From: Theristus sp. LFF4_11
Taxonomy: Eukaryota; Nematoda; Chromadorea; Monhysterida; Xyalidae
Direction: 5' to 3'
Length of the DNA stretch: 64,000 nt
Assembly (NCBI GenBank): GCA_030248135.1
Contig: JASANC010000153.1
Coordinates: 24,558 to 88,557, forward strand
Made by a program: the position numbers and the translations under genes. The notes below the pieces were generated by a model. That model did no database searches. It was not told the DNA's origin and saw nothing but the letters and a program-made list of their open reading frames with translations. Positions 1 to 64,000 of the stretch are shown in pieces; positions within the stretch are counted from its first letter, which is position 1, and each line of letters begins with the position of its first letter.

Positions 1-19
1 AAATATGAATACCAATCGG

Positions 20-540
20 GGGGGTACACCCCCCCCCCCCCCGAGCCCCCGAGACCGGTGGGTGGGGGGGGGGGGGGGGGGGCACCGTGCCACCCCCCTA
101 AAACCGGGCACCCCCCCCCATCGGACCCCCCCCCCCCTCGAAAATTTGCCCGACACCCCCCCCCCCCCCACCCCCCATGACATTTGGTCTGGCGGAGACC
201 CCCCCCCCCCAAAATTTTCCGTACACCCTAATTTTTTTTTTGAAAATCATGATTTTTTGTCTATAAAGTCCATAATATAAGCTGAATATATGATAACTTG
301 ACCATCTTCATTGTAATTTCAACGATTTTGCAGCAAAATTTAGGGTTTTTCCTTCAAAATTTAAGCGAAAAAATATCATGGGGGGGGGGACCCCCCCCAC
401 AGAAAATTTTGAAAAAATGCACCCCCCCCCATGGGACCCCCATGGGGGGGTCCCACGTTACCATAGGTTGGACCCCCCCCCCTCACTTTTTGGTCGGCAC
501 CCCCCCCCACGGCACCATACCCCCCCCCTTCGAAAATTGT
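20..540. repeat. Poly-C/poly-G rich low-complexity block
   Basis: Runs of 7-18 C or G alternate with short unique words over about 500 bp. The open frames seen here are Pro/Gly-rich translations of the homopolymers and are not genes. The block has the same C-tract and G-tract flavour as the G-rich transposon-like element at 1593-2053, but I could not align the two. Homopolymer lengths here are likely unreliable. Confidence 0.6.
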
Positions 541-654
541 TTTGGGCCCACGGTACTGATTCTGACTTAATTTTTAGCGTATTTTAAGCATTACTGTTTT
601 TATTGCTTTTCAGCGTTTTATCTATCTAATTTCAAAATTCTAGTTCGACTGCAC

Positions 655-735
655 AAGGTAACGTCAAACATTGAACTTTCCAAAAATTGTGCCAAAAATG
701 AGGTTTTCAATTTCAGAGCACATCAAAGAATTATT
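655..735 (+). repeat. Solo end of an AT-rich inverted-repeat element
   Basis: This stretch resembles the outer arms of the element at 5602-6911. All share the order GGTAA, TCAAA, TTGAACTTT, AAAAATT(G/A)TGCC and a GAGG or similar word followed by TTTTCA. Only one arm is recognisable here, so it is probably a truncated copy. Confidence 0.4.
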
Positions 736-934
736 TTCAATTTAAAAAAATTGGGCTTTGGGATTAAGATTTGAATTAGGTCCGTTTAAGCAATGTCCGA
801 CAACGAGCGTGTTTTACTTGAAGCGGATTTTAGAAAAGAAGGGCAACCCATTATTGTTGTTTTTTTAGTTTTTTTTTATTTTTGTTTGACAACCTCGCGC
901 ACGTTTTTTGATCACTCTGTTCTCTGTACTTAAA

Positions 935-1535
935 AATCATGTTTTTCATTGTTCAGCGGTTTGTTTTTATTTTTTTCATGCCGAAAACAATCGAAATCAA
1001 AAACTACCCAATTCCAAACGTTTGCATTGGCAAAAAAATAGAAAACTGAAGTTTTTTTGGTTGATTGACGACGTCGTCGCCGATAATTTTGGTTTCAAAC
1101 ATAAAAAAAAGAGTACCGCTGGCCGCTGCTGCGTGTTCAAAACAAATTTAAAACAAACAAACAAAATAACGAAACTTGTTTCCAACGATTTCTACGGTTT
1201 TGATCCCGCTTTTGCAAATTGATTCATTGGCTGCGCCATGTTCATTCATTGAAGATTGTTGACATTGTCAATAAATACTGTCACCTGCTGCGTTCTTCTG
1301 CTGTGTGCTTTGGACACACAGCAGCGGCACGCTCTTTTCATGCCTAAAGGCAAAAACTAAAAACAAATCATAGACGACGCCGTCGCAGTCAATCAACCAA
1401 AAAGCCTTTTTTAACATTGTGACCAATGCAAATTTTTGGAATTTGGTAGTTTTTAATCTAGATTTTTTTCGGCATGAAAAAAAAACCGCTGAATGAATGA
1501 AAAATGAAACCGATTAATGAAAAACATGAGTTTTT
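935..1535. repeat. Long imperfect foldback (inverted-repeat) element
   Basis: The left arm (about 935-1140) and right arm (about 1315-1535) are imperfect reverse complements. Both contain CAGCGGTTT, CATGCCGAAAA, AAAAACTACC, TTTGCATTGG and GGTTGATTGAC in the same order. A loop of about 170 bp separates the arms. No coding potential is seen. This is consistent with a foldback or long-TIR MITE; the ends and target duplication could not be fixed. Confidence 0.55.
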
Positions 1536-1592
1536 CTGAATCCCGTTCCCAGGAGTGCGGAACGTGAGGAGCCGACCAATCAGCGAGTTGCA

Positions 1593-2053
1593 TACCGTAT
1601 TACCTCTAATAAACCCCCATGGGGGTTTATTTCTTCAGCGACTTCTGGGGGTGGGGGTTTATTTTTGGGGGGGGGGATTAGTTTTGGGGGGGGGGGTTAT
1701 TTGGAAACCATTTTTAGGGGTGAGCAAAATGGCAAAAATACTTTCCATGGCAGGAAGGAAGTCGCAGAAACTTCTACTTTTCACAGAGATTTCCTTTTGT
1801 AACAGCCTTTTGTAATGAAATTACCACTAACTCATCCCTTTGGGGCCTTTGGTAGCACAATTTCACCAATGTCACTGCATTCAGCCACTGAATTCGCTAG
1901 GTATGTGTTTCAAACAGGTTTCTAATAAACCCCCATGGGGGTTTATTTTTTGGGGGGGGGGGGATTATTTGGAAACTTGTCGAGGGGGTGGGGGTTTATT
2001 TTTGGGGGGGGGGGTTTAATTTTGGGGGGGGGGTTAATAGAGGTAATACTATA
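1593..2053 (+). mobile_element. G-rich TA-flanked MITE, copy 1
   Basis: The left end reads TA-CCGTATTACCTCTA and the right end is the imperfect reverse complement TAGAGGTAATACTA-TA. Just inside both ends lie G-tract blocks (GGGGGTTTATTTTTGGGG type) and a palindromic AAACCCCCATGGGGGTTT. The middle (about 1715-1925) carries a unique core with CAGGAAGGAAGTCGCAG and CATCCCTTTGGGGCC. The same element lies inverted at 57405-57860. TA flanks suggest mobilisation by a Tc1/mariner-type transposase, but no transposase is present. Confidence 0.7.
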
Positions 2054-2575
2054 TTAGCCAGATAGACTGTATGCATATGCATGCAATGCTAATGGTCGAA
2101 TTGTTATCATGATTCATTAAATTTTTATTTTATCGATATAAATTCATATTTTATTCTTTAAACTAGTAAATATTCAGAAAAACAATTAAAAAATGCAACA
2201 GAGACCAGTAACTTTATTATCATTGCTGTTTATGACATCATCAATACTAGTGCAAAATCTAACCAGTTGATGTTAAAAAGATGTGGAGACGCAAGATCTC
2301 ACGAGTCAAACGAAGAAAAGCGCAGGCAATTTTTAAAGCATCACAAAATATTACACATTACCCAATCGTCTGCGGTTTTTCTCAGTGTTAGAATGTATCA
2401 ACAGCGTTTCTCAGGTTGACTGTCGTTTGGTCAGTGGTTTCGGTTGGGTCGGTTTTGCTTGTCCATATGATGTGAATCGTTCTGGTCGTACGCAGTCGCG
2501 AACAACGCTTGCTTTAACCGCACTTCGGTTGACGTTCATTGGGCAAACCTAACAAGCAAACAAAAAAGCATGACG

Positions 2576-5301
2576 TCAACACAACGACAGGTTGAACGCA
2601 ACACAAGCAAGCGCGCAAACATTCGTCCATCGGTCTAATGTGGTGCTGTATCGTTCAACGGTGGCAATGGTGGTGGTGCCATTGAAGCCGCCGATAGCAT
2701 ACACGTCACCATTGAACAGGGTGCACGCAAAGTTGCTGCGCGGCGTTTCCATGTGCGCGATCGGCAGCCAACGCGACTGCTGAAATGATCTGGCGTGTGT
2801 GGTGTGTTTTCACTTCCAAAAGAACCCCCGTTAACATTTAGTGTTTTACTCGTTTTTGAAAGCACTCAGCCGTGGCGAGACGGACGGAACCGTTGAAGCC
2901 GCCGACGGCGTAGATGCGATCGTTGTCGGGGTCTTCATCATCCGAGCACTCCACCAGGGAAACGCCACTGCGCGGCTGTAGCATGTCGGCCACCAGCACC
3001 CAGACGTCCGTTTCAGGGTAGTAGACCTCAGCGGACGCCAGTACCGTATCGCCTGGAGACGTGAGCCGTTCAACAGTTCAGCAGCAATCACACTTTTGTG
3101 GTGGTGCGGTTGTAGAAATGACGAACCATTGAAACCGCCGGCGACAAACAGTCTGCCTCGCTGCGCGACAATGGCGGCGTCACTGCGTGCGCGGTTCATC
3201 GATGCAATCAGTGACCACTGGTTGTCGGCAATCGTGTAGCACTCAGCGGAGCGCAGTCGGTTGCGTCCGTCGAAGCCGCCAACCGCGTAGATGCACGTGT
3301 CATTCAGCAGACACGCGGACACGTAGCAACGTGGCACGTACATTGGCGACGCCTCGTGCCAGCGGTCTGCAAATATGTTTATGCAATGCAAAATGTTTAT
3401 GTAAAATTTACGTAATTGTTACTTGTAGTTGGAAAAGTTTCAAGAAAGACATACAATGGAGATGCCGCTTTCGCTCACTTGTCTCGATGTCGTAGTATCG
3501 AACGGTGTTGTAGTATTCGGTGCCGTCAAAGCCTCCGACCATGTACAGACGCTGCCCAACCGTGATCAAGGCGTGATACGCACACGCTGCCGCTGCATTG
3601 CCAGCAGCAATTGGGAACCTGGCGAAGCTGATTTTCTTAAACTGGTTTTAACCGTCGTTTACAATTATTTTGTGGTCCCTCCAAGAACTAGTTGTTTCTG
3701 TCTCTCTTCTGACGTGCCATTAACGAACCAACGATTCGCAGCGACGTCGTAGCTCTCGATGGTGTCCGTCGGCGCTCCGTTTGTCCATCCGCCCACTGCA
3801 AACAGCACGTCCGTCGGCAATCGTGGTCGATCCGTGCACAGCTTCACATCGGGAGAGCGTGACGTGCATGCGGACAACTGATCGGGTGAATGTGAAAGCA
3901 TTGTGATCCGGGTGATATTAGTTCATGACATTAGACATTATCCTGATGAAGTTCATACCCTGAGCAGTTCTTCTGCGATCCAAACGCGCGTCTCATTCTG
4001 TTCAGCCAGCAGGGCCGCTTGCGCAGCAGCACTGAGTCGACTGTTGTTGTTCGAGTCTACTGTGGTGTCTTTGCTGTCGACGCACAGACGCAGTCGTTCA
4101 ACGAGACCCTGACCGGCGAACATCAGCCGGATGCAGCGTCGCATCAAACGGCACGCCTCGGCCTTTCGCTCGTCTTGTTGCTCGCTCCAACGCTCGATCG
4201 CCGTCAGCACCGCCCACTCGTCCACCGTGCGCAACCGATCGTCCATCAGCAGCGACTCAATCTGCTCGAAGCTCAACTCCGACCTGACCAAATAATTAGT
4301 TTGAAACAATTTGATTGTGACCAATTTTTGAATTAAAATTTTTTGCGTGAAAGTGATGCATCAGCTGCATCTGCAGTTCCGGTGCTCCTCCTCTATAACA
4401 CGGGAAAAAAATAATAAAAACTAAATTGATCACGTTCACCTTATCAAAAAAGGCTTGGCTTAGGTTTTAATCAATGACAATGACAACCAATGATAATCAA
4501 TCAAAAAAATACCACTCGGCGTTCTGGCACACGGCCTCGATGTTGTAGAGAATGTAACAGCGCGCATGTGCGGCCAACGCCTGCACGTGCAGCAGGTCAG
4601 CGTAGAGCAAGATGCCAACGATGTTGTCGACGGTGAAGTGCGCGCGCACGTACGAAATGCACGCCGTCACCAAACCATCCATCTGCCATTTGTGCGCCGT
4701 CGGTAGGATCTCCTAAAAATTAAAAAACCTTGCAGACACCAGAGTCTGATGGAAAAATAACAGGTAAGTTTTGTGCTATCCAAAGTGGTTTACTTTTTAA
4801 TCAACACCGACGACACTGATTGAGCGTCATTCACCTGAACATTAGCGAATGTAAGCCGTTGAGCAATGGAACGTGCGTAGACGCTGTCCAAAAGGAGATG
4901 CAACGCGGCGGATGAGCTGACGTCGACGTGCACTGGGATCAGCTGTGAGCGTCCGGTGTCGCTGTGGTCGTGCACAAAGTAGGCACTGCAACGAAACTTG
5001 GGTCTCCGAGTTTCATGCTGTTCAATACAGTTTTATCGGAGTTTCCTGCTTTTTCGCGAAATAAAATGGATGGATGGATGGATTCATTCCATAATAATGA
5101 CTCGACCGCTTGGCATTCTAGGCATTTCTTGAAAAAAATGCGCGTTTGTTGCAAAGAGTCTGACCGAAAATACTGGCTGGCAGCAGCGAGCATGACGCTG
5201 TGTGCGCGAACGGCTGTGCCATCCAGCGCAACGAGCACACAGTCGCAGAGGACGTCGTCGTCACGCAACTCCAGCAGCTTCTCGCCTAAACCGAGCACCA
5301 T
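2576..5301 (-). CDS. BTB-BACK-Kelch (KLHL family) protein
   Basis: Probable CUL3 ubiquitin-ligase substrate adaptor. Exons on the minus strand: 5301-5165, 4985-4835, 4712-4516, 4392-4322, about 4284-3959, 3877-3729, 3618-3479, 3366-3127, 3052-2850 and 2779-2576. Exons 1-3 encode a BTB domain (LCDCVLVALDG, AHSVMLAAASQYFR). Exons 4-5 encode BACK (FEQIESLLMDDRL, EWAVLTAIERW). Exons 6-10 hold about six Kelch blades with the GG doublets (AVGGWTNG, MVGGFDGTEYY, AVGGFDGRN, VAGGFNG, AVGGFNG, AIGGFNG). Most junctions agree in phase; the junction near 4284-4322 is one base off by my reading, so that splice site or the sequence needs checking. The C-terminus after the last blade is short. Blade order resembles KLHL10/KLHL20-type proteins, but I cannot assign the orthologue. 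Intron 1 contains an interspersed repeat (about 5000-5070). Confidence 0.88.
5000..5070 (+). repeat. Short interspersed repeat shared with a ribonucleotide reductase intron
   Basis: The stretch matches 53712-53784. Both contain ATACAGTTTT, TCGGAGTT and TGCTTTTTCGCGAAATAAAA, with diverged sequence further left (GGT.TCCGA). It lies in intron 1 of the KLHL gene, antisense to it. The family is unknown. Confidence 0.6.
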
Positions 5302-5600
5302 GATGACTGTTGGAATGGTGAGTTGTAGAACAAATAGGACAGGGTGAACTTCACAAACAAATGTTGCTTGATTTGGTGATAAAAAAGTGGTGCAAAAGAC
5401 AATGAGAGTCTAAACGATGTGGTTATTTATATATCTGTCGCTTATTGATTGGATTCCTAGCAGTACCGAAGGTGAGGGGGGTTAAGGTGCACCCTGTAGA
5501 GGGTGGTGGGGACTGGGGAATTTTGTGACACTCCCCCAGTGGGTATCCCCCAGCCCCAGCCGGCTGTCACGGGACCAGCACCCCCCTCATTGGTTTTACG
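5302..5600. other. Putative KLHL upstream region
   Basis: This is the sequence upstream of the KLHL ATG on its strand. I see no further coding exon. A G/C-rich stretch at about 5470-5590 has mirrored GGGGG and CCCCC runs. No core promoter element could be assigned. Confidence 0.3.
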
Positions 5601-5601
5601 A

Positions 5602-6911
5602 GGTAATATCAAAGAAAATTTTTGTTGAACTTTTGAAAAATTGTGCCATAATTGAGGTTTTCAGAGCATATTAGAGGAAAATTTTTCGATTTTTTTAAAT
5701 CGGCATTTTTGTTTTTTTAATCACTTTAAAAAAAATTGATTTTTGTTTAACAACCCTATTTTTAGAATTGGTATTCTTATTTAAGGCATGCGGTCGATCC
5801 GGTACCGGTCGATCCGGTACCGGTCGATCCGGTACCGGTCGATCCGGTACCTGGCAATTTTCTAGGGCGGTCGATCCGGTACCGGTCGATCCGGTACTCG
5901 GTCGATCCGGTACCAATTGAAATTTTCAGCTGTTTTAGCATTCAATTCAATTTGTTTCTGATTTGTTTTCCATTTTTCTTCGTTTCTCTCATTTTATTTG
6001 ATGTCTGAAACATTTTACCGCAGGTTTTTTCGCTGGAAATATGAAAATAAAAACAACAGACATTTTTCCTCAACTCCAAAAAAGAACCGAATCAGTCTTC
6101 ATATTTTTATTTTGTTCTCCTTTTCTTGCTGAGCTGATAATTTTGCAAATTTTCACCGTCTTAGAGCTTTATTCTTCTGGAAAATGGTTCAGAAAATTAA
6201 AAAAAACATATGGTACACTTGTTTTGCTTTTTTCAGAATCAGATTACGATTACCAAAACCAACAAAGTGTCGCAAGTCGTCGTCGTCCAACAATCGTGTT
6301 CGGTTTCATGTCTTTCCGTGCTGCATAAATGTTTCGCAATCACCGAAACCAAAGAAAAATCGAAAACACAACGAATTGAACGCTAAAAACCCGTAAAACA
6401 GCTGAAAATTTCAATTGGTACCGGATCGACCGAGTACCGGATCGACCGGTACCGGATCGACCGCCCTAGAAAATTGCCAGGTACCGGATCGACCGGTACC
6501 GGATCGACCGTACCGGATCGACCGGTACCGGATCGACCTACAGCCCTTATTTAAAAACTTTGAAAAATGATTTTTGATCAAATGTTGCTTGCAATAAAGT
6601 CGCTGTAGGTTCCTAATCCTAAATCTGATCCTAATCCTAAAAGCCAAGCCTTTTTGATAAGGTGAAAAAGGGTCAAATTGGTTTTTGCATTTTTTCTTTC
6701 CTGTGTTAAAGAGGAGGAGGAGAATAGAGATGTAAGGGTCAAAAAAAAATTTTTTTTTAATTTTTTTAAAAAAAAAGTAAAAAAAAAATGAGCATTTTTA
6801 TTTTTATTTTTTTATTAAAAATTTTTGAAATTTTTTCTTCAATGTGCCCTGAAAATGCCGTTTTTGGCATAATTTTTCGAAAGTTCAACAAAAATTTTCT
6901 TTGACTTTACC
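5602..6911. mobile_element. Outer AT-rich inverted-repeat element hosting a second element
   Basis: The left end (5602-5690) and right end (about 6838-6911) are inverted copies. GGTAATATCAAAGAAAATTT on the left pairs with a right end that reads, on the minus strand, GGTAAAGTCAAAGAAAATTT; both continue into TTTGTTGAACTTT and a GAAAAATT.TGCC word. The element at 5791-6538 sits inside it. No transposase ORF is seen. Confidence 0.55.
5791..6538. mobile_element. MITE with termini built of a 15-bp KpnI-type tandem repeat
   Basis: Both ends consist of four units of GGTCGATCCGGTACC, a spacer containing CAATTTTCTAGGG, then three more units. The left arm is about 5791-5938 and the right arm about 6394-6538, and they are almost perfect reverse complements, including the spacer and the inner AATTTTCAGCTGTTTTA. 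The unit is near-palindromic (GGTACC, CGATCC). The interior (about 450 bp) is AT-rich and non-coding. Such subterminal arrays are typical of transposase-binding sites. Confidence 0.7.
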
Positions 6912-8447
6912 TTGTCACTTAGTCTTCAACGCTGCAGGTGGTATTCTGGATTGATTTATCGACTGTTTTTAGCCTTGGTGAGTGATGATCGACTCGCGCA
7001 TTGAAGTACTTGAGCGTCGCAAAGGCCAGTTCAACAAATTCCGATGCCGCTAAGGTGAGATAGAAGCAGAGAACTCACATTTACGCATCGTTTTTCAGGA
7101 TCTCGAAAGGTCGAAATTGCACTGTCTGCCACTGCAAGAGTAACTTCGTTGGTTGCTCGTTGCTGTTTCGCCTCGTGTCGTGTCGTCAGCATGATCACAC
7201 CGGTTTGTTGTTGAACTTGTTTCCGTGTTATTTGAGGTGAATTGAGAGGCAAAACACGAGACGTGATGTCGTCGGTGGGAAAATGGGGTCGCCGAAACCA
7301 AGTCTGAAATTTTCACCCTCCTCCCATATGAGTGGGGGTCATATGGTAAGTCGGTGGCTCCTCAGATGGTGATATTCGGACTCCCTGAAAAATTCTGAAC
7401 AACTTTCATTTGAAAAAAAATTTAAAAAAAATTATTTTTTTAAAGAAAAAAAATAGAAATTTTTTTTTCTTGACATCTCTAAGGGAGGACCACCTCCACC
7501 GTACATGTACTTTTAAATATGAAGCCGTACGTATTTGGTAGCACAACTTTGATTTTTGAAATTTAAAAAAAATTAAAAAAAAACAAAAATGACGATTTTT
7601 GTTTTTTTTTAACAACCCTACTCCGACGTCAATTTGGATTGGACCTACCTTTTGCAGCATGTGGATCCAGACCTAGGTTCTCGTTCCAAATGATTTTTCT
7701 GTGTTCCACAGTACTTTCTTGAATGCTTCAGATAGAAAACGCACCGGTTCACGTTGTTGGTGATGGGCAACGCCGCGCTTCTTCGAGACGACAAATCGGC
7801 AACGCCCAAGAGTTGACAAGCAGGTTTCCTCCAATTTTAAGCGTAAAAACAAAATTATTTACTGCTTTTTAGTCCATTAACAAACTCATGAAACCAAGAA
7901 GGCTTTGACCTGAAAATAGAAATTGTCAAAAAAAAATTCTTCCAAAAACAAAGTCCACACGAAACTCTGAGCAAAAAAGTATGATGACAATTTCTGTGGA
8001 AAGTGTCTTAAACGCATTTTCAGATGAAAGGACAATTTTGATGGCCAAAATTCGTTTTTTTAATTGATTAAAAAAATTAATTACAAAATCCCGATTTCAA
8101 AAGTTTTTTTTTCAAAGTTTAAAAAAAAATTCGAACCCTGACAACAACTACAACACCAAGTCACCAACACCATCCACACACAAGGACAAGACAAGAGGTC
8201 CCGGTCCAGATCCAGAATTTCTGTACAAAATTTGCTCCAGTCTAGCTCCAGCCATCCATAGATTTTTCTGTCGTTTTTATTCGGTTTTTTAACCTTATTC
8301 CATCGTTGACTTTATATCACTCACTCACTGCTTCCTTGATTGCGTTTAATAATTCTTTGATCTGTCGTATTTCCAAAGTTCAGCAAAGTGTTTTAGTTAG
8401 TGTTGCATTTCAGTTTTCATTATTCGTTGTGGCTGTAGCAGCAATGA
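6912..8447. other. Gene-poor AT-rich stretch
   Basis: No supported exon. It contains poly-A/poly-T runs (7415-7470, 7560-7610) and TTTTAAATATGAAGCCGTAC at 7511-7530, part of a 22-bp word repeated exactly at 48076-48097. It precedes the first candidate exon of the AMPK gamma N-terminal extension. Confidence 0.3.
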
Positions 8448-11400
8448 ATGGCCACATCGCGTAATAAGCGCCAATCAACGCCGACCGGGGTGGGTGGGCC
8501 AGCAGCAGCCGGTGCCGCCGTCGTCAACACTCATCGATCACGTCTGTATTCGTGAGTCCTTTTCACAATTGTGTTGTGTTCATGTTTTGAAGACGGTCGA
8601 AAGATTACAGTTTTTGTTGGTCAACTGAAGCTGGTAGTTTTGAGGCACAACAGCAAAAATTGGTAAGGTTGGTACCTTATGGTTTCCGGAAACGGCGTGC
8701 GAACAAATAAATAAACAAATAAAATAAAATAAAGAAATAGAATTCTGGAAATAGAAAGAAAACAAAGAAAATAAATAGTGTGTGAGTGTGACCACGCTTA
8801 ACCGATTGAACATCTTTTATGTATGTGGTGACACGTTCCATTATTGTTGCCCTGTCAGCCAGCCAACTCCAGTGATTGAAAATAAGATTGAACAAATGCC
8901 AACCAACCAATTCGCTGTTCTGTTCTCCAGGAGACCAGAAGCAGGCGAACAGCCGCGCGAGAAGAAAACATCAAAGGAGTCGAAGGCGAAAGCGGAGAGT
9001 CAGAGCGCCTATCGTGATCACATTCTCGAGTCGCAGTACCACACGGTGCACGGATTGAGCAACGTCACCGTCGGTGGCACGGTCGTTCCGGACTCCGGTC
9101 GAAAATCCGGTCGCAACAGCATCATAAACACTTTCATCACTCAGGTGTGCATGCCGCAGCGTCCTCAGGGACGTCAGGGTTGCTCTTGTCCTTTGCTGTA
9201 CATGTGAAATCTTCCAAAGATTTGAATTTCCGCAGTTTCTGCAATTTCGAACTGGCGTTTTTTGTTTTAGATTCCGTCGCGATTCACCAAGCGATTCCAA
9301 GTGACTGCCTCTACAGCAGGCGGCGTCACTGGCGTTACACAGTCGCGAACGTTTGACGTCAAACCGAGCAGCACTGCAAGTTGGTGGTCGCATTCTCATT
9401 GCTTGTTTCGACAACTTGTTATTTTTTTCATCTGCACTGCAATTTACTTTGGTAAACCAGGTAAATTGCAACTTGTAACAAGCAAAAAAAACTAAATTTT
9501 GGTTAGATTCTTTGCAAATGGAAGTTCAAAGCTTCACCAGACATGTGCGACGGTCTTGTGACTGGTGTGTTAGACGGTGACCGGGCGCATCCGCGGGTAC
9601 CACAGGCGTGGTGAACCGCGCGGCCCACACCGTCGCACGGGTCTGGTTCGGATCAAAAACGAAATACATGAACTCGATGATGAAGGAAGAAGGAAATGGT
9701 TATTTAGGTGTCAGAGAAAAGAAGAATAAAAAGACTAAAAAACTGCAATCATTGTAGTGTGAATGTGCAGTAGTTGGTGGACTTTGAAAAGCTGATAAGC
9801 ATTCTGGCACCTTTGCTGGTGTTGAATTTTGCTATTTTCGACAAGACTGCTGTGTGTATGTGTATTTTTGTATCAATTTTATGGTGGCATCGTGTGGTTT
9901 GTTACAACTTGTAAGATTTCTTGTTCAACCACATCGTTGTGTTCATGTTTGTACCAAGTGTCAAGTTGGTCAACAACCACCCCTTTTCCCAAAAAAACGT
10001 GTGGAATGATAAAAGAATACCAATGCCGCCAAACTTCATTGTTATTGTAATTGTGTGACGATTTCAAATGTCTAGAATGATGAGCGAATGTGAAATGCTG
10101 TCATTTCGTTTGAATTTCGCTTTTTTCCTGAGTCACATTGATTGCAAACCGGTTTGAACGGCATTGCGCCGGTTCACTTGTGATCGTTTAACAAAACGAC
10201 GAATGTAAAAGTTGGAAGATTCTGAAGAAAAAGTGTTCAGTCAAAAACGTTTTAATAATCAATTTCTGCAATGTGCAAAACTTTTATGAAGTGGAAAATG
10301 AAATGAACATAACCTTGGCTTTGGCGTGCGTTTGTGCGGATAATTTTCTGGCAAGAAGTTTGAAATAACTTTTTTGCCATCAGCAGAGAGCAATAAATTG
10401 AATCAATTTTATTTGCGTGATAAATGAATCTTGACTGCGAAACCACATAAAAAGCACCTGAAAATGGCAATGGTTTGTTTTTAGGATAATGTGAGACTGG
10501 GAAAGGGAACATGCTAAATAAATACACAGGGCAATTGAAAAATCGTTTTCCGATTTTACTTTCCACCACGTGTGGTGTGTATGAGCAAGCAAAACAACAT
10601 TTAAACATTTAAACAACGTTGTCGTTTGTAACAGCTGTCTCAGTGGGGCTTCAAGCAACGTTTGGTTCTGTCCAATGATGGTCTTCACACCGTTTTCCCC
10701 GGAATTTCATTCTCTGACTGTTTTGACTGTGCTGGTTTGAATTTTTTTTTGCGTTTTCATTGTGTGGTCCGCATCCCTTGCGACCGATCGATCGAAGCTA
10801 GTCGTTTTGACTATATGCAATGCAACATCGTGCTGGTGTTTCATGTGGTTTCAGCCAGTGAAATGGTCCGTTTGTTGTTGCAATGATTCTTGTCATGTCA
10901 TTTTGAAACCGCAAATTCACGATACGGTCGGGTTGTTTGTTCGTACGCGCTCTTGTGTTTTGTGCCTTGTGCAAACCCGGCTTTCTCTGGCATTCCACAA
11001 CAGTTGGTCGCCATACTCATGGTCGCTATAAAGCGGTTCACAACAACCGTGCGAAAATGATTTTGGTTGTTTCCTGTTATGGAGAACCAGCAATTCTGGT
11101 GTTTATTCAAAAATTTCAACGTTACATTTGTAGCTGAATATCGATTAAAGAACAGATGTTTTGTGTCTTGCCTTATTGTCAAAAGGTTAGGTTAAAGTGC
11201 TTCGTGCTTCTAGCCTTTAAAAGCACACAACAGCAGGAACCATTTTGAAACGGTACTAACCACACTACGCATCTGTTTTATGTCGACGCACGGAAAAGCA
11301 AAGCAAGACCGGCTGACAGATTGAAATTGTTAGCAGCCGTTGGTATTCAAACAAAAAAAGTGCTCCCATGCCGTGCGCATTGAGAAAACCGATCGGTTTC

Positions 11401-14400
11401 GGTTAGCTGGTGCGCGTTTGAGCACACAAATAAATGGATCGTTTCATCGTTATTATTACCGTGCAATATGTCGACAGCATGAGCTGGTCCGGTGTGCTTT
11501 CACTGTCTGATTTCCCGTTCAAACACGCCATTTTCTGAAGAACGATCAATTTTTTTACCTTTTTGCCCATTCGCTTCAACCATCCAACTGGTATGCTTTC
11601 AGCTATCTGCATTTATCTGCAACAAAATTGCTCTTTTTTCCGTTGTTGCTTTTTAAATTCTTACCATCGCATTTTTGCTCTATCCGAAAGCGGCTTGTTC
11701 ATAAACTCGTTAACTCCGTTCTTCTTGATGGAGTCCGTTATGGAACAATTTTACGAGAATGTGATTCGTGTTTTTTTTCTCAACCACGAAGTCTGGTTTA
11801 CGGACCGTATCGAGAGAGTGTTTGCTTCACTTGTGGAACATTTATGATGATGAAGTGCACGTTTCGTTTTGTAAACATGCTCGCATGACAGTAGTAAAGT
11901 GGTGAGATCTGTGCTACTTAGTCGCTACTTTGTTCGTTTGTTATTCATTGATCCACTTCCAGCTCATCGTGTTCTGTCTTTCAATGGAAGCCGCTCACGC
12001 GATTCTAGCACAACGCAGCATGCGACGTTGAGACTGCGGCATGCCACTGGTTGTATGCACTTGTTGCAATATCGGCAATTAATAATAAATCACCGCTCAT
12101 TGGTGATTTAGTGCCGTGCATCTCTGCTAATTGTTTCATAACGCTAGCAGAGCAGCAGTTTTACGTACGCCACCGATGTCGACTCACGTCCATATGATGA
12201 TGTTTTTTCTGGTTTACCATGCGCATTTTTGCTTTTTTGTACGTTTCTATTTTTGCTCTCTGATCTATCTATCTGCTATCCACCCACCGCCCAAGTGGAT
12301 GGCAGTGTGTTTGTTGGTTGGAGTGGAGCCGCCCTCTGGGGTATGTGGGTATGCTCATTATATTTTGTATTTCCATTTCATAGAATTGAAGCAAACTCTT
12401 CCGATTGCTTTGCTGCATTTCTCCATATTTTGTTCCTTCATTTGGTAATAATTTCAGAATGTGAGATGCTTGTGCGCGTTGCGGAGCCATAGTCAAGGCG
12501 CTGCTCAGGGCGGCGGCGCACATTGCATGACTGCACTGCCATGTTCCATTTGCCAAAGTGCGTATCAATAAGCATGTGAAACTGTTATGCATACGCCGTT
12601 GTGCAACAACTAAGTTATATGATGGCAGCGAAAGCTGGATGATCCCAACGAACGTTCTGACTGGAGTTACCGATGAATGAAATGTGAACGTTTTCGACGA
12701 ACGCGAAAATCGGATTTCGTCAACACAAAACTGCATCTGCCACCGATCACTGTTCATGTCTGAATCCTCATTCTCGTCGCGACGCCGCCGCTATTACACC
12801 GAAAACAGACACAGCCCGCTGTCGAGGTCTGCGCCGTCGCACGCCTCTCGGGACGCTGTAACGACCAACCAAGGTGCGTCTGTCTGAAATTTTGATGACT
12901 TTTGTTGCCACCTGCATTCCGCATCAACACACGTGTCTCACGAGAAGTTCGTGCAACTGCAGTCCTCGCCGCGGCTGCCACGGTTTACTCGACAGTTGCA
13001 GGCCATTGCGATTGCCGAAACTGATCTCAGTTGATGCTTCTGATAACTGGTACCTGCACACCCAGTGTGGGTAGAATAGACATTTCGAACAGCATGAAGA
13101 AAGCGCTTTTGGTAAAATGCAACATCACAGAAAAGTCCCCCTGTGTAGCACATTATTGATGATGCCACCGATTTTTTACTTATGAAGTTGACAAGACCGA
13201 AATGTGGAGAAATTTTTACACAGCGCCCGATTTGTGTCGGTTCTGCCGTTTCTGCGAACAGTTGCTGACTAGCGCACAGTGTAAAAATAGCAACGACAGG
13301 AAACGTGAAACAGCGCACTGTCTCTTCCTATTAGCGATAAACAGTTATGAAAAGCGTTTGCCGTTTGCTGTTTTTCATAATATGGTGGTGGCTGTTATAT
13401 AATAACATATAATTTATGTTTAGAAAATTGATACACTGCGCTGTTATATTGTTTTTTTTTACATTGTCATGGTAGCGCAGTTTGAAATCAAACCCGCCTG
13501 TGCACGTGCAAACAATGTTGGGAAAACTGTTTTGTCCGGCAGGTTTTGTTCCAGCTATACCACAGTCCCTGGTACGCCTGGGTACGATTAGGAATGTCAG
13601 GCCGTAGAAATTTCGCTCGGAAAGATAAGCGAATCGGGCCACACGAATTTCAGTAGTTCCAGATCCACATTTTCGTTGTTATCAGCATTCTCATGAAAAA
13701 GCACCACTTTCGTCGGTACAGCGGCCACAGCAATAATGACGGTCAGTGGCCGGTTGGCGCCGCGCTTTTTTCCTGTCGAACGCGATGAGCATTTTTGTTA
13801 TTTTTTACGTTTTTGCTATGACCCGTCCGATTGCTGATTCGCCCGTACGATCGTGAGTTTTGCTCGGGTTTCAGTGCGTTCGAACTCGAGCGGATCGGTG
13901 GCGACGACACGACGGTCGAAGTCGTCTTCCGTGCCGTACAGCAGCGGGCCGCCGTTGCTTGTCGTCGACACACGGCTAGCAAACACCACCACCACCACCG
14001 CCGAGCCATCGCAAGATGCCGATCAAACGGACAACGACAGCCGAAAACCGAACCGTAGTCCAATAGCTCGTGCGGTCATGGATTTCGTGCGTCAGCGAAA
14101 ACTGTCGCCGATAAAGCTGCCACCGCCGACCGTCTACAACGATGCCACCGCACAGCGTAGCCCCGTGGCAAGCGCACCCCCTCATTACCCATTGTTGTTT
14201 GTTTTGTTTTGGTACAGCAGTGAAGTGAACTTTACAGATGTCCTTCCTTGGGCTAGCCTCTTTTCCGGAGCTGACCATTGCACTGGTGTTCTTTCTTGGT
14301 CCAATTTTGACAAGGGTCCAAAGGTGTTCAGTTCCAATCAGCCCCGGATCACCGATCTCATTTCAGAGACGTTTTATGTCGTCAAAAGTTGGCAAACGGA

Positions 14401-16947
14401 AAATGCATTCTGCCTCGTCGATGACCGACTACGCGAGCATTGAGGAAGAGGAACGTTGGTAAAAAAAACGCTAGTTGATTGCTAAACTTTGCATAGAACC
14501 AAGCTTTTCCATGTTTGTGAACTATTAACTCAACAGATCTCTCCTGTCATAGTGGTTGTCGTTGGTGTCATTGCTTGCCTTTAACTACTGTTTAATAGCA
14601 GTATTGAAGTAGTGTACTTAACTGTTCCTAATTTAGCCATAAAAACTTATAACCACGTGGTAAATATATAATACATTTTCTCGGCTCTGCGTGCGCCTGT
14701 GCAAACAACTAGATTCAGAATTCAGGCCTTATTCAGCAATCTAAATAGTTTCTGATAAACCGCTCGGTGAATATCATTGGACATGGACTGTGTTTGGAAT
14801 ACTTCGTCCATATTTGTTATTAGCCCGTGCGATTTGTTTTCACAAGCATCGCATTTTTTTCTCCGTCAAACGACAAGTATGCAATGTAAACGCGGCATAA
14901 ATAACGTTTTTGCTGTTGAAATTTTTGTTAGGAATTTTAATTGAGTAATTTTTCATCAACACATCAGGAGAGGCAGTGTATGATATGATGAAATTAATAG
15001 CAGATACATTTTTTCAAATACATTTCAAGCGGCCGCCAGTGTCGTTTGTGTGATTGATTTACTTACTTCTTTGACCACCTAAAGTTTAAAATGAGTGGTG
15101 TGTCGTGTTCAGTATCGTGCGATTGTGTCAAACATTTCAGTATATGAGCGTGTATGAGTGTGCGTATGGTTGCGTCACGCACAAAGTAGTCGCACGGGCT
15201 CATGCACTTGGCGACATGCTTGCTTGCAACGCTTTCGCTCGACACAGCGAAAACAACCGTTTTTGTGGAGTTTTCGCGCAGACAGGGACTGAGTATTTCA
15301 GTGCTGGCGTGCTTTTGTCGGCTGTGTGTGCATGTGGAAAGGAGCGACGAACTTTGCTTGCAAATATTTTATTGATCTCCGCATGTGCCTCGATGTGCCA
15401 TGCGACGTCAGTGAGGCGAGCGCGCTGTCCGAGATTCTGTTTGATCAAGTGCATGCACGCAAGCAAAATGCAACATTGAACGTCGACAACAGCAATTGCA
15501 GGCTCACGGGGATTTGTGAATGTTTTCATTATTGAATTTGTTCTCATGTTCACTCTGTTTTATGACAACAACAGTGGAAACTTCAGTCAGGTGAAGTTCG
15601 AGTGTTGCTAACTGAGTTTTATCTGTTCAACGGTGCGTGCTAAGATTAAAAACACGAGCTGAAAGTCTCCGGGCAAAACATTGCCATTGCCAGCTAAAAT
15701 TATTTCAATTTCGTACATTTTTAGTTTTCATCATTTTCAACAGAAGAAACATCGCGTCGAACTTTTTCTTATCGAAATTTGTGGTGCTTTCATATTTCAG
15801 TTTTTCTCCCCCCGGACCCCGGGTGGTCGTTCGTTGGGTTCAGTTCATATCAGGTGCAATTGCAATAACGCACACACACACAAAGGTTGTGGTGTGGAAG
15901 TAAAACTTGGTTGGAATTACTAGTTTGTGTGGTTGGCTGGTGTGTGCATATTTTCCGTCCATTCCACGACGCATTCAATTGTGTTGTGCGTAAACGGGGA
16001 AACACAACCCATCGCAAATGTTTCGCGATGTTTGTGTTATGCTCGTTTATATCTTTTAACGACAACGCTGTTACTGGTACGCGTTGTTTTCTTCAGATGC
16101 ACCACGTTCTGTTGGAATCTGCGTTGTGTTCGGTTGTTTTTCTGATAATGAGTTGATTACATGTGTTATTGAATGGTTTTGCTCGTTTTGTTTCACGTCA
16201 TATGACGTGCGCGAGAGTTTTTCAGTTGTGGTGGTTTTTTGAACAGGCTCTTTTCCGCTGGTATTAAAATTGAAATGGTGCTGTGATGGTTTCAGCGACC
16301 ACCGGTTATTTTAATGCAAGGTTCTTTTTAATGACGTGCGGTCATTCAGAACAAGAATTTTTCCCCGATGACGAGGAAAAGATTACTTCTCTTCTCTGCA
16401 AAGAAATCTATGAAAGTTGGAAATTTCTGTTTTCATCAAAGAATGTGACGTTTTTCATCAGTCATAAGGTGGCGCAGAAGTACTCACCAGGACTTCTGCA
16501 TCATCCTGTAGTTGTACGCCAGAGAATCAATCAAAATCACCTGTCTGATGTGAATTGGATTTCTCATTGAATCCCGTTTATTAGAATTCACACTTTGCAA
16601 ACTTACAAAAAACACAAGCAACCAATCACACAGGTGGCATTTCAGCTTGCGAAAGCAGCGCAGCGCCGGAGGATCCCGTCTCGGCTCGCACCCACCAAGA
16701 GCACACACGCGCCTTGGCCGCCTATAACGCCATCTACAACCGCAGCAACAGCACTCGTCTGACGCCGTTGGTCGTGATGACACAGCAGCGATCGCTCGAC
16801 ACGGCCGTACTGACGGTCACCGACGAAATGATGACGTCATCCGCGTCCGCGGGCGCGTCGCCACTTGGCGTCACCGTGGCTGGCGCATCTACGAGCGCCA
16901 ACAACAACATGTCGCCACGCAGTTTGGTGATTCGAAGTCGACAAGCG
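8448..16947 (+). CDS. Candidate alternative N-terminal exons of the AMPK gamma gene (disordered, Ser/Thr/Arg-rich)
   Basis: Candidate exons: 8448-8551 (ATG at 8448; the ATG at 8444 meets a stop at once), 8931-9144, 9271-9379, an alternative start exon 12756-12873 (begins MSESSFSSRRRR), 13875-14156 and 16646-16947. Each shows high GC against AT-rich flanks, an acceptor, a donor and an open frame. Phases agree throughout: both 9379 and 12873 end in phase 1 and fit 13875, and 16947 ends in phase 0 and fits an acceptor at 21609 inside the first certain AMPK gamma exon. The protein is Ser/Thr/Pro/Arg-rich with no recognised domain. Long disordered N-termini from alternative promoters are known for animal AMPK gamma genes such as human PRKAG2 and fly SNF4A-gamma. 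The alternative is a separate disordered protein gene. Confidence 0.5.
9545..9638 (+). other. GC-rich intronic hairpin
   Basis: GTGCGACGGT (9545-9554) pairs perfectly with ACCGTCGCAC (9629-9638). Inside, CCGCGG (9591-9596) can pair with CCGCGCGG (9616-9623), and ACCAC (9599-9603) pairs with GTGGT (9608-9612) around the loop AGGC. The block is a GC island in AT-rich intron. It could be a structured RNA or an old repeat; it is not a recognisable tRNA. Confidence 0.35.
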
Positions 16948-17824
16948 GTTGGTGAATGGTCGATTGGGGGTTGTTATTTGGGGTCGTTGTTTTGTTAGGA
17001 TACTAATGTGACTACCATGACGGTGACCGTCGATGTTGCTGCTGTTGTTGTTGTTGTTGTTTATTGCCGAAAGCGACTCGTGGCATCCGTCATCCGGTGG
17101 TGTCAGATTCGGGGAAGGGCATTAAATGGAACTGCTGCTATCTCACAAAATTCAACAAAGTATGCGGCTATGTTTTTGCAACAGCCCATATTTGCGGTTT
17201 GGAAAACAGCTCCAGCGTTCTTGGTGAGCCTCATCTAATGGCAGAGATCCGAGCGTTCAACTGTGCGCTAAACCAGTCATTCGTTTGTGGACTTGCGCAA
17301 GTGTCAGCGACACATCTGGTCTGGCCGTCTCGGTTCGTCGGCTTTAACGGCTGACTTTCACCGAACGTGCAATATTTTACGGTGCTGCTTGCAACAATGC
17401 AATAGACTTGGACGGTCTGTGGCTGAAGGTCGTAAACTGGTTGTGCAGTTGATTGAGCACGTCTCGGTATGAAATAAAATAGGTTTTGCAAGCGTTGGCA
17501 TGGAGCTGAATGGCATACAGGATGGAATTGAAATGGAACACACAGAGTTAATCACGCGAACGATGACTATTGATTTTTTTTATTTTCACTGAACAGAATT
17601 TAATCAAAAACACGCCGACTTGTGGGCACGGTTATTCCAGGCTGGGCTTTCTTATGAACGACAAAATACACGTTGATCATAGGAATTGAAAAATGAACCA
17701 ACAACCAGTTGATAAATTTATTCGATTCGTCATCTTAGCAACGAATTTAGCATGACAATGCACGTAAACCGGTTTTCGTTCACGCTTGATCATAGAACCC
17801 TGCTTGCTGTCAGCGTTAGTCATG

Positions 17825-17970
17825 TACAGTCGAACTATAAAAGGCATTTCAGCTGATTGGTTGGTGATCACGTGATGCATGCTTTCTGTGTAGGACAGAC
17901 TCTAACTTCAAAGCAATGCCTGCCTAGCCTATACAGAAAGCAAAACCAACCAATCAGCTGATTGCCTGTA
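17825..17970. mobile_element. TA-flanked palindromic MITE (Tc1/mariner-like)
   Basis: Starts TA-CAGTCGAACT and ends ...CTG-TA. The arms share CAGCTGATTGGTTGGT and GCTTTCTGT.TAGG in inverted orientation; the right arm lacks about 14 bp present in the left (GATCACGTGATGCA). About 146 bp in all, in an intron or intergenic DNA. A second, interrupted copy lies at 55252-56230. Confidence 0.65.
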
Positions 17971-20900
17971 TGTTTCTAAAAAAACCAAAAAGATGCTGGA
18001 TTTTGAACAACATCACTTGCCGTTTACTAAATTGTATACGGGCGCCTTGTGTGTTAAAACACTTTTATTTATCTCACAGACAAACTGCAATTTGTGGCGG
18101 TTTGTAGCCAATTATCAGTTTGTGCGGTGCTGTTATCAGTCTTATGTGCGTGTTTCGCTGGCGATAAGTGCAACAAACCCACAATTATCATCTTTTGTTT
18201 GAGCACGCAGCTTATGACTACCTTACATTCAACACTTTATATCGGCAACCAGATGAGATTTGTCCATGTGTTTCTTTGTATTTCTGCAACAGCGTCTCAT
18301 TCATTGAAATGCACACGCGATGGAAAAAGTCGACCATGGCACTGGACATACAGAGTGGCGTCTAAACAGTATTTATGAATTTGTCGTAACGCTTTGGCAA
18401 CAAAGTCAACATCACTACTTCTGCGCCACCCTGTAGGCTAGGTTATGACAGAAAAAACAACTAAATCTTTTGCGTGAAGATAAAATTGCATTTTTTTATC
18501 TTGATAGTATCGTGATATCTTGTCAGTATTGTATCCTACATCAGACAGCACTCGCCATATTTGTTTACTTCCATGCGTTGCTTTTGCCACACATAAAAAA
18601 GTGATAACATCGAAATTTATAAATCATGAATAAACGCATCCAGTCAGCCTTTCAACAGTGCGTGCACCACACGGACTAATACGTAAACCCACCACGTTGG
18701 AACGACATTTCAGATTAGTTCGATTATTCGACATTTTTATCACGATTTTTGAGTCATTTCTTTGACAAGTGCTCTTGCTTCTGACCAGCGGTTTGGTTTT
18801 CTAACTGCGAGCGAGTCGCGTAAATCAAGAGTTTTCAGAACCTATAGACCGCGCTTTGCAGGATCTTCTCTTGAAAAATCTCCAAAAGCTCCACGTAAAG
18901 TTTTACGGCGAAAATGCATGTGCATTTTTAGCATTTTAAAATTTAATAACTAATTCCCGAGTTCTTGACAAACGTTCATTTGCGAGTTATTAAAATTTTT
19001 AAATACTGTTTAATTGACATCACGAAGCCGCATAAAACAATGCTTGATCAAAGGTGTCATTCATGAATGTGATTGTTGTAAACAAGGAACATAAACATTT
19101 ATGTTGTTCCTACTTCGTTGAGACGTAAACCGATCTCAAAAATGTATTAATTTTTTACGGCTTTGAAATAATCGTGCATAAAACGGCACATTAAGCGACG
19201 TTGATAGTTTCGTGGTGCCGCTGATTGACTTCGTTCCGTACTTCAGTCATGACAGTGTATATGTTCTATTTCGTTTGCTTGTGCGCTGTCGGTTCTATTG
19301 ATGATATTTCTGTGGTCTCGCTTGTAAGCGTTCATTATTATGCAATCGTATTGTACGATCGATGTCGAGCATACTAACGCTAGCATCAGCGCAATGCTTC
19401 ATCGTTTGCGATGTGCTTGTGTTTTTTCGTCCGTTTTTTGCCGTGTTCTTTGTGGACATGCGGCTCATTTTCTGCAACGAAGATTACCAGGCACCACACC
19501 ACCGCGTGGCTTCAACTTTTTGTCACTACGCTGGCTCGGCTCCCGGCTGCAGTTGCATCAGCCCGGTTATTACTGGTTACACACACTTGGCATATGCAAT
19601 CGATAACTTTTTTCTGAGCAGCAGTAGCAACAACAACAACAACAACAACAACAACTTTCACCATTGCTCTCATTCTGCGCGTATTCTGTGCATTGCTAGT
19701 GTTGCTCAGGCTCTATTCAGAGCTGTTGTTTAAAGCTTACATGTATTTTTGTGCCATGCACGGGCCGCAAGCTGCTTCAGTGTTGCTATCAATTCGCTAT
19801 CTCTGCTTATCGACTGTGTGTGTGCTGTTGAAGCTGTACGTTGTATGGTACACATGACACATTAGCGAACGCACACACACAACTTGCTTACTTACGCTTG
19901 TGTGCTCTGCACTTATAAGCTGCTCAGCTGCTCAAGCTCTGCTCTCTCGACTCTGTGTCATCATCATCGGCTTCACTTGCCTACTTGCCACGTTTTTTTT
20001 ATTTTCCGTGATATAGTTTGTGCCATGTGCACTGTGCAAAAATAACTTTAAACCATTTTTTGTGTTTTGTGCGTTCTGCATTATCATCGCGAATGCTTTA
20101 CGCCCTCGAGCCGTTGGGTGGGTGGGATGTTTTTTATTGCTGCTTCTACTTGTTTTGCCAATCAAGAAGACGTCTTGTGTTTCGTTTAAATTGTGTTTGT
20201 AAACAGGTATCAACTTCCTGATAGTATTTCGTTAAAATAATCTGCTCCAGTGATGAAGACAATAGCGCTTTTCCGTTTTTATATTTTTGTGCCTTGACGG
20301 TAGGTTTTTGTGATGGACTTGAACAAATACATGTCAACAAGAATTAGTGGCCAACAAAAAATTTCGATTTCGAAAACTACGCCAACACTGTAGCTCTATC
20401 TGACATTTTATTTGATGGAACGACACTGACCGATCAGGTCTTCCGTCCTTGCTCTCAATGCTGACATAAACGGAAATCCACATTTGAAAATAATCGTGAA
20501 AGAAAATACCATTATCATATGAACATAGAACGCCGTGTTGGTGTTATTTTCTGCACATCACACATGTTATAATATCAACGAAGTGACGGTTTTTTTGTGG
20601 TCTTTTCGTCTACTCAAGTGCTTTGCCAACTGATCACAATATGTTTCACAATTCAAGCAACTCTCACTGATAAAAAGTTTCGGGTTGTTTCGATAAAAAG
20701 CTTATTTGACGTGTTACAGATAGAATCAACAAACGCTGCTTATTTTGTTTACCAATTTACCGTTTCATTTGTTCGAGGAAAATTGTTCAATGTGCACACA
20801 AATGCTACGAACTGTATTAGCCCGCCCAACTTTTTTTGTCCATTCGACATATTGGCCGCTGGTGTGCGTTGGTCATAAATCATAGACTCTCTGCAACATC

Positions 20901-21599
20901 CGCAACATGTATCACAAGCGCCGAGTGGTGGCCTAATGTTATGAACTTCGCCATACTCAGTGTTCTGCTTCTGCACTATGTGTACAACAGCGAATTAATT
21001 TCCAGCTAAATTTATTGCACATCGTTGCTGCAATTAACTACCGATTCCAAAGTGATAAACGTGTGCCATGCTAACGAGCTTTCATGATAACCACGTGGTC
21101 TTTTTATTGCACACTTTGGGCGTTGTGCCAAAATCCAAAATACAGTGTGCGTCGAATGTTTTTATGGTTTGTAATCAACCGCTGTGCTGTCTCCCAGATG
21201 CAGGCTTTCTCAGGGAGGTCTTGCTCGTTCAGTTATTGTTTATTTAAGCGTATTAGGTCTTATTCTTTCAAGGTGTGCAGTAGATTTCGCATTAAGCATG
21301 GCAATTAAAATATGCATGTTTATGATCTTACATTTATAAGTGCTAAGCTGATGACGCTTGTTAAGTAACTTTTGTCCATAGATTATTTTCAAACAACGCA
21401 GATCAACGGCGCCATGCGATTAACAATTTTGCTTAATTATGATAATAAGTCAAGCCGAGCACAAAATAACTATGGTAGACTATGACATTGGTTAAAATTT
21501 GTTCTCAAGTCAAACGGACACCCCGATTGGAAGCGTACGCCAGATGCTGTAAATAATAATTAATCACTTCATTACCCTGTTTGTGATAATCGCCAAGCG
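17971..21599. other. Long intron or intergenic stretch before the AMPK core exons
   Basis: AT-rich with TG/CA-rich words and a (CAA)n microsatellite at 19628-19655. No convincing exon on either strand: open frames are short, lack codon bias and lack paired splice sites. It may hold the promoter for the 21600 ATG. Confidence 0.3.
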
Positions 21600-24500
21600 A
21601 TGCACAAGTTGTCGTTTCAAAAGCGCTTCTACAAGCGGCGCCAATCGGCGTCGGCGGCGACCGGCGGCTCGCACAGCGTCGGCTCGGTCGACGTGCAACT
21701 GGAGTCGCTGCCGGAGTGTCCGGTGTCTACTGGTCACCATTCCGTCAGCAAGCCGATCACCGTCGACACGACGCAACACAACGCGTCGCTGTTGACGCCG
21801 CACGGCCGGCTGCTGCACCAGCGGAGTGCGTCCGCGAGTCCGCACGCGTGCACGATGACGGACGCATGTGCGATACCGGCGAACGCTCGTCACAAACGCG
21901 ACGCGAACGCCGACCAAACGGGTTCCGCTGATTCAGCGACGTCCGGTGGAACAGCGGATCTACTTGCTCAACACGATCGCCGACGGTCGGCCGGTCAGTC
22001 GCCGCGCAACTCCGATCCGATGCTGATGAACTCGCTGCGCGCCTTGAATTGTGCCACGCTGCCGCCGGCTTTCGTGCACCTAAAACGATACAGCACACCG
22101 CCGTGCCTCGTCGCAGCGCCGTCGCACGCCTTAAGCAGCCCCAATAGCAGGCGGGCGTCGTTGCCAGTCACCGGTGGCCACGTGTCGCCACTGCCCTTGA
22201 TAAAACAGGGCGAGGTGCTCGCGTTGCAACGAAACCCTGACGGGTCGATGGAGTCGGTCGTCATGGTCAGTCACGTCGTGCACGGTCACCAGGGTGGTGG
22301 TCGTTTTCCAAACGGTCCAACGAAGCACAGTGTAACCGATTTGGTTGAAGCACAGTGACTGAATGTGATAAATGAAAACCATCTCATAGATTGGGGTTTG
22401 GGGGTTTATGTGTTAAGTTTCAAACACTGTCACCTTCGAATCTCAGGCGCAAACGGATCCGTGGGAGATCAACAGGATCATCAACGACAGCCCCGACTGC
22501 GTGTACTCAATATTCATGCGCAGCCATCGCTGCTACGACCTGATACCGACCAGCACGAAGCTCGTCGTATTTGACACACAACTGCCAGTAAGTTCATGCG
22601 AGAAAAATGCGACCGTTGTTTGGTGAACGATCATTTTTGGTACAGCATGCCAAAATAAATAAGGCAGTTCTAGTCTTCTCAGTCAAGACGAGATTAGTCC
22701 CAAACTAGTGGTTGGCTTTCTCAAAAATGTCAAGAAGTTTGGCAGCCGTGTGTGCAATGGACAAAAAATAAACAGAATAACCCGAATAACCAATAATTTT
22801 AAGAAACACATCAAATTTGACTCACAATTGGGTGTCTGGACGTCTTTTTTTATTCGCATTTTAGTGATTCACTTCCATTGCCAATTCATTCACTTGCATA
22901 CGTCAGGTTCGAAAGGCATTTTTTGCGCTCGTGTACAACGGTGTGCGTGCGGCGCCACTGTGGAACAGCGAACTGCAACGATTCGTGGGCATGTTGACGG
23001 TGACCGACTTCATTGCGATACTGCAGAAATACTATCGATCCGATCAACAAGGCGGCATCAAGGAGCTGGAAGAGCACAAAATACTCACGTGGAGAGGTGC
23101 GTCGCTGGGGTGGGATTCCTTCGTCAATCACAACTGCATTTGCTACTGTTCTTCCAATAAATAAATTTTACACTTTTATTGTTCCAATAAATAATAAATC
23201 ACAGCTGCAATTGCTGCTCTGCTGCTGACTTTCATGTTGCTTAAATCTGTTCACAATTTTTTTCAGAAGTGATGCTGGGAGCAGATCGCGCCAAAACCCG
23301 CCTGATATCAATTGATCCGACCGAAACGTTCGTTCAAGTTGTTTTAAGTTTTTTTTTCATTCATAACTTTCTTGAGCGACTCAAATCAGTGACTACCAAG
23401 CGATTTATTGCCTGTTGTTGCAGTTTGTACAAAGCGGTGCTGATGCTGTGCACGAATCGAGTGCACCGACTGCCGGTGTTGGATCGAAAGTCCGGAAACA
23501 TTGCCTACATTTTGACGCACAAGCGCATCATCAAATATCTCTATTTATATGTACGTTCGTTTGTTTTCAATTTGGACTTCCAAGCGGATACCGTTGGTCG
23601 CACATCGCACGTTGTCGGTCGTTCCACCAACCCTTACCCCGTTATACACATTCCAGATACACGATCTTCCAAAACCGTCGATGCTCGAGAAGACGCCACG
23701 CGAGCTCGGCCTCGGCACGTGGGGCGACATCGTCACGGTTGGTTGTTGGATAGTGTGTCTTGTGGTTGGTTAGCACCATTGCCGTCGTTATTATTGAGTA
23801 AGTTGTGATTTCCGGTGTCTAATCCGCGCACTGAACGATCAAACAACTCAAAATTCAATTGCCGTGCGTGTCTCATTCGATCGAGTTGTTACCCAGATCA
23901 CGCCGGAGACGCCGCTGATCAAAGTGCTCTCGCTGTTCCTCGACCGTCGTATTTCGGCGATTCCGATCGTGGACGCCGAGGGTCGCGTGATTGACATCTA
24001 CGCCAAATTCGACGTCATCCAGCTGGCTGCCGATCAGGCGTACAACGATCTGGAGGTGCCCGTCAGCGACGCGCTGAAGCATCGCTCTGAGGTGCGTTTC
24101 GTTGCGTTCGGCACATGGCGGGCGCCTGGTGCGTGTGATGCGGCGCAAAGCAAAGAAACCGATTACAGTGTTAGGGCTGGTGGCCCACGCTCGTGGCTTG
24201 GTGGTAGCGCGTTATGTTATTGTCTGTGCGTTCGGGCGATCGAGCCCCGCCGAGGGTGTATAGGCACTTAATGTGGCTAAACGCTAAAGCTAACCCAGAA
24301 AAACGAACACACCGCCGGCTAAGTTGGGTGCCCATCGTTGAGTGCGGATAAAGCTTGCGACGGCCGATGCTCGCGGTGTCCCGAGTGTGTAAAGGCGCTA
24401 CCACGCCCGGCCACGAGATGGACACTCGGTGCCAGGGTGGCTTCACTAACCGGGTCTGTTTCTGGTGCACTGCGGCTGACTCTAATGAGTTTTGGCTGCA

Positions 24501-25152
24501 CTCGATTTCGCATTCAAGAGGGGCACATCACCCGATGAGGCCACCCCTCGTTGTGCAACTTATGTCGGCGAGGTCGAAATGCAGCGAACCATCGCACAAA
24601 CGTTGTTGATTTGCAGTGGTTCGAGGGTGTTCGCTCGTGCATGGAGAGCGACCCATTGTCGACCGTGATCGAGACGCTCGTAAAGTCGGAGTTTCATCGA
24701 ATGTTGATCACGGACGCACAGAAACGAGTCGTTGGCATCGTCAGTCTCAGCGATATTCTCAGGCGCGTTTTCGTCTTAGATCTCTCTCGGTTTATGTCGG
24801 CTTTTATTAGATGACATCTCTTTTGTTCCACCTTTTTGTTTGTTTTGCTTCAATTCTGGTCGCCTTTTTGCTGCTTGAAATTGTATTCCTTTGCCCAAAA
24901 AACTAATCAAGCAAATGATCGTGGTGGGTTGTTGATTGTTGCAGGTTTCTGGTGCTCGACAATGCGCCCAGTGACGCCGTGAAACACAAACTGCGTGATA
25001 TTGTTCGTCATGGAGGTGAGCGCTTTCGAATGCTACTAAATTGCAATCGACCATCAACGCTTCTGTCATCAATATATGTACTGTATTAATTGCATTCTGT
25101 TTTAGACTTCCTTGGAGACTCCACAGAGAAGCTACCGGAAGAAACCAGCTGA
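21600..25152 (+). CDS. AMP-activated protein kinase, gamma subunit
   Basis: Regulatory, nucleotide-sensing subunit of AMPK. Exons: 21600-22265, 22447-22587, 22907-23096, 23267-23327, 23424-23550, 23657-23737, 23897-24091, 24617-24762, 24945-25015 and 25106-25152. All phases agree, giving 574 residues from the ATG at 21600. Exon 1 is a disordered Ser/His-rich extension. From about residue 223 four CBS motifs follow: [85 protein letters not shown] [14 protein letters not shown], and [10 protein letters not shown]. The HRLPV and [10 protein letters not shown] segments hold the conserved nucleotide-binding positions. The intron after 24762 begins GC (CTCAG|GCGCGT) by phase; a GT donor two bases on would break the frame. 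A SINE lies in the intron 24092-24616. The ATG at 21600 may be one of several starts. Confidence 0.95.
24191..24345 (+). mobile_element. tRNA-derived SINE, copy 1
   Basis: The tRNA-like head has GGTGGTAGCGC (A box region, 24201-24210) and GATCGAGCC (B box, 24238-24246), followed by CGCCGAGGGTGTATAGGCAC and a body shared with the copies at 41725-41860 and 43379-43562. It lies in AMPK gamma intron 7, sense. Too divergent from a cloverleaf to be a tRNA gene. Confidence 0.7.
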
Positions 25153-26308
25153 TTTCGAATGCGTGTATGTTGAACGGCACCAGTGATATCGGAATTCGAA
25201 AGTCGGTTTCCTTCTTCAAAAAATCGCTTCGTTCCATGACAGAGCACGTTGATGTTTATTTTCATTGCAATTATTCACCCAATGTGTCGGAGATGTTTGA
25301 TCGCTACCACAAATCTTATCGACTCCACTCGGGTCCGTGTGCACGGCGTGTGCAACACAAGGCGCATATTTTTTTAAATTTTCAAAGATTCTTTAATTTT
25401 GAACACATTTCTTTCTTGGACGAAAGTTTATACATACAGACGTGTTTTGTTCTTATTGTAATTACTTTTGTTCACGCTTTTTGTCACGGCTTTTTTGATT
25501 CTACTATGTTTTTTTCAATCTAATTCGTCTATATTTTGCTTCTTTTTACTTTTCTTTTTTGGTTAAAACGTGTAATTGTTTTGGAATTGTGATCCGCATA
25601 TACATCAATAATAATTTTAGTCGGTCATTATTTTTTGGCGTGGAAAGTTTTCTTTAAACCCGTATCATTTTAATTGCAAATATATTAGGCATTAGATTTT
25701 TCGTCGATCATTTTATTAGTAGTGCATATTGCGCTTTGTACCTTTTTGCTAGATGTATCATTTTCATGTTGCGTCAATGTATGATATTCTGATTTCTTGC
25801 ACAGCGCCCATTACTGCTGGATTTCTGGAAAGCTTAGTAAAAAATATCTAATTTGCACAATTGTGAAAATTTTGTCTTCATTACCGGTTAGAAATTGTTC
25901 GCTATCCTCCTCTGGTTTCACCCATGAGCCTTCAACGTAACTTGTTCCGAAGGGTTTTTAGTTTTGAAAGCTTGCTGTAGTTTTTTGGTTTTGTTATATT
26001 GTGCGAACATATTTTTCTCTGTAAATCTTCAAACCGCACTTTTGCACAACCATTCGAAACTGTGCTGTGTAAATATTTTTTGTTTTTCATACTTTTTTAT
26101 CTTTGTGCTCAGGTGTGTGTGCGTGCGTGTGCGGTTCAGCGATACGGTTGCCATACTATAAAAAATGTTGAATATAACAAAAGAAAACTATTGCTATTTT
26201 TATACAAAATGAATCGAAAGAAGAAATAAATTTGGCTGAATTAAATGGGCGGAACGGAGCGGAAATTGGAATGCTTTTCATCGGTTGTGTGATGAATATC
26301 GACAGAGC
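25153..26308. other. AMPK gamma 3' flank
   Basis: AT-rich, without supported exons on either strand. Probably contains the AMPK gamma 3' UTR; AATAAA occurs near 26224-26231. The far end is the region downstream of the convergent Ly6-like gene. Confidence 0.3.
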
Positions 26309-27594
26309 TCACGAGAATCCAAAGCGGATAATGAAAACGAGAATTAAGTAAGTCAAAACGTTTTCCGCAACAACACGACCATTGGCAGCATTCTCGTAGT
26401 TCATTTCCCCACTGTCACCGGTGGTTTTCCGATCACGAGATTTCGCAAAGTACTCCGTCGCAAGCTTTCTGTCGAACTGCGGGCTGTCGACGAGCACGGC
26501 GTCGACGACGTCCTCGCTCGGCAGGTCCTCATCCTCGAGCATGTCGGCCATGGAGATTTCCGGCCCGTCGGCACCGTAATACGTATTGCCAGACACTACT
26601 GGTAGATACTGCTCGTTTGCTGTTGTTGTTGTCGAAGTCGTCGTCGTTGTTGTCGAAGTCGTCGTCGTTGTTGTCGTACGGTCGTCGTTTTGCACTGGGT
26701 CACAATTTTGATGACGATTATCAGTTTGCGGCTGCTGACTGCCGGGCGGCTCAAAATTGCAGAAACTCAATTGTGAGCACGAGCACTCGACGCGATACAC
26801 GCTGCGCACCGCATCGCCGTTGGCGCTCGGTTGAACGCAGACGGCTGGCGCGGCGTGCGCGAACACACTGCAGCCGTAGCTGTATGACTCCGTGTCTGCA
26901 ATGCGTTCATGCTGCAAGTGGTGCGGAATACTGCAGCCGTAGCTGTATGACTCCGTGTCTGCAATACGTTCATGCTGCAAGTGGTGCGGAACTGTGAAAA
27001 CGATGCTACCAAGTAAACTCGGGTTTCGTTTGTAGAAGACGATTTTAGCTTGGGACCATTATGGTTTAGGATGCTTTTGACCGGAACGATTTCAGCTGAG
27101 AACAATTTTGTACCTCGCCCCCGCAAATCAGGTACTCCCGCAAATGCTTATTCGAGTTGTCGTGGCATAGGACTTTAATTCAATGAACTTTGGCCTGTTT
27201 GATGTTTCGTTAATCTGGATTCGATCCGAATTTGTAGCTGCACCAAAGTTAACTTGAGCTGCGACGTGGCTGCTTCTGTTTGACGAGAACGAAACAATGT
27301 GAACGAACTTGACAGGCGCTCAATGAGTCGCGTGCAACTGCGGCCGGTGCAGACGCCTGTGGTGCAGTTGAAGCCGAAACAGTGAAAGCATTGCAGTTCC
27401 GATGAATACGCTTCAGCTGAAAATTGTTTGGCTGAATATATGCTGACAGACAACTGAGAAACTGTGTGATTGTCAATTGCAAGAGATTTACCGAACTGAA
27501 TTCTGCCAAAGACCACGAACAGCAAGAGTGCTTCGCCGCAAATTAGTACAGCAGCTGCCATCGAGAGGTTTTGTGTGGATAAGTTTTTTAGCAA
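26309..27594 (-). CDS. Ly6/uPAR-like GPI-anchored surface protein with internal duplication
   Basis: Not recognised to a named orthologue. Exons on the minus strand: 27594 (or inner ATG 27561)-27492, 27416-27309 and 26991-26309; phases agree, giving 286-297 residues. The N-terminus is a signal peptide (AAAVLICGEALLLFVVFG). Cysteines follow the Ly6/three-finger pattern CFHCFGFNC..GVC..RSC and end with CSCSQLSFCN, matching the family's terminal C..xxxxCN. A Thr-rich linker (T7-S-T6-S-T4) and an acidic segment lead to a C-terminal hydrophobic tail (VLTYLILVFIIRFGF) typical of a GPI signal. A 21-residue unit (HHLQHERIADTESYSYGCS...) is present twice in tandem, adding an eleventh cysteine to the ten expected. 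Function is unknown; related nematode proteins modulate receptors at the cell surface. Confidence 0.7.
26868..26993 (-). repeat. 63-bp tandem duplication inside the Ly6-like coding exon
   Basis: Units 26868-26930 and 26931-26993 differ by only a few bases and keep the reading frame. The second unit includes the exon's acceptor-proximal end, so the duplication boundary nearly coincides with the 3' splice site at 26991/26992. Confidence 0.85.
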
Positions 27595-30500
27595 TATCAG
27601 TGACTGTACTGATGTAACCTGATTTCAGTGGTAACGGATCGTTCAATGAACAGACCAGGGCGGGGCGAAGCCAACAGGGCGGGCATTTTCAAATAATTGC
27701 GGCTCGGAAACCGAACGGAATCCTCTGCCGGTGCAGGCAGGAAAATAGCAGGGCCGCCCCCCACCGCCACAAAATAAACGAAAAAACCCAAAGAACCATT
27801 CGGTTGTGGCCCTAATGACTATGTATATAATGTAACGTTTAACGTTACGGTAATAATACAACTGAAATAAGTAATTCTGCTAAAAGCCTTTCACCACATC
27901 TGCATTTGCATGGACACACAAGACTGCAAGCAATTAGCAACTCAAGATGTGCCAAAGTTGTAGTTTCAGTCAGTTTAAACAAGTTTCTTCGGTTGTGGGT
28001 ACATAAATTCATTCACAATCAAGTGCAATAGGGTGTTTTTTTTAATGCAGGGTGCCAGAAAATTGTTTTAGCTGCGATGTCTAATGTAAACGATACTTGC
28101 CAAGCACCGCTGTCAATAACGCCGCTAACTCAGCAACCGGAAATTTAAAAGTTCTCATTGTTTTGTTGCTTCAGCCACCGCATCCGCTGCAAACTGCAGT
28201 GGTTTTTTTGTTATTTCAGTTGTCGTCTGAATTTACGGCATGATGTCAAGTTGGTTGTTGTTTTGCTTGAAAAATAGTTGAAGAATTGCTTGACACGGCA
28301 GAATTTTTTGAATTATATGCAATTTGAAATGTTTCTTTTTAAAAACACGGTTACGAAACTTGCACCGCAATAATGAACGACGTGAGTGAGTCATTGGTTT
28401 TGTTACCTTAGTTTCCATGCCGTTCCCCACATCAAACAACATGGTGCCTTTTGTGGAGAGCTACATTTTACCATCGTGAACATGCCATGCGTTGTAAACA
28501 AACTGGATGAAACCAGTTTGAAAAGTGTGAAGCATTCTGGCGTCATGTATTGCAACGCGGTTTTTCATATATTTTTACTGAAAAAAACAATCAAAAACAA
28601 TTTGTCCACAAAATTTATTTTGTGCACACACAGTTTGCAAGTTGGTTGTCTGCAGTGGAATGCAGTGCAACACTGACACACATGTACGGAACGATGGTGG
28701 CGTGGCGTGTTTGCAAAAAAAAAGTAGTTAGGCGGATATTCTCATGAAGAAGTGGATCGATCCGAGAAACAAAGTTTGGTCTTGTCTCGTTCATCAACAT
28801 TGCGTTTGTTTTAAAATTTCTCCGTAACCGAACAAAAATGAGCGTGTTTTCTTTCGTAATAAGAAAATCACAACGGCAACTATGAGCATATATCGCCATC
28901 ATCACCTGCGTCTGTCAGCAGCACCGGCAGTTTTGTAGTGGAGTGCAAATATGCAAGCAAACGAACGTAACACTGTGCACTTGCACTTGTACGGTCGACT
29001 GTAAACTATGCAGGTGAACACAGTTTGCTTGGTGGCAGCCGACTGCTGCGCCATTGCCGGCCAGCACGATTTACGATTGGTTTCCCTGCTCAGTCGCAGT
29101 TTGCCATTCGAATGACGAAAACGATAAATAGTTTTGACAAACTGGTATCTCCGTCGTCAGCTATTCATTTGCGTGTTGTGCATTTTTATATTTGTTTCAG
29201 AGTTGAGTAAAAAGTTCGTGTTGTTAAGGCCCCCCGAACAAACTGAAAACAACACTCGACGAAACGAACACGCCGCTCAAAAGTTGTGTTTGCTTCGTGT
29301 TCAATTCGTTTCTCTGCTCAACGTTAACAACAATTTTGTCATTTTTCTTTTTTTTTGATAGTTACGTGATTTGATCCAGTCGGTGTGCTGTATTCATTTA
29401 CCAATTTTGGCTTGGCTTTCTATCTGTTTTTGCTGCTTTTTCCTGGGCGAAACTGGATTCCGCTGACATTGGCAATCGAAAAGCGAAAGCACAACTTTTT
29501 TTTGAAAGCTCGTTAAATAAAACCGCCTACTCCGACACAGATCTCGCCATCTGCAAACTTTTTTCTAAGCAATGTTCATTTATTTCGTATAAACGTAAAA
29601 ATCCTTCTGTTTTCACTATTCTTTCATTTCTGCTGTCAACTTTTTGTTAAGGCAGACAGACTGCGAACGTTTTCAAGTTCCGCTTGAGGCGTAATTCTTC
29701 CAAACTTTTCACTGAATGGCATATTTCATCCTGATTTTCTTCCTCACCGATTTCACTCAGCGCAACAAACCAATTGAAAACAACGCTGTTAGTGAAGTTT
29801 TTTTTGCAAACCGACATCTAAATCATGGCGTCGTTCGTTTTTTACATTCTGCAATTGAACCGCAAAACCACTTCAGTGGTGCACGCTCACTTTCATTGTT
29901 CTGGTTATCATCAAACAAACTGCAAACACCATAAGTCCACCGACAAACATCCTGAATCGCAAATAAATGCAAAATTGCTGAACAAAATCAACACCTGAAT
30001 TCACATTTCGTGCACCAGTGGTTTCTTTCTGTTTGCACAAAAGCCCGTTAACGTGGCCATGTTCACATTGATCATTTGCACGCCATCTTTTCGACGTGTA
30101 CCATCGTCACACGTCTGCCGAGTGCGTTTTCATTCCTTATACTGCAATAACCAGTCTGTTTCTCTCTCTTTCTCTCGTGAGCACCCGTTTTCACCGTTTG
30201 AATCTGGCTGCACGCGCAATGCACAACACAGCAGAGTCAAACACAACACCAGTGTGCATCAACAGCGACAGTTTGCCTGCAGCAACACGTTATAAACACT
30301 GCGGCACGGATGCTGCTGCTGTTGCTGTCGGTGGTGCACGCACATTGTGCCGTTACTATTATTATTGTCGACGACACCACCGAAGAACGTTGGAAAGTGG
30401 AAGTGTCAACACATCATGCAGCCCGTACATATGTCCGTGCAAAGCATTTTCTTATTTGTATTCGCTTTTCTCGGGCGCCGTGGTTATACCTGCGCAGTTT

Positions 30501-31615
30501 TGCAGCGTCTTGTGTTCTGGACGCAGTTTTAGTCAAGGTCACATACGGGTGTGCTATGAATTTCCAAATATTCGTACTCGATAACGTTCTTTGCGTACAC
30601 CGTGTGCGTGCATGCGTCGACATCGACGTACACGTTCGCGCATACACAGAACGCGTGCTAAAGCATAGCGCTCTGATGTGTCTCATCTTCGTATCTGATT
30701 TTTATATGTGCCGTGTGTGCGCGCTTAAAAGACGAAAAGTGTAGTAGTATAAAAGTGCGGTATAGTCATTGGTGAGACAACATGCAAGACGACACACCGA
30801 TGCGTTCAACAACATCAACGCACACACACGCTCAGCGTTTGCACGCAATGAACAGTCCATGATGCGACGTTGTGTCCATGTCCAACCGTGTTATCCAAAC
30901 AACAATCAGCCGCCGCACTCAGATCAAAATCGCGCATCTCTTGCCAACAGTTTTAATTTGCGATCGCTGTTGTACACGCTCTTATGAAATGATTTCATTG
31001 AAATCCAAAAAATCGTCAGACTTGGCAGGGTGCTTCAACACTTCGCAATATGTCGAAAATGTTCAGAAACCAGTTTCATTTGCTTGAAAATGGCCAACGC
31101 AAGCGCCCATAAGGTAATGGTAGTGCGCATGCATGTGAGCGTTTTACATTGGTTTCGTGCGTTGTTGCGCGATTGTTAGTGGCGTAGATTTCATAGATTT
31201 TCATCAATCAGTAGTCTGGTCTGTTTCTGGATACGTCCACTGATTTTTGTTTGTTTATTCGCGTTTATACGTTGTGCATACTCCCCGTGCTATACATTTT
31301 CGGCACATGCATTTTATCTAATCTTTCAACTGATTTGCATGCATTATTTTTTAGAAATCACTGCGTCCGCTGCCTGTAATATAATGCGTATTGGAATGTT
31401 TTTCAGATCGAAATGTGCTCAATTTGATAGTTTATTATTTTACAGTGATCATAATGGAAAAATACGACATATTATTTTGTTTTATGTTCATTCTCATCCA
31501 AAACGGTGTTTCAAACAAAGTATAGTTTCAGTGACTAAACTACTTCCGTTACTGAGCGGTATGTACGTTGTTATTCTGCACCACAATGTAAGCAGCTAAT
31601 CGTGCCGCTGTCAGC
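27595..31615. other. Intergenic region between divergent Ly6-like and PTB genes
   Basis: About 4 kb, AT-rich, with TG/CA-rich tracts. I find no exon with both splice signals and codon bias. It should hold the promoters of the two divergent genes and possibly a non-coding 5' exon of the PTB gene, since TGTCAG|CATG at 31609-31618 looks like a 3' splice site directly before its ATG. Confidence 0.35.
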
Positions 31616-33983
31616 ATGCCAACGCCACTGGCGCGATGTCGCGTGCTCTACATCGGTAGCGCCGTGCCGACGATCACCGCCGACGGTCTCCAGGGCATCC
31701 AAGAGCCGCTGCGCGAACGCTACCCGGCGGACGACACGGCCGAAACGAAGGGCATCGACTCGTGGCTGTCCGTCTGGTCGAACGGCCTACTGGTCGAGTA
31801 CGTCGAGGGCGACCAGAAGACGGAGAGCGCGTTCTACCCGATCACGACGTTGCACTATTGCGCCGCGGTGCGCTACGTGAACGTCAGCGGCTACACGGTC
31901 GAGGGCGGCGGCGAGCGCTTTCTGCCGCTCGACTCGCCGTTCGCCAATCTGCCCGACTCGCGGCATCCGCCGATGTTCGCCGCCATCTTCCGGCGTACGA
32001 CCGGCATCAAGGTGCTCGAGTGTCACGCGTTCATTTGCACGAATGAGCGTGCGGCGAACGCACTGGTGCGCAGCTGCTTTCACGCGTACGCCGACAGCAT
32101 GTACGTGAAGATGGACGAGAAGTCGGCGGTGTCCGGCGGCGGTGCGCTGGCGATCAAGGGCGCCGTCAACGGCAACGCGCGCAGCTCGAGCCCGTCGGAG
32201 AATGGGTGAGCGAACGCGGTGTTTTCAAAACGCTGATTGCGTATTGCGAAATCGTTGAATCTTTGATAACCGTCCGTTGCACGCTGCACAGGTCGGAGAG
32301 CACGAATCGATCTAATCGAGATGTGCTGAGGTGGTCGGAGCGTGCGATCAGCACACAGACGTGGCAGCGTCGGCAGCAGGCCGGCGACTTCGAGACTGCC
32401 AGCATCTCCAGTAGTGCCGTTGGACGTTATAAAAAGAAAGAAAAGAAAGAACAGAAAGCAGTTGAGAAGGCGAATCGTCAGGCGACTAGTGAAATCGGTA
32501 AGTTTGTGTAGACTTGATATTTCTGAATTCGACAAAGTTCAATCGGCAAGGTGTTTTTTGCTTAAGGAATAGCGGAAGGTGCGCTGGTGCCGTATCACGC
32601 GCACACGATGGGCGGACACGGCAGGCGCGCGGGCACGATGCCGCGACGGGTCGGCAGCGAGACGGACTTGTATGGAAGCATGGGACGGCCGGCGTCCATG
32701 ATGGCCGCTCCGATGATGCCTGCGATGTTCCCACCGCCACCACACGCAGCAATGGCAGGCCCGCCGCCGCCAGGCATGTTCATTGGACATCCACCGCCGC
32801 ACCCTGGAATGCCGTTGCCGCCTCCAATGATGGGTCCACATGGACCGCCACCACCAGGCATGATACCGATGCCGATGCCGATGCCCATGCGCCCACCGCC
32901 ACACCATCCAATGATGCCGCCACCTGAGCTGATGATGCATCCCGGTCAGTTTTAGCGTTGTCAATAGATCGGATTTTCTCTCAGAACATGTTATGTTTTG
33001 ATGCTCTTTCATACTGCCCGGTTTCGATGCTGAGGACGGAAAAGACCGCGAGTGTCAGTAACAAATGTGTCACTGATTCCAGGCATGGGCATGCCACCGA
33101 TGGGCATGGGTCCACATCCGATGATGGCACATCCACATCCAGGCATGATGCGCCCCGGTTTCATGGGCCCGCCGAGCGCCGGCACACCGCCGCCAATGAT
33201 GTCCGAGTCGCCATTTGCGCATCAGGGCCCGTACGTAACAGCACCGGATGGCAGTCAGTACGGAACGCTGCGCGGCGGACCGGGTCCAATCATTCACGAG
33301 GAACCGATTTACATGCCATCGGCTATGGGTGCACCGCCAATGGCCAGCTACGGGCCGGGCACTCTACCACCCGAGGCTTATGATGCACAATACGACACGT
33401 ATTACAGGCAGCGAACAAAGTCGCCTGTATCGTCGCGTCATAAAAATAAGCGGGTGAGTTTGTTAAAAAACATGGCATGCTGATTTTAAGGTATCGGTTT
33501 TAATTCTATCTGAACCACTGAGCGCGCTAGTCCAAGCACTTTTTGTGGGTTCAATGTTTGTTTCTCCAGTGTATACACAATAAAGGTTGAAAACTTGCGA
33601 CAAGCCCAAGCATTTTCCCATTAAACTGAGACGTTCAACACTTTCAGAACAGCCGCAGCAGTTCGCGAGCAGCGTCGTCGAAAGCAGAAGCGGCGTACTG
33701 GGACAATTTCGAGTCGGGTATTTATCGTCGACCAATGTTGAATGAGAAGGCATTCATGAACACGATACACAGGGACAGCAGCCAACCGAATGCTGCCAAC
33801 GGAAATGGACATTTAACCAACGGGGACGGCTTGGACACTGATCCAGAGATCGGCAGACCCGACACGCCGCCAGTGGACTATGACTACGGGCGAATGCAGA
33901 ACGGCGTCGCAAAAATGCACATTGGACGTGACCAGTTCGAATACCACGGACACGAGGAAAATCGAGCACAGGCCATGTATTGA
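31616..33983 (+). CDS. PTB/PID-domain protein with Met/Pro/Gly-rich tail
   Basis: Exons 31616-32205, 32292-32497, 32567-32944, 33083-33453 and 33648-33983; all phases agree, giving 626 residues. Residues about 8-165 look like a phosphotyrosine-binding (PID) domain: RCRVLYIGSAVP, then VWSNGLLVEYVEG, FYPITTLHYCAAVRYVN, FAAIFRRTTGIKVLECHAF and the closing helix NALVRSCFHAYADS. A basic, Lys/Glu-rich coiled segment follows (RYKKKEKKEQKAVEKANRQ). Exons 3-4 encode about 150 residues of Met-Pro-Gly-His repeats. The last exon is acidic and ends QAMY. PTB adaptors bind NPxY-type peptides on receptors; no partner can be inferred. The ATG follows a possible acceptor (TGTCAG|C), so the first exon may be trans-spliced or preceded by a non-coding exon. 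I do not recognise a named orthologue. Confidence 0.82.
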
Positions 33984-35919
33984 GCGCAGGATTAAAACGA
34001 CAAATTGAAATTATTGATTGCTTCAGAGAACATTGGATTTGCGTGGATATGACCTCTACAGTAAAGAAAAAGAAAAAATTCGACAGCCATAATAAATTGT
34101 AAACATAATTACGCGCCACATAACCTGCTGTTGCTGTACAATTCTACTTTATTGCGACCAACAAATAATACTGGACTTGTCGGTGCTCAAATCACACGAT
34201 TTATGAATTTATTTGGTTTCACATGAGTAAACGAGCTGTGCAACCTTCGTTACGGTTGACACTGTCGTTTCAATTATCACCCGTTTTTTTCACTGCTTTT
34301 TACCGCAGAAAGTTTTTGCATGTGTCAAAGTCAAAAAGAAAGCTAAATGGCTAAACGCTTCTTTGCTTGTGTCCTTAATGATATTTGCACTTGAAAGCAC
34401 TTTTTGTTTCGAGCTGATTCACCTAAATGCTGAAAAAAGTAAAGTGATTGTTTTGAAAAACAATGTTTCCAATGGGCTTCCAAGTGATATGCAACTTCTT
34501 CTCAAGGCTATGTAAAATTTGTGCGTATTTATTGCCTTTAGTTTGGAATCGTGTTAGCCTTTTCAACGTGGTGTTGTCATTTATTTCTATGTTTGTATGT
34601 AATCGAGGTATTGTTTGTCATAATAGTTTTGTTTCTGACCTGCATGGGAATCAAATTTATAATTACGGACTAATACCGCTCATGTGACATTTCGTGTCAA
34701 ATTAAGAACAGAATAGTGATAAACTTTTTTTATTGTAATTCAATTTTGTTATTTTGTGAAGTTAAGCCGTAAATTATGTACGTAGTTGGTTTGAATTTGT
34801 CAGCTGTGTGCAGAGTGTGTTTACGCAAAACAATCTGTTTTTTTTCTACGCTGTCAATTCATGTTTAAGATACCGCTTTCGAACTTGTCTAAACGTTCGA
34901 TTGTATTGTAAAAAGCATTGTTTTTTTGATTTTTTGATCAAATGTTCCGTTTGCAAAAATGCTTCGCTATAAAACTTTGAATCTGACAACAATGTTTGTT
35001 ACTATCGATTCCTGCAAAAGAACTTGTTGCTGTGTCAGAGTTTACATTTACAAAAATTCAATTACATGCCTTGCTAAGCACAAAAAACGCTCGCAACTTG
35101 CATGAAAAAAATGATGGAAAAACTCGCTAAACACCGATGACAAACATTCCAGCAATATCTGCATGATCGCCCGTCTTTAGCGTTTTTGCGATGCCTACCA
35201 AAAAACATTCTGTGTCACAAGACACTTTGGGCGTGTGTGTGTGTGTGTACACGTATACAAAACTGCGTTTGTAGTGAAAAAGTCCTTGACATCGCGGTCA
35301 AATTGTGTGTATTGCATGATCGTGTGCGCACGCAGGTATGCATGCAAACACGCCACAAACCCACACTAATAGTCTTCATTTTTCTTTGGGTACAGCAGAG
35401 CGCCTGTGTGTGTCAAATGTCGCATGTGAAATATATCATGTTATCAGTTTGCATTTTGAGTTTTGACTGTATGATCGTTTGCATGTGCGCAGGTTGAGAA
35501 CAATTCCGGTGATCTTGCACAGGCCAGCAAACTGTTTTGCGTGGGCACGCATCTTGCTGTCGATTCAAACATGTCTGTCTGTCTGATTGCGCCGTTTGCA
35601 GCATGCAATCTGCACACTGTATCATTGAGAATGAATGCACACCGTTGGCGACAGCCTCCATGCGACCAATTCATCGTGTTAACGCTCACTTATGCCTCGA
35701 AACTGCCACTAATGAAGCACTACTACACCAGCACTGCTCTGTTGAAAATTCAACAGCATTAGTTGTTTCTAGACCAGTTTTTTACGCGCACCAATCGCAA
35801 GACACCCACCATTTGAAATCGAGTTGACTTTCTTTATTGCAGTCAATAATTGCGGTCAATCGGTTTTCCCTGTGAAATGGCCTCTTGTGATTGCCAGTTT
35901 TGGCGTCAGCAAAACTCGC
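33984..35919. other. PTB gene 3' flank
   Basis: AT-rich. AATAAA occurs at about 34090, a possible poly(A) signal for the PTB gene. A (GT)n tract lies at 35232-35247. No supported exon. Confidence 0.3.
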
Positions 35920-35930
35920 TCACACCAGAG

Positions 35931-36124
35931 ACGACACTGTAAGCAATAAGAAAAACAGAACTGTTCTAAAGGTATTTGCACCGATACCGTAGCCAGGCAT
36001 TGTGTCAGACTGTGGTTTCGGATCGGAATACTCAAAAATATGCGAAGAATGCCATTCTGATTTCTGCGCGTCTTTTATTTGCTTCCGATCAGGATCAGTA
36101 AAAAACAAGAAATGAACAAAACAA
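35931..36124 (-). CDS. Possible terminal exon of a GPI-anchored protein
   Basis: An open frame on the minus strand begins after a plausible acceptor (GGTTGCAG near 36125-36132) and ends with a hydrophobic tail (TVLFFLLLTVSSLV) and a stop, as in GPI-anchored proteins. The body (DPDRKQIKDAQKSEWHSSHI) is hydrophilic. I cannot find a matching upstream exon; only PRKRIP1 lies upstream. It may be an orphan exon, a pseudogene remnant or chance. Confidence 0.2.
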
Positions 36125-36244
36125 TAAAACTGCAACCAATGAACACAGAATTCACAACAACTTCAGAAAATGTGGAAACAATCAAACATGCACAATAGAA
36201 ATAGAATTTGTCAAATAGGCAAACAATGAAACAACATCCAACAA

Positions 36245-37260
36245 TCACTTTGCGTCATCGCAAACAGTTTCAGACTCCGCTTTCTCTTCATTTTTCCTTT
36301 CCTCGTCCGATTTCGAGTCACTGGCGCTGTCGGAATCGGAGTCAGACTTTTTGTCTGTTGTTGCCGCCGTCTTTGCTTGCACGCGACGCTTCTTCGCTCG
36401 CTCCTTTTGCTTGAGGCTGAAAATGAATGAGCAACGATTTCTGGAAAGTTCCATAGAATAAATAGCAAAACACGGATCGTCCACCACAGCTGCAGAGCCA
36501 ACCGTTTGGCACGTTTCTTCGCCGTTCTCTCGTCAGCCTCTTGCTGCTTCTGCTGCATTCGCTCCTCGTACTCACGATCGAGCCTCTCCCGTTCCGCTTG
36601 TTTCTCGTGGTACTCGAGACGTTCGAGTTCACGTTTGCGGTTGCACCGGTAAATGTGGAATTCGGCGCTGCCAGCGCCGGAACTGGAGCCTGCAAACAAG
36701 AAGAAAAAACGCTCGGTTGGTGTTGCGGTTGTGTGCAATATTCTCAATTGACGCCGCTGTTGTTGTTCACTGTCGCGCGCGCGGTTAAGACGTCACACCA
36801 ACTTCAGCGTCAGCCAGGCTTCGCACGTGAGCGATGTCCGTTCGACCAGCAATTCAGAATACGAACATTTGCTCCGGACGAGCTGGCGCGCTGCACGCCC
36901 GTTTTGCCGTATCTGGACCGGCTTATTCGCAACGAAACGCACCCGGAGACCGAAACTACGGCCGTTAGTGAGGCCACTTTTGCAGGCACTCACCCATGAC
37001 GTTGCGCACGAACTCGGCCGGCTTGCGCGGTGCGCGTTCGCGCTTCGGCTGCGGAATCGGTGCTGGCTTGTCCTGAAATCGGTTTTTTAGCGGAACAATA
37101 AACAGTTTTGCGAAAAAACGTGATTTTTCCACAACTTAACACCACGAACAATGTTCTTCTGCAACCGCTCAAGCCGGATGCGCAGCAAATCGGTCGGCGT
37201 CTTCGCGATCCGAACATCCTCCGATTCGTCGTCGTCGTCGCGCTTTTGATCCAGTGGCAT
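36245..37260 (-). CDS. PRKRIP1: PRKR-interacting protein 1 homologue
   Basis: Nuclear RNA-binding protein found in spliceosomes in other animals. Exons on the minus strand: 37260-37150, 37072-36994, 36689-36503 and 36416-36245; phases agree, giving 182 residues, close to about 184 in human. The conserved order is LLRIRLERLQKNI, DKPAPIPQPKRE, AEFVRNVMGSSSGAGSAEFH, then a long basic helix (YRCNRKRELERLEYHEKQAE, ADERTAKKRAKR) and a Ser/Asp/Lys-rich tail (SDSDSDSASDSKSDEE). The start is the Met of MPLDQKRDDDDE; a further upstream exon is possible because the frame stays open. It lies 1.1 kb downstream of the KNL2-like pair on the same strand and may belong to the same transcription unit, although that gap is longer than in a typical operon. 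Confidence 0.9.
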
Positions 37261-38362
37261 GACTTTGCTATTTTCGTTCACTCTGAAAATGATATCGACA
37301 TGAAAATCTTGATCTTGATATCGCACAAGTTTATTTCGCTTTATTCGAAAAAAAACACATTTGCAGATATGCCCAGATGGCATGCAGAACATAAGGCAAT
37401 ACATTTTGGAAGCCGAATCCATACCTACCAAAACAGTCCATTTGTGAGAATTTTATTCACCATTTCAGATTAATAAATGTGGCAGTGCGCACAGAATGTT
37501 CGTTTGAGCCTGTCACTTTTTTCTCAAAATACAGAGCTCGCGAAGTTGCAAGATTGGAGGTGCAAGAGAACATACATATTTAGCCACAAATGGGGTGTTT
37601 GATCGTCAACCAAACTCGATACATTCGTTCTTATTTTACTATAATTCAAAGATTCGCATGCTCTGTATTCTTCGAAAGAAGTGACGGGTTTAAACACACA
37701 TACTGTATTATAAAAATACTCAAAAACAAATTTGAGACAATTCAGATTCACTTGAGTTACAATAAAAACAGCAACATTTAGCAACTTGATAAGCTGAGCT
37801 GATTTGCTCTGCAGACCAAAATTAATGCAAAATGAACAACAAGGAAAGGAACACGACAAACAAAACAAAAGCACCAAAAAACTGTCACTAGATTTATTGT
37901 GCACGAATTCAGACAATCATAACACGTTCCAATAAACGAAACAATTTTCAGAAAAATGAAGAAAAACAATAAAAAGGACAGCAACGAAGAAACATAAAAA
38001 GGCAGTTCTGGCAGTTTGGGCAGGTTTGCCTGGTGTCCGTCGCATTGACAAGCCATGGGTTACCTACGTCGACCTGGCGAAACCGCAAACAGCGAACTTT
38101 ATATTTATAAAAAGAGTTCCACAAATTAAAAAAAACAACGAATCAAAATAAAAATTACTAAAAAATTAAGCACAACAAAATAAGCAAAATCCTTAAAAGA
38201 AACGACCATTTTAAAGACAGACAGACAACAGACACACAACCGTAAATACTGACATTTTTTACAAGTTCACCACACACAGACACAAGACAAAAGTTCAAAC
38301 GTTAACAAAAGTGAACAAAACATAGAAAACCCAAACGCAACGACGATACGTAAACGCATCCA
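37261..38362. other. Spacer between KNL2-like B and PRKRIP1
   Basis: AT-rich and without supported exons. It should contain the KNL2-like B 3' UTR and PRKRIP1 5' region. Confidence 0.3.
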
Positions 38363-41300
38363 TCAGCCTGCAATCAACTGTTCATCATCGTCAGGCTCCT
38401 CCACAAAGTATTCATCGTGTTGCTCATCCGAATCGTATTGTTCTTCGTCAATTTTCGCCTGTCGCTGCCGTGCCGCCTGGACGGCCAGCTGGCGCATCAG
38501 TCGTTTGTCTATGGTGGAATTGGAAAATCGTGATTCACAAATTAACCAAACTGTATCATGGTGTGGATGTTCGAATAATTTCTTCTTGGTCAAGATACAA
38601 TGATGCAGAATAGTATGTGCTCATTAGTAGTAATTGTGTGCTACTTTCGAAATCATTTCGTTCAAAGTCACCGAACTACCAAACGTCAACATTTCACCGG
38701 CGGCCGTTTGCTTCGTGCGTCGTGCGGCCATCGCTCTTTCCAGCAACGAGCCCGAACCGGAATGTCCGGTCGTCTGATTGGCGCGAGCGGAGCCGACCGT
38801 GACGTTGTGCAACTGATGCTGGTAGCGGGCGCGTTGCTCGCTGCAATGTTGTCACGAATGTCAGTGTATTGTGGGTGGACGCTTCGCAAATGTGCTGCAC
38901 CGAAATGACATCATTCATGCACAGCACACTGTCGAATCATGTCGATCTTTCAGTTTTCGTCGCAATACATGAGAACAACACGTGGGCCAAACTCAAGTTC
39001 GAGATGACAGACCGGTGATTTGAAGCAGACGACAGTCATTTCGATCGGAGTACACGTTCAGAACAAATCTGCGATAACACAGCACAACACCGGAAAGGAC
39101 GTATGAATGATCATACAGTTGCACTGTGACTTGTAAACAATCCGGCGACAGATTGGTCCACAGACAACTCTATGCATGCAGCATGTCAGAGTCAAATGCC
39201 GAAACTGCATTATAAATTCACTGTATCCCTCAGTGACGACCAACCGCGTGAGATCGCCCATTTGCACGAGCGCATTCTGCTCCGCCGCACGTCGACTGCG
39301 TGTCACCCTGCTGGACGCTGACGACACGCACGACCACGGCGTCAACGAGTCCGAATCGACCGGGCCCACAGCGGCCGCGTCCGCCTCGGCACGACGCCGT
39401 TTCACTGCGGTGGGCGTGAACATTGCGGACAGCAGACTGTCGTCGGCCGACATCGCCGCGAGACTCGGCATCTGAAATCACATCAGAATGCCTTTCTTCA
39501 GAATAGAAATCTGAGTAAAACTTTTTTCGCAGTTTTTGCCTGATGTCCGTCCCACTGACGAGCCATGCATCTCGGCTCGACCACTCTCGATCCACCTACG
39601 TGGCGAAAATCGCCAAACAGCGAGCTTTTTCCATTGCACGCCAAGAATGATGCGAACTCAAAGATCACACGCTTGCGTTCGATTCGAATGACGCGTGATG
39701 GATCTGTGTGCACCTCGCTGCAGCAAATCAGCGTGTCTTATCGCAATTCAGAATGCACGAGCACCAGTTTCGCGCGAGCCCGGTCATGAATTGGCCGGAG
39801 CAGCACGCGTCTGTGCGCACCTGCACGTTGATTGCGGTGGCATTCGCCGTGATGGTCGGGTCGTCGAACGGATCGTCCTGTTCGTTGCTCTCATCCTCCT
39901 GCACGTGCACACGGCGCTCGATGAATCTGCTCATTTGGAGGCGATGCGACAGCGTGCCGACGCGTGCGGTCACGTTGAAGGCGCTCTGATTCGCTGCCGC
40001 CGCACTGCACGTCAATGCTGGCTCTGCGTGAATGGCAAAGTGTGCAGGTGAGAAATACGCAGACAGTTCGGTGAGGTGAGTGAGCTCATGTTCTCCTTAT
40101 TTATTCTGCATGTGTTTTTTTTAATGGTCGCCACAAGTGTCTTTTTTAGGTTTTTTTCAAGTGTCTCAACGGTCGCCACAAGAGCAGATTGGACAGAGCT
40201 TGCATCTGGTTTTGGCCAATAAGCGTGGAAAATGTCAGTGGAATATTGGATCGGAATGCATCACTGCAGCACCTTTCAAAGAGCAATAATACTGGCAACC
40301 GTCGTGGAAACGTGCAAACAATCAGTGTCAACCTGTCCATTGCTCACCTAAGTCATCCTCAATCAAGTCATAGCCGAGCGTATCCACCGCACATTTCTTG
40401 CATTGTTCGCCCGTGCGACCGGTGCCCAGCGCCAGTGCCACTTTGTGCCAGTCGTCGGCGGTTTCCGGTCGGGCGGCGCGAAGGCCGCTGAATAAAAAAA
40501 TATAATGAACCTTGAATCGGAGAAAGGCATTTTTCAGAAATCGGGATGCGCGTTTAGTCAGAGATTGTAGATGCAAAACTGCTGTCCATCATTGTGTGTT
40601 ACATGCAGCTTGCGCAATGCAACCATTCATTCTCACATTCTCAATCTCGCAATCTCATCATTCGTCCACCGTTTGCGTGCTGGCTGCTTTGCTGTCTTCG
40701 TCGGTTTCACCTCGTTTTCCTTCTCTTCCACTTTTGGATCCGGTGCTAGCGACAGCGATCTGGTTTTCGGGTGTGCCTTTTTCGGTTCCCGCGTTGTTTT
40801 CGACGGGCGTTTTGAATGATCAGCTTTCGCTTTTGGTTTTGTCTCCGGTTTCCGGGTGGTGTGACCCGGCGCTTTCGTTGGTGGACGCTCCGGACGGGTG
40901 CACTGCTTCTTTCGGCTGATGCCGCGTTGTTGTTGGTGGTGTTTCGGTCGCCGGGTATATTTCGGGCTGTCTGCAAAACCACACAAATTGCTGCGTCAGG
41001 AAATTTTACGCCATCTTCTGTTGCTTCACTAACTAACTTACGAGAGCGCTATGAGTTTCTCAGCTTGGGTGGGTGAGCCAGGAAATCCAGCAAATCCAAT
41101 ACAGCCAATGTATGAGGGCAATTGAAGCAGTCGACACCAGTGAGCCTATCCACCAACCAATAGTTGTCTGTTTCCGTTTGAACCGATTGATCGTTTTGAA
41201 CGGCTGATCGTCACTGTCGTCGTCGTCGCCGTCCAGCTCATAGAAGCGACTGTAGCGGCGGCTGTCCTGCGTCCGTCCGTCATCGTACAAATCCGAGTAT

Positions 41301-44293
41301 CTCCGTTTGTTCGTCCGTCCATCATCGTCATCATCCTCATTTTCCTCCTCGCTGTCACTGTACGCAACCAGCGGGCGTTTTCTGGCCGATGACGATCGTC
41401 GATTGTTGCTGTTGTGAGTGCAGTCGAGTCGTGCCGTGGACTGCTCCTGTTGACGAGACTTCTCCGTCACCGAACAGTTCAGCACACGTGATAGAGGTGC
41501 CTGCAATTAGTGAACAGGCGCTTTGATCAATGATCACAATGATTGAAAGAGAATGTTCAGTTGACGAATGTTGGTGGGTGGGTGGTCACTGCGCGACAGT
41601 AGGAACGTGTATTAGACTTACTCTGACTTGTTGACGCCAAAATGGCACACCAAACACATCACAGCACTAAAATCATACTATCGACTTGCTAAATCTACCT
41701 ATATTTCAATTGCCCATTCGTTGTTGTTGGTGTTGGCGATTTTGGCGATGTTTCTAGCCAGGGCTAACCCAGAAAATCATACAGAACGCGACAGAGTACG
41801 GTGCCCATCGAGTTTGCTTTGTCATTAAGTGCCTATACACCTCGGCAGGGGTATATGCCAGTCTGTTCCGCTGTTCGTGTTTCACTGCTTCAAACCGCTC
41901 CTCACCAGCGACAAACTGATGTTGCTGAAGCTGCTGAGTGTCGTTGCATCGGCGACGCCGCGCACGTTCCCCTCTCGGTCGTACTGGATGCGCTGATTCG
42001 CCCAACCGGCCAACTTTGGCTTGCTGATTCGGCCGCTGCGGGTCGCCGTGAAGCCGCGATCGTGCAGACCGACTGATTGCAGTTTGTGCTCGACTTTCGC
42101 TTGCTCTTCTGCAGAAATGATCGTTTCTTCAGTTTTTTTGGCTGATTGATATTAGGTCAAATACCGCATGACTCAAAATTTCGCAACACACCGGTGAAGC
42201 TGTTTTCATCGCGTTCCCACTTGCTTTTCGGCGGCAGAAGCGACGATTTTCGGCGTACCGGTGCCGTGGGCATCTTGAACGAGGCGGATACTGCCGCTGG
42301 CGGAGGTGCACGGAGGGGCGGCGACGCTGGGGGACTCGGACGGGCTGGAAATTGAGAGAAAAAATGATCATCGGGTGGAGTGGAGTGGACAGACAAACAA
42401 AGCGAGCCAACTTTAGGTGAAAAACACACAGAACGATGCAGCAACGTACATTGTCTGAATCGTGGTTCGACCGACGGCGTTGTCTGCGTTTCGGCGCACC
42501 GCTGATTGGCCTTTTGCTCAACGATCGGTTCACGCTTGCTTCGCTCCTTCTGCTCGTCTTTGTCATCGACCGCTTCATTATCGTCATCATCATCACTGCT
42601 TTCTTGATTTTCTTTCGGCTTCCCGTCGAGTCGCTTTTCGTCTGCAACGGAGAAGAATCGATTTTTTGACCGTTTTTTGCAAACAATGCAATTTTTTGCG
42701 AAATGGATCATAGCTGTGTTTACCAATGGACTTGTCATTGATTTTCTCATCTTGCTGCTCTTTTGCTTCGGTCGGTTTCTCGCTTTCCGGCATCGGTTTC
42801 GGCGTCAGTTTCGCACGTTTCGCTTCTGGCTCCTCCATCACCGGTGGCGGCTGTTTCTCGGCTAAAACAGAAAAATCGAGATTTATTTCGCAATCATCCC
42901 AAAAAAAGGGGTTGCTGGAAAGGTGACAAGCATGAAAACTTTGTGGGCCGCAATCGTCCCAGGCCGCAATCGTCCCAGGCCGCAATCGTCCCGGGCCGCA
43001 ATCGTCCCAGGCCGCTATCGTCCAGGCCGCTATCGTCCAGGTCGCTATCGTAGGGCTCGAGGTGTCAAACTTTCAAAACGACGCCCTACGTTGCACTTGT
43101 CTAACTGCAGCACCAGGCTGCACATCGCCTGCCGGCTGTAGCTGCTTGTCACGTGCATACGACTCCACCCGCTCGGCCAACGCGACCGTGACGTTGTGCT
43201 GGTGCTGGTGTTGCTGCTGCTGCAGCGTCTGCTGGCGCGTGTCCGTGTGCGTCTCGTCCCACTGCGACACGTTGCACGCACTCGAACGCTTGCTGGCAAT
43301 TGTCATTCATTCACTGATTTTATTGTGTTGCGAAAAGCGGAGAGGCTACGGTAAAACTGCATAGATTCGTGACCCTCGTGGTGGCCTGGTGGTAGCGCAT
43401 TGGACTCTTGTCTGTGCGTTCGGGGGATCGAGCCCCGCCGAGGGTTGTATAGGAACTTAATGACAGAGAAAACTCGATGGGCGCCGTACTCGACGGCGTT
43501 CTGTACGCTTTTTTGGTTTGCCCTGGCTAAAACATCGCCTAAAATTCCCAACAACAACAACATAGACGGCATGTGGTCCGGTGACCAGCAAATTCCAGCA
43601 TTCCCTGTGTAAACCACACCTCGACCACACGATTACATTACAATTCATCCAAACTTGTCACTTGATGACAACACGCTCACCGATTTTCATGATACGCCTG
43701 CAGCAGCTCACGCCAGCGGACGGGGAAGCCGTCGGCGAACTGATCCACAAGGAGACGAGGGTAGCCTGCAGTTGGGCGGTTGACAAAATTGGGAAAAATG
43801 AAGAAAATCGAAAAAAGCGCCTGCAAAATGAAATACACTTCGTGCACGAACCAAACTGCTTGCAGATCGCCTTGTCCAGCGGGCCGTGCAGCGCGTACGC
43901 AGCGCCGGAGCGAGTCTGCAGTAGGCGGCTGTGCACTCGATGCGTGATCTCAGTCGTGTGCCAGCACTTGTCGGCGGCGTCACTGTGAACACGAACAGAA
44001 TGATTGAAAAATACAAAACGAACCACCACACTGTTTCAAGGTTCTCTGCCTGTCCGCCTGTTTGACCAACATCACATAAAAAGAAGACGGCCTTATCAGT
44101 CTGACGTGCCCCTCTCTCGAAACCGAAACCAAAAATGTCCCACTTCAACCGAAACGCACGTTCGGAACCCCTCGACGCAAACGCCGAACGGATCGAAGAC
44201 GATCTTCATCACCCAGTTCTTCAGCGTCGCCTTTGGTCGTGGCGGTGATCCAAGTCCGGAATCGACTGACGCATCGTGTTTCAGCGCAGCCAT
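38363..44293 (-). CDS. KNL2/M18BP1-like protein B (SANTA, CENP-C-like motif, SANT/Myb)
   Basis: Centromere licensing factor, by homology to KNL2/M18BP1, which directs CENP-A deposition. Fifteen exons: 44293-44160, 43982-43852, 43765-43681, 43292-43090, 42861-42724, 42641-42450, 42344-42192, 42108-41906, 41500-41158, 40970-40637, 40487-40348, 40023-39821, 39471-39245, 38840-38698 and 38508-38363. Every junction agrees in phase (924 residues). The SANTA domain (about 22-116) reads NWVMKIVFDPFGVCVEGFR, CWHTTEITHRVHSRLLQTRS, YALHGPLDKA, DGFPVRWRELLQAYH. A CENP-C-like motif lies at 369-388 (RSGRISKPKLAGWANQRIQY). SANT/Myb spans about 626-675 (RKRWTNDEIARL, W652, GTGRTGEQCKKCAV). The rest is disordered and acidic or basic. 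A SINE lies in intron 3, a minisatellite in intron 4 and another SINE in intron 8. The start follows an acceptor (ATTCAG|AC-ATG), suggesting trans-splicing. Confidence 0.88.
41725..41860 (-). mobile_element. tRNA-derived SINE, copy 2 (5' truncated)
   Basis: On the minus strand it reads CCGAGGTGTATAGGCACTTA, ATGACAAAG, AACTCGATGGGC, CCGTACTC, CGTTCTGTA and GCCCTGGCTA. This is the body of the family without the tRNA head. It lies in intron 8 of KNL2-like B, in the same orientation as that gene. Confidence 0.65.
42949..43053. repeat. 15-16 bp minisatellite in a KNL2-like B intron
   Basis: About seven tandem units: four of GGCCGCAATCGTCCCA type, then three shorter GG(C/T)CGCTATCGTCCA units that have lost one C. 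A diverged half unit (CGCAATCATCCC) lies at about 42888-42900. Confidence 0.85.
43379..43562 (+). mobile_element. tRNA-derived SINE, full-length copy 3 with (AAC)n tail
   Basis: Head with A box TAGCGCATTGG (43393-43403) and B box GATCGAGCC (43426-43434). The body is shared with the other copies (TTGTATAGGAACTTAATGAC, AACTCGATGGGCGCC). It ends in CAACAACAACAACA (about 43550-43562). Inserted in KNL2-like B intron 3, antisense to the gene. It shows the structure of a Pol III-transcribed SINE. Confidence 0.8.
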
Positions 44294-44364
44294 GTCTGAA
44301 TTTAGTGCGAAATAAGGGCAACTCGGTTGGTAAAATCAATGAATGGACTAATAGAAACACTGGT

Positions 44365-44370
44365 TTTATT
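44365..44370 (-). terminator. Poly(A) signal AATAAA of KNL2-like A
   Basis: AATAAA on the minus strand, 150 bp after the KNL2-like A stop codon and 70 bp before the acceptor that precedes the KNL2-like B ATG. The spacing is that of an operon junction in trans-splicing animals. Confidence 0.5.
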
Positions 44371-44519
44371 GTACGAGGGGCTAAAACGCTCCAGTGTTCA
44401 CTACGCAGGGCGCGCAAAGTGACCCACTCGCTGTTTTACAATTACTCTTATTTTTTATCGCTAACATTGCTTTCGGCATTACTCGGTTTGACCAATGACA
44501 AAATAGTCACTGAATGTCA

Positions 44520-47500
44520 TCAGCCAATAAGAACAGTGACCTGAAATGCCCAACTGTTGGGAATTTTGAAATTAAGGCTGTCTGACAGAACCAAAAGCGA
44601 ACTTTTTGGAATCGCAGACGCGAACGGACGATTTCGTGGCTGTGCCGTTGGCATTTTGAACGCAGCATCGGTTGTTTCGGTTGGTTCCACGGCAGCGTTC
44701 TCACCCAAACGCTGTTCAGTTCCGCTCGCTTCTGACGGTTCAGTGATCGATGGTGTCTCGTTGTTGATTTCAGCAGTTTTGATGTGTCCCGTTGTTGTTT
44801 CGGTTGGTTCAGCGGACGTCTCCGATAGTTTTTGTGTTGCATCATTTTCCACTGTATCCGGTTGCTGATCATTCTTTGTATCCACGGCTGAAATTACATT
44901 TAGAACAAAATTCAGTTTCAGATTCATTGTGAAACAATGAGATGAGGCAAAGCCAATCATCCCCATAGAATCACAAAAACCACAGAACCACCACTGCGCC
45001 ATCTCAGCCTCCTCACCAGCAGCATGCACCGTTTTGTTGCCCCCATTTTCGGCGGTTTGCTCTCTGGCCAAGCGTGCCGACCTCCTTGGAGTGCTCAATG
45101 ACCCGCGTGCATTCCTGCTTGCCGCCGTACCAGCCCTGCTAACGACCGTCGGTGTTCTCGATAATGCGGCAGCAGTCTTCGCGGCTGTGACTGGCGTGCT
45201 GGCACTCTTTGATGCGTCCAGTTCAGTTGGCTCTGCAACAATTAGAACGAACAATTCGCAGGACACCAGACTACTTCTATTTAAAAAAAAGCTAACAAAA
45301 CAATCGATTCAAACCAAGTTTTGAAGTGGACAAGCGTTCCGAACGTCGCGGCGCATTCTCAGATTGCACGAACGCCGGTGTGCGTGCATGCGACTTATCG
45401 GTTGTGGCCGGCTCTGGGGCATTCGGTGTGAGTTCTGAAAGTTGAATGGACAACTGGGGCAAATCAGAGACCACCCAACTTGAAAACACCGAAACAAAAA
45501 ACCGCAGAAACGTAGCCAACCAGCATCCGACGGTAATTTCGTTTGTTCTTTACGTCGACTGTGGAAGCGACGCGGTGTGCTCTGCGATGTGCGCTGCTCG
45601 CTCACAGTGGATGACTGCTGATTTGGAGTGTTCAGTGTTTTGGACAGACCCAACGGCGGCGCCACCGGTTCATGGTCAGTTAGCGTTGCGCTCGGTTGGT
45701 CTGAAAACAAAAAAGAAGAATATTGATTGAAACAGGAACAACCTGATCAAACAATACGAAAAAACTAAAGCACCAGCAAGCAAGCACAACTGGCACGGAC
45801 CGGAAGCCATTGAGGTCGCGAGCCGAGCGGAGCGGCGTCGTGGGGACGGAACAGCTTCGACAGCGTCAACATCGCTCGCTTGTGTCTCATCATTGTTCAG
45901 TGAGGCATCGTCTTCATCTGCTAAAAAATCGAACAGTCACATCACCACAACAAACCACGAAGACTCCAAATCGTGCACGACTTTTAAGTTTGTACAAAAA
46001 CCCAGACGCATATACAGAGAACACCCTGTAAATCTGAACAAACGCACCGATCTCGACAATTTTCATGACGTTCACCGTTTCCATTGAGGCACCAGCAGCA
46101 GCGTCCTTGCGTTTGGTGTAGCTTCCATTCAGCATTGCAGCGTCTTCCATTTTCCGGCCGTCCTCATTCGACAACGTTGACGCGTTTTCACCGTCGTCGT
46201 CACTTTCGTCACTCTGCTCATCATCATCATCGCCACTATGCCCCGTTTGCTCATGCACCGCTGGCATCAACGACTTGCGATCCGGCAGAATACTGCTCGG
46301 GCGACGTTGGTGATCGGCCGTTGACTGGTGATCGAATGGGCCGTGCTGATGATCCAACGGAGGCAGACGATTGGACGCTGCGTACCTGAACGGAACGAAC
46401 AAACGCGATCAGTGGAGTGAAGTATCAAATCGAAACTGCAAAATGCACCGAAACCGGTGTTGCATTTCAACCGAACCAACCGCTCAACAGCGTCAGCAAG
46501 CGCAAGTGAGCTGCGTCGTGAGCTCTGTTGTTGACAAACGGAAGACGGTCGCCGGAGCGCCGAGGCACGACGAGACTGCTGTTGCCAGCCGGAGGGCGCC
46601 TCGTGCCACAGAGAAATGTTGCTCGTTGATGGACGCCCGCTGAAACGCGATTGTTTTTGTGAAATATTTGACATTTTTTGCTGATTTTTTTTTCGACATG
46701 CTGCGCATACATATATTGAAGCTCTAAAACCGTCACCCATGACACCGACCAATTCACTCCATACTCGTAGATCAGCTGTTTCCATTTCGGCGGAAAACCG
46801 CGCTCAAACTGGTCGACCAACATCTTCGGGAGGCCTGGAATCGCGCGGAAACCGCGTAATTTCGTCCAGAACAAAATAAAAGTAGGAAAACAAAAGTGCG
46901 ATTGCTCAGCTTCATGGTCCACCAGCCCAATTCAAAAGAATTACAAGCAATATCCGACCGAATGTTCTGGCGGCGTCTCGATCGATCGAGCCCTGCAGAT
47001 GGTAGAACGTGCCGCTGGCTGATTTCAGGCACACGGGCGTGATCGCCTCGATGATCGGTGTGCTGTGCCAGCACTTCAGCACCGTGTCTTGATTTTCACT
47101 GGAATTCAGAACACAACAAGAGTTACCCCATGATTTGGCAGCATCACTTTCATGTTTTTTATAGTTTTTTCAACGTTTTAGCTGTCTATCTAACCAATTT
47201 CAAATTTTGACAACCCAATTTTTCCACTGTCTTTCTGTCCTCTGAAATATTTGCTCAAGCTGTCGATATCGCTTCGCTCCAAATCCAGTCCTGTCCAGCC
47301 TCCCTCTTCTTCTTCCAGCTCGTCTCGTGGAACACCGTCAACGTTGGTGGGACACAAAATTATTTTACTTTTCAACAAAAACGTCTTTTTGGGCCTTTGG
47401 TGAAAGGGTGGGTGCCGGGTGGGTTGCCTATGCCTTTGAATTAGGTTTGAATGTTTGTATTGAAGAAACAAAGAAACGCGAACACGCCCAACCCAAACTC

Positions 47501-47639
47501 ACATCACAGGCATATATCCTTCGACGCACACTGAGAAATCACTGTACACAATTTTAAAAATCCAAAACCGAAGATAGACATGTTTCCCTCTGCGCAAATC
47601 AGCAGGCATTTGAAACTGAAAGTCGTCGTCTGCAGCCAT
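44520..47639 (-). CDS. KNL2/M18BP1-like protein A (SANTA only)
   Basis: Paralogue of the next gene downstream. Ten exons: 47639-47503, 47098-46959, 46834-46750, 46639-46481, 46385-46048, 45920-45801, 45700-45554, 45434-45315, 45232-45017 and 44887-44520; all phases agree, giving 609 residues. The SANTA domain (about 20-118) has FWIFKIVYSDFSVCVEGY, CWHSTPIIEAITP, FYHLQGSIDRDAA and LVDQFERGFPPKWKQLIY. Introns 1-3 match the phase and position of those in copy B, and exon 3 is 85 nt in both. Downstream is disordered, with two basic patches (PRRRSARLA, PRRSARLAREQ, PRRSERLS). The final exon contains AAFKMPTA, matching ASFKMPTA in copy B, and ends soon after. The CENP-C-like motif and SANT/Myb domain of copy B are absent. 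A longer N-terminus from an upstream in-frame Met (47780) is possible. Confidence 0.85.
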
Positions 47640-49376
47640 CACTGTTTTTTTTGTAGATCTCTTCTGTTGTTTTGTGGACTGCGGCGTGCGGCTGAATGAG
47701 TGAGCTCGAGGATGACGAAAAAACAGCACAGCAACAACAGCAAATAAATACTGAAAATTAGACGTTTTTAAAAACAGCAATAAACAATTTAAAAAGCAAG
47801 AAAGTGTGTCGTCGTCGTCGTCGCCGTGTGTCCTCTCCTCCTCCTCCTCCTATTCCTCCCCTTTCCTCCGCTACCAATATTCAAAAAAATGAAACATTCC
47901 GTTTTTCGTTTGTTTGAGTTGTATGTTACAGCACGCTTTTCTACACATTCAGAAAAACACCACAGTATTCAAGTTCAAATTCAAATCAAATCAAGTTAAA
48001 AAATAATATTGTGGGGCTGAGAAAAATATTATATTTTGAAATAGAAAAATATTTTGATGACTTTTTTTTAAATATTTTTAAATATGAAGCCGTACGTTTG
48101 ATGACTGATGAGATGCCCCGAATCTGGTGATCGTATTTTAAAACCGAAAACATGGAACATGGATGCCGAGTTCAGTGTTCGGTGCACGTGCACGGCTCAA
48201 CGAAAAGTGCAACAAAAATGATGCACATTCAACACATAAACAATGCACAAGTCACAATTAATAAAAACTGTCTGAATTGATTATTGTCGAACGTTTTATC
48301 AGCGTACAATCACTTTCACTTCCATTCAAACACAACAAATAAACTCCGATATTTTTTTTCAAATTCACTAAGGTGGCTATTTGGATCAGTAATCACATCA
48401 GTTATCGTACTTGTCTCGGTTTCTGTGCCGTTTTTAACTTTTTCAAATACATTTTGATCCGTGCTTGGATGACTCGTAAACTCGTGGCAGACTATATTTT
48501 AATACAAGTTCACTTCACTGGCATTGATTAAGATGGTTGACTGTAATGATTTTGTCCATCTGACTGCTGCAAATTGCGGTTTTTATTGATGCCACAACAC
48601 TTTGTTATTGTTGCATTTTGTTAAATACAGTTTTTTAAAACCGTTGTTGCATTGATTGATTGATTGATTGATTGAATCAATTTATTCATCGAAGCTGAAA
48701 CAGTAAAAACACGGTCATTTATTTTTTATAACAGTAAAACACAAATACACGTTACAACAAATTATTTATTTTTTTATATTTGGCCTTGCGTAGGTCTCAG
48801 GGGCTGAATATCGGGGATAGCAGCATTCTTATTGTTGCCTTTGCTTGGTCAAAAATGTCTTCCCTTCCAGTAACCACCAGACCAGGCACGTGACCCAAAT
48901 CGTTTTGTTTCATTCCAAGGAAATAGGTGCCTAATGTATTCGGAATTTTTATTGTTTTCCTGGACTGTTGTGTAATAGCACAGTAAGAAGAGTGAGTGTT
49001 GGGTATGGTGGGTGGCTTTCTGGGCATCTGAGGTCACCCACGTGCAACGCACTCATCGTGACTCCGCCTTCACTTCCCGCCGTTGCGGCAGCGGGAAATT
49101 CAAAATTGCCGCATTTCTCAAAAATCATTGGTAAGATACAAGATCACCATAATTTTATTGGTATGCTTGTTTATTCGTTTGTTGGACAACTGATACTGGC
49201 ATATGATAACATCATTTGAACTAAAGTTTCTGGTTATATTTTATTTTGCTGGTTACAGTATTTTTTTAGCAGCTTCAAGGTTGCTGTGAGATCAGTTGAT
49301 ATCATTTTAACAGTAATCAATTACATTCAACTTCAGGCTTTACAATTGTGAATTTGAAGTTGTTTGATTGATCAGA
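47640..49376. other. Divergent promoter region, KNL2-like A and ribonucleotide reductase
   Basis: No supported exon. Contains (GTC)n at about 47806-47822, a CTC-rich tract (47833-47870), an exact copy of the 22-bp word of 7511-7532 at 48076-48097, and a (TGATTGAT)n microsatellite at about 48650-48680. Two cell-cycle genes diverge from this region, so shared S-phase control is possible but not shown. Confidence 0.35.
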
Positions 49377-52300
49377 ATGGCAGCAGCACCCGTGCAGCGT
49401 CGACGGTCGTCAGGCTTGGCGGAAATGTTCGTTGTGAAGCGAAGTAAGCGGACATTTTTTATTCGACGAACATGCAATGCAACTTGAGTATTACTGCCAA
49501 AATTGCGTTTAAAAAGTGTGACATGTTTATACTTTAAAGTGGCCTGAATACCTAGTGTTTTCTATTTTTCCTGCATAAATGTTTTTGTGTTTTTTTCGAG
49601 AAAAAACATAAATAACAGACTCCTTGTTGATAGTTGACAGTGTTGGTTTCAGTTGCTTGTTCTGTCTGACATTATTTTAGCGCATTTTGAATTTTGTTTC
49701 GTTTGACAACCTCTTCATATTCACAGTGGTGTGCGTTCAAACTGAGTATCGGTCGTTCTCCCGCGCTTACCGTAATCTGTACACCCGCGAAATTCAAATA
49801 AAAACGTTCATTTTCTCTCATCTCGAAGAACGGCAAAGCAAAAATAAAAACTGAAAAACAAACAGTTTCTTTCAGAATAAATTCCATTCCACTCCAACTG
49901 AGCTGAACAATTAGTTTTTTTGTCTGTGATTATTGTTTGTGACAGCAGTGCAGTTTTACATTTCGTTGTAATTTTGTAATTTTGTTTTTCGTTTGCTTTT
50001 CAATTTTGATTTGAGTCTGAAATTTGAAAGTTTCTGCTCGCTCTTGTTTTGTTGTGATTTGACTTTGTGATAGTGAATCAGACGAGATCAAGACAGCCAA
50101 GATGTTTGTCATAAAACGGGGTGAGTTTGCGATGTGTTCTTTTGTCGTTTATGCTTCTGTAAAAAGATCAAGTGAGGTGAGAGAAAGAAGGGACCTTGTG
50201 ATTATGAGTATGACGGGTTGACTGGCTTGATTATTTTTAATTTTTCCACTCCCCGTTTCTTCACAGATCACCGCAAAGAAGAAGTGCACTTCGACAAGAT
50301 CACATCGCGTGTTCGAAAACTCTGTTACGGACTGACAGCTCACGTTGACCCGGTGAGTGAGAGTGACACTGACCTGACTTTATTTATGACGACACGACTT
50401 TGACTTCAGTACTGAAGTTTTTCTAAATTTCAAATTGAATTTCGAACTGTGTTCCGATCAAAGGTGCTTGTGACGCAAAAAGTGATCGCTGGTTTGTACA
50501 ATGGCGTGACGACAATTGAACTGGACAATTTGGCGGCCGAAGTGTCAGCAACACTGACCACAAAGCACCCCGACTATGCGACACTCGCGGCTCGAATTGC
50601 CGTCAGCAATTTGCACAAGGAGACGAAGAAGGTCTTCATCGGTACGACAATTCTGTTGGACTTTTGTTGCGCTCATTGTTTTCCGTCTCTTTGAATCTTT
50701 TGCTTTTCGCTTCAGACGTCATGGAGGATCTCTATTCGTGGATCAACCCGAAAACGGGCCTCCGCTGTCCAATGATTGCCGAGAAATACATGGAGATCAT
50801 GCGAAGAAATGCGGAGGTGAGGTGAAACCGTGAACGTGAAACTATTTTGCGATCATTTCATAGACTGTTTCCATTTGTCAGCAAACAAACTAGACTGAGA
50901 CAGCAATCACACAGTAAACAAACGCCACTCTTACGTGGAGTTTCTTTGACGATCGTTTTACATTTCAGAGGCTCAATTCAGCCATCGTTTACGACCGCGA
51001 CTTCGACTACTCCTACTTTGGCTTCCGCACGCTCGAACGCTCGTATCTGCTGAAGATCGACGGCAAAAGTGCGTACCAATTTCGATTTTACCGAAACGTG
51101 ATGTCGTACTAGATGTTTTTGGGCAATTCGTGACTTGCATTTTACGCACTTTCTTGTTTTTCCAGCGGCCGAACGTCCGCAGCACATGCTGATGCGTGTC
51201 GCCGTTGGCATTCACGGCGAGGACATCGACGCTGCCATCGAGGTTGCGCTTTCTTCTGCTCTTGAAGTGCAAATGCCAGGGGGCAATTTTATAAACGCTT
51301 AGCAGGCCAATAGTCCTACGCTACACCACTGAGCGCCTGAATGATAACATAAAACATAACACATTGCAATTTTCCAGTTTCACGTTGAGGAGCAGACATT
51401 GGCGAATCAGTCAGTAGACGTGAAAAAAACGGAACTGTGATGTTTCATGATTTTACTCAGGGGCTCAGTGGTGTAGCACTACTGGTCTCTTAAGTTTTAT
51501 AAAACTGGCTGAGGCAACTGCACAAATAAGCAAGTTTTCAAACCAGCACGTCTGCAAATTTTGTTTGCCTGAAAACAAACCCATTCCTGAGTAAGAGCGG
51601 TTAGCGACGAGAATCGCAACAGCCGACTCTGCGGTCACTTGCAGACGTACAACTTGCTGTCCGAGAAATGGTTCACGCACGCGTCGCCGACGCTGTTCAA
51701 CGCGGCCACCTGTCGTCCGCAACTGTCCAGCTGTTTCCTGTTGACCATGGCTGGCGACTCGATCGAAGGTCGGGTCTGCTGTCTTCCGTTAGTGATCAAG
51801 AAGCGCATGAATAACTCGAGTTTTCACGATCGACAGGCATCTACGACACGCTGAAGCAGTGCGCGATGGTCAGCAAATCGGCGGGCGGCATCGGCTTGAA
51901 CGTGCACTGTATTCGTGCGACGGGCGCTTACATCGCCGGGGTCAGTTGAGTTTTTGGTTGAGTCGAAAAAACTTGAACAGATTCGGAATGGATGGATGGC
52001 GGTTTCTTGTCACTTTCAGACGAACGGCACCTCAAATGGTCTCGTGCCGATGTTGCGTGTCTTCAACAACACCGCCCGCTATGTTGACCAGGGCGGCAAC
52101 AAGGTGATCTGTAAAAACCGGAATTTATTATTCCTGTCATCTTACTCGCGTTCTAGCTTGTTATTGTTGTTTGTTTGTTGTGCAGCGTCCGGGCGCGTTT
52201 GCGATCTACCTGGAGCCGTGGCACGCCGATATTTTCGCCTTCTTGGACCTGCGAAAGAACCACGGCAAGGACGAACAGCGCGCGCGCGACCTCTTCTACG

Positions 52301-55300
52301 CGATGTGGTGCGCGTGCTTTTTTGTTGTGGCATTTCCTCTCCTCTCACTACAATTTGATGAACGAGCTTTCATGGAAAACCGTAACCAAAGTTTTGTTGC
52401 GTCGCAGGGTGCCTGATCTGTTCATGAAACGTGTTGAGCAGAACGGCAACTGGTCGCTGATGTGTCCGCACGAGTGTCCCGGCCTGCACGACAGCTGGGG
52501 CGACGCGTTTGAGCAGCGCTACGAAACGTGCGTTGCTTGGTAGTGTTCGGGGAATACTCACACAGGAGAAATACGGCATGATCTTTTAAATTGGTCCCGA
52601 GACTTAATGCGCGCATGAATGGGTAAACAGTTTCATGCATCACGCGGGAATTCAAAATTGGCACCAAGTGATCCGAGTCCCCTACATAGGACCGAGTTAC
52701 TTTGGCAATTTTGAATTGCCACATAAGGATTGCAACTGGTTTCCTTTCTAGTCTGCGCGCGCAGTCGCAGGACTATAAAAAAATTGATAACAGCTGTGTT
52801 TGTTTTTCCAAGTTGACACTTCCCCGATTGCAGATACGAGCGCGAGGGCAAGTACCGGCGGCAAGTGCCGGCGCAGAAACTCTGGTACGCCATCATCGAG
52901 GCGCAAATCGAGACCGGCACACCGTACATTCTGTACAAGGACGCGTGCAATCGCAAGTCGAACCAGCAGAACCTCGGCACCATCAAATGCTCGAATCTGT
53001 GCACTGAGATCGTCGAGTACTCGAGTCCGGATGAGGTGAACAAACAAACAGAAATTTTGGAGTTTTGGAAATCAGAAAACATCGGTTTTGTGTCAACCGG
53101 TGTTTCTCGTGTCGCAGGTTGCCGTGTGCAATCTCGCCTCGATCGCCCTGAATCGCTACGTACGCCCGGACAAGACCTACGACTTCCGGCGGCTGTTCGA
53201 CGTCACCAAGGTCGTCACGCGCAATCTCAACAAAATCATCGACGTCAATTACTATCCGGTCATGGAGGTCTGCGTTTTAGGATTTTGTTTAATCGAAATG
53301 CGGCACAATGCAATCCGTGCGCGAACGATCAATTATAGTAGGAATAGAGTAGATCACGATCAGAACTAGCTGATTGGCCGGGTTGCCTTTGAGTGGGTCA
53401 CTGTTTAATTCCGGATTCCATTTATGTGTTTTTGAAGCTTGTGAAATCGTGAAACTAACCAGCTACCCTGTGTCCAGGCGGAGCGCTCCAACATGCGCCA
53501 CCGTCCGATCGGCATCGGCGTGCAAGGTCTCGCGGACGCGTTCATCCTGATGCGTTTCCCGTACGATTCTGCAGAGGCGAAGCTGCTGAATCAGCAGATC
53601 TTCGAGACGATCTACTACGCGGCGTTGGACGCCAGCTGCGAGTTGGCTGCCACAGACGGACACTATGAGACCTACCAGGGGTCGCCCGTGAGCAAGGGGG
53701 TGAGTTTTTGGGATGGGTATCCGAACTACATGATGTTCATACAGTTTTGTCGGAGTTCCCTGCTTTTTCGCGAAATAAAATGGAATGGGCGGAGCTTTGG
53801 TGGGTTCGAATGGAATGTGTTTTATAGGCAAGACTGATTTTTGAACGTTACACAGGTGCTGCAATTCGACATGTGGAATGTGACGCCGACGAATCTCTGG
53901 GACTGGCCTGCACTGCGACAGAAAATCGCGAAGTCGGTCACAGTGTTTTTCTACATTTGGATGAAGCATAATTGCAAGTGGGATCAAATGAAATGACGTC
54001 ATTGTTGCTTGCAGACACGGCATTCGCAATTCGTTGCTGCTGGCGCCGATGCCGACGGCGTCGACCGCACAGATCCTCGGCAACAACGAGTCCTTCGAGC
54101 CATACACCTCAAACATTTACTCGCGTCGTGTGCTCTCCGGCGAATTCCAGGTAGCACAGAATCACAATTAACATGAAACAAGACAAACAAAACACGTCAC
54201 AATGGTACTGACTGAAATTGAAGCTCTCCGAAACTTTCCTGACTACTTCTTGTCTAGTAGTGTCTGTTGCGAGTTTGAGTGCGTTCGATTTTCTGTAAAA
54301 ACGTTTTTTGTTCACTCATTCAGGTGGTCAACCCGCACCTGCTGAAGGATCTGGTCGAGTTGAAGCTGTGGAACGACGAGCTGCGCAACGAGATCGTGCA
54401 TCACAACGGGTCGATTCAGTCGATCGATTGCATTCCGGACGACATCAAGCAACTGTATCGCACCGTCTGGGAACTGCCACAGAAGGTTCGACTGCCGTGC
54501 CGTCGCAGTATCTCTTCAGTTTTTCGTGACATCGTTTGTTTTGTTTACATAATGGAAGTTTTGTGTCGATGTGAACTGGTCGCGAGGCATACAAATGAAT
54601 TTGAACTTTATTGTGCTGAGTGAACTGTGTGCGCTCAGAAACCGAACTGTTGCACGACTTTGCAGGCGATCATCGATTTTGCGGCTGACCGCGGCGCGTT
54701 CATCGATCAATCGCAGTCGCTCAACATTCACATCGCACAGCCGAACTACGCAAAGCTGACCAGCATGCACTTCTACGGGTGGAAGAAGGCATGTGGCACG
54801 CACACACCGACACTGAAATTGAATTTAAAAGTTGCAGACAAACAGATAGCTACACAGCTATTAATTGTTGCCAACAAAGCATTGAATTTGAAAGTTGCAG
54901 ACGAACAGACCGCCACCACAGCTATTCATTGTTGCCAAACTGGTTTGCAGGGCCTGAAAACTGGCATGTACTATCTGCGAACGAAACCGGCCGTGAACGC
55001 GATCCAGTTCACGGTGGACAAACTGGCGCTGCGACAGAAGAACACGGCTGCTGGTGAGCGCGACAACGATGAGAATGCGGACCCGAAACGCAAAACTGCG
55101 GACGGCGACGGTGGCGCAAACGACGGGGACACGAAGGAGAATGACGAGCTCATGGTCGGTCGCTTGTTGGTTGGTTTTGGTAGTGAACTGCTGACGGAAA
55201 TGGAAATGCGAGTGAAGGTCACGCTGGTTGGTGGGCCGGTCGCGTTGCTTTTACAGTCTGAACTCTAAATTATAGGGAATCAGCTGATTCGTTGGTGGTC

Positions 55301-56352
55301 ACGTGCATGCATGCTTTCTGTGCAGGCGAACTAGGGTTGGCATGGTAAAAATACCGGTTTTTTTACCGGTAAAAAAACACGTATTTATACGCGTTTTTTT
55401 ACCAGGGCAAAAATTGGTGCCTTGAAAAAAACGGGAAAAATACCGTTTCTGTATTTTTCCGGTTTTTTTTTCGTATTTTTCCGGTTTTTTTCAATTTCGG
55501 ACCCTGAGTTTTTATATCATTTTTGATGAGAAAATGAGAAAATCTGTGACCAAGAAAAATATGATGACGAAATTGACACTGATGTTTTGAAAGAACTGTT
55601 AAGCGAGGTGCAAGAATCGGCTGGATCTGCCGAGCTGAGCTGAAAATTTCAAAAATTCCAAATGTCGCTCAAAATTGTCTTTCTTACACAATTCTTTTTG
55701 TTTTCTTTTTGATCTGAATTCAAATTCTAAATTCTAAATCTAAATTCGGTTTAATTGCGTTATTGCAGCAAATTGTGTTCGTCTATTGTGACCAAAGACT
55801 GTCCGGTTAAAACGCTGTGGTTTTTCCTGTGTAATTGGTGGAATATTAACGATTGAGCAAAAGATAATGTTCGATTTATTGCTGACCTTTTGGGTTTTCA
55901 AGCCCAAACATATTTTATTTTCTTCGTTGGTGCACGATATTTTGAACAAAGCATTCTGAAAGCTGTTTTCACAATTCCTGGTTCAAGTTTAAAGTCGGCT
56001 GCGAAAAATATGGGGTTTTTACAACTTTTTGGCTTTCGTTTTTTTTCCGGTAAAATTACCGTAATTTTACCGGTAAAAATACAGTTTTTTTTACCACGAT
56101 TTGAAAAAAACGGTATTTTGCCAACCCTAAGGCGAACTGCGCGCCCACAGCAATATGCCTGCACAGACTGCATGCATCACGTGATCACCAACCAATCAGC
56201 TAATTCCGTATAATGCAGAGTTCGACTGTAGATTGGGTTAGTAATCTGACTGTAACAGCAAGCGTATCATGATGAATTGTGTTGTATTTCAGCAGCAAAT
56301 GGTGCAGTGCGCCATCGACAACCCGGACAGCTGCGTCATGTGCTCCGGTTGA
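49377..56352 (+). CDS. RRM1: Ribonucleoside-diphosphate reductase large subunit
   Basis: Class Ia enzyme reducing NDPs to dNDPs; about 817 residues against 792 in human. Alternative first exons 49377-49443 or 50102-50120 join 50267-50352, then 50464-50641, 50716-50816, 50969-51068, 51166-51242, 51645-51768, 51837-51940, 52020-52103, 52186-52307, 52408-52527, 52834-53035, 53118-53267, 53478-53699, 53856-53936, 54015-54150, 54324-54485, 54666-54788, 54951-55154 and 56293-56352. Landmarks: ATP-cone start MFVIKR, substrate Cys in PQLSSCFLL, catalytic N-x-C-x-E in [10 protein letters not shown], second Cys in VAVCNLAS, radical-path tyrosines in GMYYLRT, and C-terminal CVMCSG redox pair. The 53936/54015 junction is one base out of phase by my reading. 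The 54789-54950 intron is GC-AG and in frame. Exon 19 encodes a long acidic/basic linker before the redox tail. Confidence 0.95.
51291..51345 (-). repeat. tRNA-like repeat arm in ribonucleotide reductase intron
   Basis: On the minus strand: CGCTCAGTGGTGTAGCGTAG followed by a variable word and TTTATAAAA. It matches 51456-51510 in inverted orientation. GCTCAGTGGTGTAGC resembles a tRNA 5' half. Possible SINE fragment. Confidence 0.45.
51456..51595 (+). repeat. tRNA-like short element flanked by ACTCAGG / CCTGAGT
   Basis: Begins ACTCAGGGGCTCAGTGGTG and ends CATTCCTGAGT, so the outer 7 bp are inverted. The 5' half resembles tRNA (GGCTCAGTGGTGTAGC). It lies in the ribonucleotide reductase intron before the 51645 exon, paired with an inverted fragment at 51291-51345. 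Confidence 0.45.
53712..53784 (+). repeat. Short interspersed repeat, second copy
   Basis: Matches 5000-5070 (ATACAGTTTT, TCGGAGTT, TGCTTTTTCGCGAAATAAAA). It lies in the ribonucleotide reductase intron after the 53699 exon end, sense to the gene. Confidence 0.6.
54819..54946 (+). repeat. Imperfect tandem duplication inside the GC-AG intron
   Basis: Two units of about 63 bp each begin TTGAATTTRAAAGTTGCAGA and end with GTTGCCAA. Each carries a GTTGCAG that could serve as an acceptor. No stop codon occurs in the host frame. Confidence 0.75.
55252..56230. mobile_element. TA-flanked palindromic MITE interrupted by a hAT-type element
   Basis: Left part 55252-55331 and right part 56138-56230 form one inverted-repeat element of the same family as 17825-17970: ends TA-CAGT.(C)GAACTCT and reverse complement, with AGCTGATT.GTTGGTG.TCACGTG in both arms. 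It is split by the element at 55332-56129. It lies in the last intron of the ribonucleotide reductase gene. Confidence 0.75.
55332..56129. mobile_element. Non-autonomous hAT-type element
   Basis: Terminal inverted repeats TAGGGTTGGCA and TGCCAACCCTA, flanked by a perfect 8-bp target duplication AGGCGAAC (55324-55331 and 56130-56137). Subterminal regions are rich in palindromic ACCGGTAAAA/TTTTTACCGGT words. The 798-bp interior has no transposase. An 8-bp duplication and this TIR are typical of the hAT superfamily. Confidence 0.88.
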
Positions 56353-57404
56353 TTGAGCGGTGCAGAAAGGAATCAATCCAATGGCTTCTTATTTGAAGTC
56401 AACAAACAACTCCATTATTGTACGCACATACGAGTGGCTTTTGGCCTATGATATGATGTTGCATTGTTTTTTTGGTTTTTTGATTTTTCCTTAAATTCTT
56501 GTTTCTTAAAGAAACGAATTTGATTTGTGCGGTTTCATTAATTTTACTTTTGGTTCGGTCAGTATTTCATTGTGAATTTGTTATTGTCAGCATCTCACTT
56601 CCATCGCCGGTCTTGTTTTGATCTTTTTTTGCTTTACGGCCTTTCAGTTGTGCATTCATTATTTTTTGTTTTTCATTTCATGTTTTTGAAGTTTAATTTC
56701 ACTTTTGATGCTTTTCTTGCGATTGAAGTCACTCATGATCACGGTTCTGCGTTGATGGCACATTTTGCAATAAATTGCATTGTTTTCATGTTTATGAAAC
56801 CAAACGAAGGATCAATATTTATTTCTGAAACAACATTTCCAACACTTCAACAATGAAATCAAAAATAGCTATTTAAAATAAACTGAAATTTCAAAATAAA
56901 ACAACGAAAACTGCACATTTGCTGAGCGGCTTAGCACCCCAGATAATGTAGTTGATTATTGATTATTGGAAATAATTTGCAAATGATTACTGATTGAACT
57001 GGAAACTAAACGTCATCTGAACAGTTGAGAGGGGAATGTGGAAGTAATTATACTGCTGGAGCTGGAGAAACCTAAAACCTCCGAGACAGAAAAAGGGAAT
57101 TATCTTTCTTGGAAGAGAAATTGGAGCCGAAATTGTGGTTCAAACAACAAGAGAGCAGGAAAGATACAAAAACTGAAATTCAAGGAATGGAATTTGGCAA
57201 ACACCGAAAATTGGTGCAACAAAAGAAGAAACTGACCGAAGCGACGTCAATAAATAAGCATGTAACATACCCGCATCGTGTGATTAAACTTATTCTCGTT
57301 CAACAAAAAAACTAAAGAATGTGTTGTTCTTTGAAAACATTCTGTAAAGTAGCAAAATATCGTACACATTCGCATAAGTGACTGACTGGTGATCAAAAAC
57401 GGGA
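56353..57404. other. Ribonucleotide reductase 3' flank
   Basis: AT-rich. Candidate poly(A) signals AATAAA occur at about 56770 and 56877. No exon is supported. Confidence 0.35.
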
Positions 57405-57860
57405 TACCGTATTACCTCTATTAAACCCCCCCCAAAATTAAACCCCCCCCCCCAAAAATAAACCCCCACCCCCTCGACAAGTTTCCAAATAATCCCCCCC
57501 CCCAAAAATAAACCCCCATGGGGGTTTATTAGAAACCTGTTTGAAACACATACCTAGCGAATTCAGTGGCTGAATGCAGTGACATTGGTGAAATTGTGCT
57601 ACCAAAGGCCCCAAAGGGATGAGTTGGCGGTAATTTCATTACAAAAGGCTGTTACCAAAGGAAATCTCTGTGAAAAGTAGAAGTTTCTGCGACTTCCTTC
57701 CTGCCATGGAAGGTATTTTTGCCATTTTGCCCACCCCTAAAAATGGTTTCCAAATAAACCCCCCCCCAAAAATAATCCCCCCCCCCAAAAATAAACCCCC
57801 ACCCCCAGAAGTCGCTGAAGAAATAAACCCCCATGGGGGTTTAATAGAGGTAATACGGTA
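57405..57860 (-). mobile_element. G-rich TA-flanked MITE, copy 2
   Basis: Near-perfect terminal inverted repeats CCGTATTACCTCTATTAAAC and its complement, with TA on both sides (57405-57406 and 57859-57860); 456 bp. It is the inverted relative of 1593-2053, with the same core. C-tracts on this strand correspond to the G-tracts of copy 1. Better preserved at its ends than copy 1. Confidence 0.8.
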
Positions 57861-57953
57861 ATTTACAAAAATGCACATTTCAACACTAAATTTACACTTT
57901 CAGGTGAATCGTTTAACACCGATCTTTAGTACAACTGGCAGTTTTGAACGTTC

Positions 57954-58172
57954 ATGGCGTTAACAGCAGGAAAATTTCTGCGCTCAGCTCCAATTTGTAT
58001 CGAACTAGCTGCTCAAACAAAGCAAGTGTTCACCAACGAATTGTGTGCTAACAAAACGCAAATGCCCCGAAAAAATACAACAAAAGAAAACCGACCAACT
58101 GTGATCAAAACAATGCAATCACTGACAGCAACGCAACGCAAAATCAGAACAGTAAAGCTCACCGAGGTACGC
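57954..58172 (+). CDS. Possible small coding exon, unrecognised
   Basis: An ATG at 57954 opens a 73-codon Lys/Thr-rich frame ending at a donor-like GAG|GTACGC. Low codon bias and no partner exon. It could be a first exon or chance. Confidence 0.15.
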
Positions 58173-58481
58173 GGTTGTTCAGGAACGGGAACAACAAATC
58201 AATAAAACGAAATACATATTAACAACAGAATTACACAGATTCTGCACATACATTCATTGTACACAGCGTTTTTTTTGTATGAATCAACAAAATTTCACAG
58301 CTGGAGGAAGATTGCCAATAGAAGAAAACACTTAAGCGGCATTCATGAAACAGCATTCAATGACAGCGTAGGTCTGTTAAAACAGATAGCTACTCGGTCA
58401 CTAAGTACTGCTTCATGAATGCCTCTTTAGTTGCATAATAAATATTTGTTGGGTTCGTGTCTGACTATAACTACACTACAC

Positions 58482-58870
58482 CTGCGACAATTTCGCAAGC
58501 GGCGAACTGAGCGGATGACCGGCCATGTCCAAGTCGAGTTCATCGTCATCAATCGCACAAATGCCCGACAAATCGCTGGCACTGCCTTGTACCGACGACA
58601 GACGGCTGCCAATTGCCTGCAACAAAAAAAAGAGAGAAACGTTATGGACTCGATCAACTGCAAATGTTGCAAACGTTCGAATCGGTGTGAGGCAGGTGCT
58701 CGGCCACCAGTGTCCAGCTCGGGCGTCCGCGCCTCGCGGACAGCTCCACCGGCCTGGCCGCTGGCAGTCAAACATCTGCACCGCATGAGAGGGCCGCCAG
58801 CCTTCTCGTCCGCTTGACTCAAAGGCGGGGCCAACTTCACATAATGCGGATTTCGGTTTCTGTCACCCAT
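58482..58870 (-). CDS. Possible small acidic/Ser-rich protein, unrecognised
   Basis: Minus-strand ATG at 58870 (MGDRNRNPHYVKLAPPL) starts an open GC-rich frame. An exon 58616-58482 between TTGCAG and GTGTAG encodes 45 residues with IGSRLSSVQGSASDLSGI and AIDDDELDLDMAGH. The donor joining the two is uncertain: GCT|GTCCGC would keep phase 0. Further exons may lie below 58482, because the second exon ends in a donor and not a stop. No family recognised. Confidence 0.4.
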
Positions 58871-59826
58871 TCTTTGTTTAGTAAATGTGTGACTACTGAG
58901 AATAAAACGTTCAAATTACTTGTGTAGCTGTTGTTATATTATTATTACAAAACGGTTACACGGTTATGATGGGCGACTGACACAGGCAAAGCTAAAACGT
59001 GCTGGATAAAACGTACTCAACGAGTAGTTGTTATTATTTCATAAAACTAACGGTGCTTCGCCTATGTCGCCCAGTCGCGAGTCGCCCTTGTTATTGAGGC
59101 GACACGCGACAACAACGTTGCGTGTCGACAGCCAACAAACAATCGACCGAAGCGTTTATGCTTGGAAGAGTTTTATTGGTTGTCGAGAGTATGAGAACTG
59201 TTGAATCAATAGTAGCACCAAGAATAAATGCACTAAAACGGTGATCACCAATAACGTTGCATGGGTGGAACATTAACATAAAAGAATAGTTTAACATTAT
59301 GATCACCATTAATCAACACAAGGTTACTGTGGGCAGGAAAGTTATTATAATTGTGAAAACATGAACCTTACAACTTTCCCCCCGAAAAACAAAAGACTCT
59401 TCCACGAGTCGACAATTAAAAACAATAAAAGTCGGAAAGTTGTACATGAGTATCGAAATATTTTTGATCGATCAATGCAAAGCAAAATAAAAGAACACAG
59501 AAACAAAAACATTTGAAAAAGTAAAACTTTTCGAAAAACGTTTTGTAAACTGGTTAGCAAGGCATTGAATACTACAAATCAAAAATGTGAGTCATCGACA
59601 ACCAAATGGAAAAGAACACCGAGGTTGGAAAAGAAAACAAAAACACCGAGATAGACAAAAAATAAAATAGAAGACTGTTGTACGGAGTCAAGCAGCCGAT
59701 GGCCAAAAACCTAGTAATTGACGTCGCTACCTAACCCAATTTTACGAGTCCTAGATTATCAAAACACCTATGCATGAAATGAAAATCACAAAGGTTATGC
59801 ACCAACAGAGTTCAGAGCGTCCACGA
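58871..59826. other. Gene-poor stretch downstream of the zinc-knuckle ORF
   Basis: AT-rich. I looked for a pol-type continuation or a long terminal repeat after the 1,232-codon ORF and saw neither. A short inverted word pair surrounds 59085-59130 (GTCGCGTGTCGCC type). Confidence 0.3.
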
Positions 59827-62800
59827 TCATCGCTTCTTTTTAGGCGTCGAACGTTTCGGCTGTGATGTTGATGACGTGCGTGTGCGCCTTGCCGCGTGCG
59901 TGGGTCGCGCCCGAACGATGACCGTGCGAGCGAACGGCGGTGTCTCAGAGCAACTGCGCGAGCGTTCGCGATGGCCAGCTGTTGACCGTGTGGCGTGACG
60001 TGCGCGTTGGTTGGCGCCCGTGGCCTGCGTGCTAGTGCCCGCCCGTGCCTGCGCCTGCGCGTGAGTGCCCGCCTGTGGTTGCGCGTGAGTGCCCGCGTGT
60101 GTCCCGGCCTCCGACTTCGGCTTGGTCGAGTCGAACGTGAGACGCTGCATGACACTGGTTGCCTGAGATTTGGGAATTTTTGATTTATCAGCGGCACGCG
60201 TTTGTGCACCGCTCGTTCCCGTGGCCGGCTGCGCCGTTGTGTCGGACATCGGCGTGACGTTGACGGTCACTTGTTGAAGGCACCCCGTCGTTCCGAGCTC
60301 GCACGCGTCCGCTGGTGACTCGTGCTGTGGCGCCGTTGCCGACGCCAACCGCTCACTGCGACGGATGGTTTGCACTACGTCAGGACATTTGTCTGTTGTA
60401 TGTCCACTACTTTCACAGTGGCCACACAACGGTCTTTGTGTTTTCTGCTGCTTCTGCTTCTGACTCGTATCAGATGCAGAAGGCTCGGTTGTGTCCATGT
60501 GTTCTTGTCGAGCAGCCGGCTGCTGCGTCTGTACAGCAGCGGGCGCTGGTTGTCTAACGATACTCATGCCAGTCGCGGCGGTCTGTTGCAACCGCTGCGG
60601 CTGGGCCGTGAACGTTGGATGTTGCTGCGCTAATTGTTGACGCTTTTGGCGTCGATTCTGTTCAGCAACCCGAGCAAACTCGTCGTCAAATTCCGTGACG
60701 ACTCTTGGCTGCATTTTCTCCGCCAGCTTTTTCTCGGCGGTGTCCAGGTCTACGAACGCGAGCTTTGGGATGTTTCGCTGTTTCTTTGCCTTATTGCGTT
60801 CCTTCTCAGTTGTTGGTAACGTACCGCTAACGTTGAAGTGGCGCATCAGCATGTGCGACTCTTCTGCGGTCCAGAAGTCGGACGGCGGTCGGATCGGCGG
60901 AAGCCACAACGGCTGCCACATGTTGTGCAGCTGCGTGCCCGTTGCCTTCTCGCGTTCGGCGTCAGCCTCGACCAACGCCTGGTTTGTCGCCAAGTTGTCG
61001 TCCGGTGTTGCTGACCCGATCATTCGAGGATCAGATGGTGCACCATGGAAGTCGTGCTGCGGACGGCTCGCGATGAAGAGTGCCAGATGTTTGATCGTGT
61101 TCGGCACGTGTGCAGCAGCTTGCTCCTCGGCTCGCGCCAAGAAACCCTGCGGATTGCTGACCATTCGACGGCCAACGTCCTGAATTTGTCTGCACGAAAA
61201 ACTGTCAACCGGCAGAATGAAATCGCCGGCTTTTGGTCTTTCGCCGTCATAGTAGGCAGCGCGCAACTCGACTGCCTCTGGACTGCCATCCAAAAGCAGA
61301 TCAGTCCACTGATCTCGTGAATAGATCGGTCGTTGTAACGCATGGTAGTCAGGGCGCATGAATTTCTGCGCCTTGGCTACATCAGGTCGACTGTGTAGAT
61401 TCGCACGATCTAGCAAGCTGAACTCGCCATTGGAGGCCGCGAGTGCTTTTGCCTCTTCCCACATGGCTGAGAACAACTCTGGCACTGACTGATAATTGTA
61501 TTCTGCAGCCGCGCTAAGCCAATAGCTCTGAATCAGATTGGTGTCATATTCGACTGACCTGTCTGATAGATAACCCCTACGAGGACACGTCAGCAGCTCA
61601 GTGTCTCTGGCGGACAACGTCGATGTGGCACTACTTGCAGGTCGGGCAGACTCAGTGTCCGAGCTGGCAGTGCTAGCACGACCCGTCTCAGCCCTTCGAC
61701 GCTGACGCTCTTTTTCCTGTCGTGCGCCTCTCGTAAAAGGCGGGTACACGATCTGTTCTTTACCTCGTTTGATGGGTGGCTCCTGCGATCTTGTGCGAGA
61801 AGCGGCTGCGCGGCGGGCCGGTGTTGTTGGTTTTCGAAACTGGCCGTCGTCTGGTGGTGGCGGTGGAGGAGGTGTCGGACCGAGGATGGCACTGACGGAC
61901 GCCGGATCGATGAGCATCTGTTCGCGCAACTGTTGACTGGCCTGTGCATGTTGCATGGCCTGTGCACCAGGTCGAGCAGGCGGCGTTTCCGCCAGCGCGT
62001 TCTGTGCCCGTTGTATCTGCGGCGGTGTGGCGTGATCGTACGTCGGCGTGGCTACCTGTGACTGGCTTGCAACGCGTTGTTGTGTGTGATACGCCCTAGT
62101 AGGCACAGCGCCAGGCATGTTTGGCAGCAAAATTGGCTGCTGCATTGGAACCACCCGCGGTAGCGGCGGTAGCGCTTTGCCTTTGGCCAGTGCTTTTTGG
62201 CGTTGCTGCAATGTCTGAAGCGCCGCTTGTACCTGCTGGAGCGTGAGATCACTTGGCGTCGGAGGTGTCCGAGCCGAGAGCGGATCTGGCTCCAGCAACT
62301 CAGTGCGCTGTGGCGGTGGTGTGACTTGCGCCTCATGCGCTCGTCGCACCTGTTTGTGCAATTGCAGCTGGCTAGCACGTGGCGGCGCGTGCCATTTCAC
62401 CATCTCGCGACGGATCTTTTTGATCGCGTCTTCGAGTTCAGTCGGACTACCACCCATGATCGCTGCACGCAGTTCGTCTTTAAACGGCATGCAGTAGTGA
62501 TTGTGCATGACTGACCACCAGATTCGCGCGTTGGCAGCGATAGTGTTCTGCCGCGACGCCTGTGCGTCCAGGAAGCGTCGGCACTTGAGCGGAAACAACT
62601 GTTTTTCAGTTGTTCGCTTTGACCTGCGCTTCTTTGGAAGCTCACTGGTGAACGGGTTGAAAAACTTGAACACCGGATGGATGTGTCTACCCGTCTTACC
62701 CAGCGAGTTCGCGTGTCGGTTGAGCGCGATGAGCACGTTCAGCAACTGGAAGTACGTCTCGTGCGGTTCATGGTGCCACTGTGTGAAGATCCACTGAAGC

Positions 62801-63525
62801 GCCGTTCGCACGAGCAGTGCCAACGTGAGATTTCGGATGTCCGTCGAGTCGGTGATGGTGTGCAGCGACAATCCGCAGAGATCATTGGTTGAAATGTTGA
62901 TCTTGTGTGACAGATCGAGCAAGAGCTCGACGTCTTGGTGTGTGCGGATCGGCTCGATGACCTCACCCTTTTGGACACGCAACAAGTACTGGTTGCGCAC
63001 ATCTTCCTCCGTAATGGTGAGCGGAAAGACATCCTCCATTGTGCAGGAGAACAACTCTGAATGTTCCTCCAGCACCGAAGTGAACCGGTCTGGTTGGCCC
63101 GGCTCTGTGGCACGTACCATTCCGAAATGCTCCAGCGACTCGACCGAGCCAATCGAGAATGAGCCTGGCCAACTACACCTGGTCCTCAGGTGAAAGTCGA
63201 CCAAGGTCTCCTCGTCGGCAGCGAGCAACATCGCCGGGGCATCCTTGTGCTGAAGCTCGTGCTTTGTGGTGTCATTGTACTTGGCCCCCAAAGCAATAAA
63301 ATTGCGATCATACCACGGTGTCGACGGATCGTGTTGTCGACCAAGGTAGTTGTCGGGCGGCCTCGGAGAGATCTGTTCTTCGTTCGGTGGAGACGGCTCA
63401 CAGCCCCCGGGGCATTGATGTTTTCTCGCGCTGTGCAGGAAACAGAAGCGTCGACCGGCCTTCAGCTCGTTGTCGTACAGCCGATGGGCCAACTGGAAGC
63501 CGTAGTAGCTCGTCGCCGATGTCAT
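59827..63525 (-). CDS. 1,232-codon intronless Gag-like protein with CCHC zinc knuckle
   Basis: One uninterrupted frame, GC-rich throughout, with no introns, unlike every other gene here. The N-terminal third is a folded-looking region (WYDRNFIALGAKYND, LLVRTALQWIFTQWHHEPHE, YFQLLNVLIALNRHANSLGK). A Gln-rich helix follows (LQQVQAALQTLQQRQ), then Pro-rich and basic disordered stretches. A CCHC zinc knuckle lies at residues 1034-1047 (C-G-H-C-x4-H-x4-C), and the tail is very basic (ending PKKKR). This order of capsid-like part, disordered linker, knuckle and basic tail is Gag-like. No protease, reverse transcriptase or integrase is seen downstream. It could be a retroelement gag, a domesticated gag or an unrelated nucleic-acid-binding protein. 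The GTG/ATG start is uncertain because open frames continue upstream with breaks. Confidence 0.6.
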   Translation of the reverse strand: MTSATSYYGFQLAHRLYDNELKAGRRFCFLHSARKHQCPGGCEPSPPNEEQISPRPPDNYLGRQHDPSTPWYDRNFIALGAKYNDTTKHELQHKDAPAMLLAADEETLVDFHLRTRCSWPGSFSIGSVESLEHFGMVRATEPGQPDRFTSVLEEHSELFSCTMEDVFPLTITEEDVRNQYLLRVQKGEVIEPIRTHQDVELLLDLSHKINISTNDLCGLSLHTITDSTDIRNLTLALLVRTALQWIFTQWHHEPHETYFQLLNVLIALNRHANSLGKTGRHIHPVFKFFNPFTSELPKKRRSKRTTEKQLFPLKCRRFLDAQASRQNTIAANARIWWSVMHNHYCMPFKDELRAAIMGGSPTELEDAIKKIRREMVKWHAPPRASQLQLHKQVRRAHEAQVTPPPQRTELLEPDPLSARTPPTPSDLTLQQVQAALQTLQQRQKALAKGKALPPLPRVVPMQQPILLPNMPGAVPTRAYHTQQRVASQSQVATPTYDHATPPQIQRAQNALAETPPARPGAQAMQHAQASQQLREQMLIDPASVSAILGPTPPPPPPPDDGQFRKPTTPARRAAASRTRSQEPPIKRGKEQIVYPPFTRGARQEKERQRRRAETGRASTASSDTESARPASSATSTLSARDTELLTCPRRGYLSDRSVEYDTNLIQSYWLSAAAEYNYQSVPELFSAMWEEAKALAASNGEFSLLDRANLHSRPDVAKAQKFMRPDYHALQRPIYSRDQWTDLLLDGSPEAVELRAAYYDGERPKAGDFILPVDSFSCRQIQDVGRRMVSNPQGFLARAEEQAAAHVPNTIKHLALFIASRPQHDFHGAPSDPRMIGSATPDDNLATNQALVEADAEREKATGTQLHNMWQPLWLPPIRPPSDFWTAEESHMLMRHFNVSGTLPTTEKERNKAKKQRNIPKLAFVDLDTAEKKLAEKMQPRVVTEFDDEFARVAEQNRRQKRQQLAQQHPTFTAQPQRLQQTAATGMSIVRQPAPAAVQTQQPAARQEHMDTTEPSASDTSQKQKQQKTQRPLCGHCESSGHTTDKCPDVVQTIRRSERLASATAPQHESPADACELGTTGCLQQVTVNVTPMSDTTAQPATGTSGAQTRAADKSKIPKSQATSVMQRLTFDSTKPKSEAGTHAGTHAQPQAGTHAQAQARAGTSTQATGANQRARHATRSTAGHRERSRSCSETPPFARTVIVRARPTHAARRTRTSSTSQPKRSTPKKKR

Positions 63526-64000
63526 GACGATGCTGATTGCGATCGTGGGAAATCGAACTTAAACCAGCGAAGATCAGCGTGGGACCATCGCGTGGTCGAT
63601 ATGCGCCGGGCCGGATGATGTAGCAGGGATTTCCGGAGAACAGTCTCTCGCTGGAGCACGTACTGGTGCACCATGAGCCGTCGGTCCAGTGTTTCAATGA
63701 CCGAGAACTTTGCTTGGCCTGGTGCGTTCCTCAGAAGCGCCCTTCGTGTGACCAGGGTACCCAATGCGCATAGGTGCCCGCGATCTCAGCACCCGGGTTC
63801 TCTGTGAGAAAACGGATCGCCCTTGATGTAATCGAGGTACGTCTGGGCGAACATGATTCTTCAGCAACTCGTGTCGTTGATCTTGTCAAAAGTGAGGTCT
63901 TGCGGCAAGACCGGCAGACAGACATTCGTGTCCCACGGTGTCTCATCACCCCGGGGCAAGTATGCCAAGCCAACGTCAATGGCCGCCGAACTTGTCATAG
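63526..64000 (-). pseudogene. Frame-broken upstream part of the zinc-knuckle ORF
   Basis: On the minus strand, protein-like segments with similar composition occur in successive different frames: AAIDVGLAYLPRGDETPWD, then IMFAQTYLDYIKGDPFSH, then APGQAKFSVIETLDRR, then IIRPGAYRPRDGPTLIF, just before the long frame begins. Stops and shifts separate them. This suggests that the coding region once extended, or still extends, beyond the window edge, with indels from decay or sequencing. I did not join the segments. Confidence 0.4.

Follow-up and report, generated by a model that had tools for sequence, protein, structure and literature searches.

KNL-2 relatives help place the centromere histone, and a CENP-C-like motif is present in many, though not all, KNL2/M18BP1 members. 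According to a report on plants, β-KNL2 is devoid of the CENPC motif, interacts with α-KNL2 and depends on it in a tissue-dependent manner; SANTA-containing regions suffice in yeast two-hybrid assays, and in AlphaFold3 models the SANTA domains are paired (PMC13294675). The same report states that metazoans maintain a single M18BP1/KNL2 variant, and another paper gives one KNL2 for most metazoan genomes and two for Xenopus laevis (PMC9210943). A survey of 32 Caenorhabditis species, however, records four knl-2 duplicates, one of which is a pseudogene (PMC9577544), and the premise of a preliminary description of the locus presented here, that KNL2/M18BP1 is normally described as single in animals, needs correction. 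KNL-2 duplicates in animals are already in print, and what is new here is a pair of unequal domain content beside a lineage with two SANTA domains. In listings of the open-licence literature, which leave subscription papers largely outside, we saw no description of either a two-SANTA KNL-2 or a SANTA-only animal copy.

Our window, the whole stretch of 64,000 nucleotides that was analysed, harbors two KNL2/M18BP1 paralogues, copies A and B, as same-strand neighbours on the minus strand (47639 to 38363), with 226 nt between the stop of A and the start of B. Spliced models and Pfam searches bear out the tandem arrangement and unequal domain content that the preliminary description had proposed, including its placement of a SANTA domain at the start of each copy. 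Copy A (44520..47639; 10 exons, 620 codons) contains SANTA, a linker and an FKMPTA motif, and copy B (38363..44293; 15 exons, 922 codons) is a full-length KNL2/M18BP1. The exons were modelled by hand on GT-AG introns from the sequence and its reading frames, giving 47639-47503, 47098-46959, 46834-46750, 46639-46481, 46385-46048, 45920-45801, 45700-45521, 45434-45315, 45232-45017 and 44887-44520 for copy A, and 44293-44160, 43982-43852, 43765-43681, 43292-43114, 42861-42724, 42641-42450, 42344-42192, 42108-41906, 41500-41158, 40970-40637, 40487-40348, 40023-39821, 39471-39245, 38840-38680 and 38508-38363 for copy B. GT...AG ends are found in 23 of the 23 modelled introns, and when the ten exons of copy A are joined the coding frame is open throughout, the other two frames containing 14 and 38 stops. 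The two copies agree in the phases of introns 1 to 3, which are 2,1,2; in the A/B alignment introns 2 and 3 occupy identical columns and intron 1 lies about 2 codons apart in a gapped stretch, in agreement with the near-identical positions described earlier. Both copies have an exon 3 of 85 nt, as had also been claimed, provided that A uses the donor AATTG/GTCGG, which was chosen because of homology to B; an alternative donor 15 nt earlier would give 70 nt.

Might some exon ends be wrong in models made by hand, for instance in the linker or at the end of A? Such an error, which we regard as a lesser but real possibility, would leave the length of A off and the statement about its domains standing. 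Three modelled introns have weak acceptors with leave-one-out scores below 0, and exon 3 of A has two candidate donors; against this, phases and frames are consistent over 23 introns and copy B is collinear with database proteins. Elsewhere in the window, the ordinary neighbours include a Kelch motif (2849-3418, minus strand), a CBS domain (23798-24268, plus strand) and a ribonucleotide reductase large chain (52817-53335, plus strand). A GC-rich stop-free frame of 1243 codons (59830-63558, minus strand) matches no Pfam family with an E of 0.001 or less, and two arrays of 15-bp units (5791-5914 and 6417-6538) have consensus units that are, by eye, mutually reverse complementary.

By its sequence, copy B is identified as a complete KNL2/M18BP1 orthologue: besides SANTA and a CENP-C-like motif it has Myb together with the block that follows it. 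Its N-terminal SANTA domain (43707..44227; residues 23-108, exons 1-3) matches the Pfam family at E 1.4e-17 and the Mis18BP1 SANTA domain of 9r6h at E 5.9e-14. Comparison with nematode KNL-2 reveals an FKMPTAPVRR motif (42250..42279), which is followed by a CENP-C-like motif (41963..42043; residues 360-386) that matches Dirofilaria and Parascaris KNL-2 at E 2.5e-5 and 2.7e-5, respectively. The SANT/Myb domain (40391..40677; residues 618-663, exons 10-11) scores below threshold in Pfam when taken alone (E 3.7e-4, 21 versus the 24.4-bit cut-off) and is supported by a family profile constructed from A, B and nine nematode two-SANTA proteins, which matches the Myb domain and the block behind it in Mis18BP1 of 9f5w at E 6.8e-7 and the SANTA domain of 9r6h at E 1.3e-21. 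Both 9r6h and 9f5w Mis18BP1 we take to be human. The block behind the Myb domain (39911..39967; ARVGTLSHRLQMSRFIERR) is collinear in the homologues and lies within that profile match, and collinearity with filarial and Parascaris KNL-2 extends from SANTA through the C-terminus. The KNL2 peptide of 7y7i is matched by the family profile at E 0.016 and by copy B alone at E 0.2. Both additions to copy B claimed in the preliminary description, the CENP-C-like motif and the SANT/Myb domain, are present by these matches. The CENP-C-like motif occurs both in two-SANTA nematode KNL-2 and in copy B, though it is reported missing from C. elegans KNL-2.

The introns of copy B contain repeats. Introns 8 and 3 carry a dispersed element twice in opposite orientation (41722-41839 and 43446-43562), with arms that are 84% and 74% complementary. 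The element in intron 3, near 43.4 kb, has a head that looks tRNA-like by eye, in which ARAGORN finds no tRNA, and from its resemblance we presume that it is perhaps a SINE. Intron 4 contains a minisatellite (42946-43051) with 6.8 copies of a 16-bp unit.

Copy A shares the 5' half of this architecture. Its SANTA domain (46776..47579; residues 21-112, exons 1-3) matches Pfam at E 3.7e-18 and 9r6h at E 3.4e-11, and blastp aligns A with B at E 6e-29 and 29% identity over 245 aa, without composition correction. The FKMPTA motif of A (44643..44660), correctly described before as common to the two copies, is alike in DNA as well as in protein (local score 36 against a top score of 28 among 500 shuffles). 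Behind it, no match to the CENP-C-like motif of B rises above shuffles in DNA or in three-frame translation, and a search for remnants of B exon 8 behind copy A found none; with no trace of this CENP-C exon, copy A stops where the preliminary description had placed its end. Pfam finds no Myb in copy A, SANTA being the sole family at E up to 10. The earlier label of a SANTA-only copy is right as to the missing Myb and CENP-C and is too narrow in another respect, since exons 6-9 (45017..45920), with phase-1 introns on their flanks, carry one PRR..SxR motif each. The count of four in A and none in B compares with a shuffle mean of 0.008 and maximum of 1 (20000 shuffles), for a pattern defined post hoc with the motifs already in view, and the motifs resemble the CENP-C-like motif only loosely. 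Across the 159 Mb assembly of 3744 contigs, copy B gives 15 matches, all at this locus; the Pfam SANTA profile gives one match, in copy A alone, such that any additional SANTA copy interrupted by introns could escape this search. The assembly also contains rDNA.

A decaying partial duplicate without function, whose open frame is a remnant, would account for a shortened copy, and we consider this improbable. The DNA alignment of A and B has a 4-nt gap just behind FKMPTA, by which the last 36 codons of A (after FKMPTAQPRN) may be frame-shifted relative to B exon 7, a possible sign of decay, and kinetochore-gene duplicates are short-lived according to the title of the Caenorhabditis paper (PMC9577544). 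Set against this are the 620 open codons over ten exons and the state of the SANTA domain. Of 25 alignment columns that do not vary among B, the Mis18BP1 domain of 9r6h and eight SANTA1 domains from nematodes, copy A retains 22, while A and B are identical at only 40 of 97 positions (41%); ten SANTA2 domains retain 17.3 of the 25 on average. This conservation count, which is no selection test, speaks for retained function, and the SANTA domain of copy A looks to be under constraint.

To place the pair among nematode proteins we turned to database searches. Copy B residues 20-125 gave no match (24 candidates scored), full copy B recovered one protein, from Dirofilaria, among 7986 candidates sharing most words, and the first SANTA domain of the Dirofilaria protein (SANTA1) recovered 11 proteins (57 candidates), yielding a small set of homologues weighted towards filarial worms. 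Since all of them come from nematodes, the present genome is taken to be that of a nematode or of something close to one, with the caution that so small a set and the missing canonical SL1 impose. In all 11 homologues, from 10 nematode species, there are two SANTA stretches per protein: Dirofilaria immitis (twice), Wuchereria bancrofti, Acanthocheilonema viteae, Brugia pahangi, Setaria digitata, Litomosoides sigmodontis, Loa loa, Cercopithifilaria johnstoni, Elaeophora elaphi and Parascaris univalens, the filarial nematodes and Parascaris being, we assume, members of clade III. The domain order in these proteins, SANTA-FKMP-SANTA-CENPC-Myb, is that of A followed by B, and the second SANTA lies directly behind an FKMP or FKVP motif in 11 of 11. 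For the Parascaris two-SANTA protein, an AlphaFold2 model from 10 alignment rows has a mean pLDDT of 31.6, with 850 of 925 residues below 50 and its main confident stretch at about residues 700-754.

Because the homologues carry both SANTA domains in one protein and in A-B order, one transcript spanning A and B has to be taken seriously as an alternative to two genes. The exons of A would then be spliced to B exon 1 to make a two-SANTA KNL-2 as in other nematodes, and the stop in the last exon of A would be intronic or part of a short isoform; we judge this unlikely overall, though well short of negligible. Immediately upstream of B there is a 3' splice-site-like sequence (44294..44311; acceptor 44296/44295) that ends 2 nt before the ATG and scores 8.6, a value reached by 20 of the 524 AG sites of the stretch, modelled acceptors included. 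The 23 modelled acceptors have leave-one-out scores of -1.4 to 13.8, and the start of copy A scores -2.6. This suggests that the mRNA of B is probably spliced at this point, be it in trans, from a separate leader exon belonging to B, or from A, and splicing in cis from A fits the sequence as well. The acceptor lies in the phase that a joined transcript needs, and a phase-1 GT at 44629 in A would keep the frame without a stop. As a donor, however, 44629 is weak to fair with a score of 4.0: only 4 of the 23 modelled donors score lower, and 107 of 582 GT sites reach that value.

Several features at the junction argue instead for two genes. In the hand-made models A and B are in separate frames with a stop between them; the frame of A continues for 36 codons beyond the candidate donor to its own stop, and an AATAAA follows (44365..44370) before B begins. 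B exon 1 opens with ATG GCT GCG, resembling the start of A. Both copies start MAA with CAG just upstream, and 14 of 22 bases agree around the two ATGs; among 1079 other ATGs on this strand 8 do as well, for a stretch picked after inspection. Finally, B has its own FKMPTAPVRR behind its SANTA domain, where by eye the relatives have no FKMP behind SANTA2; their FKMPLLPVQRR, again by eye, is closer to the FKMPTAPVRR of B than to the FKMPTAQPRN of A. Given the stop of A, the AATAAA before B, the alike starts and the FKMPTAPVRR of B, two genes are favoured over one, by judgement at about two to one. Trans-splicing is without support in this genome, as canonical SL1 was not found: the canonical pattern has 0 matches, and its 3' part has 2, each with two mismatches, compared with 5 for a reversed control. 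An Rfam SL1 search found none among the 50 of 43697 first-look candidates that were scored; with this fraction scored and sub-cut-off signals in 4 of 14 control genomes, that negative says little.

We further sought evidence on the origin of the pair in the SANTA domains. Those of A and B are 38-45% identical to SANTA1 and 26-34% to SANTA2 of Dirofilaria and Parascaris. A phylogeny, which the preliminary description had named as a check, was built from 21 rows and 113 columns, leaving out protein P0010 wholly, SANTA1 of P0006, the start of which was unmatched by the pattern, and SANTA1 of P0009 (alignment A1 is without P0009 and P0010, alignment A2 without P0010). The outcome is mixed for two paralogues: the tree itself does not join A with B, which counts against our preferred reading, yet a constraint joining them is not rejected in either of two tests (p-AU 0.385 and 0.257). 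Grouping A with SANTA1 while B joins SANTA2 is the least costly arrangement, ahead of A with B (lnL 0.24 versus 2.58 below the free tree; p-AU 0.53), as a split or still-spliced two-SANTA gene predicts. All five compared trees lie inside the p-AU 95% set, among them A with SANTA2 and B with SANTA1 (p 0.12) and A, B and SANTA1 together, and no single constraint is rejected (A with SANTA2, p 0.23; B with SANTA1, 0.083; A with SANTA1, 0.37; B with SANTA2, 0.40). Between A and B, three intron pairs (introns 1-3) and a single pair of 5' flanks are no more alike than shuffled sequence, which points to an old duplication in which the SANTA domain of A was kept. The pair may have originated from an independent duplication of the 5' half or from the split of an ancestral two-SANTA gene. 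Duplication of SANTA may have had two outcomes, the pair here and the two-SANTA protein elsewhere, or A and B may form one mRNA in this genome.

Setting out from the observed gene models, domains, homology, splice-site-like sequence and two-SANTA relatives, we consider the best explanation, with a probability of roughly 0.55, to be that A and B each encode a KNL-2 protein, as paralogues derived from an old tandem 5'-half duplication, and that the SANTA domain of A acts in trans with B. The possible frame shift in the last 36 codons of A, being potential decay, weighs on this explanation too. The duplicated segment would have comprised the start codon, SANTA, linker and FKMP. Copy B would use its CENP-C-like motif and Myb domain for chromatin and its SANTA domain for protein contacts. 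Copy A would be a short retained copy whose SANTA domain most likely pairs with that of B or with the recruiter of B, a docking proposed by analogy with plant β-KNL2 and α-KNL2, and it would thereby supply in trans what other nematodes have in cis, a second SANTA domain. The basic PRR array of copy A may contribute further contacts, to DNA or to nucleosomes. Copy B is probably expressed separately from its own mRNA, with a 5' end made by a splice 2 nt ahead of its start codon, perhaps through trans-splicing within a putative A-B operon.

One member of this natural pair has the chromatin-binding half and the other does not, and together with relatives whose single chain carries both SANTA domains the pair offers a direct way to test SANTA pairing. 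It raises the questions of whether A binds B and whether two SANTA domains per complex are needed, and it may, as the preliminary description proposed, separate recruitment from chromatin binding. A broader and more tentative proposal, which we think has the odds against it, is that the working KNL-2 complex of these animals contains two SANTA domains, supplied by one chain in filarial worms and Parascaris and by the two proteins A and B here, so that a SANTA subunit without Myb and CENP-C gates assembly of the CENP-A loader, like Mis18 α/β in vertebrates or β-KNL2 in plants.

Among known systems, filarial and Parascaris KNL-2 have in common with copy B the CENP-C-like motif, a PLV(A/S/T)YS block, Myb, a VGT(L/I) block and a DDSLL block, FKMP being shared as well; by contrast, those proteins have two SANTA domains in one chain, whereas here the models place them in two frames separated by a stop, and B shows one SANTA domain. 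In Mis18BP1, the SANTA domain of 9r6h and the Myb domain of 9f5w with the block behind it match the family profile of A, B and nine nematode proteins. Mis18BP1 works with Mis18 α/β (PMC13294675). Unlike C. elegans KNL-2, which one paper reports without a CENP-C motif (PMC8259991), copy B has this motif. The Caenorhabditis knl-2 duplicates are likewise duplications of nematode KNL-2, some with intact frames, but the available portion of that study describes no copy cut behind SANTA beside a full copy (PMC9577544). In plant α/β- and γ/δ-KNL2, as at this locus, one form has SANTA with CENPC-k and the other SANTA without it (PMC9210943 and PMC13294675), and δ-KNL2 has in place of CENPC-k an RRLRSGKV/I motif that is loosely like the PRRSAR motifs of copy A (PMC9210943). 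The plant forms differ in their separate origin, and copy A is adjacent to B on the same strand.
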